Assembly (NCBI RefSeq): GCF_033115175.1
Contig: NC_084837.1
Span: forward strand, 88,238,966 to 88,302,965
Source: Lepus europaeus
Lineage: Eukaryota; Chordata; Mammalia; Lagomorpha; Leporidae
DNA length: 64,000 bases
Direction: 5' to 3'
The translations under genes were made by a program, and so were the position numbers. Positions 1-64,000 of the stretch are shown in pieces (position 1 is the first letter of the stretch; the number at the start of each line of letters is the position of its first letter). The notes under the pieces are model-generated. The model saw only the letters and a program-made list of their open reading frames with translations. It searched no databases and was not told where the DNA came from.

Positions 1-359
1 TCATGTTGAAGATTGATTTGAGGGGACAGATGGGACAGTGCCCTGATGGAGGAGCACTAGAAAGAAGTAGTGCTACTCTTGTCTTTTACTAGCAGACCTG
101 ATCTATGATGGCAGCAGCTGGGGGAGGGGCAGTCCGTGAGGAGGGGAGGCGGGGAGGGTGAGCTGGGAACATCTGTCTGGAGCTGGGGACACAGCTGTGC
201 TTCACGGAGTGTGTACATTCCTGTCTGTAAGTCGCCCTCCAGTAAAACCATCACTAGAGAAAGAAATCACAGAATCTCAAGAAAGCAACAGAAATAAAGG
301 CAGACAGATCCCAGTAGAGTGTTGGTGGTTCTGTTTTTTTATAAAATGATGGGATAACA

Positions 360-663
360 AACCATTTGTTTTTTTTTCTAAAGATCTATTTCATTTAATT
401 GAGGCAGAGCCACAGACAGGGGAAGACCAAGAGGTCTTCCATCTGCTGGTTCACTCCCCAAATGCCCACGATGGCTGGGGCTGGGCCTGGGCCAGGTGCA
501 ACCCAGGAATCTGGAACTCCATCCACGTCTCCAACATGCATGGAAGGGGCCCAAGCATTTGGGCCATCTTCTGCTGCTTTCCTTGGCCCTTAGCAGGAAT
601 GGTCGACGCCCATATGGAATGCCAGTGCCACAGGCAGAAGCTTAAACTAGTATGCCACAGAGT
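360..663 (-). mobile_element. C-type SINE, antisense
   Basis: Old copy: degenerate tail at 376-400, 'ctgctggttcactccccaaatg' core, head near 655. Confidence 0.75.
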
Positions 664-689
664 CCCCCCCGACCCCCCGACTTTGTTTT

Positions 690-977
690 GCTCTTTTAAA
701 AAAAATTCATCTGAAAAAAGCAGGAGACCCAAGAGAAAGGGCTCAGCCAACTGTTAGTTGACTCCCCAAACAGCTGCAACAACCAGTCCTGGGCCAGGTC
801 AAAACCAGGAACCAGGAACTCCACCTGGGTCTCCTACGCAGGTGCAGGGGCTCGAGTCTTTGGGCCACCTTTCACCGCTTTCCCAGGCGCATTAGAGGGA
901 GCTGGATCTGAAGTGGAGCCGCTGGGACTTGAACCAGTGCTCTGATGTGGGATGCAGACGTGAGAACTGCAGTCTGG
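690..977 (-). mobile_element. C-type SINE, antisense
   Basis: Diverged copy; the tail half (690-735) is missing from copy B. Confidence 0.7.
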
Positions 978-1345
978 GGCTAGCACCATGGCACAGTAGG
1001 TTGATCCTCCACCTGCGGTGCCAGCATCCCATATGGGCCCTGGTTCTAGTCCAGGCTGCTCCTCTTCCCATCCAGCTCTGCTACGGTCTGGGATAGCAGT
1101 GGACTTGCGTGGGAGACCGGGAAGATGCTCCTGGCCTGGCCCTGGCGGCCATCTGGGGAGTGATCCAGTGGATGACTCCCCAAAAACTAAAAGCTTGCTA
1201 TTGAAACTGGCCGGTTCGAGTCCCAGCTGCTCCACTTCTGACCCAGCTCCCGGCTAATGTGCCTAGGTAAGCAGGAGAAGATGGCCCAATTACTTGGGCA
1301 GACCTAGAGCTGGATTTTCAACTCACTGGGGCTGGGTAAAGCGTC
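978..1345 (+). mobile_element. C-type SINE, sense, rearranged
   Basis: Head 'ggggctagcaccatggcac' at 978; a second partial element appears fused at about 1200 ('ggccggttcgagtcccagct'). Confidence 0.65.
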
Positions 1346-1349
1346 AACC

Positions 1350-1701
1350 AGATGTATATACTGAAAGTGTAAATTACAGAACTAAATAGCAACAAGAAAT
1401 GTTCCTAAAGAGAATAGGAATTTGTGTTTTTGCTGTTTAAAAATAGACACACTCCACAGCAACAGTTGTTTCAAGATAAATACACATTACACATCCCGGA
1501 ATCTACTGAAGACATTCAAAACGGCTGCTGCTTATTTCCCAGGGATCATGTATTTAGACGTCATACTTGTACAAAAATCAATGCCAAAGAGAATAAATTA
1601 GCGAAATGTGACAAAGTTAGCAGGAATAGGCGTACGATTTATAGCTAAGGATTTCCACACACAGACGATACACACTCCTCCTGCGCCTGCAGAACCATGA
1701 C
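1350..1701 (-). other. Probable 3' UTR of the TIPIN-like gene (copy A)
   Basis: AT-rich, SINE-free sequence directly after the TIPIN-like stop on the - strand. It is well conserved with copy B (about 43272-43625). No clear AATAAA on the - strand was found, so the transcript end is unknown. Confidence 0.4.
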
Positions 1702-1946
1702 TCAACAGGCACAGGCAGAGGCCGTGCAGCCACAGCAGCAGCCCTGGGTGCACGAAGCTCCACAGGCTCGGTCCGCTGGTGTCTCCTCTGTCTTTAATTC
1801 CTCCCCTTCATTTACAGAAGTGGCTGCGGCACCGTTCTGTGGACAAATGGAAATGGCCTTGCTTGACCCACGTCCCTCCGCCTCTTGATCCTCCCCAGTA
1901 TTCACCTCTTCAATAGTCTGTGTTCTGGGTGTGTCCATTAACGTAT
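1702..1946 (-). CDS. TIPIN: TIPIN-like last coding exon (copy A, partial gene)
   Basis: C-terminal exon of the TIMELESS-interacting protein (replication fork protection). It has a good acceptor (gtgtctctttcag), then DTLMDTPRTQTIEEVNT, matching the remembered human MLMNTPRAHTVEEVNT region. It runs 80 codons to TGA at 1702-1704. The Asp codon is split across the junction, so its phase fits the exon at 4591-4797. The C-terminal ~15 residues are Cys-rich and unlike human TIPIN. Compared with copy B, two residues are derived (Ile for Val in the EEVNT motif, Gly for Glu in NEEEE). Confidence 0.8.
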
Positions 1947-2099
1947 CTGAAAGAGACACCAAACCATTATCACTGATTTTAATTACATGATTCTGTCTCA
2001 CCTCATGTACACAAATCTCTTCAGAAACCTAATTTTGATCACTGTCTTAGAAATACAAACCTCTTCATATATGGAGGAAGTCCACTGAGATCACAAAGA

Positions 2100-2322
2100 G
2101 GGCCAGGCACTTGGCCTCATGGTTCAGACACCTGGATCAGAATGCCAGGTTTGACTCCCAGCTCTGGCTCCTGGTTCCAGCTTCCTGCCACCCATGTGGG
2201 AGACCTTGACTGAGTTCCCAGCTTCTGGCTTCGGCCCAGCCTAGTCCTGTGGGTTTCAGAAGTGAGCCAGGGGATGGGGAGCACTATTCAACTCTGCCTC
2301 TCAAATAAACTAAAACATAAAA
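2100..2322 (+). mobile_element. Diverged SINE, sense
   Basis: Head 'ggccaggcacttggcctcatgg', tail 'ctctgcctctcaaataaac'; an old subfamily. Confidence 0.6.
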
Positions 2323-2354
2323 AACCAATGATTGGATAATTTCATGTCAACTTT

Positions 2355-2590
2355 AAAGAGTGGGCACTGTGCCTGGCAGGTTAAGCTGCCACTTGGGACG
2401 ACTGCATGCCTGCATGGAGTGCCTCTACTTCCCACTTCCTGTGCCACACCTAGGAGGCAGCAGACAATGGCACAAATCCCTGGATTCCTGCAACCCACGT
2501 ATGAGACTGCAGGAAATCCCTGGATCTTAGCTTTGGCCTGGTGCACCCTTGGCTGTTGTAAGTATGTGTTAATCTTATAAATAGAAAGTG
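2355..2590 (+). mobile_element. Diverged SINE, sense
   Basis: Head 'gtgggcactgtgcctggcagg' (copy B keeps 'ctgtggcacagcagg'); ends in 'taatcttataaatag'. Confidence 0.6.
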
Positions 2591-2689
2591 ATCCTTAACC
2601 ATCTATTTTCAGGTATATGTTGGTTAAAAAAAAAAAAAAAGAGCCATTGTTGTCAGTAATAGTTGTACCTTCATCTCAGTTGTCATGGG

Positions 2690-3640
2690 TGGGCTGCATT
2701 GTGGTCCAGTGGGTTAAATTGTCACCTATAATGCCAGCATCCCATATGGGAGCACCAGTTCACATCCCAACTGTTCCACTTCCTATCCTGTAACCCCCCC
2801 CATCTTTTTTTTCTTTAAAGATTTATTTATTTATCTGAAAGGCAGAGTTAGAGAGAGGCAAGGTGGAGACAGAATCTTCGATCCGCTGGTTTACTCTCCA
2901 AATGGCCACAACAGCTGAGCTAATCCGAAGCCAGGAGCCAGGAGCTTGGAGCTTCTTCCAGGTTTCCCACATGGGTTCCCAAGGATTTGGGCCATCCTGT
3001 ACTGCTTTCCCATGTGGAATGCTGGCACCACAGGCATTGGCTTTACCCACTATGCCACAGCACTGGCCACTGCTCCACTTCTAATCCAGCTCTCTGCTAT
3101 GGCTTGGGAAGGCAGGAGAAGATGGCCCAAGACCTTGCGAGAACCAGAGGAAGCTCCTGGCTCCTGGTTTCAGATTGGCCCAGCTCTGGAAGTTGAGGCT
3201 ATTTAGGGAGTGGGCCAGGAAATCGAAGCGCTCTCTCTCTCTCTTTTTTTTTTTTTTTTTTTTTTGACAGGCAGAGTTAGTGAGAGAGACAGAAAGATCT
3301 TCCTTCCGTTGGTTCACTCCCCAAATGGCCGCTACAGCCGGCGCTGCGCCGATCCGAAGCCAGGAGCCAGGTGCTTCCTCCTGGTCTCCCATGTGGGTGC
3401 AGGGCCCAAGTCCCTGGGCCATTCTCCACTGCACTCCTGGGCCACAGCAGGGAGCTGGACTGGAAGAGGAGCAACTGGGACAGAATCCGGCGCCCCAACC
3501 GGGACTAGAACCCAGGGTGCCGGCGCCACAGGCGGAGGCTTAGCCTAGTGAGCCGTGGTGCCAGCCCAGAGCTCGCTCGCTCTCTGCCTCTCTGTAACTC
3601 TGCCTTTTAAATAAATAAATAAATCTTTAAAAATAAATTA
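2690..3640 (+). mobile_element. Nest of three C-type SINEs
   Basis: A sense SINE (2690-2800, resuming 3069-3243 and tail 3571-3640) is split by an antisense SINE at 2808-3068 and again by a younger antisense SINE with a long T-run at 3244-3570. Insertion order is readable from the interruptions. Confidence 0.75.
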
Positions 3641-3661
3641 AGTATTTTAGAACCTATTCAT

Positions 3662-3930
3662 GGGAGCCATAATTGTAGCATACTGGTTAGGCTGCTATCT
3701 CCAACAGTGGCATCCAATATGGGTACCAGTTGGAGCCCCAACTGCTCCATTTCTGATCCAGCTCCCTGCTAATGTACCTGGGAAGGCAGTTTAGATGGCC
3801 CAAGTCCTTGGGCCCCTGTACCCACATGGGTGACATGGATGAAGCTCCTGGCTTTTGGCCATCTACTCCTCCTGCTCTATTTGGAACTCTGCCTTTCAAA
3901 TAAATAGGTAAATTTTAAAAAAGGAAAAAA
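3662..3930 (+). mobile_element. C-type SINE, sense
   Basis: Complete head to (AAATA) tail, moderately diverged. Confidence 0.75.
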
Positions 3931-4167
3931 AGAGACGTATTCATGTTGCAGCACATGGCTTTAAAATCCTCAATGGGTACACAATGTACCGTTTATATGA
4001 TTAGAATTGTATCACAATAAGTTTTCATAATTATGCTAAAGACAGCATGTATCACATCCTTTAAGGAGTTCGAAAACATAGCTTTAAAGTATTTTAAATC
4101 AGTTATTAAATGGTTACGATAACTGTTTGAGAGCCAAGGAGAGAAGGAAAAAGGGAGAGCAGCGGCA

Positions 4168-4292
4168 CTCGCACGCGTGTGTGTGTGTGTGTGTGCTCAC
4201 TACCCATAGTCTTCCCAGGAAGACCGTGTGTGTGTGTGCTGGTTCACTACCCACAGGCTTCCCTGGGAAAGACCGTGTGTGTGTGTGGCCGC
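4168..4292 (+). repeat. (TG)n minisatellite, 2 units (copy A)
   Basis: (TG)n blocks joined to 'ctcactacccatagtcttccc'-type spacers ending ggaagacc. Two spacer units, against nine in copy B. It lies in the TIPIN-like intron. Confidence 0.85.
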
Positions 4293-4590
4293 GGTTTGAA
4301 TACAGTGAGCCAGGAACATGGGATTCAATTCATGTCTCCTGTAAAGGTGGCAGGAACCCAGCTACTTAAGCCATGACCATTGCCTCCCAGGGACCACGTA
4401 AGCAGGAAGGCAGGCAGGAAAGGAACCCAGAAGCTCTGAGGTGGGACGCAGGCATCTGAACCAGCATCTTGAACAATCATTCACACTTTTGATTCCTACA
4501 GATACTTTGAGAGGATAGTAAAGAAGTCACAATGTCTAACAAGCCCTTGATGTATTCATAGGAGCCCATAACACTCAGCATGACAGGTAC

Positions 4591-4797
4591 CGTGTCCTGA
4601 GGACTGACCGTCGCTCAGCAGCCTGGCCTGCCTTCTCTCCAAGGCCAGCTGCTTATTTCTCTCGGTTCTTTGTTGTTGCTCTTCTGTCAGGCTTCCACTC
4701 GATTCCGAGGCAAACTTCGCACTTCCAGGTGAGTTTGTAAAAAAGGGATCTATTTCAGCAGCAGTTATATCACGGTCATTATTCTCCCCTACGTCAT
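4591..4797 (-). CDS. TIPIN: TIPIN-like penultimate coding exon (copy A, partial gene)
   Basis: A 207-base exon with acceptor ttttctactgcag and donor g|gtacctg; both ends are phase 1. It encodes [19 protein letters not shown], then [21 protein letters not shown], equivalent to human TIPIN's LDPFFTN and [21 protein letters not shown]. No frameshift or stop. Residues differing from copy B (Thr for Ile in QQQRxER, Gly for Glu and for Ser elsewhere) are changed away from human, so A looks more decayed. No earlier TIPIN exon is visible between here and the DIS3L-like gene. Confidence 0.82.
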
Positions 4798-4923
4798 CTG
4801 CAGTAGAAAAGGAAACGTCAGTACATCTGTAGTATCAGACTAGTTACAGAAGGAGCTCGTCTTCAGTCAGGGGCAGGCGTCTACCTGAAGAAATAATTTG
4901 TAAGGCATGAGAATGTGAGAATA

Positions 4924-5202
4924 GGGGCCAGCACTGTGGTATAGCGGGTAAAGTCGCCAGCTGCTCCTCTTCCCATCCAGCTCTCTGCTGTGGCCTGGGA
5001 GATCAGTGGAAGATGGCCCAAGTCCTTGGGCCCCTGCACCCACCTGGGGGACCCAGAAGAAGCTCCTGCCTCCTGGATTCCGATCGGTACAGTTCTGACT
5101 ATTGTAGCTATTTGGGGAGCGAATCAACAGATGGAAGCTCACTCGCTCGCTCTCTCTCTGTCTCTATGTAACTCTAACATTCAAATAAAGAAATCTTAAA
5201 GA
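4924..5202 (+). mobile_element. C-type SINE, sense
   Basis: Head 'ggggccagcactgtggtatagcg'; the box-B part is deleted around 4960. Confidence 0.8.
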
Positions 5203-5964
5203 GAATGTGGAAATATATACTTGATATATTCTTGATTTAAAGACACATTTATAAATCACTTATAATGAGGCATGTTAGTCAAATGGAAATACTGTTTAAA
5301 ATATGCATGAAAGGAAAAGTTCTTAGTTATGATTAGAAATATTTTATGCTTGGCCCGGTAAGAGAGCTTAAAGAATCCAAATCATCTTCTTGTTCTACAT
5401 TTTAATTTCTGGCCATAGTGTCTCTGTATAGCATACAGTCATAATTTTATGTAGGCCATTATCTTTTAGAGGGCAAAGCAGACACAAATGAAAAAGGAAA
5501 AGAAATTTGTATCTGCAGACATATTCCCAAAATAATGTTTAGAAAATAAATGCTCTACATTATTAATGTTAACAAACTCGTAAAACCACCTAGATCAGTT
5601 ATCTCAAAGCAGGATGCCTCCAACGTGATCCACAGTGGTAAGGATTAGATGTTCCATTTAAGTATTAAGAAAAGTGAGTTTTACAAATAGGTTTAAAATC
5701 TTATCACAGTCACTGTCATCTGTGAGCTCCCTGGAAGGGTGAGAGAGCGGGGCCTCTTTTCACTTTAAGTGTAAGCACACTGGGACACAGTTGTTTCTGA
5801 CTGCCCAGTCAAGTAAACACACAGATATGATCTTGTCTCACCCAAACAATTCCAAAAAAACACATGAGCGGTAGCTTAAAAAGATTCTGCAAAAGAACAC
5901 AATGCCTCCAATTGCAATAGAAGCACAAGCAAGAAATATGTGACTTTTATTTAGTTAATTGTTT
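5203..5964. other. AT-rich stretch, nothing recognised
   Basis: No open frame, SINE or splice-flanked exon could be supported. Well conserved with copy B. Confidence 0.5.
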
Positions 5965-6275
5965 AAAAAAAAGATTTATTTGAAAGAGTTACACAGAGAA
6001 GGAGAGGCAGAGAGAGAGAGGTCTTCCATCCACTGGTTCACTCCCCAGTTGACTGCAGCGGCTGGAGCTGTGCCAATCCGAAGCCAGGAGCGTCTTCCAG
6101 GTCTCCCACTTGGGTGCAGGGGCCCAAGGACTTGGGCCGGATTCTACTGCTTTCCCAGGCCACAGCAGAGAGCTGGATTCAAAGTGGAGCAGCCGGGACT
6201 CGAACCGGCGCCCATATGGGATGCTGGCACTGCAGGCAGCGGCTCTACCCACTACACCACAGCGCTGGCCCCTCT
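5965..6275 (-). mobile_element. C-type SINE, antisense
   Basis: Well-preserved copy with intact 'gggactcgaaccggcgcccat' box-B region. Confidence 0.88.
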
Positions 6276-6937
6276 ATGTAACTTTTAAATTAAAAAACAA
6301 CAAAAAAAAAAGTTTTAAGCTGTGCAAAGGTCGCAGGGCTGTTTGTTCAACACCCCCACACACACGCACACACACACACGCACACACACACGATACTGAA
6401 AGTCCTTGTGAAGGTGTTCGCGGATTTCTGCCTGCTTGTAAATGGCAGTGGCCTGCAGGAGCTGGGCATGGTCTGGTTTGTCCTGGGCCACAGTGCAGTG
6501 CCACGCCGGGTGGCATGCCTGATGGCCTCTTCTCTTTGGCTTTCCCTTCCCTTGGCTGTCCAAGGACCCCAGGCCACAGGACAGCCCACTGCTCTCGCAG
6601 CTTTCAGCGCTGTGTTGCTGATGGAAATCTCTGACTGTGGCTCTGTATTTGCTGGTGCCTGACTTCAGGCTCCCCCAGGCTGAGCACCCACGTGCTCAGG
6701 CTGCAGAGGAGCGTGGAGCATCTGTATGGGAGTGCAGACATCAGCAACCGCTGGATTAAAATCAAAAGGTCTCATCAAAAGCTCAGCCCGGGGAAGGTGG
6801 GCATTCTAACAAACAGCTAAGAGGACAGGGAGGCTAAGTGCATAAAAGAAATCCTGGAGGTGAGCTCCAAGGGACAGAGTGCTTATGGAAGCCAGTTTTG
6901 AAACGCTCTGTACTTATTTCTTTCTTTAAGATCACCT
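6276..6937. other. Unassigned stretch with a short open - strand segment
   Basis: Contains the (CA)n run, then at about 6400-6560 on the - strand an open segment reading AIYKQAEIREHLHKDFQ with one Ile/Val difference in copy B. I do not recognise it; it could be an old retrocopy fragment. Confidence 0.3.
6353..6391 (+). repeat. (CA)n microsatellite (copy A)
   Basis: Interrupted CA run with CACG variants; the copy B counterpart is a purer run at 48671-48694. Confidence 0.8.
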
Positions 6938-7180
6938 AGTGGGGTCAGTGTTGCAGCATAGTGGGCTGAGCTACTGCCTGCGATGCTGGCGTATCATATA
7001 TACCCTGCTTGGAGTCCCACATCCCAGCTCCCTGCGAGTGAGTCTGAGGAAGCAGATGGCCCAAGTGCTTGGTCCCCTGCCACCCATGTAGGAGACAGGA
7101 TGGAATTCCGGGCTCCTGGCATTGGTCTGACACAGCCCTGGCCATTGTGGCCATTTGGGGAGTGAACTAGCAGATGGAAG

Positions 7181-7213
<33 letters not shown>

Positions 7214-7243
7214 GCTCTAATTCTGCCTTTCAAATAAATAAGT
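6938..7243 (+). mobile_element. C-type SINE, sense
   Basis: Head 'ggggtcagtgttgcagcatag', long (CT)n at 7183-7213, AAATAAATAAG tail. Confidence 0.8.
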
Positions 7244-7737
7244 GTATCACACTAGTACAACGTGCACGTGGCAACACAAACAGTGCTGAAACATGCATAC
7301 GCCTGACAAAAACATTCAAGTTCTGTTCCTTTCTGAACTCTTCCCTCCCGAGCCACTCACCCTTGTTGACAGCTGGCAGATGGGGATAATTTTAAAAGTT
7401 CTTGGAAAGTGGAATTAAAAATTTATTTTGGTGCAAACATTTTTTGAAATTCATGCATACTTTTTTCCCCCATAATGCACATTTTCCATGGATGTTTTGA
7501 AAGACCCCTCATGGAGAAGGGATGAAGTGACTGCCATGTCTGTATACCCAGTCCCTGGGAAAGTCATTTTGAACCCAAGCGGTTGGTTACAGAGTTCATG
7601 CAGTAGTGACCCGGCTGTGCCACCTTTCGGCTAGGAAATGATCAGAGTTCTAGAAACTGGAGTGTAAGCTATGATGGTAGACTGTGGGTGAACGCACCTA
7701 CAGGGCTACAGAATTCTGAACCATGGCATTTAAATTT
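7244..7737. other. Nothing recognised
   Basis: Single-copy-looking sequence within the duplication; no supported gene or element. Confidence 0.4.
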
Positions 7738-8083
7738 TTTTGAAAAAAAAAATGATTTAAAAGGCAAGGTGACAGAGCGAGAGCAAGAGAGAGCAAGAGA
7801 GTGAGAGAGAGGGAAGAGCGAGCTTCCATCTACTGGTTCACTCCCCAAATACCCGTGACAGCTAGGTCTGGGCCAGGGCATGGTCAGGGGCCAGAAACTC
7901 CATCTGCGTCTCCCATGTGTGTGTCGGGGATCCTCGCATGTGGGCCCTCCTCTGCTGCCGTCCCAGCTGCGTTAGCAGGAAGCTGGATTGGAAGTGGAGC
8001 GGCCGGGACTTGAACCCGCGCTCTGCTATGGGATGCAGGAGTCCTAAGCGGCAGCATAACCTGCTGGGCCACCGCGCCTGCCC
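7738..8083 (-). mobile_element. C-type SINE, antisense
   Basis: Box-B region 'gggacttgaacccgcgctctg'; GAGA-rich segment after the A-run. Confidence 0.8.
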
Positions 8084-9092
8084 CTCCCCGCCACGTTTCA
8101 GTACCCACCCTGCCCTTACCTGGACTCCCGGAGTCTCAGGGACTCCACTTGTAAGTTACCGCTGGCAGGAGGGATGATGCTGGCTATTAACGTGAATGAC
8201 CTCGTGATTCCAAAGGCTCCCCTAACTGTGTAAAAGTACCCGGTCTGTCTGAGGAGTCAGTGTATTTCCACCTGGACGCCTCTCCGTGGGAGACACATTG
8301 GAGGAGAAATGGCCTCTGAGGTTGCTCTGCTGCTTCCATTAGGGATAATTTCATTTCCTATATGTTCGAGGCTGTTCATCCTGGGTTTTCACTTTTCCCA
8401 GCAGATCCAATGGCTCCCTTCTGGCATTCTAAACGCCCTGTGAATCCCCCTAATCCACTTTGCAATGATTACTCTAAAATGTTCTGCTTACTCTTGCTAT
8501 TTTTTCAAAGGGAAAATTATTTTGCTCTCACCAAATGGTGTGTCTCAGCAAGATTTTTAGCGCTGTGTGCTTCGCCTACCGAGAGTTTTGTCCTTCTGCC
8601 ACTAAGGGGCGCTGCTTCATCGCTTTGGTGTGTGTTTTTAGGGGTCTCTCTGCTGAAGTCCCCCTCTGGGCTGATGCCTTCCTGGAAACTTGGCCTTTCA
8701 CATCTTGCCCTTAAAACGCATTCCATGACTCCAGGCAACACACACACCTCAGATGCTCCAACCTTAATTAGCAACCAGGCTTCATTGATTGATAAAGAAA
8801 AAGAAAATCCTTTATTCTTGAAACAATCGAAGGGGAAATGCACTTGTGCAGATAGCTGCTTTAAATTAAATAAAGAGAAGCATCCCTGTTTATTGTTTAA
8901 TTTTTAGCATTGATGTCATTTGGTACAATTACACGTTCATCTGTCTTGCAGGGTTTTTATTTCCAGCAATGATAAATGCTTATTGCATTGGATTAATGTA
9001 TTTTATGGAGTCTTTGTTTATTTTGCTATTATGGATATGTTTGAATGTGGGAAAGTGAATTCCATTTGAGTCTTGTATTAAGATAATGAATT
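8084..9092. other. No gene recognised
   Basis: A 181-codon frame at 8362-8907 has no recognisable domain, and copy B breaks it by indels near 50780, so I do not call it a gene. Confidence 0.45.
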
Positions 9093-9416
9093 AGGGGCTC
9101 ACGCTGTGGTGTAGTAGGTTAATCCTCTGCCTGCAGTGTCGGCACTCCATATGGGCGCTGGTTCTAGTACCCGGCTGCTCCTCTTCCCATCCAGCTCTCT
9201 GCTATGGCCTGGGGAAGCAGTGGAAGATGGCCCAAGTGGTTGGGCCCCTGCACCAGCATGGGAGACCCAAAAGAAGCTCCTGGATCCTGGCTTCGGATCG
9301 GTGCAGCTCCGGCCTTTGTGGCCATTGGGGAGTGAACCAGTGGATGGAAGACCTTTTTCTCTCTCTCCCTCTCACTGTCTGTAACTCTACTTCTCAAATA
9401 AATAAATAAAAATCTT
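9093..9416 (+). mobile_element. C-type SINE, sense
   Basis: Head 'ggggctcacgctgtggtgtag'; its A-rich tail is the target of the A-only insertion at 9417. Confidence 0.85.
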
Positions 9417-9748
9417 TTTTTTTTTTTTTTTGACAGGCAGAGTGGATAGTGAGAGAGAGAGACAGAGAGAAAGGTCTTCCTTTTTGCCATTGGTTCACCT
9501 TCCAATGGCCGCTGAGGCCGGCGCATCGCACTGATCCGAAGCCAGGAGCCAGGTGCTTCTCCTGGTCTCCAATGCGGGTGCAGGGCCCAAGGACTTGGGC
9601 CATCCTCCACTGCCTTCCCGGGCCACAGCAGAGAGCTGGCCTGGAAGAGGGTCAACCAGGATAGAATCCAGTGCCCCGACCGGGACTAGAACCTGGTGTG
9701 CCAGCGCCACGAGGCAGAGGATTAGCCTGTTAAGCCATGGCGCCGGCC
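9417..9748 (-). mobile_element. C-type SINE, antisense, present only in copy A
   Basis: Young copy with a long T-run, flanked by a 16-base target-site duplication AATAAATAAAAATCTT (9401-9416 and 9749-9764). Copy B has one copy of the target and no insert (near 51709), so it inserted after the duplication. Confidence 0.93.
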
Positions 9749-9791
9749 AATAAATAAAAATCTTTAAAAAAAAAAAAAAGACAATTTGTTA

Positions 9792-10128
9792 GGGGCTGGT
9801 GCTGTGGCACAGTGGGTTAATGCCCTGGCCTGAAGCGCCGGCATCCCATATGGGCGTCAGTTTGAGACCCAGCTGCTCCACTTCGAATCCAGCTCTCTGC
9901 TATGGCCTGGGAAAGCAGTAGAAGATGGCCCAAGTCCTTGGGACCCTGCATTCATGTGGGAGACCCTGAAGAAGCTCCTGGCTCCTGGCTTCGGATCGGC
10001 ACAGCTCTGGCCATTGTGACTAACTGGGGAATGAACCAGTGGGTGGAAGACCTCTCTCTCCCTGTGCCTCTCCTCTGTGTATCTCTGACTTTTAAATAAA
10101 TAAATAAATCTTTAAAAAAAAAAAAAAG
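9792..10128 (+). mobile_element. C-type SINE, sense
   Basis: Near-complete copy; poly(A) of about 14 at its end. Confidence 0.88.
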
Positions 10129-10267
10129 GACAATGAATTCTAAAAGCTTATATTTATACCTGGAGGGTTATGAAGGAATGGGGTGGGGGGAGAAGACAAA
10201 AATGATTAACAATGATCGCAAACTTCCTGGCTTTGGATACATATAAGCAAAGTATTAAAAATTTCAG

Positions 10268-10632
10268 AGTGGGACCTGGTGCTGTGGCATAACAGGTTAA
10301 GCCACTGCCTGCCTCGCCAGCATCCCATATGGGTGCCGGTTCTAATCCCGGCTGCTCCACTTCTTATCCAGCTCCCTGCTAATGAACCTGGGAAAGCAGT
10401 GGAGGATTGGGCCCTGCACCCACGTGGGAGACTCTGAAGAAGCTTCTGGCTCTGGCTTCTGCCTGGCCCTACCCTGGCCATTATGGCCATTTGGAAAGTG
10501 AACTAGCAAGTGGACAGCTCCGAGTGTTGCCGCCATTTGGGGAGTGAAGCAGTGAATGGATGACTTCTTTCTCTCTCTGTCTCTCCAGCTGTAATTCTGC
10601 CTCTCAAATAAATAAATATTTATTTATTTATT
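10268..10632 (+). mobile_element. C-type SINE, sense, with internal duplication
   Basis: The 3' core (catttgg-gtgaac) occurs twice, near 10485 and 10535, so the element has a partial internal duplication. Confidence 0.75.
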
Positions 10633-10633
10633 A

Positions 10634-10955
10634 TTTTTGACAGGCAGAGTGGGTAGTGAGAGAGAGAGACAGAGAGAAAGGTCTTCCTTTTTGCCGTTGG
10701 TTCACCCTCCAATGACAGCCGCGGCCGGCGCACGGCATTGATCTGAAGCCAGGAGCCAGGTGCTTCTCTTGATCTCCCATGCAGGTGCAGGGCCCAAGCA
10801 CTTGGGCCATCCTACACTGCCTTCTGAGCCATAGCAGAGAGCTGGCCTGGAAGAGGGGCAACCAGGATAGAATCCGGTGCCCAGACCGGGACTAGAACCC
10901 AATGTAAAAGCGCCACAAGGCGGAGGATTAGCCTGTTAAGCCACGGCACCAGCCT
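10634..10955 (-). mobile_element. C-type SINE, antisense
   Basis: Inserted in the tail of the preceding SINE; 'aaataaataaat' on both sides is a likely target-site duplication. Confidence 0.85.
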
Positions 10956-10976
10956 CAAATAAATAAATCTTTAAAA

Positions 10977-11224
10977 AGAGAGAGAAAGAGAGGGAGAAGA
11001 GATTTTCCATTGATGGCTCAATCCCTAATTGGCTGGAATGGCCAGGGCTGGGCCAGCCCAAAGCCAGGAGCCAGGAGCTTAATCCTGGTCCGCCACCTTC
11101 TGCTGTCTCCCATGTGCATTAGCAAGGAGCTGGATGGAAGTGGAGCAGCTGGGACATGAACTGGCGCCACATGGGATGCCAGAGTCAAGGCGGAGGCTTA
11201 GCCTACTACGCCCCAGTGCCAGCC
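10977..11224 (-). mobile_element. C-type SINE, antisense, truncated
   Basis: GAGA-rich start, 'tggctcaatccctaattggctgg' core, head 'ccagtgccagcc' at 11224. Confidence 0.7.
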
Positions 11225-11517
11225 ACCCTGTACAAGTTTCCTAATCTCCTCTGCAGAGCAGCGGTGTATTAATTAGGGTAATGCTAGCTGCTACAAGTTT
11301 ATATCTCCAAGAATCCACCAAGAATGCTCCCAGGTTCGGGTAGGCAAGGTTTTGCTCTGCAGAGTCCTCCAGGTTTCCAAGTTGATTGGGGGAGGGGAGG
11401 ATCCGCCATCGTTAATGGTGACTTCCCAGATGCCTGGGACCTTGGCATCCAGCAGTGGATCCAGGTGGAGCATGCATGGGGGTTGCCATGGGCCAGGTCT
11501 GGACGTCAGAAGTGAGT

Positions 11518-11855
11518 CAACATGCCAACGTTGTGATATAGCGGGTAAAGCCACCACCTGCAGCACCAGCATCCTATATAAGTGCTGGTCCGAGACCTGG
11601 CTGCTGTACTTCCAATCCAGCTCTCTGCTATGGCCTGGGAAAGTAGCAGAAGATGGCCCAAGTCCTTGGGCCCCTGCACCCACGTGGGAGACCTGGAAGA
11701 AGCTCCTGGCTCCTGGCTTCGGATCAGCTCAGCTCCAGCCATTGCAGCCATTTGGGGAGTGAGCCAGTGGGTGGAAGACCTTTCTCTCTCCCTCTGCCTC
11801 TGCCTCTCTGTAACTCTGCCTTTCAAATAAATAAATACTTAAAAAAAAAAAAAAA
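11518..11855 (+). mobile_element. C-type SINE, sense
   Basis: Intact core and tail; the head is diverged ('catgccaacgttgtgatatag'). Confidence 0.85.
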
Positions 11856-11929
11856 GTCCGTCACATGGCCACACCTATCTATCTGCCAGGGAGGCTGGGG
11901 AGTGTGGTTCATCTCTGTGCCACAGAAAA

Positions 11930-12552
11930 GGAGGACATGACGCTGATGGACAGAGTCAGTGTCCACCACAAGAAATCACGCACTGAGGGACGGTGCCGAG
12001 ACTCGGAGCTGGTGTTGTGATGGACACTGGACTCACTGGCTCCTAGGGACAGCGGGGCAAGGCAGGGCGGGGCAGCAGGGACAAAGAGAGCAGTGGAGGC
12101 CTGGACATCGTCAGGGGAGGGCAGAGCAGACTGACTCCTCTGGGCTAAGGGTTTCCACTGAGGCACCCTGGTAGTCACAGATGCTGTTCACCAAAGGCTG
12201 TCACTGCCCTGCCTTCAGGCCAAGGGGTGGGAAGGCAACTCCTGCCCCAGCCACGCCCATTGCTGGGGGTGTGGTCATGGGACTAAGTTCTGGCATGGTG
12301 TTACTGGACCTGACAGCCCACTTGATGCAGGGTTGGGGAGAACAGAGCCCAGGGACAGGGCAGGAGCTCACAACAACAACAAACAAAAGTTACTGAACAA
12401 GAGCGAGGTTTTAGATGTGTAATTGCTGGTCAGGCTTGCTTCCACATTTTTGTCTCATTCCATGACACAGAAGTTTCTCATCTTCAGAAAAACTCCCATT
12501 GTCTTCAGCTTGTCTCACACGGTAGGCCAACGTCTAGCCAGCTCCCTTAACA
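11930..12552 (-). repeat. 3' LTR of the antisense provirus (copy A)
   Basis: Starts at 12552 on the - strand with TGTTAAGGGAGCTGG, directly after the polypurine tract. It shares segments such as 'ggaagcaagcct' and 'agacattag/agacgttgg' with the solo LTRs near 20580 and 22230. The inner end is estimated. Confidence 0.6.
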
Positions 12553-15450
12553 CCTCCCCTCAAGAGAAGTAACCCACAGTCTTACGCGGGGCGGGGGGAG
12601 AGTGAAGGTCCATATTCTGCATTGTCTTCAAGCTGGCATATGGGGGCGTGGAGCTGGTTACGGGTACTCTTCTCTTGAGGTCTGCCCTGTGGTGTTGGAA
12701 AAGATGGTCCGGCGTGGTTCACCAGGCTGATCATGTCATCTGATGGACGCACAGACTGGAGGCCCTGCCTCATCATCATCTGGAGCCGGACACCTTCTAT
12801 TCTGTTAGAGACAAAACAAACGGTGCAGTAAAGACACAGGGTCCAAGGAGCAGTGAGAGTGTGAGAACTATAAGGCCGAGGAGAGACAAAAACCGGGATT
12901 TCCACAACCCAGTGTGGGGCCAGAGATTCCAACCCTGTTCAGCCTGGTCCTAGCGCTGCCTGGCCTCAGCCAAGAGATGGTAAATACAGTTCACGTTGTC
13001 CCATTTGACCCAAACACAACCATCTCGCAGCACACCCCCTTGGGCAGCAGTTAGCATGCCTAAGACCCCCTCTTTTGAAGGACTAGGCTTGGCCATCCTT
13101 GCGCAGGGGCCCTAACCATGACAGCCTTTCCCTGGGAAAAGGCTGTGTTTTGTTCTCTCCCTGCTTTATTATTTCCTGTATCTAGGGATCTACAACCGGC
13201 TAAAGAAACGGCGGAACTGTCTTAAGGCTGTCGGAGTAGGGCTTTGCTGCACGGCCCATGTCCTCTCTGGGTCAGCCTCTGTCCCCAGGGGTGAGGACGA
13301 GCCCTAAACAGTCTACTTCTGACAGTAACCACCTTCTGCTAGGAAGTTAAGGGTGTTAGTCAAAGGTCCCAACCTGGAGTCTTGAGAGAACACAGCAGCA
13401 AATCGTCTACATATTCAAGGATCTCTCTACCCGCCTCAAGAGACTGGTTCTTTAGGTGCTCTGCAGGGGCCTGTCCAAATAGCTGGTAGCACTGTCCAAG
13501 TTAGCTGTAACTCTATGCCATTGGCAACTAAGAACCCACAGGAGGGGCCTTTAGGCTTAATGATAATAGAGCAGGCCAGGTATGTGTGAGGCCCAGACCT
13601 CTCTTCACATGGGGTATCAGAAGAGACATTGCAACACAGGCATAAATCTCCTTAGGGAAGGCACCATGTGAACTCTCATTACCAGGCAGGACCAGGAAGA
13701 GGTTAGCACAGAATAGGCAACTCCAGAATCTAAAAGAAAAGGCATGGCCTGCCTGCAGCATCCAACGACCCTAGGCCCTGGCCCCCCGGTAGCAACGCTC
13801 GGCTTGGGAGCAGATGGAGGGAAGGGCTTCCTGGGCACAGGGCCAGCAGGGCCTGTGGTGCTGACCTGGGAGTCCCCCTGCCCTCGGGGCAATGCGGTGA
13901 CCCAGCTCTTGGCAGAGAGGCCAGGGCTCTTTCAGAGGCCAGCTTCTGTTGTGACAGCTGCTCGCCCCGTGCCCTGGCTTCCACGTGGAACGCAGATGCT
14001 ATGTGGGCAGAAGTGGCCTCACTGGGTCTCCTCGATGGCAGGCAGATCACTGCGGAAAGCAGCTATCGGCTGGGCCTGCCATCGCTCCTCCACCACTCCA
14101 CCTGCTTAGCTCCTTCCTCTTCCTTCTGGTCTCTGTCACAGTAGACCTGGGGCAGCCTTTCGCATGTCAGCCAAGGGGGTGCTCGGTCCTATCCCTAACG
14201 TTTGAAGCTTCCTTCTACTACCAGGAATGGCCCGAGTTGGGAACCTACAGTCAGGGGCATCTTTAGACTGTGTGTTTTCCTGTGAGCGAGGAGAACCGTG
14301 TCCTTCTGGTAAGAGTGAACGTGTCAGTGAGCTCACACCGTCCATCTATCCATGTAGAGCTTCCCATCTCCCTCTTTGTGTCTCGTATTGTAAAGAGGCC
14401 TCCTGCCCTGAGCATTCCCCCAGGAGCCGTTCAGTCCCACGTGTCCTGTAGGGGGTACCTCCCAGTGTCTTCTACACTCAAGGCTGAGGGCTGAATCTCC
14501 AAGCACAGGAGAGCAGAGGGCACAGGGATGCTGGGTACCCACAGGGGCACTGTTCTGCGGTGGCAGTTCTTTTGGCTTTGCCTCAGGGTGGGCTCTTGGT
14601 GGCAGATTAAGTTTTAGCATGGATGAGTCCAGCATGCAGTTTTTATGGAGTTCATGATTTTCTCTTAGCGCCATAAAGGCCTGCACGTCGGGGACTTCTG
14701 TCCACTTACTGTGCCCACGGCAGAACAGGTCTAGCTATAAAATGGTATTATAATTTAAAGTTCCATTTTCTGGCCAGGCTTTCTGGTCACCTAATTTATA
14801 TTGTGGCCAGGTGGTGCTGCAAAGAGAAATTAGCCATTTCATTCATCCTTAAAGTCAGTGAAGGAGGGGGAGTCAAATGTGACCAATTTTTGAGAACACG
14901 TCCTAGAGGTGAGCCGAGGGGGATGAGGGTCAGTTCCCCATCTGAAAGGGAACAGGGAAGCTAGGGCAGGCGTCCCCGCCATCCGAAGCGCTGCCACCTC
15001 CCGACGCCTGGAGAGCTCCATGTAAGTTCTTCCCAGGGCTTCGGGACTGAGCGTGGAGCACGTGGGCTGCGGGCCAGGGGATTCCACACTTCACTGGCAT
15101 TTACCCCATACCCCATTAATGTGTTGACCACACAGCCCGGCTCATTTCTGGTATCCGTATGCACCACATGAGCCATCTGCAACCGTGTCTAAGTGTCCTT
15201 GGGGACCTCTCCTCCCTTTTGGCTGCACCTCCCACAAAATGCCCGGCTATTTAACGTTCAGCTTGTCTGAGCCTCTGTCAGTCACCCTGTAGAGCATCTG
15301 GCCTGTTGACAGAGCCTGCTGGCTTGGGCAGGACAAGAGCATGCATTTATCCCATTTTTGGTTTTGTTTGTTTACCCTTTAATTCGACCAGCCATGGCTG
15401 CTGGGTAGCTACTGGCAAAATGCACCCAGCTACTGAGTAAAACCCCAGGC
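11930..15450 (-). mobile_element. Degenerate gammaretrovirus-like provirus, antisense (copy A)
   Basis: Read on the - strand: a gag start with an MGN-type N-terminus at about 14941 and matrix-like sequence to about 14600; capsid-end and nucleocapsid-like remnants near 14130-13880; a protease remnant with a DSG active-site triplet near 13700-13740; a reverse-transcriptase remnant with the YVDD motif at 13402-13413 and downstream thumb sequence to about 13150; then only the tail of the env transmembrane subunit (about 12930-12600). A polypurine tract (gaggggagg) and the LTR start TGTTAAGG follow at 12552. RNase H, integrase and most of env are gone; gag and pol carry stops and frameshifts. No 5' LTR was identified. 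Copy B has the same structure, so the damage predates duplication. Confidence 0.75.
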
Positions 15451-15689
15451 CTGACACAGGTATCCTGTCCAGTGGCAAGGATTTCCCATGGGTGCATTGC
15501 TGGACCCCTATGTAGACATTCTGCCCCCAACCTGGGGAGGTTAACCTTTAGCGCCTTGGGACCCTCAGTACCTGGAGAAGGCAGGGGAGGGGTGCGAGCG
15601 AGGTTAGGAGTGCAGTGGGGGAGGGCAGCCAGCTCCCTGTCTCAGCGACGACCGAGCATACATTCCCGCCACCCTCTGCAGCCCCCTGA

Positions 15690-16000
15690 GAGACAGGAAG
15701 CAACCCTAGGTCCACAGCCAGGGACAAAGGGCCCAGCTGACTCCAGCCTAATGTGCAGAAGGACAAAGAGCCCCCAGGACTCAAAAACTGAAAACCAAAC
15801 AGGATGTGGTTACAGCTGGACTCGGCCAGCTCCAGATGCTGACTCCCCAGCAATGAGATGGTCCTGAGATGTGTGATGCTTGCAAAACCCTGCCCCAACT
15901 TCCCCCAGCCCAAAGGACACAAAGCCCTAGGCTCCTGCTCGAGAACACCTCTCACTGAGGGAGCTTTCCTTTGCTTCAATAGAACTTTGCTCTCCCTCGG
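15690..16000 (+). repeat. Possible LTR-like fragment, sense (copy A)
   Basis: The + strand ends with 'gcttcaatagaactttgctctccctc', resembling the poly(A)-signal end of a mammalian LTR, directly before a SINE. A copy lies at 57648-57958. Weak, similarity by eye only. Confidence 0.25.
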
Positions 16001-16305
16001 GACTGGCATTGTGGTGTCGTGGGTCAAGCTGCTGTCTGCAACGCCAACATCCCGTACGAGCACTGATTCGAGGCCCAGCTGCTCCGCTTCGGATCCAGCT
16101 CCCTACTAATGTGCCTGGGAAAGCAGCAGAAGAGGGCCCCAGTTCATGGGCCCCTGCCAACCACATAGGATCCAGATGGAATTCTAGGCTCCTGGCTCTG
16201 TTGTAGCTACTTGGGGAAGGAACGAGAAGATGGAAGACCTGTCTCTCCCACTCTGTAACTCTACCCTTTAAATAAATAAGACATAAAATCTTAAATATAA
16301 AAAAA
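16000..16305 (+). mobile_element. C-type SINE, sense
   Basis: Head 'ggactggcattgtggtgtcgtg'; directly followed by a second element. Confidence 0.8.
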
Positions 16306-16605
16306 TGGACTGGCATTGTGCACAGTGGGTAAAGCCACTACCTGCAACACCAGCATTGCATATAGGCACTGGTTCATGTCTCAGCTGCTCCACTTCCAAT
16401 CCAGCTCCCTGCTAACGAGCCTGGGAAAAGCAGTGGAAGATGGACCCAAGTCCCCAGGGCCCTGCACCCACACCGGAGACCTGGAAGAAGCTCCTGGCTC
16501 CTTGGCTTCAGCCTAGCTCAGCCCTGGCCATTGGGACCATCTGGGAATGAACCAGTGGATGGAAGATGTCTGTGACATTCACATAAATAAATAAATCTTT
16601 TAAAA
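16306..16605 (+). mobile_element. C-type SINE, sense
   Basis: Head 'ggactggcattgtgcacagtg', lacking the CT-rich segment near 16570. Confidence 0.78.
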
Positions 16606-17727
16606 TATAAATTTCACACCATGCTTTCGCTTTTCACTCAAAGTTTCCTTCCTGCTCATGTTTTCTTGTCCATTTGTCTTGGTCACAGGTCGTGAACCTG
16701 AGCAGACAGAATTGTAGTCTGCTGCACCAACACAACCAATGGAACATGCAGGACAGGCCATGTCTGGCCTGGAGCTGTGGGGGATGGGGCCGCTCTGGAA
16801 CCACACCCCTTTGATGCCAGGATGTAAACCATCAGACCCTTAAAGGAGCACTTGTGAGTTTGGCATCATTGTAGAAACTGTTTACGCGACCTAAATTAAC
16901 TCACACAGCTATCATCTCTGCAAGCTGACAGTCTCGGCCTGTGAGAGCTGCAGGGATCCACCTGACAGTCAAAATCCAGAGAGGCCGGCCAGAAGTTACA
17001 TTTAAGGAATTGTGGGAGGTGCAAACCACTTGGTGAAAACAGGATCTTAGACTTTTTGTGAAAGTATTAATCCATTGAACCTGAACACTTTACCCAAGGC
17101 TGTGGCCCAGATCTAATTAGAGTTCTGGGAGTCACTCAAACAGGCAGATCATGTGAGCTCCTTTAAGACCCATTTTTGTTTTCAAGCAATCAAGACCTGA
17201 TAAGGACATCAAAAAAACGTACTGCTCAATTGAAGGATTAGCATGAGGCATGTGAACCCATGACTTAGGACAATTAAATATATAATGGAACAAAGAGGTA
17301 GAGAAGACACAGGACCTAACTGTAACATAATTTCTTCTAACCTCACCCAGCTTAATCTCAGACACCCTTCACTTCCACAAACCTTTACAACATACCTCAT
17401 CCTCTTTCTCAACCAACCTTACCAAGAATACATGCTTCCTCCACACTTTCTTTCCTACCTACTGTTTCCTTCAATTCATCTCCTAACATAGTCCTCCAAT
17501 ATCTCGAAATTAAGAGGAACATATATTTAAAAGAACAATTTGTACAGCTGCATTTGATCTGTTTCCACAATTATATTTTGCCAAGTGTTGCACACTTTAG
17601 CCTAAAAAACATGTAAGTACAGAATCAAGACTGTTTTCCTAAAAGACAGAACTGCATGAACCTAATAGCAAATATTGTCATAGAATCACAACTGAATGTC
17701 AAAAGACTTATAAAGATGGTCATGAAG
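16606..17727. other. No gene recognised
   Basis: AT-rich unique-looking sequence with a pyrimidine-rich patch at about 17335-17490. I saw no difference from copy B here. Confidence 0.45.
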
Positions 17728-18030
17728 GGGCCAGTGCTGTGGCGTAGCTGGTGAAGCAGCCTGCAGTGCCAGCATCCCATGTGGGCACCAGTTTGAGTCC
17801 TGGCTGCTCCACTTCCAGTCTGGAGAACAGCGGAGGATGGCCCAAGTCCTTGGGGCCCTGCACCCACATGGGAGACCTGGAGGAAGCGCCTGGCTTAGCA
17901 TCGGCCAACTCCAGTCGTTGCAGCCATTTGGGGAGTGAACCGGCAGATGGAAGATTTTTCTCTCGCTCTTTTTTTTTAATTCTCTACCTTTCAAATAAAT
18001 AAATAAATCTAAATTAAAGAAAGAAAAAGA
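17728..18030 (+). mobile_element. C-type SINE, sense
   Basis: Slightly shortened in the middle ('ccagtctggagaacagcgg'). Confidence 0.82.
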
Positions 18031-18197
18031 TGGTCATTGGCATTAGCTTTTTTAAAAAATACAAGGAAATCATCTGTTCATTAATGTCGTGAACATCTAC
18101 TAATATCTGTGTAATCTAAGTCTTCATTTAGTATTGCATATTGTACAATAAAAGACAAAATTTTACTGAAAAAAAAAAAAAAAGAAAAAGATGGTCA

Positions 18198-18822
18198 TTG
18201 GGACCAGCATTACGGCACAGTAAGCTGCTGCTTGTGATGCTGACATCCCCTGTGAGCGCCAGTCTGAGTCCCGGCTGCTCCATTTCTGATCCAGCTCCCT
18301 GGGAAAGCAGGGAAAGATGGCACAAGTACTTGGACCCCTGCCACCCACATGAGAGACCTGGATGAGGTTCCAGGCTCCTGGCTTTGGCCTGGCCCAGCCC
18401 CAGCTGTTGTGACCATCTGGGGAGTAAAGCAGCAGATGGAAGATTTCTCTCTCTCCTTCTCTCTCTGTAACTCTGCCTTTTTATTTATTTATTTATTTAT
18501 TTATTTAATGGAAAGACAAAGTTACAGAGAGAGAAGGAGAGAAAGAGATCTTTCACCCACCGGTTCACTTGCCAAATAGCTGCAACTGAGAGGGCTGGGG
18601 CTGGACCAGGCCGAAGCCAGAATCCAGGAGTTTCATGTGGGTCTCCCACGTGGATGGCAGGGGCCCAAACACTCAGGCCACCTTCTGTTGCTTTCCCAGG
18701 CCATTAGCAGGGAGCTGGATTGGAAATGGAGCAGCCGGCACTGGGACCAGAACCCATATGGGATGTTATGCTACAGCACTGCTCCCTCTGTAACTCTTTT
18801 AAATAAATAAATCATCTTTAAA
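18198..18822 (+). mobile_element. Sense SINE carrying an antisense SINE in its tail
   Basis: Sense element 18198-18478; antisense element 18509-18782 inserted in its TTTA tail; the residual tail follows to 18822. Confidence 0.78.
18480..18508 (+). repeat. (TTTA)n microsatellite (copy A)
   Basis: Junction between a sense SINE and an antisense SINE inserted in its tail; longer in copy B (60440-60480). Confidence 0.8.
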
Positions 18823-19141
18823 AGATCAGCCAGCCACAGTAACAACTCAGCAATCTATATAGACTTTTAGAAAGAACACACAGAGCATTTTGTCCTGTCC
18901 GGTGTGGGGACCTATAATGAGTGGCAGCGGCGATGGGCAAGCTCTTTAACAGGCACATATTGTCTACAACCACGGAACACAGGGATCTGAAATAGGCAAT
19001 CAGAGAAACTCAGAACTTAATAAGCAAGAAAATGTGGACGCTTTGGGACAGGAGGCCCGCCACTGCTAACCTAGGAGGATGCTTAAAGTGCTGGAAAACT
19101 TGGCCCAGCAAGCGGTCTTGTTAGTGGTAAAAACAGTTTTG

Positions 19142-19442
19142 GGAGCAGGCGTTGTGGCACAGTGGGGTAAGGCACCACCTGCAATGTGGGTATTCCATAC
19201 CAGCACTGGTTCACAACCTGGCTGCTCTGTTTCTAATCCAACACCCTGATAATGTACCTGGAAAAGCAGTATCAGCTGGGCCAAGAGCTTGGACCCCTGC
19301 CACCCGCACAGCAGACCCGGATGGAGTTCCAGGCTCCTGGCTTCAGCCTGGCACAGCCCTGGCCATTGAAGCCATTTGGAGAATGAACCAGCACATGGAA
19401 GCGCTCTCCCCCTTCTCTCTGCAACTCTGCCTTTCAAACACA
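19142..19442 (+). mobile_element. C-type SINE, sense
   Basis: Older copy ('gggagcaggcgttgtggcacag'); short tail 'ctttcaaacacatttt'. Confidence 0.75.
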
Positions 19443-20139
19443 TTTTCATTTTCATAGCAGTTTAAGAGAAACCATCGAGACCAGTGCTTGCCAGTACTGC
19501 TTACAAAACGGTGGGAGAGGCAGAGGGAGAGGCCCATGGCATCCTGCAGTAGGGAAGTGAGAAGCAAAGCTCTGAGGGCTGGCTGAAACTCGGGGCCTGG
19601 ACTGCTAGACAGACAGGACATCCCCCGCCATGCCGACACAGATGAGGGAGAAGGGGGAGAGGGCAGACCCTGGGCAGGTCAGGCCATCGGGGAGGCCCGA
19701 GAGGGCCAGCGTGGGCAGAGTGAGCCAGCTGGCCCTGGTCTCTTGAAAGATACTCGTGATGGGACTGGCCGTGGGGCGTGGGCAGGTGTGTGTCTGCACA
19801 AGTGTGGCCAAGAGACTTTGGCTAAAAGACCGGGGAAAGGCCAGGGTGATGATGATGTGGGAGCAGCAACGTGTTAGTCTAGGGCTGCTGAGCTGGCAGC
19901 CTTAAAGAACCCCCGAGTGTAAGTCCATCCTCCTACTGGCCAATCAAAACACCCTCTGTCCTGGGACGCATCTGCTCTGTCCTGCGGAGGTGGCTGCAAG
20001 TGCTGTGTGGGTGCCCGCGCGTCCTCCGCCTCTCCTCCTTGATGGGCATTTCTCTGTGTGGGCCGACCCACGCTCATGTGTGTACCTGTTCACTTTTCGT
20101 GCCTTTTGAATAAAATCTGTTATTAGTTTGCGCACCTTA
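19443..20139. other. No gene recognised; possible LTR-like sequence
   Basis: On the + strand 'ccaatcaaaacaccct' near 19940 and 'ttttgaataaaatctg' near 20105 could be the CAAT and poly(A) parts of another old LTR. Support is weak. Confidence 0.25.
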
Positions 20140-20580
20140 CAAGGGTCTGCACTTAGAATGCTCCTCTGGGTAAGGGACAAGAGCCCGGAATAGAAACCAA
20201 TACTCCCCAGCCCACATCACCTAGGTTAAAAGCCTCTGGCAGAGGCCTTGGCTGCCCCCAGACAAGGCAGGAGAAAGGATTAAAGGTGGCTAGCCACACA
20301 ATATTCCTCAGGGCAAGGTCGCTCAGGACTTATCACTGCTCTCATTCTCTCCTGGCAGACTAGGACTGGAGTAGGGAGGGGGAGATTCCTCAGGGAGGGG
20401 CTGGAACCCACCCAACAAGCTCACTGAACCAGCACAAGGTTGCAAATACATCATTGCTGGCCACTTGCTTCTACATTCTTCCTCATGCTACCCAACAGAA
20501 ATTCCCCATTTTCTTAAAAATCCCCATCGTCTTTACCCCTCTAACACATATACATTAATGTCTGTCTAGCTACCTTAACA
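20140..20580 (-). repeat. Solo LTR, antisense (copy A)
   Basis: On the - strand it begins TGTTAAGGTAGCTAGAC at 20580 and resembles the provirus LTR for about 300 bases. The flank beyond 20580 lacks a polypurine tract or env sequence, so it is a solo LTR. The lower boundary is estimated. Confidence 0.5.
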
Positions 20581-20647
20581 TGACCAACCATCCTACAAAG
20601 AAGTCATTCTGATCCATTCTAGATCATTCATGCTAAGAACCAGGGGG

Positions 20648-20962
20648 TGGAGGCCAGCATCGTGGCAAAACGGGTTAATGCTGTAACATCAGCATCCCAT
20701 GGGGGCGGCAGTTTGAGTCTCAGCAACTTCGTTTCTCATCCAGCTTCTTATTAGTGGCCTAGGATAGCATAGTAAGATGGCCCAGGTACATGGGGTCCTG
20801 AACCCATGTGGGAGACCTGCATGAAGCTCCTGGCTTTGGCCTGACCCAGCCCTGGCTGTTGTGGATACCTGGGGAGTGAACCAGTGGATGGAAGATAGCG
20901 CGCTCTCTCTCTCTCTGCTTCTCCTTCTCTGTAACTCTGCCTTTCAAATCAATAAGTGAATC
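20648..20962 (+). mobile_element. C-type SINE, sense
   Basis: Head 'ggaggccagcatcgtggcaaa'; tail 'cctttcaaatcaataag'. Confidence 0.8.
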
Positions 20963-21016
20963 TGAACGAAACAAAACAAAACTAAGGGGTCATGCTTTTA
21001 GAAATGCGATTTGCAG

Positions 21017-21315
21017 GCCCGGCATTTTGGCAAAGCGGGTAAAGCTGCCGCTTACAGTACTGGCATCCAATATGGGCCCCAGTTTGAGGCCAGACTGCTC
21101 CACTTCCGATGCAGGTCTCTGCTATGGCCTGGAAAATAGAAAGTAGAAGATGTCCCAAGTGCTTAGGCCCCTGCACCCATGTGGGAGAACCGGACCCAGC
21201 TCCTGGCTTTGGATCACCCCAACTCTGGCCATTCTGGCCATTTGGGGAGTGCACCAGTGCATAGATATTTCTGCCTCTCTAATTCTGCCTTTCAAATAGC
21301 TAAATAACTCTTTTT
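21017..21315 (+). mobile_element. C-type SINE, sense
   Basis: Head 'aggcccggcattttggcaaag'; lacks most of the CT stretch. Confidence 0.78.
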
Positions 21316-21434
21316 TTAAATGTGATTCGCACATTATTGTCACAATGCAAGCAAAGGCTTTGGATTACTTAAAGTATTGATAAAAAATCAACTTTTGGCT
21401 AAAATTCCAATCTTACCCTTTGAGAAATCATTGG

Positions 21435-21725
21435 GGGGGGGGGGTATGGCACAGTAACTGAGCTGCCCCAGGACGCCTGCCTCTTATAACAAAGGGCCTA
21501 CATTCCAATTCCTGCTAAGCATACCCTGGGAGACACCAGATGATGGCTCAAGTACTTGGGTCCTTCCACCCCCATGGGAGACTCAAATGGAGTTCCTGAC
21601 TCCTAGCTTCGGCCTGGCCCAGCCCTGCCCTCGCTGTTGCAGGTGTCAGGGAAGTGAACCAGTAAATGAGCGCTCTCTATTTGTCTCCCTCTGCCTTTCA
21701 AAATCAAATAAATTTAAACATTTTA
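21435..21725 (+). mobile_element. C-type SINE, sense
   Basis: Follows a G-run of variable length between copies (21432-21442); old and diverged. Confidence 0.65.
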
Positions 21726-21741
21726 TAAAGACCATTCAGCT

Positions 21742-22231
21742 TGTTGCCAGAAACGGCTCAGAGGGTCTTGTCTCCGCAGAAGAAGGCATTCAGATGTGAG
21801 CAAGCAGTGGTTAAGTGAGGCAGCAGAGTTTAAAGAAGAGGAACAACACCTGATAAGCCAGGTGGCCGTGTCAGGAAAGGACTGAGAGCCCAGTCTGCAT
21901 CCAGACCGAAGGTTTTACAGAAGTTGGGTATGGCCCACCAATTCGGGGATATCGCGGGCTGGAGGGCTTCCTGGGCACGGAACTCTTAAAATTCCTCCCC
22001 AAACTTCCTCAGCACAGTGTTGATGGACCTACCAGCCCTCTTGGTGCAGGCAGGCTGGGCTAGGGAGAAGACCATCCAAGGTTAAGGAACAAGGGTAAGA
22101 CTTTGGATGGGCAAATGCTGAGCTGCTTCCAAGGCTTGCTTCTACATTTCTTCCTTCATTCAACGCCACAAAAAATAAATTCCCATTTTCTCTGGCCCCT
22201 CTTACACACACAGGCTAATGTCTACCTAGCT
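21742..22231 (-). repeat. LTR, antisense, broken by a SINE (copy A)
   Basis: LTR of the same family: on the - strand it opens near 22231 with GTAGCTAGGTAGACATTAG, shares 'tagaagcaagcct' with the others, and ends GGCAACA at 21742. Its first bases are cut by an antisense SINE starting at 22232. Confidence 0.5.
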
Positions 22232-22500
22232 ACCTGAGAGAGAGAGAAACTTCTATCCAAGGGCTCATTCTCCAAATGCCCACAACCTCCAGAGCTGGGC
22301 CAGGCTAAGGCCAGGAGCCACAGCCAGGAACCCCATCCAGATCTCTCACATGGAACCCAAATAAGTGAGCCGTCATCTGCTGCCTCCAGGGTGCACATCA
22401 GCAGGAAGCCGCCTGGAAGCAGAGGTGACGCTCAATCCCAGGCTCTCCACTATGGGACACAGGAGTCCCAAGTGACAACCTCTGCTCCAAACACACGCCC
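22232..22500 (-). mobile_element. C-type SINE, antisense
   Basis: Begins in GAGA and cuts into the LTR at 22231. Confidence 0.65.
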
Positions 22501-22509
22501 TGTCCAACA

Positions 22510-22712
22510 TTTATTTTATACATTTTATATGACAGGCAGAGTTACAGAGAGAGAGGTCTTCCATCTGCTGGTTCACTCCCCTAATGGCCTCAATGGCTGG
22601 CCGGAGCTCCGCCAATCCAAAGCCAGGAGCTTCTTCGAGGTCTCCCACGCGGGTGCAGGGGCCCAAGGACTCGGGCCATCCTCTGCTGTTTTAGCAGGGA
22701 GCTGTCAGAAGC
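22510..22712 (-). mobile_element. C-type SINE, antisense, truncated by the retrocopy
   Basis: Breaks off at 'agcagggagctgtcagaag' where the DNAJC19 A-tail begins; the missing head was not found on the far side. Confidence 0.75.
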
Positions 22713-23310
22713 TTTTTTTTGTTAGTTTGTTCTAAATCATTTTTAAAAACTGTACCTGAGGTGTTTTATTATAAAAAGTTGGTACCCATATACCCATGCT
22801 AACATGAACTGAAAATTCATGTAGTTACTTCATGTTTTAGCTTGACCTTCTAGTAAATCTTTAGCTTCCCTGATTTTGGCTGCTGTATTAGGAGATCCTC
22901 CCTTGTCTGGGTGATTTAAAAGCATAATTCCTCGATGTGCATCTCTTATTTTTCCTTTGTTGGCAGTAGGGCTTACACCTGGTATTAATGCTGCTCGTTT
23001 TGTCGTTTTGGGTTCAAACCCCCCTCTGTGTTCGCCGCCACTGAAGGCCGATTTCGGGAGACTTTGAAGACCTGGCTCCATATGCTTCATAGCTTGCAAC
23101 ACATAACGGCCTGCAAATCCTGCAGCAGCAATGGTCAATCCGACCGCTACTGTACTGGCCACGGCTTGGGCTCAGCCCCCCTGCCTGCACCGGGAGCACC
23201 GTACATCCCAGTCTGGGGGCCGCGGCCACCAACCAGACGCCATTACCCAAAAACGAGGAGCCGCCAGCTACACTCACAAACAGCCCAAGCACAGGCTTCC
23301 CGTGGAATCC
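22713..23310 (-). mobile_element. L1-mediated retrocopy unit (DNAJC19 mRNA with UTRs and A-tail)
   Basis: Extent of the processed insertion. The A-tail lies at 22713-22720, where the antisense SINE at 22510-22712 breaks off. The 5' end is estimated near 23300, where 'aatgcttctg' loosely mirrors 'aagcttctg' beside the tail as a possible, imperfect target-site duplication. The 5' boundary is uncertain. Confidence 0.5.
22830..23162 (-). pseudogene. DNAJC19: DNAJC19 (TIM14) retrocopy, open 110-codon frame
   Basis: Intronless frame matching DNAJC19, the J-domain co-chaperone of the mitochondrial TIM23 import motor. It keeps the N-terminal membrane segment ([16 protein letters not shown]), [26 protein letters not shown] and the catalytic HPD in [10 protein letters not shown]. 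Human DNAJC19 has 116 residues. Here one Val is missing near the start, about five residues are lost after HMEP, one Glu is missing before AALI, and there are substitutions such as Gly for Arg beside the HPD helix. All indels keep the frame. On the - strand a poly(A) signal (22765-22770) and an A-run (22713-22720) follow, as for a processed mRNA copy. A functional protein is possible but unlikely. Confidence 0.85.
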
Positions 23311-24279
23311 AGAAGCATTTTTACATGGTGGACAATTGTGGCCACACCCCGCCCTCTGGGGTCTCCAGCGTGGACCTCCTGAGGGAGAAGGGGCCTCTGG
23401 CAGTGCTGGTCACCTTCTGGGCTTTCCTGTGCTCTGGCCTGCTGGCCGGCTCTGCGCTGCCTGCCTCTTTGATGCAGCTCCATGTTGGATCTTGTCCACA
23501 CCATCTGACACTTGCAAAGTAGCTTGCTACCCTGAGTGGGTGGGTGAGTGGGCACCCCTAGGCCTGCCCACTGCAGCATCAGGGTGGGGGAGGGGGCCAC
23601 GTGTCCCATCCCCGGTTGAGCTGCCGTCACTCACCTTCACCGGGTGCCCTCTAGTCACCTCCCCAGGTGAAGTGCCTCTGTTTCATTCCTCTGAACACAT
23701 GGCCATCACCTGTAGAGCTGTCCTGATTCCCTTGTGATTGCCCCAGCTAATAACCGGGGAGCCTGGCCTTCACCCCATCATAGTCTATAAAATGGTCATA
23801 GTAACGCCCCACGCCTTCCACCTGGAGTGAGATCAAAGGGACCCATGCAGGCCAAGCTGCTTTCCCAAGGCTGTGGTTGAGTGCCTGGAGGCAAACTGGG
23901 CCCCCTCTCCACCTAGGGTGTGTCAGCTCAGGAGGGGCTGCAGTTCTCAGATTGGAAACCTGCCCCAGGTGCCCGGCCCTGGCAGTTCTAAGCACTGCTC
24001 GGCCAGGGGCTGCAAAGGCTGTTTAATTAGGGCCCAGCGGTGCCTCCAAGTTCAGGATTGCTACCCATTTTACCCACATGGTTTGAATTTCTGCCAGTAT
24101 GAGACACATGCACGTCAGACCAGAGACGGCCTTTTTTAAGGGGGCAACGTTGGGCTGGGAGGGCTGCTGACTTATTCCCCGAAACTCAGCGTTTTTAGCA
24201 GCCCCATCCACACCCATGGGTGTGAAGAATCCCAAAGGCGGGCTAATCCCATCTGGTCGCCCTAACCCTTTCAACCCAA
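23311..24279. other. Upstream flank of the DIS3L-like gene, nothing recognised
   Basis: No SINE or exon. It may hold upstream regulatory sequence, but I see no specific site apart from the TATA-like palindrome at its end. Confidence 0.4.
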
Positions 24280-24293
24280 GCGTTTATAAACGC
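24280..24293 (+). promoter_or_regulatory. TATA-like box inside a 14-bp perfect palindrome
   Basis: GCGTTTATAAACGC is its own reverse complement, with TATAAA at 24285-24290. It lies about 200 bases before the chosen start, so initiation about 30 bases downstream would give a 5' UTR of roughly 170 bases containing the in-frame ATG at 24378. TATA boxes are unusual in CpG-island housekeeping promoters. Position and sequence are seen; promoter function is inferred. Confidence 0.45.
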
Positions 24294-24299
24294 GCTGCC

Positions 24300-25340
24300 C
24301 TCCACCTACTCCATCACTTCTGGACAACTTTTGAGAACTTTGCTTCCCGAGCTCCGAGATCCCACAGCAGCAGCAAGATGAGCGGCACAGAGGCTGGAAG
24401 ACGGCCGCGGCTCACCCACTCCGGAGAGGCCGGGACGGCGGGCTCGGGGTCCAGCTCGTCGGACTGCTGGAGAGCGGGCGAGAGCAACATGCTGGAGAAG
24501 ACGGAGCGGCTGGTCACTGTGAACGCCGTCTACCGCTGGCCGCTGCGGGTCGTGAGAGAACACTACCTGCGGCCCTGCGTGCCCTGCAGCAGCGCGCTGT
24601 GCTCCCAGCCCGAGCGCTGCCGCAACGGTCAGAGACGCTGCGGGGCCGGGCGGGCGGCGCCGGGAGGCCGCGCGGCGCGGGGCGGGCGGCGGGAGAGGCG
24701 CGGCCGCGGCTCCGAGGCGGGAGCGGCGCGGGCTCGGGCGCTCCGGACCGCTCGGCGCTGCGAGCCAGGCGCGCGCTCGTCGGCCGGGGCTCGGGGCGGG
24801 CGGCGCGGGCCTGCGGCGGCCAGGGCCGGAGCGGCCAGCCCCGCGCACGGGCTGAGGCGGCCTGCGGGCTCCGGCGCGGGCCGGGGCGCGGCAGAGGCTG
24901 GCGCCGCCCACTCGGCTGTGGGGGAGAGGCCGCCTCCCGGCCGGGCGCGCGTGCCGGGCAGCTGGTGTGGAGCCGTGCGCGCCAGACCTTCCCCTCCGGG
25001 GCTCTCCGCGGCGACGCCGGTCCCCGCCCCGCAGGGCACGGGGGGCGCAGCCGGGGCCCCTCCACGCAGCTCGGGCCAGGGCGGACAGCGCTGCGCGGCT
25101 CGTGGCTTGCACCGGGCAGCCCGCCCTGCCGGCCCTGGGCTTCCCTCCGAGCTGAGCTTGCGGGGCGTCCGCAGGTGTGCACGCTCGGACGTGGACAGCC
25201 GCCCACCCCGCGGAGCCCACATTTCTGGCAGCTTCGAGACACGATGAAGCGGCCCAGTGCGGCTGACCCCGGGCCTGTCCCGTTATCTACACAGTTCTCG
25301 GAAGTTGTCTTGCCCCTGGGGAGGGGCGAGGGTTAAATGC
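24300..25340 (+). promoter_or_regulatory. CpG-island promoter region of the DIS3L-like gene
   Basis: Strong rise in G+C and CpG density covering exon 1 and the first ~700 bases of intron 1, unlike anything else in the window. The composition keeps long frames open on both strands; these are not genes. CpG islands at 5' ends usually mark germline or broadly active promoters, so the paralogue probably has a live promoter. Confidence 0.8.
24378..24488 (+). other. In-frame upstream start: possible 37-residue N-terminal extension
   Basis: ATG at 24378 has A at -3 and is in frame with the ATG at 24489, with no stop between. Use of it would add a Gly/Ser-rich 37-residue leader absent from DIS3L. 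The start at 24489 also has A at -3, so leaky scanning could give both forms. Confidence 0.4.
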
Positions 25341-28300
25341 TCTCTCTCTTGTGCTTTGTGTTTCAGTGGGCAAACTCTTACCTGCGGGGGTGACCCACTA
25401 CATGGTCCCAGACAGCTCCGTTTTCCATTACTTTGACATCTTGGAAATGCCCGAATTGAAGGGAGTCATTTGGTTGCAGACGGTGACTGACGCTCTGCGT
25501 TCGGAAAGAGGGTGGAGGTATGTTTGTATTGTGTGGAAATGAGAAGGATCCTTAAGATAATGGTCAGTTTGTTAAAAGTATGCATTAGCTGGATTGTTTA
25601 CAGGCTTTTCCAGATAGAATATTTTAAAGTGAGTGTGAAGTTGATTTTATTCAGACACAAAGATGTAGATATTTTCTCATATCCAGGTTTAAATGCTGCT
25701 CCAGGCGTCATATTTCTGCTACTAAAATCAATGTGCTGTTCTATTCCCATTGCTAACACACTGCGAGCCTTTTCAACCTGTTTTCTAAAATATTTTTAAT
25801 ATTAAGGATTGCTTTTCAAGGCCAATTCCTGTGACATTCAAAGGCAAAGCATGGGTATTTAAATGTCTTTTCTCTTGAACATTTCAAAATGAGTGAACTT
25901 GATGAAAAAGGATTGGTTTTTCCACTGCTTAGTTCTGTCTCCCTTATACTAAATGTGAAAACAAGGGAGGAGCAGTTAGGAAAGCGGCTTCCAGGTGACA
26001 CCCTAGGCTTAGCACATAGTAAGCACCTCTTGAGCTCCTGTTCCGAGGCCTTAGGGCACACAGTCTTAGTCCCTCTTACTACAAACCTGTTGACTTCCAG
26101 GGATGAGATGAGAGGAGCAAGGTTGGGGCAGGTGTTTGCTGCTTGGGATGTTCTCACATATCAGAGTGCTTGGTTTGAGTCTGGCTCCTGCTGATTTGAG
26201 CCCTGGGAGGCTGCAGGAGGGGGCCCCTGCACCCAGATGGGAGATCCAGCTGAAACTTCTTTGGCCTGAGCAAGGCCTGGCCATTTTGACCATTTAGGGA
26301 GTAAACTGGTAGATGATAGATCATTTTGTCTCCTGCCTTTTTAAAAAAGACGTGGCATGTGATTGGGCCCGAATACAATTTTTTTGTCCTCCGCCGTCTG
26401 AAGCTATTGCTGGGTTCTGGGGAGACCTGTTCAAGGTGCTGGGACGCTCCTAACCTGCCATGCATGCAGGTTATTGAGCTCCATCAAGCGCACTGATCTG
26501 ACTAGAAAATACAGCTAGGGTGGCTGCACTCTTCAGTTACAACCGAGAGCCCACACCTGTCGCCCACAGAGGGACTTGCTGTTTGCTGCCTGTCCTATTT
26601 CTGTTCCAGGCCATTTATTAATCTGTTTTGCCTGGCTGATAGGTAGCTGATGCAAGAAGCCTGCATGTATGGGAGTGAACCTGTTTTGGTTTTTGTTGTG
26701 TGTTTTGCTAAGTGTCAGGCAGGGTGGTGGTGGCTCTGTGGTACCCGGGTAAGCTTTGATGCATCAGTTTCCGGAAGGCTGAACTTGAGATGCCTGGGGT
26801 CTAACGGGAAGGTGTGAAGCCAAAGCATGGCTGGGCTCTGAAGATGTCAGGTACCCACCTTAGCACTAACTGCCTTCACCTGCTCTGTACTAAGATGTCT
26901 TTATTTGAAAGTGACAGAGCTGGAGCTCCATGTCTCCCACAGGGGTGGAAGGCACCCAGGGACTTGAGCCATCACTTGGCTTCCTCCCAAGCCACATAAG
27001 CAGGGAACTGGATTGGGGCAGAGTAGTCGGGTCTTGAAGCAGCTCTCAAGATGGACATGTACCACAGCACTAACCCCTTGATCCCTTTAAAATAGGCAGA
27101 TGTTTTCTGTGATTCTATACAACCTTAACTACTAAAAAGCACCTTCTTAGAAACTGGCTCTGTGAGACTTCATCATTGATTTATGGCACAGGCTAGTGTG
27201 GCTGGGATTCTCTCTCCTTTCCTAGGGCTGCCAGCAAGAAGTAAATTGTTAATGCTTCCCAAGGTACAAAAATACAAGTGGCTATACGCTGCTGGAAGGG
27301 ACAGGTGGAGCTGGGCAGAAAAATCATACAAAAGCTACCACCCGGCTTCTGCTCGGCTTGGGTTGGCAAGATGGAGATGCGTGCCTGCTGTGCGTTGACT
27401 TGTCTCCCCCGTGGCACAGGTACTATAACAAGCTGCGGAGCCTCCTCAAGGACCCGAGCCGCGAGTGTGTACTCTTCGCAAACGAGTACCATGCTTCATG
27501 CTACCACGCTTGGGGAAAGCAAATGTTGAAGAAAGATTGGGCGAAAAGGTATGGTCATCTGCTGTGGTTTTCATGTGGGCATCTCTTGCTGCCTCATTGG
27601 AAGCTGATCTAAAACAGACCAGGAGTTTTTTAGGGGAACCATGATACTAAAAGCACGTGATGTTGGTAGTTTAGATATGTCATTTGAATATGTAATTGAA
27701 ATATTTTAGAAATCGGGATGAGGAAGATCTACTAGGTAGCCAGTGGGAGTTTGCCCCAGATCCTAACTGCAGGATAATGCAATGTTTGGGGCATGGGTGT
27801 GGGGACAAGGGGCCCTGCTTTGAAGCCAATAAGATAATCTCATTGTGTTGGGTATGAGTTCTAAAGTCCCAGCTAGACCCACTGAACTGAAACTGCTAGA
27901 TGACAATTCTGAAAGCTCTTGGAGAAAGTGCGGTGGCTTCATTGAGATCCATCCTAAGCAGCAGAGCCCAGCGCAAGCGCTTCGATAGGCAGTGTCTGGG
28001 TGGGAGCTATACCCAGAGATGGCGCTAGGACACGATGGCCAGCTGAGTGACACGAGGCCCAGCTGCCACTGCGGAGTGGCCTGAGATGCCATGCAGAATG
28101 TGCCTCCGAAGTCATCCCCGGTGCAGAGGCATTGGGCTCGGACTCCCAAAAGCTGGGACATTCCTAAGCGTTGTGGACTCTGTCTAGTGGCCCCTCATCA
28201 AGGTGAGCCCAGGGTACAGGTGCTAGGCACACCAAAAAAAAAAAAAAAAACCTTACCGTATAGAACATGTCATCTTTTCCTTGCACGACTGATCTGCTCT

Positions 28301-29028
28301 AGCTCTTAAACACGTCCGTTCTGCAAAGGCACCTAGGAATGGATCCATACTGGGTGCTGTTGCAGCCCCAGGTTTTCTCAGGGGACAAGACCTGAGAGGA
28401 AAAAGCATTTCTCTCAACAGGGACCCCTGAGTACCACAGAAGTGCTTATCCACGTTGGGCTCTCTTGTGCTTACAACCCAGTCTTGGAAGCACAGCCTGG
28501 GTCTGAGAACTGTGTTCAAGTTCAAGTACTTTGCAGCCGATTTCTGGGCATTTTAGATGGTTCCGTTTCAGACTGCATCCTGGTCTTCAGCTGTTTTCAG
28601 CCTTGTCTTGTTAGCCAAAGATTCACCTGTAAATCTTGTGGGCTTCCCCAGGCATCGTGTGGGGTGCTGTGTGCGAGCCCTCCAGTTAAAAGGTGCTAAA
28701 ATATGACAGACAGGGTGCTCAAGGAAGAAATGCAAATTGTGGTTCCTCTGTGTGTGTCTCAGAACCCGGGGCTTATCAATAATAGAAGCCCAAAGCTTTC
28801 TGGGATGAGGAGTGCACGAATGGTCTCAAGAGACCAGAGGACGGCAGATCGGTGAAATTCTGGCAGTGTGAGGGCTCCTGTGTGCTTTGTTCCAGGATTA
28901 TCTACGCCGCGGCTTTGTGGTATTATAAGCACTGCGGGGAGAAGATGCCCATCGTCATTGTGGCAGACGAAGATTCCATAAAGAGATTCAAAGTGAAGAG
29001 CGAAGGAGTATCTGTCATGACGTTCAAG
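24489..29028 (+). CDS. DIS3L: DIS3L-like exons 1-4: CR3 motif and PIN region
   Basis: Exon 1 carries the CR3 cysteine motif (C30, C33, C38, C44 in [12 protein letters not shown] and following), which in DIS3 proteins helps docking on the exosome core. Exons 2-4 encode the PIN fold. The first acidic position is kept (D62 in the HYMVPD motif), but the position matching DIS3 Asp146 is not acidic (region 140-150, [11 protein letters not shown]). DIS3L has the same loss, so endonuclease activity is unlikely. This N-terminal part is the least conserved of the protein. Confidence 0.88.
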
Positions 29029-32000
29029 GTATTTCCGGCTGTGGTGTACATGGCTGTGTGTTCACTTCCAGTGTTGCTCCTCGGAGTCTAGATCCCGTTG
29101 GCAACCCAGAAAAGAGAAAGTAGAGCTTGAAGCAGTTCCATCCTGCTAGGTAGAAACTTAATGAGACGCTCCGATCACTGTGGATTTACAGAAACCCTAG
29201 CTGGACTCTGAATTGTAGGTTCTCTGAGGGTTCCCAGGAGCATGTATTCCTAAAGATTTGCCAATGGGATTTTCGTGGCCTTGCTCTAAAGAAGTGTTCT
29301 GGCATGCCAGAGACTTCCAGGGGTGCTGGATATGAATAGCAGTGTCACTGGTGTTTTTCTGTGGCAGTATATCATGTCTTGTCCTGCAGAGGACAGTCGA
29401 GTCAAAAGTATTACATTTCCTTGCTTTTTGTGAGAATTAGTTTTCTTTGTAGTCCAGCAGTCTAGAACACTTCTCATTGTGTGTAGCATCTCCAACTGTG
29501 CCCCCCTCAAGGTGAGTGAGAGCAGGAAAACAGTTGAGTTTGGATGAAAGGGAAGGCCAGCATCTTTGGAGATGGAGAAGCACTGAGACAAGCTGGCCCA
29601 TAATGACAAGTTTGGTGCTGATAAGTGGCCGGTGACCATAGCATGGAGGCACTGAGTGAGCATAGACAAAACTTCTGAAAGGACCAAAGGAAGAACAGCA
29701 GTTACCACAGGATCCGGAAATGAATGGGGGAAATGCTGGTGTTGACACTGAGGACAACCTATTTGCTGTTCAATTCCAATACAGACGTGAGCTAAGACTC
29801 CAGGAGAGGATCAAGCCACCACTTGCAGGGCTGGCATCCCACATGGAAATGCCTGGCTGCTCTTCGTGGCTCTTGGATTCGGCCTGGCCCTGCCCTGGCT
29901 GTGGTCATTTGGGAAGTGAACCAGAGGATGCAAGATCTCGGAGTGCTCCTGTCACCCTGCCTTTCCAATCTTTTTCATTATTAGACAGGTGGAGTTAGAG
30001 GGAGACCGGTCTTCCTTCCGTTGGTTCACCCCCCAAATGGCCGCTATGGCCAGCGCTGCACCGATCCGAAGCCAGGAGCCAGGTGCTTCCCCCTGGTCTC
30101 CCATGCGCAGGTGCCCAGTCACTTGGGCCATCCTCCACTGCACTCCCGGGTCACAGCAGAGAGCTGGACTGGAAGAGAAGCAACCGGACTAGAACCTGGC
30201 ACCCATAGGGGATGCTGGCGCTGCAGGCGGAGGATTAACAAAGTGAGCCACGGTGCCGGCCCCTCAATCTTTAACACAGCATATAAAGAGGAGCTTTTGC
30301 CTCTGCCTTCTCTGTAGGCCATTGTGTGTAGCCATGAGGTCCATACAAAGTGCAATCGGAAAGACTTCAAGGTGCCAAGTCCGGGTCCCTACCCCCTGGG
30401 CACCTTCAAGGTGCCAAGTCCGGGTCCCTACCCCCTGGGCTTCCTCTGAGTCTCGGGCTTTAACAGGAAGGGAGAAAACCACTCAGTGGCAGCAGGAGGC
30501 TCAGGAGGGGACTGCTGTTGTCAGTCCTCACCATGCAGACGGCAGTGCCAGCTGGGGCTTGGATAGTGCCACCACACAGTTCTGTTCTGATCCTGTTTCT
30601 CCATGCCTTTGTACGACACAGGAGTATTTGAAAAAGTTCTATTCGGATCTGGAGGCTGCCCACAGCTCCTGTGACTTCACTGATGAAGCCCTGTATGAAG
30701 AAAAGCTGGAGCGCTTGGAAGCCTCAGGACTTAATTACAACCACTATCTCCCCCCGGACGTTCTAGAAGCTGGGCTACAGTCTGGCCGCTACGTGGAGGT
30801 GAGGGCTGCCATGAAGAGGCAACAGCTGTTTCCTTCCCCTCCTGGCGGCCTGAGGCTGCAAACCAGATGGGAACAGGCAAGCCAGGACAGTGGACGTGCA
30901 CACAGCCTTGGGCCTGTGTCCCTCGATGTTGGCTGTCCAGTTGGCGGCCACTCTGGAATGATGCCGTTCCGTTGTGTGGTGTCCTGAGCCTCAAGACCAG
31001 AGACCGAAGCAGTTTTGTACATGCCTCCTGTCACTGGCTTCGAGATAAGATTTGTTCAGGGCTCCTGACCACGTGGATAGGTGTTAGTGACGACTGTTGT
31101 TCATAGCACTTGGAAGGAAAATGGGCAGAAAAACTGTTGACCACATTGATTTTTTTTCTGGTTTTAGGGAATATTGTGTGTGAATAGACAAACAAAAGCG
31201 GAAGCATTTGTCCGCGTGCAGGACACAGAGCAGAGTGAAGAAGGTACAGTATATAAGCCTCACCTACATTTCCACCTGACTTCACAGCACACAACAAGGA
31301 AGCAAAGGTGTTACTGACACCCCAATCTCATGGTAGCAGTGAGGGGGTGTGGAGAAGGGTTCCCTACATTGTCACTTCATTTTTATAAACTTAAGGTCTC
31401 AGAACCAGTAAGCTGGGCTTGGATCCAAGGCTCTGTGGCTGTGGTTTAAAAACATTGCTCTGTCCTGCCTCAGTGTGGTCTGTCGGCTCCCTGGGCTTTC
31501 GAAAGGAATGCAAATGGGGGGAGAAAGCCAGGTAAATGAGCTGTCCTGAGATGGAGTGTAGTTCTTGGTTCATACTGACCTCTGGGTGGAGAAAGGAAAA
31601 GCCTGGAGAGGGCATGAGCAGGAATGGGTGGGAAGAGGAGCAAGAGGGACAGGAGGCGGCCCTGGGGAGAGCGTGTGCACAGGGCCTCCAGCCCCAGCCT
31701 GCAGAAGCACACAAGTGTGGCTCTGCCTTCGGAGGGCAAGGCGGTGAACAGGAGGACTCGGGCCTCCCTGGAGTGGAAGCCCCCTTGACGTCGTGATTTC
31801 TCTGCTGCCCCAAACACTAGATTATGAAATCCTAATCAACGGGATGAATCCCCGGAACCGCGCGCTCCACGGAGACCGGGTAGCCGTGAAGCTGTTCCCT
31901 GAATCCCTCTGGAATAGGAGAACGGCCACGGGTCGCGAGGCCGGCGAGTATATGCCCACAGGTGAGCCAGCGGATGCCACCCTGGCATCCAGCCTTCTTC

Positions 32001-35000
32001 CAGAATTGGGTATTTCTCAGCAATCCAGGAATAGGGCAATTTCATTTAAAGTGGCAGACAAGTTGTGATGTATGGACATCCTGCAGAATGGCTGCATCGA
32101 GGTAACCAGCATGGGACACATGGTTACCGCTTTCCCCAAACAAGTTCTCATTGCATTCCAGCCTGTGCTCTGTCATTATTCAAAGCAGCTGCCACCTCCA
32201 GCCCTTTTTGCATACCACACCGCAATACCTGGGGTCAATATAGGCTCAGATTCCAGCTCCCTTCTAATACTTGGGAGGCAGTGGTGATGGCCCAGGTAGG
32301 GTTCCTGCCACCCGCATAGGAGACCTGGAGTGAGATGCTGGCTCCTTGATGTAGCCTCTAGCCTTGTTCCTAGCCTTGTGGGTATTTAGGGAGTGAACTC
32401 GCAGGTGGATGTGAACTCATTCTCTCTGCCTCTCAATAGAATAAGCATATTTAAATAGGTAATTGATTATTTTGCAATGAAAAGTAATAGTTTTTGTATG
32501 CCAAGAACTCCATCAAGGTCTCTTACAGGGGTTGCAGGGGCCCAAACACTTGGGTCATCCTCTGCTGCTTTTCCTGGACCGTTAGCAGGGAGCTGAATCA
32601 GCAGCCAGGGCATGAACAGGCAACCATGTGGGATGCCTGCTTGGCAGGCCGTGGCTTCACCCAGCTATACCACAGTGCTGGCCCCAACAAGTTTATTTCC
32701 TTAATAAAACAAGGGTGAGAATGATTTGATTTTCCAAGATACTGAAACCCAAAATCAATGAGGTAATGGCAAAAGAAAAAGCAGGATTCCAAATGTCACC
32801 TCCGAACCCATAGAAAAACGCTACCAAAAGATTATCCATGTTAAAAAAAAAAAAAAAATCGGGCATCTCTAGAAAGTCTACATGTTTGAAATGGCTAAGA
32901 AGGCAAATCTTCAAAGATTCCCTTGAATTAAGTGCTTGGAAAAATGGGACAGGGACAGTTAGATGACGGCTAGCTGGCTAACCCTTGTGATTTGTTTTCC
33001 ACAGGACATGTGGTGGGCATTACTCAGAAACACAAGCGCGATTATATAGTAACCTTTCCATCAAAGGAGGATATCCAGTATTACAGCAGGAAAACGAAGA
33101 AATACGTTGCTGTGCCATGGGACTGTAGGATCCCCAGAATTCAGATCCACAGGAAACAGGCTGAAAAGTACCAGGTAAAGGACACTGCACCATGGCTGCC
33201 CTGCTTCTGTCTTGGCCAGCTTTTGGATCAGTGCCAGAAAGCACTGTTAATTGCTTTGCAAATAAATTGTGGGTGGCATCTGGCATTCCAAGGTGCTGTT
33301 AAATCCTAAATACATAGGTGCCATCTAGTAAGTGGTCTAAGGCTAACAAATGAAGGCTTGAGCACGTCCTAGAAAGCGCTCTGTAGGACAGCCAGAGAGA
33401 ATACATTGTCCTGCTGACCAATGGAGAAGCTTCCAACAGCTGCACTTGGCCAACACGAACGCGCTTTCTTCCAGCAAGCAAGGTAGAAATACAAGCCCTG
33501 TGCCTCGTAGGGATGATGTAGAAGCTCTTCAAAGAATCGATTTTCCGTGAAGGAATATAGGTGGGAGGGAAGACATGTTGTCGCCAAGAGACTAGGCACT
33601 GTCCAGCATCACCTGCCTCCAGCTATGCAGCCCACTAGCCTGGTCATTGTCCCTCGGACACCCTAAGCCTTGTTACAGGCTCCCAGGGGCCTGTTTCAAT
33701 GGCTTGCTGAAACTGCTAGACAGTGAGGGTCCTGTTGACACTGATACCCGGACTTCGAAGTAGCTCCTACAATCTGAGACCTAGGTTCCGGAACTTACCC
33801 TGAACCCTGCACCACTGGGTTCACGGCTTGTGTTGCAAGTGTGAGCCAGCTGGCTGTTCACACGTGGCACATTACAGCCTCCTTATTTGATGCCGAAGAA
33901 ACGCCTCCCACTGCAAAAGCGCTGGGCCAGGCCATTCCATACCACCTGGCAAGTCCCAGAATCAAACATGCCACCCTGCAGACTGGCCACCCTCTATAGA
34001 ACTGTCTCTACCCTCTCGTTAGCGAATGCTTTCAATAACCCACGGAACCCTGGAGGCGAGGCTAATGCTTTATGTACCTTCTCCTGCAGTGTTGCAAAGC
34101 AATCGTCCACATTGATTCCTGGGACTTGGGTTCGAGGTATCCGGACGGACACGTCGTAGGGACACTGGGAACAAGTAGAGACCTGGAAGGGGAAATGAAG
34201 TCTCTGCTCGTGGAGCACGACATCTCCGAGCGGCCCTTCTCTGAAGCCCAGGTCAGATTCCCGGAGGCCTCTGGTCTAATGGCAGACACGTTATGCACAC
34301 AGGGAAAGATCTCTAGACTCCAGCGACTCGCTGGGAAGCCACAGATAACCCTCAACCAGACCCAAGTCAGTTTCCAGTGGAGCTCTCAAGTCTGTAGATT
34401 CTACAACTATGTTTCAAAGTGGCAGGTCGGTGTCTCCTGGTCAGGATAGGTCCATCCGGCAAGTCGAGGATAGCTGGTTGTATCCCCAGCAGAGCTCCGT
34501 CTCTACCCATCATTCAACCCCAGCAACAGGGAGCAGAGTCCAGGATGCCTGTACGTCTGAGCCTTCGGTCTGAGAGCAATGTTCGTGACGCAGCTTTCCT
34601 AGACTTTCCAGAAAACGGAAAGCCCACAAACGCAACACATTGGCTTTTCCATCACTTCCACGTCATTAGAAACAGATAATAGCTATTCTCTTGAATGTGC
34701 TATTCGCTGATAGGTTTCTTTTGCTTAATTATTACATATTGGCAGAGCCTATGTGGTTTTAACAGTTAATGGTAAACTACTGTATATTGATGTGCCCCTG
34801 TGTGCTCAGCCATTTGGCTGTTGGCCTGTTATTTTTATTCAGTATTATAAAAAAGCTACTTCACATATACAGCAACATTACTTTTTTAATGTGGTCAATC
34901 CTTCCCTTGGTAATCTCACGTTAAGGATTACCTTTTCCAAGTCAAAGGGGACATTGAAGTAGCTTTGTTACTTGTTGGCAGACTGTTTCCCAGCTTGCAC

Positions 35001-38000
35001 TGCCATTAGGAGTATGAGCGTCTTGGCAGAACCAGAGCTATCCTCATCAAATATTTGAGAATGCTTTACGTCGTTAAATGTTCATGTTTTACAGTAGTTC
35101 CTGGCCATTATTTTGTTGACTTGTCTGGCAGCTCTTGGAGAAAATGATTCCATAAAGTGGGTTTAGAGGTCACAGGACGAGAATTCTCTCTTCCCTGTTG
35201 GCCTCAACTCACTGCACTGCAAGCTGATGGTCAAGACAGGGACAGGGAGAGGAAGGACCATACTTTTTGGTCCTGTTTTAATCATCCCTGGCATCTTTTT
35301 ATTAAAGATTTATTATTTGAAAGTCAGTTACACAGAGAAGAGAGGCAGAGAGAGCGAGGTCTTCCATCCAATGGTTCACTCCCCAGACAGCCACAACGGC
35401 TGGAGCTGTGCCGATCCAAAGCCAGGAGTCAGGAACTTTTTCCGGGTCTCCCACGTGGGTGCAGGGGCCCAAGGACTGTCAGCAGAGCAGAGAGCTGGAT
35501 CAGAAGAGGAGCAGCTAAGACCCATATGGGATGCCGGCACTTCAGGCCAGGGTGTGAACCTGCTGCGCCACAGTGCCAGCTTCCCTGGCATCATTTTTTA
35601 ATATATGCGATGCCTTAGATGTTGTCCCCCATGGTTTGACCAGAACAGGCCAAAGACATTGAAACGTGGATCATTGTTGAAAGGGGTACATGCGCTCTTA
35701 AATTTGCCACTCGTGCTGGCTCCAGTCTGCTTACAAGGCTGGTGGGAGGTCTCCCGTCAAACCCCCAGGGCACCCAGGGCAGGAGGCACAGCACCTGACC
35801 CATCGGAGGCCAGCACAGGATGACGCAGAATGGAACTGAGCCCCTGAGGGTCAGAGGAGGCAAATGGCTGAGAAGGTGGCCTCTCTTGCAGATGGGCGAG
35901 TTGCCGGTGAACACCCCAGAGGAGCCTTGGAGCGTGGACCCCGAAGAACAAGACCGCAGAGATCTAAGGCAAACGAATCTCGTGTTCACTATTGACCCAA
36001 GAGGGTGTGAGGATGTGGACGACGCGCTGTCCGTGCGCACTCTGAGCAGCGGCAACCTGGAGCTGGGCGTTCACATAGCAGATGTAACCCACTTTGTGAA
36101 GCCGAAATCTTGCCTGGATAACGAAGCTAGGGCTAGGTAAGGCCGTGTGCAAGCCTTGGAATGCCTGCGACTTTCAGATGAATCTGTTGGTGCCCTGCTG
36201 ATGGTTTCGTCCAGGAACCCCCACCCCACACACCCACACACCAACTAGAGTTCAGTGACTGGCTCAGCTTGCCTTTCCTGTCTCCCACAAACGGGTCACG
36301 GGCTAAGTTGTCACATAGGAATGTGTTATTTGATGTCACGCATGGGGTCATCACACTCCAATTTGGCTTCCACGAGCAAGATTGATGTCAGTTTGCCTTC
36401 CGGAAGAATGTGCCCCGAGCAGTGTCAGAGCAAAGTGGGTCCATGGGGATCGTTTTAGCACTTGATGAAGAGGCAAACGGCCTCGGATTCTGGGCAGTGA
36501 TTTCTGGCTGTCTCCTCCCTGTGGGACCCTGCAGCCCACGGGCCTATGACTGCTGACAGTCTCACTGCCTATGTGTTTCCAGGGCCACAACGTACTACCT
36601 GCCCGACCGGCGCTATGACATGCTGCCCTCCGTCCTTAGCTCCAATGTGTGCTCTTTGCTGCGCGGCGTTGACAGGTGAGCTCACGACTGTAGCCCTTGG
36701 TTCTACTGTGCTCTCCTCCCCAGCCACCCTGTGCTGGTCTGTGCCCGACCCGAACGCCTGATCTTGTTCCCCTAGCCTCCCTGCCCCTCCTCACCGCTTG
36801 CTTCTGCTCTCCCTCTATCTGTACCTCTATCTGTATTTTGAAGATTTAGTTGAAAGGCAGAGTTAGACAGTGAATGGCAGGGGCCCAAGCACTTGGGCCA
36901 GGATCTGCTACTTTGCTAAGCTCATTAGCAGGAAGCTGGATCAAAAGAGGAGCAGCCAGGACTTTAACCTTTCTAGAGACAATACTGCACACACATGATC
37001 TCCTTTCTTACACACCTAGCGTTTTTTTAAATGGAGCAGTTCATGTGTCTTGGAGATAATTCCACATTAAGAACTGGAAAGTCGGGTATTTGCCCATTGT
37101 CCTATTACAAGCAAAGCTGCGCTGAATTTTGCATGTTCAGAAGGACAGGGGGGAATCTCAGGAGGTGGGATCTGAGCTGGAGCCCATGCGTCAGTGTGAA
37201 TAGGATCGAATTGCCTTCAGGGATCACACCAGGCACATGCTCACCAGCAGTGCAGGATGCCTCATTTCCCATAGGCTTTCACACAATACCTTGTCTGCTT
37301 CTCTCTGCCCACTTGATAGAAGGGTTGGAACTACATCCTTGACACTGCCACATGGTACTTTGACCCACTGTGCCACAGCACTGGCCCTGGCACTTGGGTC
37401 AACATCCAACACCAGTCCTGGCTGCTCCACTTCCATTCCACGGTCCTGCTAAGGAGCCTGGGGATGCAGCAGAAGATGGCCACTGCCACCCGTGGTGGAG
37501 ACCTGATGGGATTTCCTAGCCCCTGGCTTTACGCCTGCCCCAGTTGTGGTTATTGTGGGCATCTGGCATGAACCAGTGTCGGGGCGGTATGCCTCATATT
37601 TCTGTCTAGTTGGAGCAGAAACCTGTAGAAATGTCATTTCAGTCAAATCACATTGAAGGTTCAATTCTCTTGCTGCAAGGGGTGAAGGTGTGGATAGTGA
37701 CATTGTTGATGTTACTGCTTTTGTAGATACGCTATGAGTGTCATCTGGGAACTGCATAGGACCACCTACGAGATTAAGAGTGTGTGGTATGGAAGGTCAA
37801 TTATCCATTCCACATACCAACTCTCCTACGAAGCAGCTCAGGAGCTCCTCGATGGGAACTTGGGCATCACAAATGACATGAAGGAATTCCAAGATATGGA
37901 CAAAAAGGAGAAAGAAGACAGGCTGCAGGAACTCACATGGGCGATTGAAAAGTTGGCAGACATAGCCAGCCACTTCCGGGCGCAGCGAGGTCTCGATGGT

Positions 38001-39996
38001 GCCTTAGATCTGGACGGCATTGAAATCGGTGTGCTGTTCGATGACGAGAGGAACATTCTCGACCTCATCCCCCGGCAGCAACGTACAGTCCATCGGATGG
38101 TGGCGGAGTGTATGATACTCGCCAACCACTGGGTGGCCAGGAAAATCTACGAAAGCTTCCCCAGGCAGGCCCTGCTGCGCCGGCACCCGCCTCCATGCCA
38201 GAACCTCTTCTCGGAGCTCAAGCAGAGCGCCCAGGCCGGAGGGTTCTACATTGATACTAGGTAGGAGCGCCAGGCTGGGCTGCACAGTCACTAGCTAGCA
38301 GAGCTACAAGGGTTCGTCACCCGTGGGTTCCCTCCCCAGCTGGGCCTTGATCCAAAGCCAGGAGCTTATCTGGGTCTCCCACATGGGGGTAGGGACCAAA
38401 GACCTCGGGCTATCTGCCAGTGCTTTCCCCAGGCCATGAGCAGGGAGCTGGATCACAAGCCGTCTGGGATGCCAGTATCAGGTGGAGGCTTAGCCTGTTG
38501 GGCCTCAATGCCTGTTCCCAGACCTACTTAACAAACTCGGGATTGTTTGTGCATCTTAGGAGGTGTTGTGCTGGGGCAATAATTCGATAAAAAATTTAGA
38601 AGGCAGAGTTAGAGAGGCAGAGGCAGAGAGGTCTTCCACCTGCTGGTTCATTCCCCAATTGGTGGCAATGGCTGGAGCTGAGCCAATCAAGAGCTTTCTC
38701 TGGGTCTGCCTCATGGATGGCATCCTCCACTGCTTTCCCAGGCCACAGCGGAGAGCTGGATCAGAAGCAGAGCAGCCAGGACTCGAACCAGCACCCGTGT
38801 GGGGTGCCAGCCGCAGCAGGGACAATCTTAACTCGGGGGACACTCAAGTGTAGCATTACTTCTGGAGCTCTAGGCTGCTGTAGTAGAAGAGAAGAGCTGC
38901 TTCTGAGATGTGGTCGTGAATGAAACACGTCTCCCTGCTGGCAGAGGAAGTTACTTAGAGGGGACGGGAGGCTTTTCCGAACGCATTGCCTTGTCCGTGC
39001 CTGGAGTAAAACTGGGCTCCTCTGTTCTGTCAGCTCTAACAGGTCCCTGGCGCTTTCCCTGGATAACGCGCACGACGTTTCGGACCCCATAGTCAACAAG
39101 CTGCTGCGGAACATGGCGACGCTGGCCATGTCCAACGCACTCTACTTCTCGACAGGCTCCTGCAGGGAGCACGAGTTCCACCATTATGGTGAGTGACAAA
39201 GGGTCCTGGGTCGCCATAGCCTGGAGCAAGTTGTTTCCAAATCTGATCTTCAATCATTTGGTTTCTCTTCACAGCACTTGGCCTGGACAAATATACTCAC
39301 TTTACCTCACCAATAAGGAGATATGCCGATATCATAGTACATCGATTACTGAGTGCAGCTATCGCAAGAGACAAACCGGAAATGGAGCTGAATTTGTTAA
39401 GTGAACGAAGCCTCGAAGAGCTGTGTGATCATATCAACGAACGACACAGGGTAGGAGGTTTTTAAATTCTTAGCCATTGCCTCTTGGTGAGCTGTGCTGG
39501 GTACTCAACTTTAGTGCCATGTTAGTCCAGCAAAGGATCACGTGAGTCCAGAAGGATCTGACCCATGCTCCCAATACATTCACAAATGTAAGAGGGGAAA
39601 GTTGCATGGACTTGGACTTCAGCCTAAATTACACGTCCTCAAAAGGTGGGAAGGTTCACATCACAGAGACAGGAAGACCTCCCCACTGAGGTTCTGGACA
39701 GCGCGAATGAGAGGATACAGCACTGCTGTTGGACCATGCTCTGTAAAATCCGCATGGTTGTTCCTGCACAGCCCATCCCAGCAGGAAAGTTTAGAGAAGC
39801 TTCTCGCGGAAGAACTCGAGTTTTAGACTTGGCATGATGATGGAGCCTGGAGAAGTTCCTGGAAATGGCCTTCCCAGGTCTAGAGGTGCGCAGACAGAAC
39901 ACCGGCAACGATCCTGGGTGTTCCCAGGACAGCAGAGAGCAGTGGCTGTGGGAATCGCTGTCTGCTGTAACCTTGTGGAGGGGATCTCTTTTCTTT

Positions 39997-40030
<34 letters not shown>

Positions 40031-41885
40031 ACAGGCAGAGTGGACAGGGAGAGAGAGACAGAGAGAAAGGTCTTCCTTTTGCCGTTGGTTGGCGCACCGC
40101 GCTGATCCGATGGCAGGAGCCAGGTGCTTCTCCTGGTCTCCCATGGGGTGCAGGGCCCAAGCACTTGGGCCATCCTCCACTGCACTCCCTGGCCACAGCA
40201 GAGAGCTGGCCTGGAAGAGGGACAACCGGGACAGGATCGGTGCCCTGACCGGGACTAGAACCCGGTGTGCCGGCGCCGCAAGGCGGAGGATTAGCCTAGT
40301 GAGCCGCGGCGCCGGCCGAGGGGATCTCTGACCAGGCCCTGGGCCTGTGGCTTCTTACAGGCTGCGAAACTGTGCCAAAGGCAGGCAATGGAACTCTTCC
40401 AGTGCCGTTTCTTCCGAGACAAAGATGCAGACAGAGACGAGCGCTGCGTCGCCGACGGGATCATCTATGGCTTCCGGGACACCGCTGTGCAGCTCTACAT
40501 CCCAAGGTATGTCCCATCTGCTGCAGTAGGGAGTAAGAAAGCCTGCCTCAGCTGCAGAGAGCACGCACAGCACATCAGACGAAATTATTATCCACTGCTT
40601 CTGGAGGTTCCCTATACACATATTGTAAGGATGCCTAAATATAAAGGCAAAGTGGGAGATGGGAGAACAGTGCACCTTCTAACTCAGTGAGTTATCTGAA
40701 AGATGGTGGATGCGAAGTAGATCCTCCATCGACTCATTCCCACCCAAAATGGCCACAGTTGGCCAGGATCTTGGAACGCCGCTTGATGTATGGAGCAGTA
40801 GTCACATTCACCTCCTCCCCAGGCACATCAGCAGGGAAGTGGACTACCTGGGACTCGAACCAGCACATCCAATATGGGATGCAGGCAAACACTTGTTTTG
40901 CCTTTTTTTTTTTTTTTTTTTGGCAGGCAGAGTGGACAGTGAGAGACGGGTCTTCCTTTGCTGTTGGTTCACCCTCCAATGGCGCCGCAGCCAGCCCGCT
41001 GTGGCTGGTGCACCGCGCTGATCCGAAGGCAGGAGCCAGGTGCTTCCCCTGGTCTCCCATGCGGGTGCAGGGCCCAAGCACTTGGGCCATCCTCCACTGC
41101 ACCCCCGGGCCATAGCAGAGAGCCGGCCTGGAAGAGGGGCAACCGGGACAGAATCCGGCACCCTGACCGAGACTAGAACCCGATGTGCCGGTGCCGCAAA
41201 GCGGAGGATTAGCCTGTTGAGGCACAGCGCCGGCCTGTTTTGCTTTCACTACAAAAGGAACACTGTGTAGATAAGTGTAAAATCTGCTGTAAAAAACTAC
41301 TGTCTTATCTGTCAATGATTCAGGTATGGGATTAAAGGAAGCGCACATCTGAAAACCAAAGATGGCTGTGTCCTCCATTTGGGGCCCAATGGTGAAAACC
41401 TTGGCAGCTGGGCCCCAGGAGCACCCAGGCGATGGTACAAGAGGACAGACCGTGTCACATCCAGCGGGCAAGGCGTCGCTTTCCGGATGTTCGAGCACGT
41501 TACGGTAAGGCTGTGCGGGTGCCTTGTGTGTGTCCTTTCCAATGCAAAGTAGAGAATGCAATTCGGGAATACATCTCTCCTCTTCCTGTGACAGGTGAAA
41601 ATATCTGCACAAGTAAAACCGTATCATCCCAATGACCTACACCTGGAAATCATAAGCAAGAAAGCCTCCGTGGACCCAGAGGCAAGGCATACTCCCCAAA
41701 GCTCCCCATCACCCACGAGAGAGTTAGCGGGGGGAAACACTCAGTGTGCCGAAGACGGCAAAGAAAATCTCCCTGAGGAATACCGGCAGTTTCGGCAGAC
41801 AGAGGGAGAGAGCCTCTACACTCTCCTGGAAGAGATGAAGAATCGAGCGATCCAGGACCTTTCGAGCCATCTTGGAATTCTATGA
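24489..41885 (+). CDS. DIS3L: DIS3L-like RNB exoribonuclease (diverged paralogue), 17 coding exons
   Basis: Predicted 3'-5' exoribonuclease of the RNase II/RNB family, DIS3L type; in human DIS3L this is the catalytic subunit of the cytoplasmic RNA exosome. Exons: 24489-24627, 25367-25517, 27420-27548, 28896-29028, 30622-30798, 31168-31243, 31821-31961, 33005-33174, 34090-34251, 35892-36136, 36583-36675, 37727-38260, 39034-39188, 39275-39450, 40361-40506, 41324-41504, 41595-41885. All 16 introns are GT-AG, phases agree, and the spliced frame is open for 1032 codons plus TGA (human DIS3L: 1054). Order: Cys-rich CR3 and PIN region (about 1-190), two cold-shock-like domains (about 205-425), RNB (about 430-800), S1 (about 830-950). 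Metal-binding Asps are D461, D467, D469 and D470. Start chosen because it aligns with the human DIS3L start; an in-frame ATG lies 111 bases upstream. Divergence from remembered human and mouse DIS3L (roughly a third of residues) is far above orthologue level. A fast-evolving orthologue is the alternative reading. Confidence 0.93.
26110..26350 (+). mobile_element. Diverged SINE, sense (intron 2)
   Basis: Recognisable from 'ggcccctgcacccagatggga' and 'cattttgaccatttagggag'. Confidence 0.6.
26892..27085 (-). mobile_element. SINE fragment, antisense (intron 2)
   Basis: Central part missing; head 'accacagcactaacccc'. Confidence 0.55.
27549..28895. other. Intron 3, no element recognised
   Basis: The only simple feature is an A-run near 28234-28250. 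No SINE in 1.3 kb, unusual for this window. Confidence 0.4.
29805..29970 (+). mobile_element. SINE fragment, sense (intron 4)
   Basis: Diverged; interrupted in its tail by the next element. Confidence 0.55.
29985..30262 (-). mobile_element. C-type SINE, antisense (intron 4)
   Basis: Same younger subfamily as 3244-3570 ('ccgatccgaagccaggagcc'). Confidence 0.82.
30365..30440 (+). repeat. 39-bp tandem duplication in intron 4
   Basis: Two adjacent copies starting 'cttcaaggtgccaagtccgg' at 30365 and 30404, identical over about 37 bases, in the intron between exons 4 and 5. Confidence 0.85.
30622..34251 (+). CDS. DIS3L: DIS3L-like exons 5-9: cold-shock/OB domains
   Basis: Exons 5-9 encode residues about 185-426 and correspond to CSD1 and CSD2, the RNA-path OB folds before RNB. 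Recognisable family segments are [15 protein letters not shown] across the exon 5/6 junction, [13 protein letters not shown] in exon 7, [13 protein letters not shown] in exon 8 and [14 protein letters not shown] in exon 9. The exon 6/7 junction restores an Asp codon and 7/8 a Gly codon, which confirms the phases. The linker around residues 270-310 is shorter than in human DIS3L and accounts for part of the length difference. Confidence 0.88.
32190..32460 (+). mobile_element. Diverged SINE, sense (intron 7)
   Basis: Partial match through 'tttagggagtgaactcgcag' and a short A-rich tail. Confidence 0.5.
32500..32690 (-). mobile_element. SINE fragment, antisense (intron 7)
   Basis: Lacks the tail half; head 'ccacagtgctggcccc' intact. 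Confidence 0.65.
35300..35588 (-). mobile_element. C-type SINE, antisense (intron 9)
   Basis: Near-complete, tail at 35300-35340. The rest of intron 9 (34252-35299, 35589-35891) has no recognised element. Confidence 0.82.
35892..39450 (+). CDS. DIS3L: DIS3L-like exons 10-14: catalytic RNB domain
   Basis: Exon 10 contains the active-site strand [15 protein letters not shown] with D461, D467, D469 and D470; D470 matches human DIS3L Asp486. Exon 11 encodes [18 protein letters not shown] and exon 12 (534 bases, the largest) the central helices with [14 protein letters not shown]. Exon 14 carries the RNB signature [18 protein letters not shown] (777-794). The exon 12/13 junction makes Ser717 where DIS3L has Arg in its DTRSNK motif. 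This is the best conserved part of the protein and argues for retained nuclease activity. Confidence 0.92.
36838..36965 (-). mobile_element. SINE fragment, antisense (intron 11)
   Basis: Short internally deleted copy ('gcaggggcccaagcacttggg'). Confidence 0.6.
37340..37600 (+). mobile_element. SINE fragments (intron 11)
   Basis: A short antisense head (37340-37385) next to a sense body ('ctgctccacttccattccac'). Confidence 0.5.
38335..38515 (-). mobile_element. SINE fragment, antisense (intron 12)
   Basis: Diverged; head 'gggcctcaatgcctgttccc'. Confidence 0.6.
38590..38815 (-). mobile_element. C-type SINE, antisense (intron 12)
   Basis: Complete tail, head deleted after the box-B region at about 38785. 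Confidence 0.7.
39990..40317 (-). mobile_element. Young C-type SINE, antisense, just upstream of exon 15
   Basis: Long T-run at 39996-40029, head ending 'gccgcggcgccggcc', and a perfect 12-base target-site duplication GAGGGGATCTCT (39978-39989 and 40318-40329). It ends 43 bases before exon 15. Confidence 0.95.
40361..41885 (+). CDS. DIS3L: DIS3L-like exons 15-17: S1 domain and C-terminus
   Basis: Exons 15-16 encode the S1 RNA-binding domain ([12 protein letters not shown], then [15 protein letters not shown] across the junction). Exon 17 encodes a polar, Pro/Ser-rich tail ending in [19 protein letters not shown], which matches the DIS3L-specific C-terminal motif ([15 protein letters not shown] in human, as remembered). 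This tail separates DIS3L-type proteins from DIS3 and DIS3L2. The final intron is only 90 bases. The stop is TGA at 41883-41885. Confidence 0.9.
40700..40890 (-). mobile_element. SINE fragment, antisense (intron 15)
   Basis: Older truncated copy ('gggactcgaaccagcacatcc'). Confidence 0.55.
40902..41235 (-). mobile_element. Young C-type SINE, antisense (intron 15)
   Basis: Long T-run and an 8-base target-site duplication TGTTTTGC (40894-40901 and 41236-41243). Confidence 0.9.
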
Positions 41886-42133
41886 AACTTTCCGTGTCAG
41901 TCACGATGGACTATTTTTACATTTACTGCACAAATCCTGTGATTTGTACAGGATAAACAGTAGTACATATTGTACCGTTATAATTGTGTAGCTACCTCCT
42001 GTTGCTATGGAGCAAGTGCTGCATCTGCTTAAGATGCCCTGGGACAGTGATGAATTCTGTGTGCCCTCATCTTCCCAGCAGATTGTGAACCACAGTGTAT
42101 GTGACGTCTTGATTGGGCATATTTACCATAAAT

Positions 42134-42139
42134 AATAAA
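42134..42139 (+). promoter_or_regulatory. Polyadenylation signal of the DIS3L-like gene
   Basis: AATAAA 249 bases after the stop codon, followed about 15-25 bases later by a GT-rich stretch (aatgtgtcc). This gives a short 3' UTR of about 270 bases ending just before the duplication boundary. Confidence 0.7.
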
Positions 42140-42357
42140 TGTATTTCTTACAATGTGTCCTCAGCTTCCTTTTCTAAGGGCACAATCTTTGGGAATACAA
42201 TTTTTTTAAAGATGTTTTCCAATGGATGGAAGATATTCCTCTCGTTTATAACTGTCTCATGTTGAAGATTGATTTGAGGGGACAGATGGGACAGTGCCCT
42301 GATAGGAGCACTAGAAGTAGTGCTACTTTTGTCTTCTACTAGCAGACCTGATCTAAG

Positions 42358-42643
42358 ATCTACTCATTTAATTGAGGCAGAGCCACAGACAGGGGAAGGC
42401 CAAGAGGTCTTCCATCTGCTGGTTCACTCCCCAAATGCCCACGATGGCTGGGGCTGGGCCAGGTGCAACCCAGGAATCTGGAACTCCATCCACGTCTCCA
42501 ACAGCATGGCAGGGGCCCAAGCACTTGGGCCATCTTCTGCCGCTTAGCATCTTAGGATCTGAAGTGGGTCAGGACTCGAGCCGACGCCCATATGGAATGC
42601 AAGTGCCACAGGCAGAAGCTTAAACTAGTATGCCACAGAGTCC
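42358..42643 (-). mobile_element. C-type SINE, antisense (copy B)
   Basis: Matches 360-663; its start was removed by the B deletion at about 42353. Confidence 0.72.
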
Positions 42644-42898
42644 AGAGAGAAAGGGCTCAGCCAACTGTCAGGTGACTCCCCAAACAGCTGCAACAACCAG
42701 TCCTGGGCCAGGTCAAATCCAGGAACCAGGAACCAGGAACTCCACCTGGGTCTCCTACGCAGGTGCAGGGGCTCAAGTCTTTGGGCCACCTTTCACCGCT
42801 TTCCCAGGCGCATTAGAGGGAGCTGGATCTGAAGTGGAGCCGCTGGGACTTGAACCAGTGCTCTGATGTGGGATGCAGACGTGAGAACTGCAGTCTGG
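42644..42898 (-). mobile_element. C-type SINE, antisense (copy B)
   Basis: Matches 690-977 without its tail. Confidence 0.68.
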
Positions 42899-43268
42899 GG
42901 CCAGCGCCATGGCACAGTAGGTTGATCCTCCACCTGCGGTGCCAGCATCCCATATGGGCCCTGGTTCTAGTCCAGGCTGCTCCTCTTCCCATCCAGCTCT
43001 GCTACGGTCTGGGATAGCAGTGGACTTGCGTGGGAGACCGGGAAGTTGCTCCTGGCCTGGCCCTGGCGGCCATCTGTGGGGTGATCCAGTGGATGACTCC
43101 CCAAAAACTAAAAGCTTGCTATTGAAACTGGCCGGTTCAAGTCCCAGCTGTTCCACTTCTGACCCAGCTCCCGGCTAATGTGCCTAGGTAAGCAGGAGAA
43201 GATGGCCCAATTACTTGGGCAGACCTAGAGCTGGATTTTCAACTCACTGGGGCTGGGTAAAGCGTCAA
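42899..43268 (+). mobile_element. C-type SINE, sense, rearranged (copy B)
   Basis: Matches 978-1345. Confidence 0.65.
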
Positions 43269-43625
43269 CCAGATGTATATACTGAAAGTGTAAATTACAG
43301 AACTAAATAGCAACAAGAAATGTTCCTAAAGAGAATAGGAATTTGTGTTTTTGCTGTTTAAAAATAGACATACTCCACAGCAACAGTTGTTTCAAGATGC
43401 AAATACATATTATACATCCCGGAATCTACTGAAGACATTCAAAACGGCTGCTGCTTATTTCCCAGGGATCATGTATTTAGACGTCATACTTGTACAGAAA
43501 TCAATGCCAAAGAGAATAAATTAGCGAAATGTGACAAAGTTAGCAGGAATAGGTGTACGATTTATCAGCTAAGGATTTCCACACACAGACGATACACACT
43601 CCTCCTGCGCCTGCAGAACCATGAC

Positions 43626-43870
43626 TCAACAGGCACAGGCAGAGGCCGTGCAGCCACAGCAGCAGCCCTGGGTGCACGAAGCTCCACAGGCTCGGTCCGC
43701 TGGTGTCTCCTCTGTCTTTAATTCCTCCTCTTCATTTACAGAAGTGGCTGCGGCACCGTTCTGTGGACAAATGGAAATGGCCTTGCTTGACCCACGTCCC
43801 TCCGCCTCTTGATCCTCCCCAGTATTCACCTCTTCAACAGTCTGTGTTCTGGGTGTGTCCATTAACGTAT
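43626..43870 (-). CDS. TIPIN: TIPIN-like last coding exon (copy B, partial gene)
   Basis: Counterpart of 1702-1946 with the same acceptor, phase and stop (43626-43628). It reads TQTVEEVNT and NEEEEL where A has Ile and Gly; B agrees with human at both. It lies 1.7 kb beyond the DIS3L-like stop in opposite orientation, reproducing the tail-to-tail DIS3L/TIPIN order known from human. Confidence 0.82.
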
Positions 43871-44023
43871 CTGAAAGAGACACCAAACCATTATCACTGA
43901 TTTTAATTACATGATTCTGTCTCACCTCATGTACACAAATCTCTTCAGAAACCTAATTTTGATCACTGTCTTAGAAATATAAACCTCTTCATATATGGAG
44001 GAAGTCCACTGAGATCACAAAGA

Positions 44024-44247
44024 GGGCCAGGCACTTGGCCTCATGGTTCAGACACCTGGATCAGAATGCCAGGTTTGACTCCCAGCTCTGGCTCCTGGTT
44101 CCAGCTTCCTGCCACCCATGTGGGAGACCTTGACTGAGTTCCCAGCTTCTGGCTTCGGCCCAGCCTAGTCCTGTGGGTTTCAGAAGTGAGCCAGGGGATG
44201 GGGAGCACTGTTCAACTCTGCCTCTCAAATAAACTAAAACATAAAAA
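44024..44247 (+). mobile_element. Diverged SINE, sense (copy B)
   Basis: Matches 2100-2322. Confidence 0.6.
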
Positions 44248-44279
44248 ACCAATGATTTGATAATTTCATGTCAACGTTA

Positions 44280-44515
44280 AAGAGTGGGCACTGTGGCACA
44301 GCAGGTTAAGCTGCCACTTGGGACGACTGCATGCCTGCATGGAGTGCCTCTACTTCCCACTTCCTGTGCAACACCTAGGAGGCAGCAGACAATGGCACAA
44401 ATCCCTGGATTCCTGCAACCCACGAATGAGACTGCAGGAAATCCCTGGATCTTAGCTTTGGCCTGGTGCACCCTTGGCTGTTGTAAGTATGTGTTAATCT
44501 TATAAATAGAAAGTG
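44280..44515 (+). mobile_element. Diverged SINE, sense (copy B)
   Basis: Matches 2355-2590, with a better head ('gtgggcactgtggcacagcag'). Confidence 0.62.
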
Positions 44516-44614
44516 ATCCTTAACCATCTATTTTCAGGTATATGTTGGTTAAAAAAAAAAAAAAAGAGCCATTGTTGTCAGTAATAGTTGTACCTTCATC
44601 TCAGTTGTCATGGG

Positions 44615-45555
44615 AGGGCTGTATTGTGGTCCAGTGGGTTAAATTGTCACCTATAATGCCAGCATCCCATATGGGAGCACCAGTTCACATCCCAACTGTT
44701 CCACTTCCTATCCTGTACCCCCCCCCTCTTTTTTTTCTTTAAAGATTTATTTATTTATCTGAAAGGCAGAGTTACAGAGAGGCAAGGTGGAGACAGAATC
44801 TTCGATCTGCTGGTTTACTCTCCAAATGGCCACAACAGCTGAGCTAATCCAAAGCCAGGAGCCAGGATCTTCTTCCAGGTTTCCCACATGGGTGCAGAGG
44901 CCCAAGGATTTGGGCTATAATGTACTGCTTTCCCATGTGGAATGCTGGCACCACAGGCATTGGCTTTACCCACTATGCCACAGCACTGGCCACTGCTCCA
45001 CTTCTAATCCAGCTCTCTGCTATGGCTTGGGAAGGCAGGAGAAGATGGCCCAAGACCTTGCGAGAACCAGAGGAAGCTCCTGGCTCCTGGTTTCAGATTG
45101 GCCCAGCTCTGGAAGTTGAGGCTATTTGGGGAGTGGGCTCGGAAATGGAAGCGCTCTTTTTTTTTTTTTTTTTTTTTTGACAGGCAGAGTTAGACAGTGA
45201 GAGAGACAGAAAGATCTTCCTTCCGTTGGTTCACTCCCCAAATGGCCGCTACAGCCGGCACTGCGCCGATCCGAAGCCAGGAGCCAGGTGCTTCCTCCTG
45301 GTCTCCCATGTGGGTGCAGGGCCCAAGTCCCTGGGCCATTCTCCACTGCACTCCTGGGCCACAGCAGGGAGCTGGCCTGGAAGAGGAGCAACTGGGACAG
45401 AATCCGGCGCCCCAACCGGGACTAGAACCCAGGGTGCCGGCCCCACAGGCGGAGGCTTAGCCTAGTGAGCCGTGGTGCCAGCCCAGAGCTCGCTCGCGCT
45501 CTGCCTCTCTGTAACTCTGCCTTTTAAATAAATAAATAAATCTTTAAAAATAAAT
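44615..45555 (+). mobile_element. Nest of three C-type SINEs (copy B)
   Basis: Same nesting as 2690-3640; antisense members at 44733-44988 and 45158-45484. Confidence 0.75.
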
Positions 45556-45578
45556 TAAGTATTTTAGAACCTATTCAT

Positions 45579-45845
45579 GGGAGCCATAATTGTAGCATAC
45601 TGGTTAGGCTGCTATCTCCAACAATGGCATCCAATATGGGTACCAGTTGGAGCCCCAACTGCTCCATTTCTGATCCAGCTCCCTGCTAATGCACCTGGGA
45701 AGGGAGTTTAGATGGCCCAAGTCCTTGGGCCCCTGTACCCACATGGGTGACATGGATGAAGCTCCTGGCTTTTGGCCATCTACTTCTCCTGCTCTATTTG
45801 GAACTCTGCCTTTCAAATAAATAGGTAAATTTTAAAAAAGGAAAA
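45579..45845 (+). mobile_element. C-type SINE, sense (copy B)
   Basis: Matches 3662-3930. Confidence 0.75.
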
Positions 45846-46090
45846 AAAGAGACGTATTCATGTTGCAGCACATGGCTTTAAAATCCTCAATGGGTACACA
45901 ATGTACCGTTTATATGATTAGAATTGTATCACAATAAGTTTTCATAATTATGCTAAAGACAGCATGTATCACATCCTTTAAGGAGTTCGAAAACATAGCT
46001 TTAAAGTATTTTAAATCAGTTATTAAATGGTTACGATAACTGTTTGAGAGCCAAGGAGAGAAGGAAAAAGGGAGAGCAGCGGCACTCGCA

Positions 46091-46597
46091 CGCGTGTGTG
46101 TGTGTGTGTGCTCACTACCCATAGGCTTCCCAGGAAGACCATGTGTGTGTGTGTGTGTGTTCACTACCCACAGGCTTCCCGGGAAGACCGGGTGTGTGTG
46201 TGTGTGTGTGTGTGCTGGCTCACTACCCACGGGCTTCCCGGGAAGACCATGTGTGTGTGTGTGTGTGTGTGCTGGTTCACTACCCACAGGCTTCCCGGGA
46301 AGACCGTGTGTGTGTGTGTGTGTGTGTGTGTGTTCACCACCCACAGGCTTCCCGGGAAGACCGGGTGTGTGTGTGTGTGTGTGTGTGTGTTCACCACCCA
46401 CAGGCTTCCCGGGAAGACCGTGTGTGTGTGTGTGTGTGTGTGTTCACCACGCACAGGCTTCCCGGGAAGACCGTGTGTGTGTGTGTGTGTGTTCACCACG
46501 CACAGGCTTCCCGGGAAGACCATGTGTGTGTGTGTGTGTGTGTGTGCTGGTTCACTACCCACAGGCTTCCCGGGAAGACCGGGTGTGTGTGTGGCCG
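46091..46597 (+). repeat. (TG)n minisatellite, 9 units (copy B)
   Basis: Nine tandem units of about 45-60 bases, each a (TG)n run followed by 'ttcaccacccacaggcttcc' and cgggaagacc. TG length varies between units, and spacer variants (cactacccac, caccaccca, caccacgca) cluster, as expected from stepwise expansion. Open frames of alternating Cys-Val or His-Thr here are repeat artefacts. Confidence 0.92.
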
Positions 46598-46896
46598 CGG
46601 TTTGAATACAGTGAGCCAGGAACAGGGGATTCAATTCATGTCTCCTGTAAAGGTGGCAGGAACCCAGCTACTTAAGCCATGACCATTGCCTCCCAGGGAC
46701 CACGTAAGCAGGAAGGCAGGCAGGAAAGGAACCCAGAAGCTCTGAGGTGGGACGCAGGCATCTCAACCAGCATCTTGAACAATCATTCACACTTTTGATT
46801 CCTAAAGATACTTTGAGAGTATAGTAAAGAAGTTACAATGTCTAACAAGCCCTTGATGTGTTCATAGGAGCCCATAACACTCAGCATGACAGGTAC

Positions 46897-47103
46897 CGTG
46901 TCCTGAGGACTGACTGTCGCTCAGCAGCCTGGCCTGCCTTCTCTCCAAGGCCAGCTGCTTATTTCTCTCGATTCTTTGTTGTTGCTCTTCTGTCAGGCTT
47001 CCACTCGATTCCGAGGCAAACTTCGCACTTTCAGGTGAGTTTGTAAAAAAGGGATCTATTTCAGCAGCAGTTGTATCATGGTCATTATTCTCCCCTACGT
47101 CAT
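46897..47103 (-). CDS. TIPIN: TIPIN-like penultimate coding exon (copy B, partial gene)
   Basis: Counterpart of 4591-4797, also 207 bases and open with intact splice sites. It reads [10 protein letters not shown] and LLSDSQ, closer to human than copy A. The intron to the last exon (43871-46896) holds seven SINE segments and the expanded TG minisatellite. The rest of the gene is not recognisable up to 64000. Confidence 0.84.
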
Positions 47104-47229
47104 CTGCAGTAGAAAAGGAAACGTCAGTACATCTGTAGTATTAGAGTAGTTACAGAAGGAGCTCGTCTTCAGTCAGGGGCAGGCGTCTACCCGAAGAAAT
47201 AATTTGTAAGGCATGAGAATGTGAGAATA

Positions 47230-47515
47230 GGGGCCAGCACTGTGGTATAGCGGGTAAAGTCGCCAGCTGCTCCTCTTCCCATCCAGCTCTCTGCTGTGGC
47301 CTGGGAGATCAGTGGAAGATGGCCCAAGTCCTTGGGCCCCTGCACCCACCTGGGAGACCCAGAAGAAGCTCCTGCCTCCTGGATTCTGATCGGTACAGTT
47401 CTGACTATTGTAGCTATTTGGGGAGCGAATCAACAGATGGAAGCTCACTCGCTCGCTCGCTCGCTCTCTCTGCCTCTATGTAACTCTAACATTCAAATAA
47501 ATAAATCTTAATAAA
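47230..47515 (+). mobile_element. C-type SINE, sense (copy B)
   Basis: Matches 4924-5202 with an extra (CTCG)n. Confidence 0.8.
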
Positions 47516-48279
47516 GAGAATGTGGAAATATATACTTGATATATTCTTGATTTAAAGACACATTTATAAATCACTTATAATGAGGCACATTAGTCAAATG
47601 GAAATACTATCTAAAATATGCTTGAAAGGAAAAGTTCTTAGTTATGATTACAAATATTTTATGCTTGGCCCGGTAAGAGAGCTTAAAGAATCCAAATCAT
47701 CTTCTTGTTCTACATTTTAATTTCTGGCCATAGTGTCTCTGTATAACATACAGTCATAATTTTATGTAGGCCATTATCTTTTAGAGGGCAAAGCAGACAC
47801 AAATGAAAAAGGAAAAGAAATTTGTATCTGCAGACATGTTCCCAAAATAATGTTTAGAAAATAAATGCTCTACATTATTGATGTTAACAAACTCGTAAAA
47901 CCACCTAGATCAGTTATCTCAAAGCAGGATGCCTCCAACGTGATCCACAGTGGTGAGGATTAGATGTTCCATTTAAGTATTAAGCAAAGTGAGTTTTACA
48001 AATAGGTTTAAAATCTTATGACAGTCACTGTCATCTGTGAGCTCCCTGGAAGGGTGAGAGAGCGGGGCCTCTTTTCACTTTAAGTGTAAGCACACGGGGA
48101 CACAGTTGTTTCTGACTGCCCAGTCAAGTAAACACACAGATATGATCTTGTCTCACCCAAACAATTCCAAAAAAACACATGAGCGGTAGCTTAAAAAGAT
48201 TCTGCAAAAGAACACAATGCCTCCAATTGCAATAGAAGCACAAGCAAGAAATATGTGACTTTTACTTAGTTAATTGTTT

Positions 48280-48590
48280 TAAAAAAAGATTTATTTGAAA
48301 GAGTTACACAGAGAAGGAGAGGCAGAGAGAGAGAGGTCTTCCATCCACTGGTTCACTCCCCAGTTGACTGCAGCGGCTGGAGCTGTGCCAATCCGAAGCC
48401 AGGAACGTCTTCCAGCTCTCCCACTTGGGTGCAGGGGCCCAAGGACTTGGGCCGGATTCTACTGCTTTCCCAGGCCACAGCAGAGAGCTGGATTCAAAGT
48501 GGAGCAGCCGGGACTCGAACCGGCGCCCATATGGGATGCTGGCACTGCAGGCAGCGGCTTTACCCACTACACCACAGCGCTGGCCCCTCT
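48280..48590 (-). mobile_element. C-type SINE, antisense (copy B)
   Basis: Matches 5965-6275. Confidence 0.87.
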
Positions 48591-49219
48591 ATGTAACTTT
48601 TAAATAAAAAAAAAAAAAAAAAAAGTTTAAAGCTGTGCAAAGGTCGCAGGGCTGTTTGTATACCCACAACCACACACACACACACACACACACACTAGAC
48701 ACTGAAAGTCCTTGTGAAGGTGTTCGCGGACTTCTGCCTGCTTGTAAATGGCAGTGGCCTGTAGGAGCTGGGCATGGTCTGGTTTGTCCTGGGCCACAGT
48801 GCAGTGCCACGCCGGGTGGGATGCCAGATGGCCTCTTCTCTTTGGCTTTCCCTTCCCTTGGCTGTCCAAGGACCCCAGACCACAGAACAGCCCACTGCTC
48901 TCGCAGCTTTCAGCACTGTGTTGCTGATGGAAATCTCTGACTGGCTCTGTTTTGCTGGTGCCTGAGCACCCACGTGCTCAGGCTGCAGAGGAGCGTGGAG
49001 CATCTGTATGGGAGTGCAGACATCAGCAACCGCTGGATTAAAATCAAAAGGTCTCATCAAAAGCTCAGCCCCGGGAAGGTGGGCATTCTAACAAACAGCT
49101 AAGAGGACAGGGAGGCTAAGTGCATAAAAGAAATCCTGGAGGTGAGCTCCAAGGGCCAGAGTGCTTATGGAAGCGAGTTTTGAAACGCTCTGTATTTCTT
49201 TCTTTCTTTAAGATCACCT

Positions 49220-49527
49220 AGTGGGGTCAGTGTTGCAGCATAGTGGGCTGAGCTACTGCCTGCGATGCTGGCGTATCATATATACCCTGCTTGGAGTCCC
49301 ACATCCCAGCTCCCTGCGAGTGAGTCTGAGGAAGCAGATGGCCCAAGTGCCTGGTCCCCTGCCACCCATGTAGGAGACAGGATGGAATTCCAGGCTCCTG
49401 GCTTTGGTCTGACACAGCCCTGGCCATTGTGGCCATTTGGGGAGTGAACTAGCAGATGGAAGACCTCTCTCTCGCTCGCTCTCTTTCTCTCTCTCTCTAG
49501 CTCTAATTCTGCCTTTCAAATAAATAA
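49220..49527 (+). mobile_element. C-type SINE, sense (copy B)
   Basis: Matches 6938-7243; the CT run is interrupted by CTCG. Confidence 0.8.
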
Positions 49528-50021
49528 GTGTATCACACTAGTACAACGTGCACGTGGCAACACAAACAGTGCTGAAACATGCATACGCCTGACAAAAACG
49601 TTCAAGTTCTGTTCCTTTCTGAACTCTTCCCTCCCGAGTCATTCACCCTTGTTGACAGCTGGCAGATGGGGATAATTTTAAAAGTTCTTGGAAAATGGAA
49701 TTCAAAATTTCCTTTGGTGCAAACATTTTTTGAAATTCATGCATACTTTTTTCCCCCATAATACACATTTTCCATGGATGTTTTGAAAGACCCCTCATGG
49801 AGAAGGGATGAAGTGACTGCCATGTCTGTATACCCAGTCCCTGGGAAAGTCATTTTGAACCCCAGCGGTTGGTTACAGAGTTCATGCAGTAGTGACCCGG
49901 CTGTGCCACCTTTCGGCTAGGAAATGATCAGAGTTCTAGAAACTGCAGTATAAGCTATGATGGTAGACTGTGGGTGAATGCGCTTACAGGGCTACACTAT
50001 TCTGAACTATGGCATTTAAAT

Positions 50022-50367
50022 TTTTTTGAAAAAAATTGATTTAAAAGGCAAGGTGACAGAGCGAGAGCGAGAGAGGGCAAGAGAGTGAGAGAGAGGGAAG
50101 AGCAAGCTTCCATCTACTGGTTCACTCCCCAAATACCCGTGACAGCTAGGTCTGGGCCAGGGCATGGTCAGGGGCCAGAAACTCCATCTGAGTCTCCCAC
50201 GTGGGTTTCGGGGATCCTCGCATGTGGGCCCTCCTCTGCTGCCGTCCCAGCTGCGTTAGCAGGAAGCTGGATTGGAAGTGGAGCGGCCGGGACTTGAACC
50301 CGCGCTCTGCTATGGGATGCAGGAGTCCTAAGCGGCAGCATAACCTGCTGGGCCACCGCGCCTGCCC
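50022..50367 (-). mobile_element. C-type SINE, antisense (copy B)
   Basis: Matches 7738-8083. Confidence 0.8.
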
Positions 50368-51377
50368 CTCCCCGCCACGTTTCAGTACCCACCCTGCCCT
50401 TACCTGGACTCCCGGAGTCTCAGTGACTCCACTTGTAAGTTACGGCTGGCAGGAGGGATGATGCTGGCTATTAACGTGAATGACCTCGTGATTCCAAAGG
50501 CTCCCCTAACTGTGTGAAAGTGCCCGGTCTGTCTGAGGAGTCAGTGTATTTCCACCTGGACGCCTCTCCGTGGGAGACACATCGGAGGAGAAATGGCCTC
50601 TGAGGTTGCTCTGCTGCTTCCATTAGGGATAATTTCATTGCCTATATGTTCCAGGCTGTTCATCCTGGATTTTCACTTTTCCCAGCAGATCCAATGGCTC
50701 CCTTCTGGCATTCTAAACGCCCTGTGAATCCCCGTAATCCACTTTGCAATGATTACTCTAAAATGTTCTGCTTAACTCTTGCTAATTTTTCAAAGGGAAA
50801 ATTATTTTGCTCTCACCAAATGGTGTGTCTCAGCAAGATTTTTAGCGCTGTGTGCTTCGCCTACCGAGAGTTTTGTCCTTCTGCCACTAAGGGGCGCTGC
50901 TTCATGGCTTTGGTTTGTGTTTTTAGGGGTCTCTCTGCTGAAGTCCCCCTCTGGGCTGATGCCTTCCTGGAAACTTGGCCTTTCACATCGTGCCCTTAAA
51001 ACGCATTCCATGACTCGAGGCAACACACACAGCTCAGATGCTCCAACCTTAATTAGCAACCAGGCTTCATTGATTGATAAAGAAAAAGAAAATCCTTTAA
51101 TCGAAACAATCGAAGGGGAAATTCACTTGTGCAGATAGCTGCTTATAATTAAAAAAAGAGAAGCATCCCTGTTTATTGTTTAATTTTTAGTCTTGATGTC
51201 ATTTGGTACAATTACACGTTCATCTGTCTTGCAGGGTTTTTATTTCCAGCAATGATAAATGCTTATTGCATTGGATTAATGTACTTTATGGAGTCTTTGT
51301 TTATTTTGCTATTTTATTATGGATATGTTTGAATGTGGGAAAGTGAATTCCATTTGAGTCTTGTATTAAGACAATGA

Positions 51378-51716
51378 ATTAGGGGCTGACACTGTGGTGT
51401 AGTAGGTTAATCCTCCACCTGTGGTGCCGGCACTCCACATGGGCGCTGGTTCTAGTACCCGGCTGCGACTCTTCCCATCCAGCTCTCTGCTATGGCCTGG
51501 AAAAGCAGTGGAAGATGGCCCAAGTGGTTGGGCCCCTGCATCAGCATGGGAGACCCGAAAGAAGCTCCTGGATCCTGGCTTCGGATCGGTGCAGCTCCGG
51601 CCGTTGTGGCCATTTGGGGAGTGAACCAGTGGATGGAGACCTTTCTCTCTGTCTCTCCCTCTCACTGTCTGTAACTCTACTTCTCAAATAAATAAATAAA
51701 AATCTTAAAAAAAAAA
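51378..51716 (+). mobile_element. C-type SINE, sense (copy B), uninterrupted
   Basis: Matches 9093-9416; its tail is the empty site of the A-only SINE. Confidence 0.87.
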
Positions 51717-51726
51717 AGACAATGAA

Positions 51727-52063
51727 TTAGGGTCTGGTGCTGTGGCATAGTGGGTCAATGCCCTGGCCTGGAGCTCCGGCATCCCATATGGGCGTCAGTT
51801 TGAGACCCAGCTGCTCCACTTCGAATCCAGCTCTCTGCTATGGCCTGGGAAAGCAGTAGAAAATGGCCCAAGTCCTTGGGACCCTGCATTCATGTGGGAG
51901 ACCCTGAAGAAGCTCCTGGCTCCTGGCTTCGGATCGGCACGGTTCTGGCCATTGTGACTAACTGGGGAATGAACCAGTGGGTGGAAGACCTCTCTCTCCC
52001 TGTGCCTCTCCTCTCTCTGTGTATCTCTGACTTTTAAATAAATAAAACTTTAAAAAAAAAAAA
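51727..52063 (+). mobile_element. C-type SINE, sense (copy B)
   Basis: Matches 9792-10128. Confidence 0.87.
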
Positions 52064-52203
52064 GGACAATGAATTCTAAAAGCTTATATTTATAACTGAA
52101 AGGTTATGAAGGAATGGGGTGGGGGGAGAAGACAAAGATGATTCGCAATGATCACAAACTTCCTGATTTTGGATACATATAAGCAAAGTATTAAAAATTT
52201 CAG

Positions 52204-52568
52204 AGTGGGGCCTGGTGCTGTGGCATAACAGGTTAAGCCACTGCCTGCCTCGCCAGCATCCCATATGGGTGCCGGTTCTAATCCCGGCTGCTCCACTTCT
52301 GATCCAGCTCCCTGCTAATGAGCCTGGGAAAGCAGTGGAGGATTGGGCCCTGCACCCACGTGGGAGACTCTGAAGAAGCTTCTGGCTCTGGCTTCTGCCT
52401 GGCCCTACCCTGGCAATTATGGCCATTTGGTAAGTGAACTAGCAAGTGGACAGCTCCGAGCGTTGCAGCCATTTGGGGAGTGAACCAGTGAATGGAAGAC
52501 TTCTTTCTCTCTCTGTCTCTCCAGCTGTAATTCTGCCTCTCAAATAAATAAATATTTATTTATTTATT
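52204..52568 (+). mobile_element. C-type SINE, sense, internal duplication (copy B)
   Basis: Matches 10268-10632. Confidence 0.75.
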
Positions 52569-52569
52569 A

Positions 52570-52891
52570 TTTTTGACAGGCAGAGTAGGTAATGAGAGAG
52601 AGAGACAGAGAGAAAGGTCTTCCTTTTTGCCGTTGGTTCACCCTCCAATGGCAGCCGCGGACAGCGCACTGCATTGATCTGAAGCCAGGAGCCAGGTGCT
52701 TCTCTTGGTCTCCCATGCAGGTGCAGGGCCCAAGCACTTGGGCCATCCTCCACTGCACTCCCGGGCCATAGCAGAGAGCTGGCCTGGAAGAGGGGCAACC
52801 GGGATAGAATCCGGCACCCCAACCGGGACTAGAACCCGGTGTGCAGGTGCCGCAAGGCGGAGGATTAGCCTGTTAAGCCATGGCGCCGGAC
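52570..52891 (-). mobile_element. C-type SINE, antisense (copy B)
   Basis: Matches 10634-10955. Confidence 0.85.
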
Positions 52892-52911
52892 TCAAATAAA
52901 TAAATCTTTAA

Positions 52912-53163
52912 AAAGAGAGAGAAAGAGAGGGAGACAGAGATTTTCCCTTGATGGCTCAATCCCTAATTGGCTGGAATGGCCAGGGCTGGGCCAGCCCAAA
53001 GCCAGGAGCCAGGAGCTTCATCCAGGTCCGCCACCTTCTGCTGCCTCCCATGTGCACTAGCAAGGAGCTGGATGGAAGAGGAGCAGCTGGGACATGAACT
53101 GGCGCCACATGGGATGCCAGAGTCAAGGCGGAGGCTTAGTCTACTACGCCCCAGTGCCAGCCA
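52912..53163 (-). mobile_element. C-type SINE, antisense, truncated (copy B)
   Basis: Matches 10977-11224. Confidence 0.7.
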
Positions 53164-53477
53164 CCCTGTACAAGTTTCCTAATCTCCTCTGTAGAGCAGC
53201 GGTGTATTAATTAGGGTAATGCTACCTGCTACAAGTTTATATCTCCAAGAATCCACCAAGAATGCTCCCAGGTTCGGGTAGGCAAGGTTTTGCTCTGCAG
53301 AGTCCTCCAGGTTTCCAAGTTGACTGGGGGGAGGGGAGGATCCGCCATCTTTAATGATGACTTCCCAGATGCCTGGGGCCTTGGCATCCAGCAGTGGATC
53401 CAGGTGGAGCATGCATGGGGGTCGCCATGGGCCAGGTCTGGACGTGGGGCCACTACATTCCACCCATTAGAAGTCAG

Positions 53478-53815
53478 TCAAGGTGCCAGCGCTGGGATAT
53501 AGCGGGTAAAGCCACCACCTGCAGCACCAGCATCCTATATAAGTGCTGGTTCCAGACCCGGCTGCTGTACTTCCAATCCAGCTCTCTGCTATGGCCTGGG
53601 AAAGCAGCAGAAGATGGCCCAAGTCCTTGGGCCCCTGCACCCACGTGGGAGACCTGGAAGAAGCTCCTGGCTCCTGGCTTCGGATCAGCTCAGCTCCAGC
53701 CATTGCAGCCATTTGGGGAGTGAGCCAGTGGGTGGAAGACCTTTCTCTCCCTCTCTGCCTCTGCCTCTCTGTAACTCTGCCTTTCAAATAAATAAATACT
53801 TAAAAAAAAAAAAAA
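53478..53815 (+). mobile_element. C-type SINE, sense (copy B)
   Basis: Matches 11518-11855, preceded by the B-specific 22 bases. Confidence 0.85.
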
Positions 53816-53889
53816 GTCAGTCACATGGCCACACCTATCTATCTGCCAGGGAGGCTGGGGAGTGTGGTTCATCTCTGTGCCACAGAAAA

Positions 53890-54509
53890 GGAGGACATGA
53901 CGCTGATGGACAGAGTCAGTGTCCACCACAAGAAATCACGCACTGAGGGACGGTGCCGAGACTCGGAGGTGGTGTTGTGATGGACACTGGACTCACTGGC
54001 TCCTGGGGACGGCGGGGCAGGGCAGGGCAGGGCGGCAGGGACAAAGAGAGCAGTGGAGGCCTGGACATCGTCAGGGAAGGGCAGAGCAGACTGATTCCAC
54101 TGGGCTAAGGGTTTCCACTGAGGCACCCCGGTAGTCACAGATGCTGTTCACCAAAGGCTGTCACTGCCCTGCCTTCAGGCCACGGGGTGGGAAGGCAACT
54201 CCTGCCCCAGCCACGCCCATTGCTGGGGGTGTGGTCATGGGACTAAGTTCTGGCATGGTGTTACTGGACCTGACAGCCCACTTGATGTGGGGTAGGGAGA
54301 ACAGAGCCCAGGGACAGGGCAGGAGCTCACAACAACAACAAACAAAAGTTACTGAACAAGAGCGAGGTTTTAGATGTGTAATTGCTGGTCAGGCTTGCTT
54401 CCACATTTTTGTCTCATTCCATGACACAGAAGTTTCTCATCTTAAAAAACTACCATTGTCTTCAGCTTGTCTCACACGGTAGGCCAACGACTAGCCAGCT
54501 CCCTTAACA
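53890..54509 (-). repeat. 3' LTR of the antisense provirus (copy B)
   Basis: LTR start TGTTAAGGGAGCTGG at 54509 on the - strand, after the polypurine tract. Same element as 11930-12552. Confidence 0.6.
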
Positions 54510-57410
54510 CCTCCCCTCAAGAGAAGTAACCCACAGTCTTATGCGGGGCGGGGGGAGAGTGAAGGTCCATATTCTGCATTGTCTTCAAGCTGGCATATGG
54601 GGGCGTGGAGCTGGTTACGGGTACTCTTCTCTTGAGGTCTGCCCTGTGGTGTTGGAAAAGATGGTCCGGCGTGGTTCACCGGGCTGATCATGTCATCTGA
54701 TGGACACACAGACTGGAGGCCCTGCCTCATCATCATCTGGAGCCGGACACCTTCTATTCTGGTAGAGACAAAACAAACGGTGCAGTAAAGACACAGGGTC
54801 CAAGGAGCAGTGAGAGTATGAGAGCTATAAGGCCGAGGAGAGACAAAAACCGGGATTTCCACAACCCAGTGTGGCGCCAGAGATTCCAACCCTGTTCAGC
54901 CTGGTCCTAGCGCTGCCTGGCCTCAGCCAAGAGATGGTAAATACAGTTCACGTTGTCCCATTTGACCCAAACACAACCATCGTGCAGCACACCCCCTTGG
55001 GCAGCAGTTAGCGTGCCTAAGACCCCCTGTTTTGAAGGACTAGGCTTGGCCATCCTTGCGCAGGGGCCCTAACCATGACAGCCTTTCCCTGGGAAAAGGC
55101 TGTGTTTTGTTCTCTCTCCCTGCTTTATTATTTCCTGGATCTAGGGATCTACAACCGGCTAAAGAAATGGCGGAGCTGTCTTAAGGCTGTCGGAGTAGGG
55201 CTTTGCTGCACGGCCCATGTCCTCTCTGGGTCAGCCTCTGTCCCCAGGGGTGAGCACGAGCCCTAAACAGTCTACTTCTGACAGCAACCACCTTCTGCTA
55301 GGAAGTTAAGGGTGTTAGTCAAAGGTCCCAACCTGGAGTCTTGAGAGAACACAGCAGCAAATCGTCTACATATTCAAGGATCTCTCTACCCGCCTCAAGA
55401 GACTGGTTCTTTAGGTGCTCTGCAGGGACCTGTCCAAATAGCTGGTAGCACTGTCCAAGTTAGCTGTAACTCTATGCCATTGGCAACTAAGAACCCACAG
55501 GAGGGGCCTTTAGGCTTAATGATAATAGAGCAGGCCAGGTATGTGTGAGGCCCAGAGCTCTCTTCACATGGGGTATCGGAAGAGACATTGCAACACAGGC
55601 ATAAATCTCCTTAGGGAAGGCACCATGTGAACCCTCATTACCAGGCAGAACCGGAAGGAGGTGAGCACAGAATTATCATCTCCAGAATCTAAAAGAAAAG
55701 GCATGGCCTGCCTGCAGCATCCAACGACCCTAGGCCCTGGCTCCCCGGTAGCAAAAGTCGGCTTGGGAGCAGATGGAGGGAAGGGCTTCCTGGGCACAGG
55801 GCCAGCAGGGCCTGTGGTGCTGACCTGGGAGTCCCCCTGCCCTCGGGGCAATGCGGTGACCCAGCTCTTGGCAGAGAGGCCAGGGCTCTTTCAGAGGCCA
55901 GCTTCTGTTGTGACAGCTGCTCGCCCCGTGCCCTGGCTTCCACGTGGAACGCAGATGCTATGTGGGCAGAAGTGGCCTCACTGGGTCTCCTCGATGGCAG
56001 GCAGATCACTGCGGAAAGCAGCTATCGGCTGGGCCTGCCATCGCTCCTCTACCACTCCCCCTGCTTGGCTCCTTCCTCTTCCTTCTGGTCTCTGTCACAG
56101 TAGACCTGGGGCAGCCTTTCGCATGTCAGCCAAGGGGTGCTCGGCCCTATCCCTAACGTTTGAAGCTTCCTTCTAATACCAGGAACGGCCTGAGTTGGGA
56201 ACCTACAGTCAGGGGCATCTTTAGACTGTGTGTTTTCCTGTGAGCGAGGAGAACCGTGTCCTTCTGGTAAGAGTGAACGTGTCAGTGAGCTCACACCGTC
56301 CATCTATCCATGTAGAGCTTCCCATCTCCCTCTTTGTGTCTCGTATTGTAAAGAGACCTCCTGTCCTGAGCATTCCCCCAGGAGCCGTTCAGTCCCACGT
56401 GTCCTGTAGGGGGTACCTCCCAGTGGCTTCTACACTCAAGGCTGAGGGCTGAATCTCCAAGCACAGGAGAGCAGAGGGCACAGGGACGCTGGGTACCCAC
56501 AGGGGCACTGTTCTGCGGTGGCAGTTCTTTTGGCCTTGCCTCAGGGTGGGCTCTTGGTGGCAGATTAAGTTTTAGCATGGATGAGTCCAGCATGCAGTTT
56601 TTATGGAGTTCATGATTTTCTCTTAGCGCCATAAAGGCCTGCACGTCGGGGACTTCTGTCCACTTACTGTGCCCACGGCAGAACAGGTCTAGCTATAAAA
56701 TGGTATTATAATTTAAAGTTCCATTTTCTGGCCAGGCTTTCTGGTCACCTAATTTATATTGTGGCCAGGTGGTGCTGCAAAGAGAAATTAGCCATTTCAT
56801 TCATCCTTAAAGTCAGTGAAGGAGGGGGAGTCAAATGTGACCAATTTTTGAGAACACGTCCTAGAGGTGAGCCGAGGGGGATGAGGGTCGGTTCCCCATC
56901 TGAAAGGGAACAGGGAAGCTAGGGCAGGCGTCCCCGCCATCCGAAGCGCTGCCACCTCCCGACGCCTGGAGAGCTCCATGTAAGTTCTTCCCAGGGCTTC
57001 GGGACTGAGCGTGGAGCACGTGGGCTGCGGGCCAGGGGATTCCACACTTCACTGGCATTTACCCCATACCCCATTAATGTGTTGACCACACAGCCCGGCT
57101 CATTTCTGGTATCCGTATGCACCACATGAGCCATCTGCAACCGTGTCTAAGTGTCCTTGGGGACCTCTCCTGCCTTTTGGCTGCACCTCCCACAAAATGC
57201 CCGGCTATTTAACGTTCAGCTTGTCTGAGCCTCTGTCAGTCACCCTGTAGAGCATCTGGCCTGTTGACAGAGCCTGCTGGCTTGGGCAGGACAAGAGCAT
57301 GCATTTATCCCATTTTTGGTTTTGTTTGTTTACCCTTTAATTCGACCAGCCATGACTGCTGGGTAGCTACTGGCAAAATGCACCCAGCTACTGAGTAAAA
57401 CCCCAGGCCT
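53890..57410 (-). mobile_element. Degenerate gammaretrovirus-like provirus, antisense (copy B)
   Basis: Counterpart of 11930-15450 with the same pol/env deletion. Landmarks: gag start about 56899, protease remnant near 55660-55700, YVDD codons at 55361-55372, env TM tail 54539-54889, polypurine tract just right of 54509. It carries private substitutions and small indels relative to copy A but no restored frame. Confidence 0.75.
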
Positions 57411-57957
57411 GACACAGGTATCCTGTCCAGTGGCAAGGATTTCCCATGGGTGCATTGCTGGACCCCTATGTAGACATTCTGCCCCCAACCTGGGGAGTTT
57501 AACCTTTAGCGCCTTGGGACCCTCAGTACCTGGAGAAGGCAGGGGAGGGGTGCGAGCGAGGTTAGGAGTGCAGTGGGGGAGGGCAGCCAGCTCCCTGTCT
57601 CAGTGACGACCGAGCATACATTCCCGCCACCCTCTGCAGCCCCCTGATAGACAGGAAGCAACCCTAGGTCCACAGCCAGGGACAAAGGGCCCAGCTGACT
57701 CCAGCCTAATGTGCAGAAGGACAAAGAGCCCCCAGGACTCAAAAACTGAAAACCAAACAGGATGTGGTTACAGCTGGACTCGGCCAGCTCCAGATACTGA
57801 CTTCCCAGCAATGAGATGGTCCTGAGATGTGTGATGCTTGCAAAACCCTGCCCCAACTTCCCCCAGCCCAAAGGACACAAAGCCCTAGGCTCCTGCTCGA
57901 GAACACCTCTCACTGAGGGAGCTTTCCTTTGCTTCAATAGAACTTTGCTCTCCCTCG

Positions 57958-58263
57958 GGACTGGCATTGTGGTGTCGTGGGTCAAGCTGCTGTCTGCAAC
58001 GCCAACATCCCATACGAGCACTGATTCGAGGCCCAGCTGCTCCGCTTCGGATCCAGCTCCCTACTAATGTGCCTGGGAAAGCAGCAGAAGAGGGCCCCAG
58101 TTCATGGGCCCCTGCCAACCACATAGGATCCAGATGGAATTCTAGGCTCCTGGCTCTGTTGTAGCTACTTGGGGAAGGAACGAGAAGATGGAAGACCTGT
58201 CTCTCCCACTCTGTAACTCTACCCTTTAAATAAATAAGACATAAAATCTTAAATATAAAAAAA
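57958..58263 (+). mobile_element. C-type SINE, sense (copy B)
   Basis: Matches 16000-16305. Confidence 0.8.
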
Positions 58264-58563
58264 TGGACTGGCATTGTGCACAGTGGGTAAAGCCACTACC
58301 TGCAACACCAGCATTGCATATAGGCACTGGTTCATGTCTCAGCTGCTCCACTTCCAATCCAGCTCCCTGCTAACGAGCCTGGGAAAAGCAGTGGAAGATG
58401 GACCCAAGTCCCCAGGGCCCTGCACCCACACCGGAGACCTGGAAGAAGCTCCTGGCTCCTTGGCTTCAGCCTAGCTCAGCCCTGGCCATTGGGACCATCT
58501 GGGAATGAACCAGTGGATGGAAGATGTCTGTGACATTCACATAAATAAATAAATCTTTTAAAA
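58264..58563 (+). mobile_element. C-type SINE, sense (copy B)
   Basis: Matches 16306-16605 with no visible difference. Confidence 0.78.
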
Positions 58564-59685
58564 TATAAATTTCACACCATGCTTTCGCTTTTCACTCAAA
58601 GTTTCCTTCCTGCTCATGTTTTCTTGTCCATTTGTCTTGGTCACAGGTCGTGAACCTGAGCAGACAGAATTGTAGTCTGCTGCACCAACACAACCAATGG
58701 AACATGCAGGACAGGCCATGTCTGGCCTGGAGCTGTGGGGGATGGGGCCGCTCTGGAACCACACCCCTTTGATGCCAGGATGTAAACCATCAGACCCTTA
58801 AAGGAGCACTTGTGAGTTTGGCATCATTGTAGAAACTGTTTACGCGACCTAAATTAACTCACACAGCTATCATCTCTGCAAGCTGACAGTCTCGGCCTGT
58901 GAGAGCTGCAGGGATCCACCTGACAGTCAAAATCCAGAGAGGCCGGCCAGAAGTTACATTTAAGGAATTGTGGGAGGTGCAAACCACTTGGTGAAAACAG
59001 GATCTTAGACTTTTTGTGAAAGTATTAATCCATTGAACCTGAACACTTTACCCAAGGCTGTGGCCCAGATCTAATTAGAGTTCTGGGAGTCACTCAAACA
59101 GGCAGATCATGTGAGCTCCTTTAAGACCCATTTTTGTTTTCAAGCAATCAAGACCTGATAAGGACATCAAAAAAACGTACTGCTCAATTGAAGGATTAGC
59201 ATGAGGCATGTGAACCCATGACTTAGGACAATTAAATATATAATGGAACAAAGAGGTAGAGAAGACACAGGACCTAACTGTAACATAATTTCTTCTAACC
59301 TCACCCAGCTTAATCTCAGACACCCTTCACTTCCACAAACCTTTACAACATACCTCATCCTCTTTCTCAACCAACCTTACCAAGAATACATGCTTCCTCC
59401 ACACTTTCTTTCCTACCTACTGTTTCCTTCAATTCATCTCCTAACATAGTCCTCCAATATCTCGAAATTAAGAGGAACATATATTTAAAAGAACAATTTG
59501 TACAGCTGCATTTGATCTGTTTCCACAATTATATTTTGCCAAGTGTTGCACACTTTAGCCTAAAAAACATGTAAGTACAGAATCAAGACTGTTTTCCTAA
59601 AAGACAGAACTGCATGAACCTAATAGCAAATATTGTCATAGAATCACAACTGAATGTCAAAAGACTTATAAAGATGGTCATGAAG

Positions 59686-59988
59686 GGGCCAGTGCTGTGG
59701 CGTAGCTGGTGAAGCAGCCTGCAGTGCCAGCATCCCATGTGGGCACCAGTTTGAGTCCTGGCTGCTCCACTTCCAGTCTGGAGAACAGCGGAGGATGGCC
59801 CAAGTCCTTGGGGCCCTGCACCCACATGGGAGACCTGGAGGAAGCGCCTGGCTTAGCATCGGCCAACTCCAGTCGTTGCAGCCATTTGGGGAGTGAACCG
59901 GCAGATGGAAGATTTTTCTCTCGCTCTTTTTTTTTAATTCTCTACCTTTCAAATAAATAAATAAATCTAAATTAAAGAAAGAAAAAGA
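59686..59988 (+). mobile_element. C-type SINE, sense (copy B)
   Basis: Matches 17728-18030. Confidence 0.82.
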
Positions 59989-60158
59989 TGGTCATTGGCA
60001 TTAGCTTTTTTAAAAAATACAAGGAAATCATCTGTTCATTAATGTCGTGAACATCTACTAATATCTGTGTAATCTAAGTCTTCATTTAGTATTGCATATT
60101 GTACAATAAAAGACAAAATTTTACTGAAAAAAAAAAAAAGAAAAGAAAAAGATGGTCA

Positions 60159-60441
60159 TTGGGACCAGCATTACGGCACAGTAAGCTGCTGCTTGTGATG
60201 CTGACATCTCATATGAGCGCCAGTCTGAGTCCCGGCTGCTCCATTTCTGATCCAGCTCCCTGGGAAAGCAGGGAAAGATGGCACAAGTACTTGGACCCCT
60301 GCCACCCACATGAGAGACCTGGATGAGGTTCCAGGCTCCTGGCTTTGGCCTGGCCCAGCCCCAGCTGTTGTGACCATCTGGGGAGTAAAGCAGCAGATGG
60401 AAGATTTCTCTCTCTCCTTCTCTCTCTGTAACTCTGCCTTT

Positions 60442-60481
<40 letters not shown>

Positions 60482-60794
60482 TGGAAAGACAAAGTTACAG
60501 AGAGAGAAGGAGAGAAAGAGATCTTTCACCCACCGGTTCACTTGCCAAATAGCTGCAACTGAGAGGGCTGGGGCTGGACCAGGCCGAAGCCAGAATCCAG
60601 GAGTTTCATGTGGGTCTCCCACGTGGATGCAGGGGCCCAAACACTCAGGCCACCTTCTGTTGCTTTCCCAGGCCATTAGCAGGGAGCTGGATTGGAAATG
60701 GAGCAGCCGGCACTGGGACCAGAACCCATATGGGATGTTATGCTACAGCACTGCTCCCTCTGTAACTCTTTTAAATAAATAAATCATCTTTAAA
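60159..60794 (+). mobile_element. Sense SINE carrying an antisense SINE (copy B)
   Basis: Matches 18198-18822 with a longer TTTA tract. Confidence 0.78.
60440..60480 (+). repeat. (TTTA)n microsatellite (copy B)
   Basis: Expanded by about three units relative to 18480-18508. Confidence 0.8.
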
Positions 60795-61113
60795 AGATCA
60801 GCCAGCCACAGTAACAACTCAGCAATCTATATAGACTTTTAGAAAGAACACACAGAGCATTTTGTCCTGTCCGGTGTGGGGACCTATAATGAGTGGCAGC
60901 GGCGATGGGCAAGCTCTTTAACAGGCACATATTGTCTACAACCACGGAACACAGGGATCTGAAATAGGCAATCAGAGAAACTCAGAACTTAATAAGCAAG
61001 AAAATGTGGACGCTTTGGGACAGGAGGCCCGCCACTGCTAACCTAGGAGGATGCTTAAAGTGCTGGAAAACTTGGCCCAGCAAGCGGTCTTGTTAGTGGT
61101 AAAAACAGTTTTG

Positions 61114-61414
61114 GGAGCAGGCGTTGTGGCACAGTGGGGTAAGGCACCACCTGCAATGTGGGTATTCCATACCAGCACTGGTTCACAACCTGGCTGCTCT
61201 GTTTCTAATCCAACACCCTGATAATGTACCTGGAAAAGCAGTATCAGCTGGGCCAAGAGCTTGGACCCCTGCCACCCGCACAGCAGACCCGGATGGAGTT
61301 CCAGGCTCCTGGCTTCAGCCTGGCACAGCCCTGGCCATTGAAGCCATTTGGAGAATGAACCAGCACATGGAAGCGCTCTCCCCCTTCTCTCTGCAACTCT
61401 GCCTTTCAAACACA
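61114..61414 (+). mobile_element. C-type SINE, sense (copy B)
   Basis: Matches 19142-19442. Confidence 0.75.
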
Positions 61415-62109
61415 TTTTCATTTTCATAGCAGTTTAAGAGAAACCATCGAGACCAGTGCTTGCCAGTACTGCTTACAAAACGGTGGGAGAGGCAGAGGGA
61501 GAGGCCCATGGCATCCTGCAGTAGGGAAGTGAGAAGCAAAGCTCTGAGGGCTGGCTGAAACTCGGGGCCTGGACTGCTAGACAGACAGGACATCCCCCGC
61601 CATGCCGACACAGATGAGGGAGAAGGGGGAGAGGGCAGACCCTGGGCAGGTCAGGCCATCGGGGAGGCCCGAGAGGGCCAGCGTGGGCAGAGTGAGCCAG
61701 CTGGCCCTGGTCTCTTGAAAGATACTCGTGATGGGACTGGCCGTGGGGCGTGGGCAGGTGTGTGTCTGCACAAGTGTGGCCAAGAGACTTTGGCTAAAAG
61801 ACCGGGGAAAGGCCAGGGTGATGATGATGTGGGAGCAGCAACGTGTTAGTCTAGGGCTGCTGAGCTGGCAGCCTTAAAGAACCCCCGAGTGTAAGTCCAT
61901 CCTCCTACTGGCCAATCAAAACACCCTCTGTCCTGGGACGCATCTGCTCTGTCCTGCGGAGGTGGCTGCAAGTGCTGTGTGGGTGCCCGCGCGTCCTCCG
62001 CCTCTCCTCCTTGATGGGCATTTCTCTGTGTGGGCCGACCCACGCTCATGTGTGTACCTGTTCACTTTTCGTGCCTTTTGAATAAAATCTGTTATTAGTT
62101 TGCGCACCT

Positions 62110-62552
62110 TACAAGGGTCTGCACTTAGAATGCTCCTCTGGGTAAGGGACAAGAGCCCGGAATAGAAACCAATACTCCCCAGCCCACATCACCTAGGTTA
62201 AAAGCCTCTGGCAGAGGCCTTGGCTGCCCCCAGACAAGGCAGGAGAAAGGATTAAAGGTGGCTAGCCACACAATATTCCTCAGGGCAAGGTCGCTCAGGA
62301 CTTATCACTGCTCTCATTCTCTCCTGGCAGACTAGGACTGGAGTAGGGAGGGGGAGATTCCTCAGGGAGGGGCTGGAACCCACCCAACAAGCTCACTGAA
62401 CCAGCACAAGGTTGCAAATACATCATTGCTGGCCACTTGCTTCTACATTCTTCCTCATGCTACCCAACAGAAATTCCCCATTTTCTTAAAAATCCCCATC
62501 GTCTTTACCCCTCTAACACATATACATTAATGTCTGTCTAGCTACCTTAACA
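62110..62552 (-). repeat. Solo LTR, antisense (copy B)
   Basis: Counterpart of the element at 20140-20580; LTR start at 62552 on the - strand. Confidence 0.5.
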
Positions 62553-62619
62553 TGACCAACCATCCTACAAAGAAGTCATTCTGATCCATTCTAGATCATT
62601 CATGCTAAGAACCAGGGGG

Positions 62620-62934
62620 TGGAGGCCAGCATCATGGCAAAACGGGTTAATGCTGTAACATCAGCATCCCATGGGGGCGGCAGTTTGAGTCTCAGCAACT
62701 TCGTTTCTCATCCAGCTTCTTATTAGTGGCCTAGGATAGCATAGTAAGATGGCCCACGTACATGGGGTCCTGAACCCATGTGGGAGACCTGCATGAAGCT
62801 CCTGGCTTTGGCCTGACCCAGCCCTGGCTGTTGTGGATACCTGGGGAGTGAACCAGTGGATGGAAGATAGCGCGCTCTCTCTCTCTCTGCTTCTCCTTCT
62901 CTGTAACTCTGCCTTTCAAATCAATAAGTGAATC
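62620..62934 (+). mobile_element. C-type SINE, sense (copy B)
   Basis: Matches 20648-20962. Confidence 0.8.
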
Positions 62935-62988
62935 TGAACGAAACAAAACAAAACTAAGGGGTCATGCTTTTAGAAATGCGATTTGCAG

Positions 62989-63287
62989 GCCCGGCATTTT
63001 GGCAAAGCGGGTAAAGCTGCCGCTTACAGTGCTGGCATCCAATATGGGCCCCAGTTTGAGGCCAGACTGCTCCACTTCCGATCCAGGTCTCTGCTATGGC
63101 CTGGAAAATAGAAAGTAGAAGATGTCCCAAGTGCTTAGGCCCCTGCACCCATGTGGGAGAACCGGACCCAGCTCCTGGCTTTGGATCACCCCAACTCTGG
63201 CCATTCTGGCCATTTGGGGAGTGCACCAGTGCATAGATATTTCTGCCTCTCTAATTCTGCCTTTCAAATAGCTAAATAACTCTTTTT
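62989..63287 (+). mobile_element. C-type SINE, sense (copy B)
   Basis: Matches 21017-21315. Confidence 0.78.
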
Positions 63288-63407
63288 TTTAATGTGATTC
63301 GCACATTATTGTCACAATGCAAGCAAAGGCTTTGGATTACTTAAAGTATTGATAAAAAATCAACTTTTGGCTAAAATTCCAATCTTACCCTTTGAGAAAT
63401 CATTGGG

Positions 63408-63695
63408 GGGGGTATGGCACAGTAACTAAGCTGCCCCTTGGGACGCCTGCCTCTTATAACAAAGGGCCTACATTCCAATTCCTGCTAAGCATACCCTGGG
63501 AGACACCAGATGATGGCTCAAGTACTTGGGTCCTTCCACCCCCATGGGAGACTCAAATGGAGTTCCTGACTCCTAGCTTCGGCCTGGCCCAGCCCTGCCC
63601 TCGCTGTTGCAGGTGTCAGGGAAGTGAACCAGTAAATGAGCGCTCTCTATTTGTCTCCCTCTGCCTTTCAAAATCAAATAAATTTAAACATTTTA
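63408..63695 (+). mobile_element. C-type SINE, sense (copy B)
   Basis: Matches 21435-21725; G-run shorter than in A. Confidence 0.65.
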
Positions 63696-63711
63696 AAAAG
63701 ACCATTCAGCT

Positions 63712-64000
63712 TGTTGCCAGAAACGGCTCAGAGGGTCTTGTCTCCGCAGAAGAAGGCATTCAGATGTGAGCAAGCAGTGGTTAAGTGAGGCAGCAGAGTT
63801 TAAAGAAGAGGAACAACACCTGATAAGCCAGGTGGCCGTGTCAGGAAAGGACTGAGAGCCCAGTCTGCATCCAGACCGAAGGTTTTACAGAAGTTGGGTA
63901 TGGCCCACCAATTCGGGGATATTGCGGGCTGGAGGGCTTCCTGGGCACGGAACTCTTAAAATTCCTCCCCAAACTTCCTCAGCACAGTGTTGATGGACCT
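63712..64000 (-). repeat. LTR, antisense, cut by window edge (copy B)
   Basis: Counterpart of 21742-22030; the element continues past 64000. Confidence 0.5.

What the first reader, a model, noticed from the sequence alone, without database searches (positions are those of the whole stretch)
24489..41885. A diverged but intact DIS3L paralogue: possibly an undescribed fourth DIS3-family exonuclease in lagomorphs
Seen: 17 exons with canonical splice sites, compatible phases and an uninterrupted 1032-codon frame, keeping the CR3 cysteines, the four RNB aspartates (D461, D467, D469, D470), the [12 protein letters not shown] motif and the DIS3L-specific C-terminal motif. Known: mammals are described with DIS3, DIS3L and DIS3L2, and DIS3L orthologues are highly conserved (human and mouse about 90% as I remember them). 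Inference: divergence of roughly a third, highest in the PIN region and lowest in RNB, fits an intron-bearing paralogue that evolved fast but kept catalysis.
Basis: partly seen in the sequence, partly recalled or inferred. Interest (0 to 1): 0.92.

Follow-up and report, generated by a model that had tools for sequence, protein, structure and literature searches.

The report
Eightfold tandem array of diverged DIS3L
The gene is probably not an extra fourth family member but one of eight side-by-side copies of DIS3L, the RNA-degrading enzyme of the cytoplasmic exosome, sitting at DIS3L's usual chromosomal place in a rabbit-like mammal in whose genome assembly no ordinary, conserved DIS3L was found.

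Summary
In detail: 17 exons, canonical splice sites, 1032 open codons, 56.8% identical to human DIS3L. The interpretation changes. The window lies in a tandem array on contig C13: eight copies of the gene, starts 39.5-46.7 kb apart, all with 17 exons; six fully open, two with a stop only within the last 13 codons. TIPIN lies about 5 kb beyond the last copy, and both repeat units visible in the window carry a copy of TIPIN's last exon, so this is the DIS3L-TIPIN locus. The copies are under purifying selection (mean dN/dS 0.27; RNB 0.10); retrocopies record spliced germline transcripts. Most likely this is DIS3L itself, amplified and evolving unusually fast, still an exosome exonuclease. Open: protein trees prefer a split older than the human-mouse one (with two recalled sequences), so an old hidden paralogue that replaced DIS3L is not excluded. 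Present expression was not testable.

The parts
24489..41885 (+). DIS3L-like gene, copy 7 of 8 (coding part, 17 exons, 1032 codons)
   Evidence: human DIS3L full-length match; copy number
24489..24627 (+). exon 1 (CR3 cysteines)
25367..25517 (+). exon 2
27420..27548 (+). exon 3 (PIN part)
28896..29028 (+). exon 4
30622..30798 (+). exon 5
31168..31243 (+). exon 6
31821..31961 (+). exon 7
33005..33174 (+). exon 8
34090..34251 (+). exon 9
35892..36136 (+). exon 10 (RNB start, catalytic aspartates D461, D467, D469, D470)
36583..36675 (+). exon 11
37727..38260 (+). exon 12 (centre of RNB)
39034..39188 (+). exon 13
39275..39450 (+). exon 14
40361..40506 (+). exon 15
41324..41504 (+). exon 16
41595..41885 (+). 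exon 17 with the DIS3L-type C-terminal motif
24285..24290 (+). TATAAA, present in all 8 copies; the C5 retrocopy's 5' end lies, by eye, about 27 bp downstream (its blastn match begins at 24329)
24378..24488 (+). in-frame upstream ATG and 37 open codons, present in all 8 copies (possible longer N-terminus)
24401..25200 (.). CpG island over exon 1 and intron 1 (CpG o/e 0.85-1.19 in 200-bp steps; measured in the window copy only)
42134..42139 (+). poly(A) signal AATAAA; matches of retrocopies C5 and C17 both end at about 42153
1..22030 (.). left copy of the tandem repeat, matching 42257-64000 (1.7% substitutions overall; 0.05-0.45% in 16-22 kb, 3.7% in 10-12 kb)
42257..64000 (.). right copy of the same stretch
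5936..48250 (.). one repeat unit as read from the right edge of the array (homology to the window stops at 5935/48250, inside TIPIN)
   Evidence: boundary inferred
4580..4819 (-). fragment of the last exon of TIPIN carried by the unit
46886..47125 (-). second copy of the TIPIN last-exon fragment

Best explanation
This is copy 7 of an eight-copy tandem array that occupies the DIS3L-TIPIN locus of a lagomorph-like mammal (lagomorph from C-type SINEs, recalled). The array is most likely DIS3L itself: the ancestral gene diverged quickly along this lineage (57% identity to human is shown; that four retrocopies record intermediate stages is inferred from their shared residues), and a roughly 42-kb segment reaching from the 5' flank of DIS3L into TIPIN was duplicated repeatedly (copies shown, process inferred). 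Every copy keeps a TATAAA, 17 exons and a poly(A) signal (shown, 8 of 8); a CpG island was measured in the window copy. The proteins should act as the 3'-5' exonuclease of the cytoplasmic exosome: CR3 and PIN dock to the barrel, RNB digests the RNA fed by the SKI helicase, and the C-terminal tail binds beside RRP45 (inferred from conserved motifs and the human structure). With no other DIS3L found in the assembly, the copies would have to supply that function (inferred).
For: Eight intron-bearing copies, all 17 exons and all splice sites, 6 of 8 fully open. TIPIN about 5 kb downstream, its last exon copied into both units visible in the window. No other DIS3L: the matches of PF00773 (48), PF17849 (11) and human DIS3L (57; 44 of 155 candidates scored; best exon identity 75%, in a retrocopy, 72% in the array) fall on the array, DIS3, DIS3L2 or retrocopies; human exons 12 and 10 alone score 93.7 and 65.9 bits. 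Purifying selection: mean pairwise dN/dS 0.27 over 28 pairs, RNB 0.10; sites shared by DIS3 and DIS3L changed in 62/329 against 258/489 elsewhere, P=3e-23; 10 indel events against human leave the frame open. Spliced retrocopies with matching 3' ends; C5 has a target-site duplication.
Against: Trees put the gene outside human+mouse(+Xenopus) DIS3L. With retrocopies and DIS3 as outgroup, lagomorph+mouse is rejected at 0.05 in 4 of 5 models (AU 0.016-0.056); without DIS3 in 0 of 5 (0.096-0.148); mouse and Xenopus rows are recalled. PIN D136 differs from human DIS3L and agrees with DIS3. No transcript data. Only one assembly seen; the left neighbour gene was not reached. The retrocopy-branch control of the branch-wise dN/dS gave 0.37-0.63 instead of 1, so that comparison (gene branch 0.36-0.41) is weak.
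Confidence: 0.68

Rival explanations
1. Hidden paralogue: an old tandem duplicate of DIS3L at the same locus survived here, while the ordinary DIS3L was lost in this lineage; the surviving copy was amplified later.
For: Best trees (LG+G4 and other models, not the failed C20 run) place the gene outside tetrapod DIS3L, also with four retrocopies breaking the long branch; with those and DIS3, lagomorph+mouse is rejected at 0.05 in 4 of 5 models. Human-branch length 0.17-0.25 with tool-derived letters only. Shares with DIS3 the PIN residue D136 (DIS3 D146) where human DIS3L has K.
Against: Homoplasy control: the gene matches DIS3 at 32 of 160 of its private changes, Xenopus DIS3L (recalled) at 7 of 29, so there is no excess of shared old states. 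A sister position to human+mouse is not rejected (AU 0.077-0.203), and without DIS3 lagomorph+mouse is not rejected in any of 5 models. No relic of an ordinary DIS3L in the window outside the exons, nor in two 10-kb flanks. No such gene is recalled from other mammals (not searched here).
Confidence: 0.2
2. One reading: a fourth DIS3-family gene coexisting with an ordinary, conserved DIS3L.
For: Divergence and intactness.
Against: Three whole-assembly searches found no ordinary DIS3L and the array sits beside TIPIN.
Confidence: 0.04
3. The array is dead or dying (pseudogenes), or an assembly artefact of duplicated haplotypes.
For: Two of eight copies have a stop within the last 13 codons; dN/dS is relaxed in CR3+PIN (0.45) and S1 plus C-terminus (0.44); unit identity is mosaic.
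Against: 8 of 8 keep every splice site and the catalytic residues checked; dN/dS 0.27, RNB 0.10. Eight copies with 0.35-1.93% intron divergence are too many for two haplotypes.
Confidence: 0.06

Closest known systems
DIS3L (DIS3L1), catalytic subunit of the mammalian cytoplasmic exosome
   Same: Full-length alignment, CR3 cysteines, four RNB aspartates, C-terminal motif, TIPIN downstream on the other strand (human order recalled), PIN lacking the E97 residue.
   Different: Eight tandem copies (one in human, recalled); 56.8% identity to human, whereas mouse-human is 91.7% by a recalled mouse sequence; D at the PIN position D146, which human DIS3L lacks; Pfam CSD1, S1 and CSD models match human DIS3L but not this protein at E 0.001.
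DIS3 (RRP44)
   Same: Domain order; three of four PIN acidic positions.
   Different: 38.8% identity; E97 replaced by A; DIS3 itself is present elsewhere in the assembly, on C8.
DIS3L2
   Same: RNB nuclease of the same family.
   Different: DIS3L2 lacks CR3 and PIN (PMC10240344, passages); it is present on C1.

Membership tests
DIS3L | End-to-end homology including the C-terminal domain that binds EXO9 beside RRP45 | tested here: met
   Residues 1-1031 align to the whole 1054-residue human protein; the C-terminal motif is complete in 6 copies and cut by a stop in 2; role of the domain from PMC11540850 (passages)
DIS3L | CR3 cysteines | tested here: met
   C30, C33, C38, C44 shared with human and kept in 8 of 8 copies
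DIS3L | Catalytic RNB aspartates | tested here: met
   D461, D467, D469, D470 in 8 of 8 copies
DIS3L | PIN domain lacking both E97 and D146 of DIS3 | tested here: inconclusive
   E97 position is A89 (met), D146 position is D136 (not met), in 8 of 8 copies; definition from PMC10240344 (passages)
DIS3L | Position next to TIPIN/MAP2K1 | tested here: met
   TIPIN about 5 kb downstream; human DIS3L-TIPIN order recalled, DIS3L-MAP2K1 region from PMC4820539 (passages); left neighbour and MAP2K1/SNAPC5 not tested (searches unanswered)
DIS3L | Phylogenetic placement inside mammalian DIS3L | tested here: inconclusive
   Best trees place it outside; AU for lagomorph+mouse 0.026-0.26 without retrocopies, 0.016-0.148 with them, two rows recalled
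DIS3L | Exonuclease activity and binding to the exosome | not testable with these tools
   needs protein
DIS3 (RRP44) | PIN with D69, E97, D146, D177 | tested here: not met
   E97 position is A89
DIS3L2 | No CR3 and no PIN | tested here: not met
   both regions present
Processed pseudogene | No introns, disrupted frame | tested here: not met
   16 introns and open frame; the four retrocopies do show this state

The most novel reading that the evidence does not exclude
An old DIS3L paralogue, with a PIN domain that kept or regained three of the four endonuclease residues, replaced the standard DIS3L in this mammal and was amplified eightfold, so that its cytoplasmic exosome runs on a different and multi-copy nuclease from that of other mammals.
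Probability: 0.2. Interest if true: 0.85.

Novelty: new variant of a known kind. Interest (0 to 1): 0.64.

Why it matters
DIS3L is, as far as I recall, a single-copy and slowly evolving part of a core RNA-decay machine in human and mouse. A mammal whose only detectable DIS3L is 43% diverged from human and present in eight copies would show that this part can change quickly, offer natural variants for mapping which surfaces the SKI-exosome-ribosome assembly needs, and raise the question of what drives it (dosage, germline use, or conflict with viruses or LINE-1; none tested here). The four retrocopies give a series of intermediate sequences, ordered by shared residues but not dated.

Tried and rejected
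Scans of viral contigs and genome contigs gave no vertebrate relative: 115 pattern matches with no relative, and 94 with one bacterial RNB gene. Rfam at gathering threshold: 0 matches. Nine ORFs outside the gene: one weak DnaJ match only; the rest of the unit was not scanned for domains. LG+C20 trees did not converge sensibly (a branch of 9.99) and were set aside; they did not separate the placements. Idea of a recent lagomorph-only paralogue beside DIS3L: rejected. Idea of a sex-linked ampliconic gene: not tested. Structure prediction was not run, since the spliced protein cannot be read from one frame of the window. Literature: DIS3L alone, 124 papers, 20 listed; DIS3L+Oryctolagus, 0 papers; any two of DIS3L/lagomorph/rabbit/hare, 20 of 6,660 listed, none of the 20 holding DIS3L; DIS3L or duplication terms, 10 of 5,968 listed, none of the 10 holding DIS3L. 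So within this library and these capped listings I saw no report of the array; that is not proof that none is in print. Of the unit outside the genes I fetched only the parts flanking each gene and two 10-kb flanks of the array.
Full report
Observation. The exon model in the finding is correct: 17 exons between 24489 and 41885, GT/AG at all 16 introns, compatible phases, 3099 nt and no internal stop. PDB sequence search matches human DIS3L (9G8M/9G8N chain M) over its whole length at 1284 bits, far ahead of DIS3 at 494 bits and DIS3L2 at 325 bits. Identity to human DIS3L is 584 of 1029 aligned residues, 56.8%: RNB 70%, CR3 54%, CSD1 53%, CSD2 52%, PIN 50%, S1 region 48%, C-terminus 41%. Pfam finds RNB (322.8 bits), CSD2 (60.7 bits) and a sub-cut-off OB match; the CSD1, S1 and CSD models that match human DIS3L at E 0.001 do not match here.

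The window is inside a tandem repeat. A self-comparison shows 1-22030 repeated as 42257-64000 at an offset near 41.9 kb. Substitution divergence along the repeat, in 2-kb steps, is 1.0-3.7% from 1 to 16 kb but 0.05-0.45% from 16 to 22 kb, which looks like recent sequence exchange between units (inference).

Genome-wide view. Once the genome tool answered, the window was placed at C13:88238966-88302965 of a 2.93-Gb assembly in 649 contigs, and the RNB family (PF00773) gave 48 matches: eight repeats of the same exon set on C13 between 88.01 and 88.32 Mb, plus places on C1, C5, C8, C10, C13 (75.03 Mb) and C17. I fetched the seven other copies and mapped the exons: 8 of 8 have all 17 exons and canonical splice sites; six are open to the normal stop; copy 1 has a stop at codon 1020 and copy 4 at codon 1025; the only length changes are two missing codons in copy 3 and one in copy 4. 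Gene starts are 39.5-46.7 kb apart. All eight keep TATAAA 194-205 bp upstream of the ATG, an in-frame upstream ATG at -111 with an open frame, and AATAAA 248-256 nt after the stop.

It is the DIS3L locus. The TIPIN domain (PF07962) has one match in the assembly (11 of 11 candidates scored), at C13:88334310 on the minus strand, 11.8 kb beyond the end of copy 8; an open stretch that is the last TIPIN exon lies about 5 kb beyond copy 8 (L030). PDB search names both peptides TIMELESS-interacting protein. The repeat unit ends inside TIPIN: apart from SINE-size matches, homology to the window stops at 88328878, and the two units visible in the window each carry the TIPIN last exon, at 4580-4819 and 46886-47125 on the minus strand, 95-96% identical in protein to the real one. 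That human DIS3L is followed by TIPIN is recalled; that a chromosome 15 region spans DIS3L and MAP2K1 is in PMC4820539 (passages). The left neighbour was not reached, and searches for SNAPC5 and MEGF11-type domains did not complete.

No other DIS3L. The matches of PF00773 (48), PF17849 (11) and the whole human DIS3L protein (57; 44 of 155 candidates scored) fall on the array, on C8, on C1, or on four intronless copies. The PF17849 match on C8 is DIS3 (96% over 49 and 83% over 58 residues of human DIS3) and the one on C1 is DIS3L2; the PF00773 matches nearby on those contigs, whose exon layout differs from DIS3L, are taken to be the same two genes (inference). Exons 12 and 10 of human DIS3L score 93.7 and 65.9 bits by themselves, so an ordinary gene should not have been missed; a gap or a withheld stretch remains possible.

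Selection. Over the 28 pairs of copies mean dN is 0.0077 and dS 0.0283, ratio 0.27 (NG86). By region the ratio is 0.10 in RNB, 0.27 in 201-447, 0.45 in CR3+PIN (where dS is low, 0.016, so the ratio is noisy) and 0.44 in 799-1015; introns differ by 1.55% on average, so measured against introns the overall figure is nearer 0.5. Of 55 variable protein columns (gaps and the two stops included) 7 lie in RNB, and none at the 16 residues checked, which include the CR3 cysteines, PIN acids and RNB aspartates. On the long divergence from human, residues that DIS3 and DIS3L share changed at 62 of 329, others at 258 of 489 (P=3e-23), and the 10 indel events of the protein alignment leave the frame open. 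One of the 62 is the D486N mutation engineered into the PDB entry (PMC11540850, passages), which inflates that count by one.

Retrocopies as fossils. The intronless copies at C17:52.84, C5:25.73, C13:75.03 and C10:100.45 Mb are decayed retrocopies with 2 to 24 stops over the parts read. C5 has a 15-bp direct repeat at both ends, as expected of a target-site duplication, and an A-rich tail; its blastn match begins at 24329 in window terms and, by eye, reaches back to about 24312, 27 bp after the start of TATAAA. The matches of C5 and C17 both end at about 42153, 14 bp after AATAAA; C17 consists of two pieces head to head with an A-run at its end. In the coding part no insertion of 10 nt or more sits at an exon junction; 14, 7, 15 and 16 of 16 junctions are covered in C5, C17, C13 and C10. 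So spliced transcripts with these ends existed in the germline: this is evidence of past, not present, expression. At sites where human, mouse and Xenopus DIS3L agree and the gene differs (mouse and Xenopus recalled), retrocopies carry the gene's state against the human state at 22:45 (C10), 63:57 (C13), 138:34 (C5) and 83:20 (C17), with 55, 79, 34 and 20 showing a third residue, counting only residues read alike from both queries. With one query alone the ratios shift with the query, most for C10 (47:52 and 35:77) and C13 (76:59 and 65:73). I read this as stepwise change of one gene lineage. On branches polarised with retrocopies the gene's dN/dS is 0.36-0.41; the retrocopy branches give 0.37-0.63 rather than 1, so this control is not clean.

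Age and orthology. With tool-derived letters alone (human DIS3L, DIS3, the gene) the human branch is 0.22-0.25 and the gene's 0.34-0.43 substitutions per site; with retrocopies the human branch is 0.17-0.19. With recalled mouse and Xenopus rows the best tree puts the gene outside tetrapod DIS3L. For lagomorph+mouse, AU is 0.026 (LG+G4, few replicates) to 0.26 without retrocopies. With retrocopies and DIS3 it is 0.016-0.056, below 0.05 in 4 of 5 models; with retrocopies but without DIS3 it is 0.096-0.148, in none of 5 below 0.05; a sister position to human+mouse is not rejected with DIS3 (0.077-0.203). Against an old split: at the gene's private changes it matches DIS3 in 32 of 160, no more than Xenopus DIS3L at its own (7 of 29). 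Locus position argues for orthology, the trees for something older; long-branch attraction to a distant outgroup could explain the trees. I hold 'DIS3L itself' at 0.68 and 'old hidden paralogue that replaced it' at 0.2.

How it probably works. Motifs say exosome exonuclease: CR3 cysteines, all four RNB aspartates and the C-terminal domain that in the human structure inserts between an RNase PH domain and the RRP45 tail (PMC11540850, passages). The PIN domain is probably structural, as in human DIS3L, because the E97 position is alanine; but unlike human DIS3L, which lacks E97 and D146 (PMC10240344, passages), all eight copies have aspartate (D136) at the D146 position. What drove divergence and amplification is unknown; links between the exosome and LINE-1 control are discussed in PMC10351740 (passages), but nothing here tests that. 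Species: lagomorph by recalled C-type SINEs only.

Noticed in passing
window exons 2-17 against introns 2-16: CpG observed/expected is 0.78 in coding exons but 0.32 in introns and 0.32 in 1-16000, and 0.80 across codon boundaries; it seems high for gene-body exons (expectation recalled) and is unexplained.
   Followed up: partly
window 14001-22030 against about 55940-64000: The two repeat units are nearly identical here (0.05-1% substitutions) but 1.6-3.7% different further left, as if a recent exchange had homogenised the stretch upstream of the gene.
   Followed up: partly
window 22830-23171 (-): Open stretch resembling DNAJC19/TIM14 (name recalled; DnaJ domain at 22 bits, below cut-off), probably a processed pseudogene.
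   Followed up: partly
window 24378-24488: An in-frame upstream ATG gives 37 more residues and is open in 8 of 8 copies; the true start codon is uncertain.
   Followed up: partly
all copies, residue 136: PIN residue equivalent to DIS3 D146 is aspartate here but lysine in human DIS3L; the C13 and C5 retrocopies have D, C10 has K, C17 does not cover it.
   Followed up: yes
L026 (C17:52.84 Mb): Retrocopy in two pieces head to head, as twin priming would give.
   Followed up: partly
L024 (C13:75.03 Mb): This fetched stretch holds 269 N, either an assembly gap or a withheld stretch.
   Followed up: no
window 46094-46593: Minisatellite-like stretch with repeats at offsets of 49 and 106 bp, lying where the two units' alignments break.
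   Followed up: no
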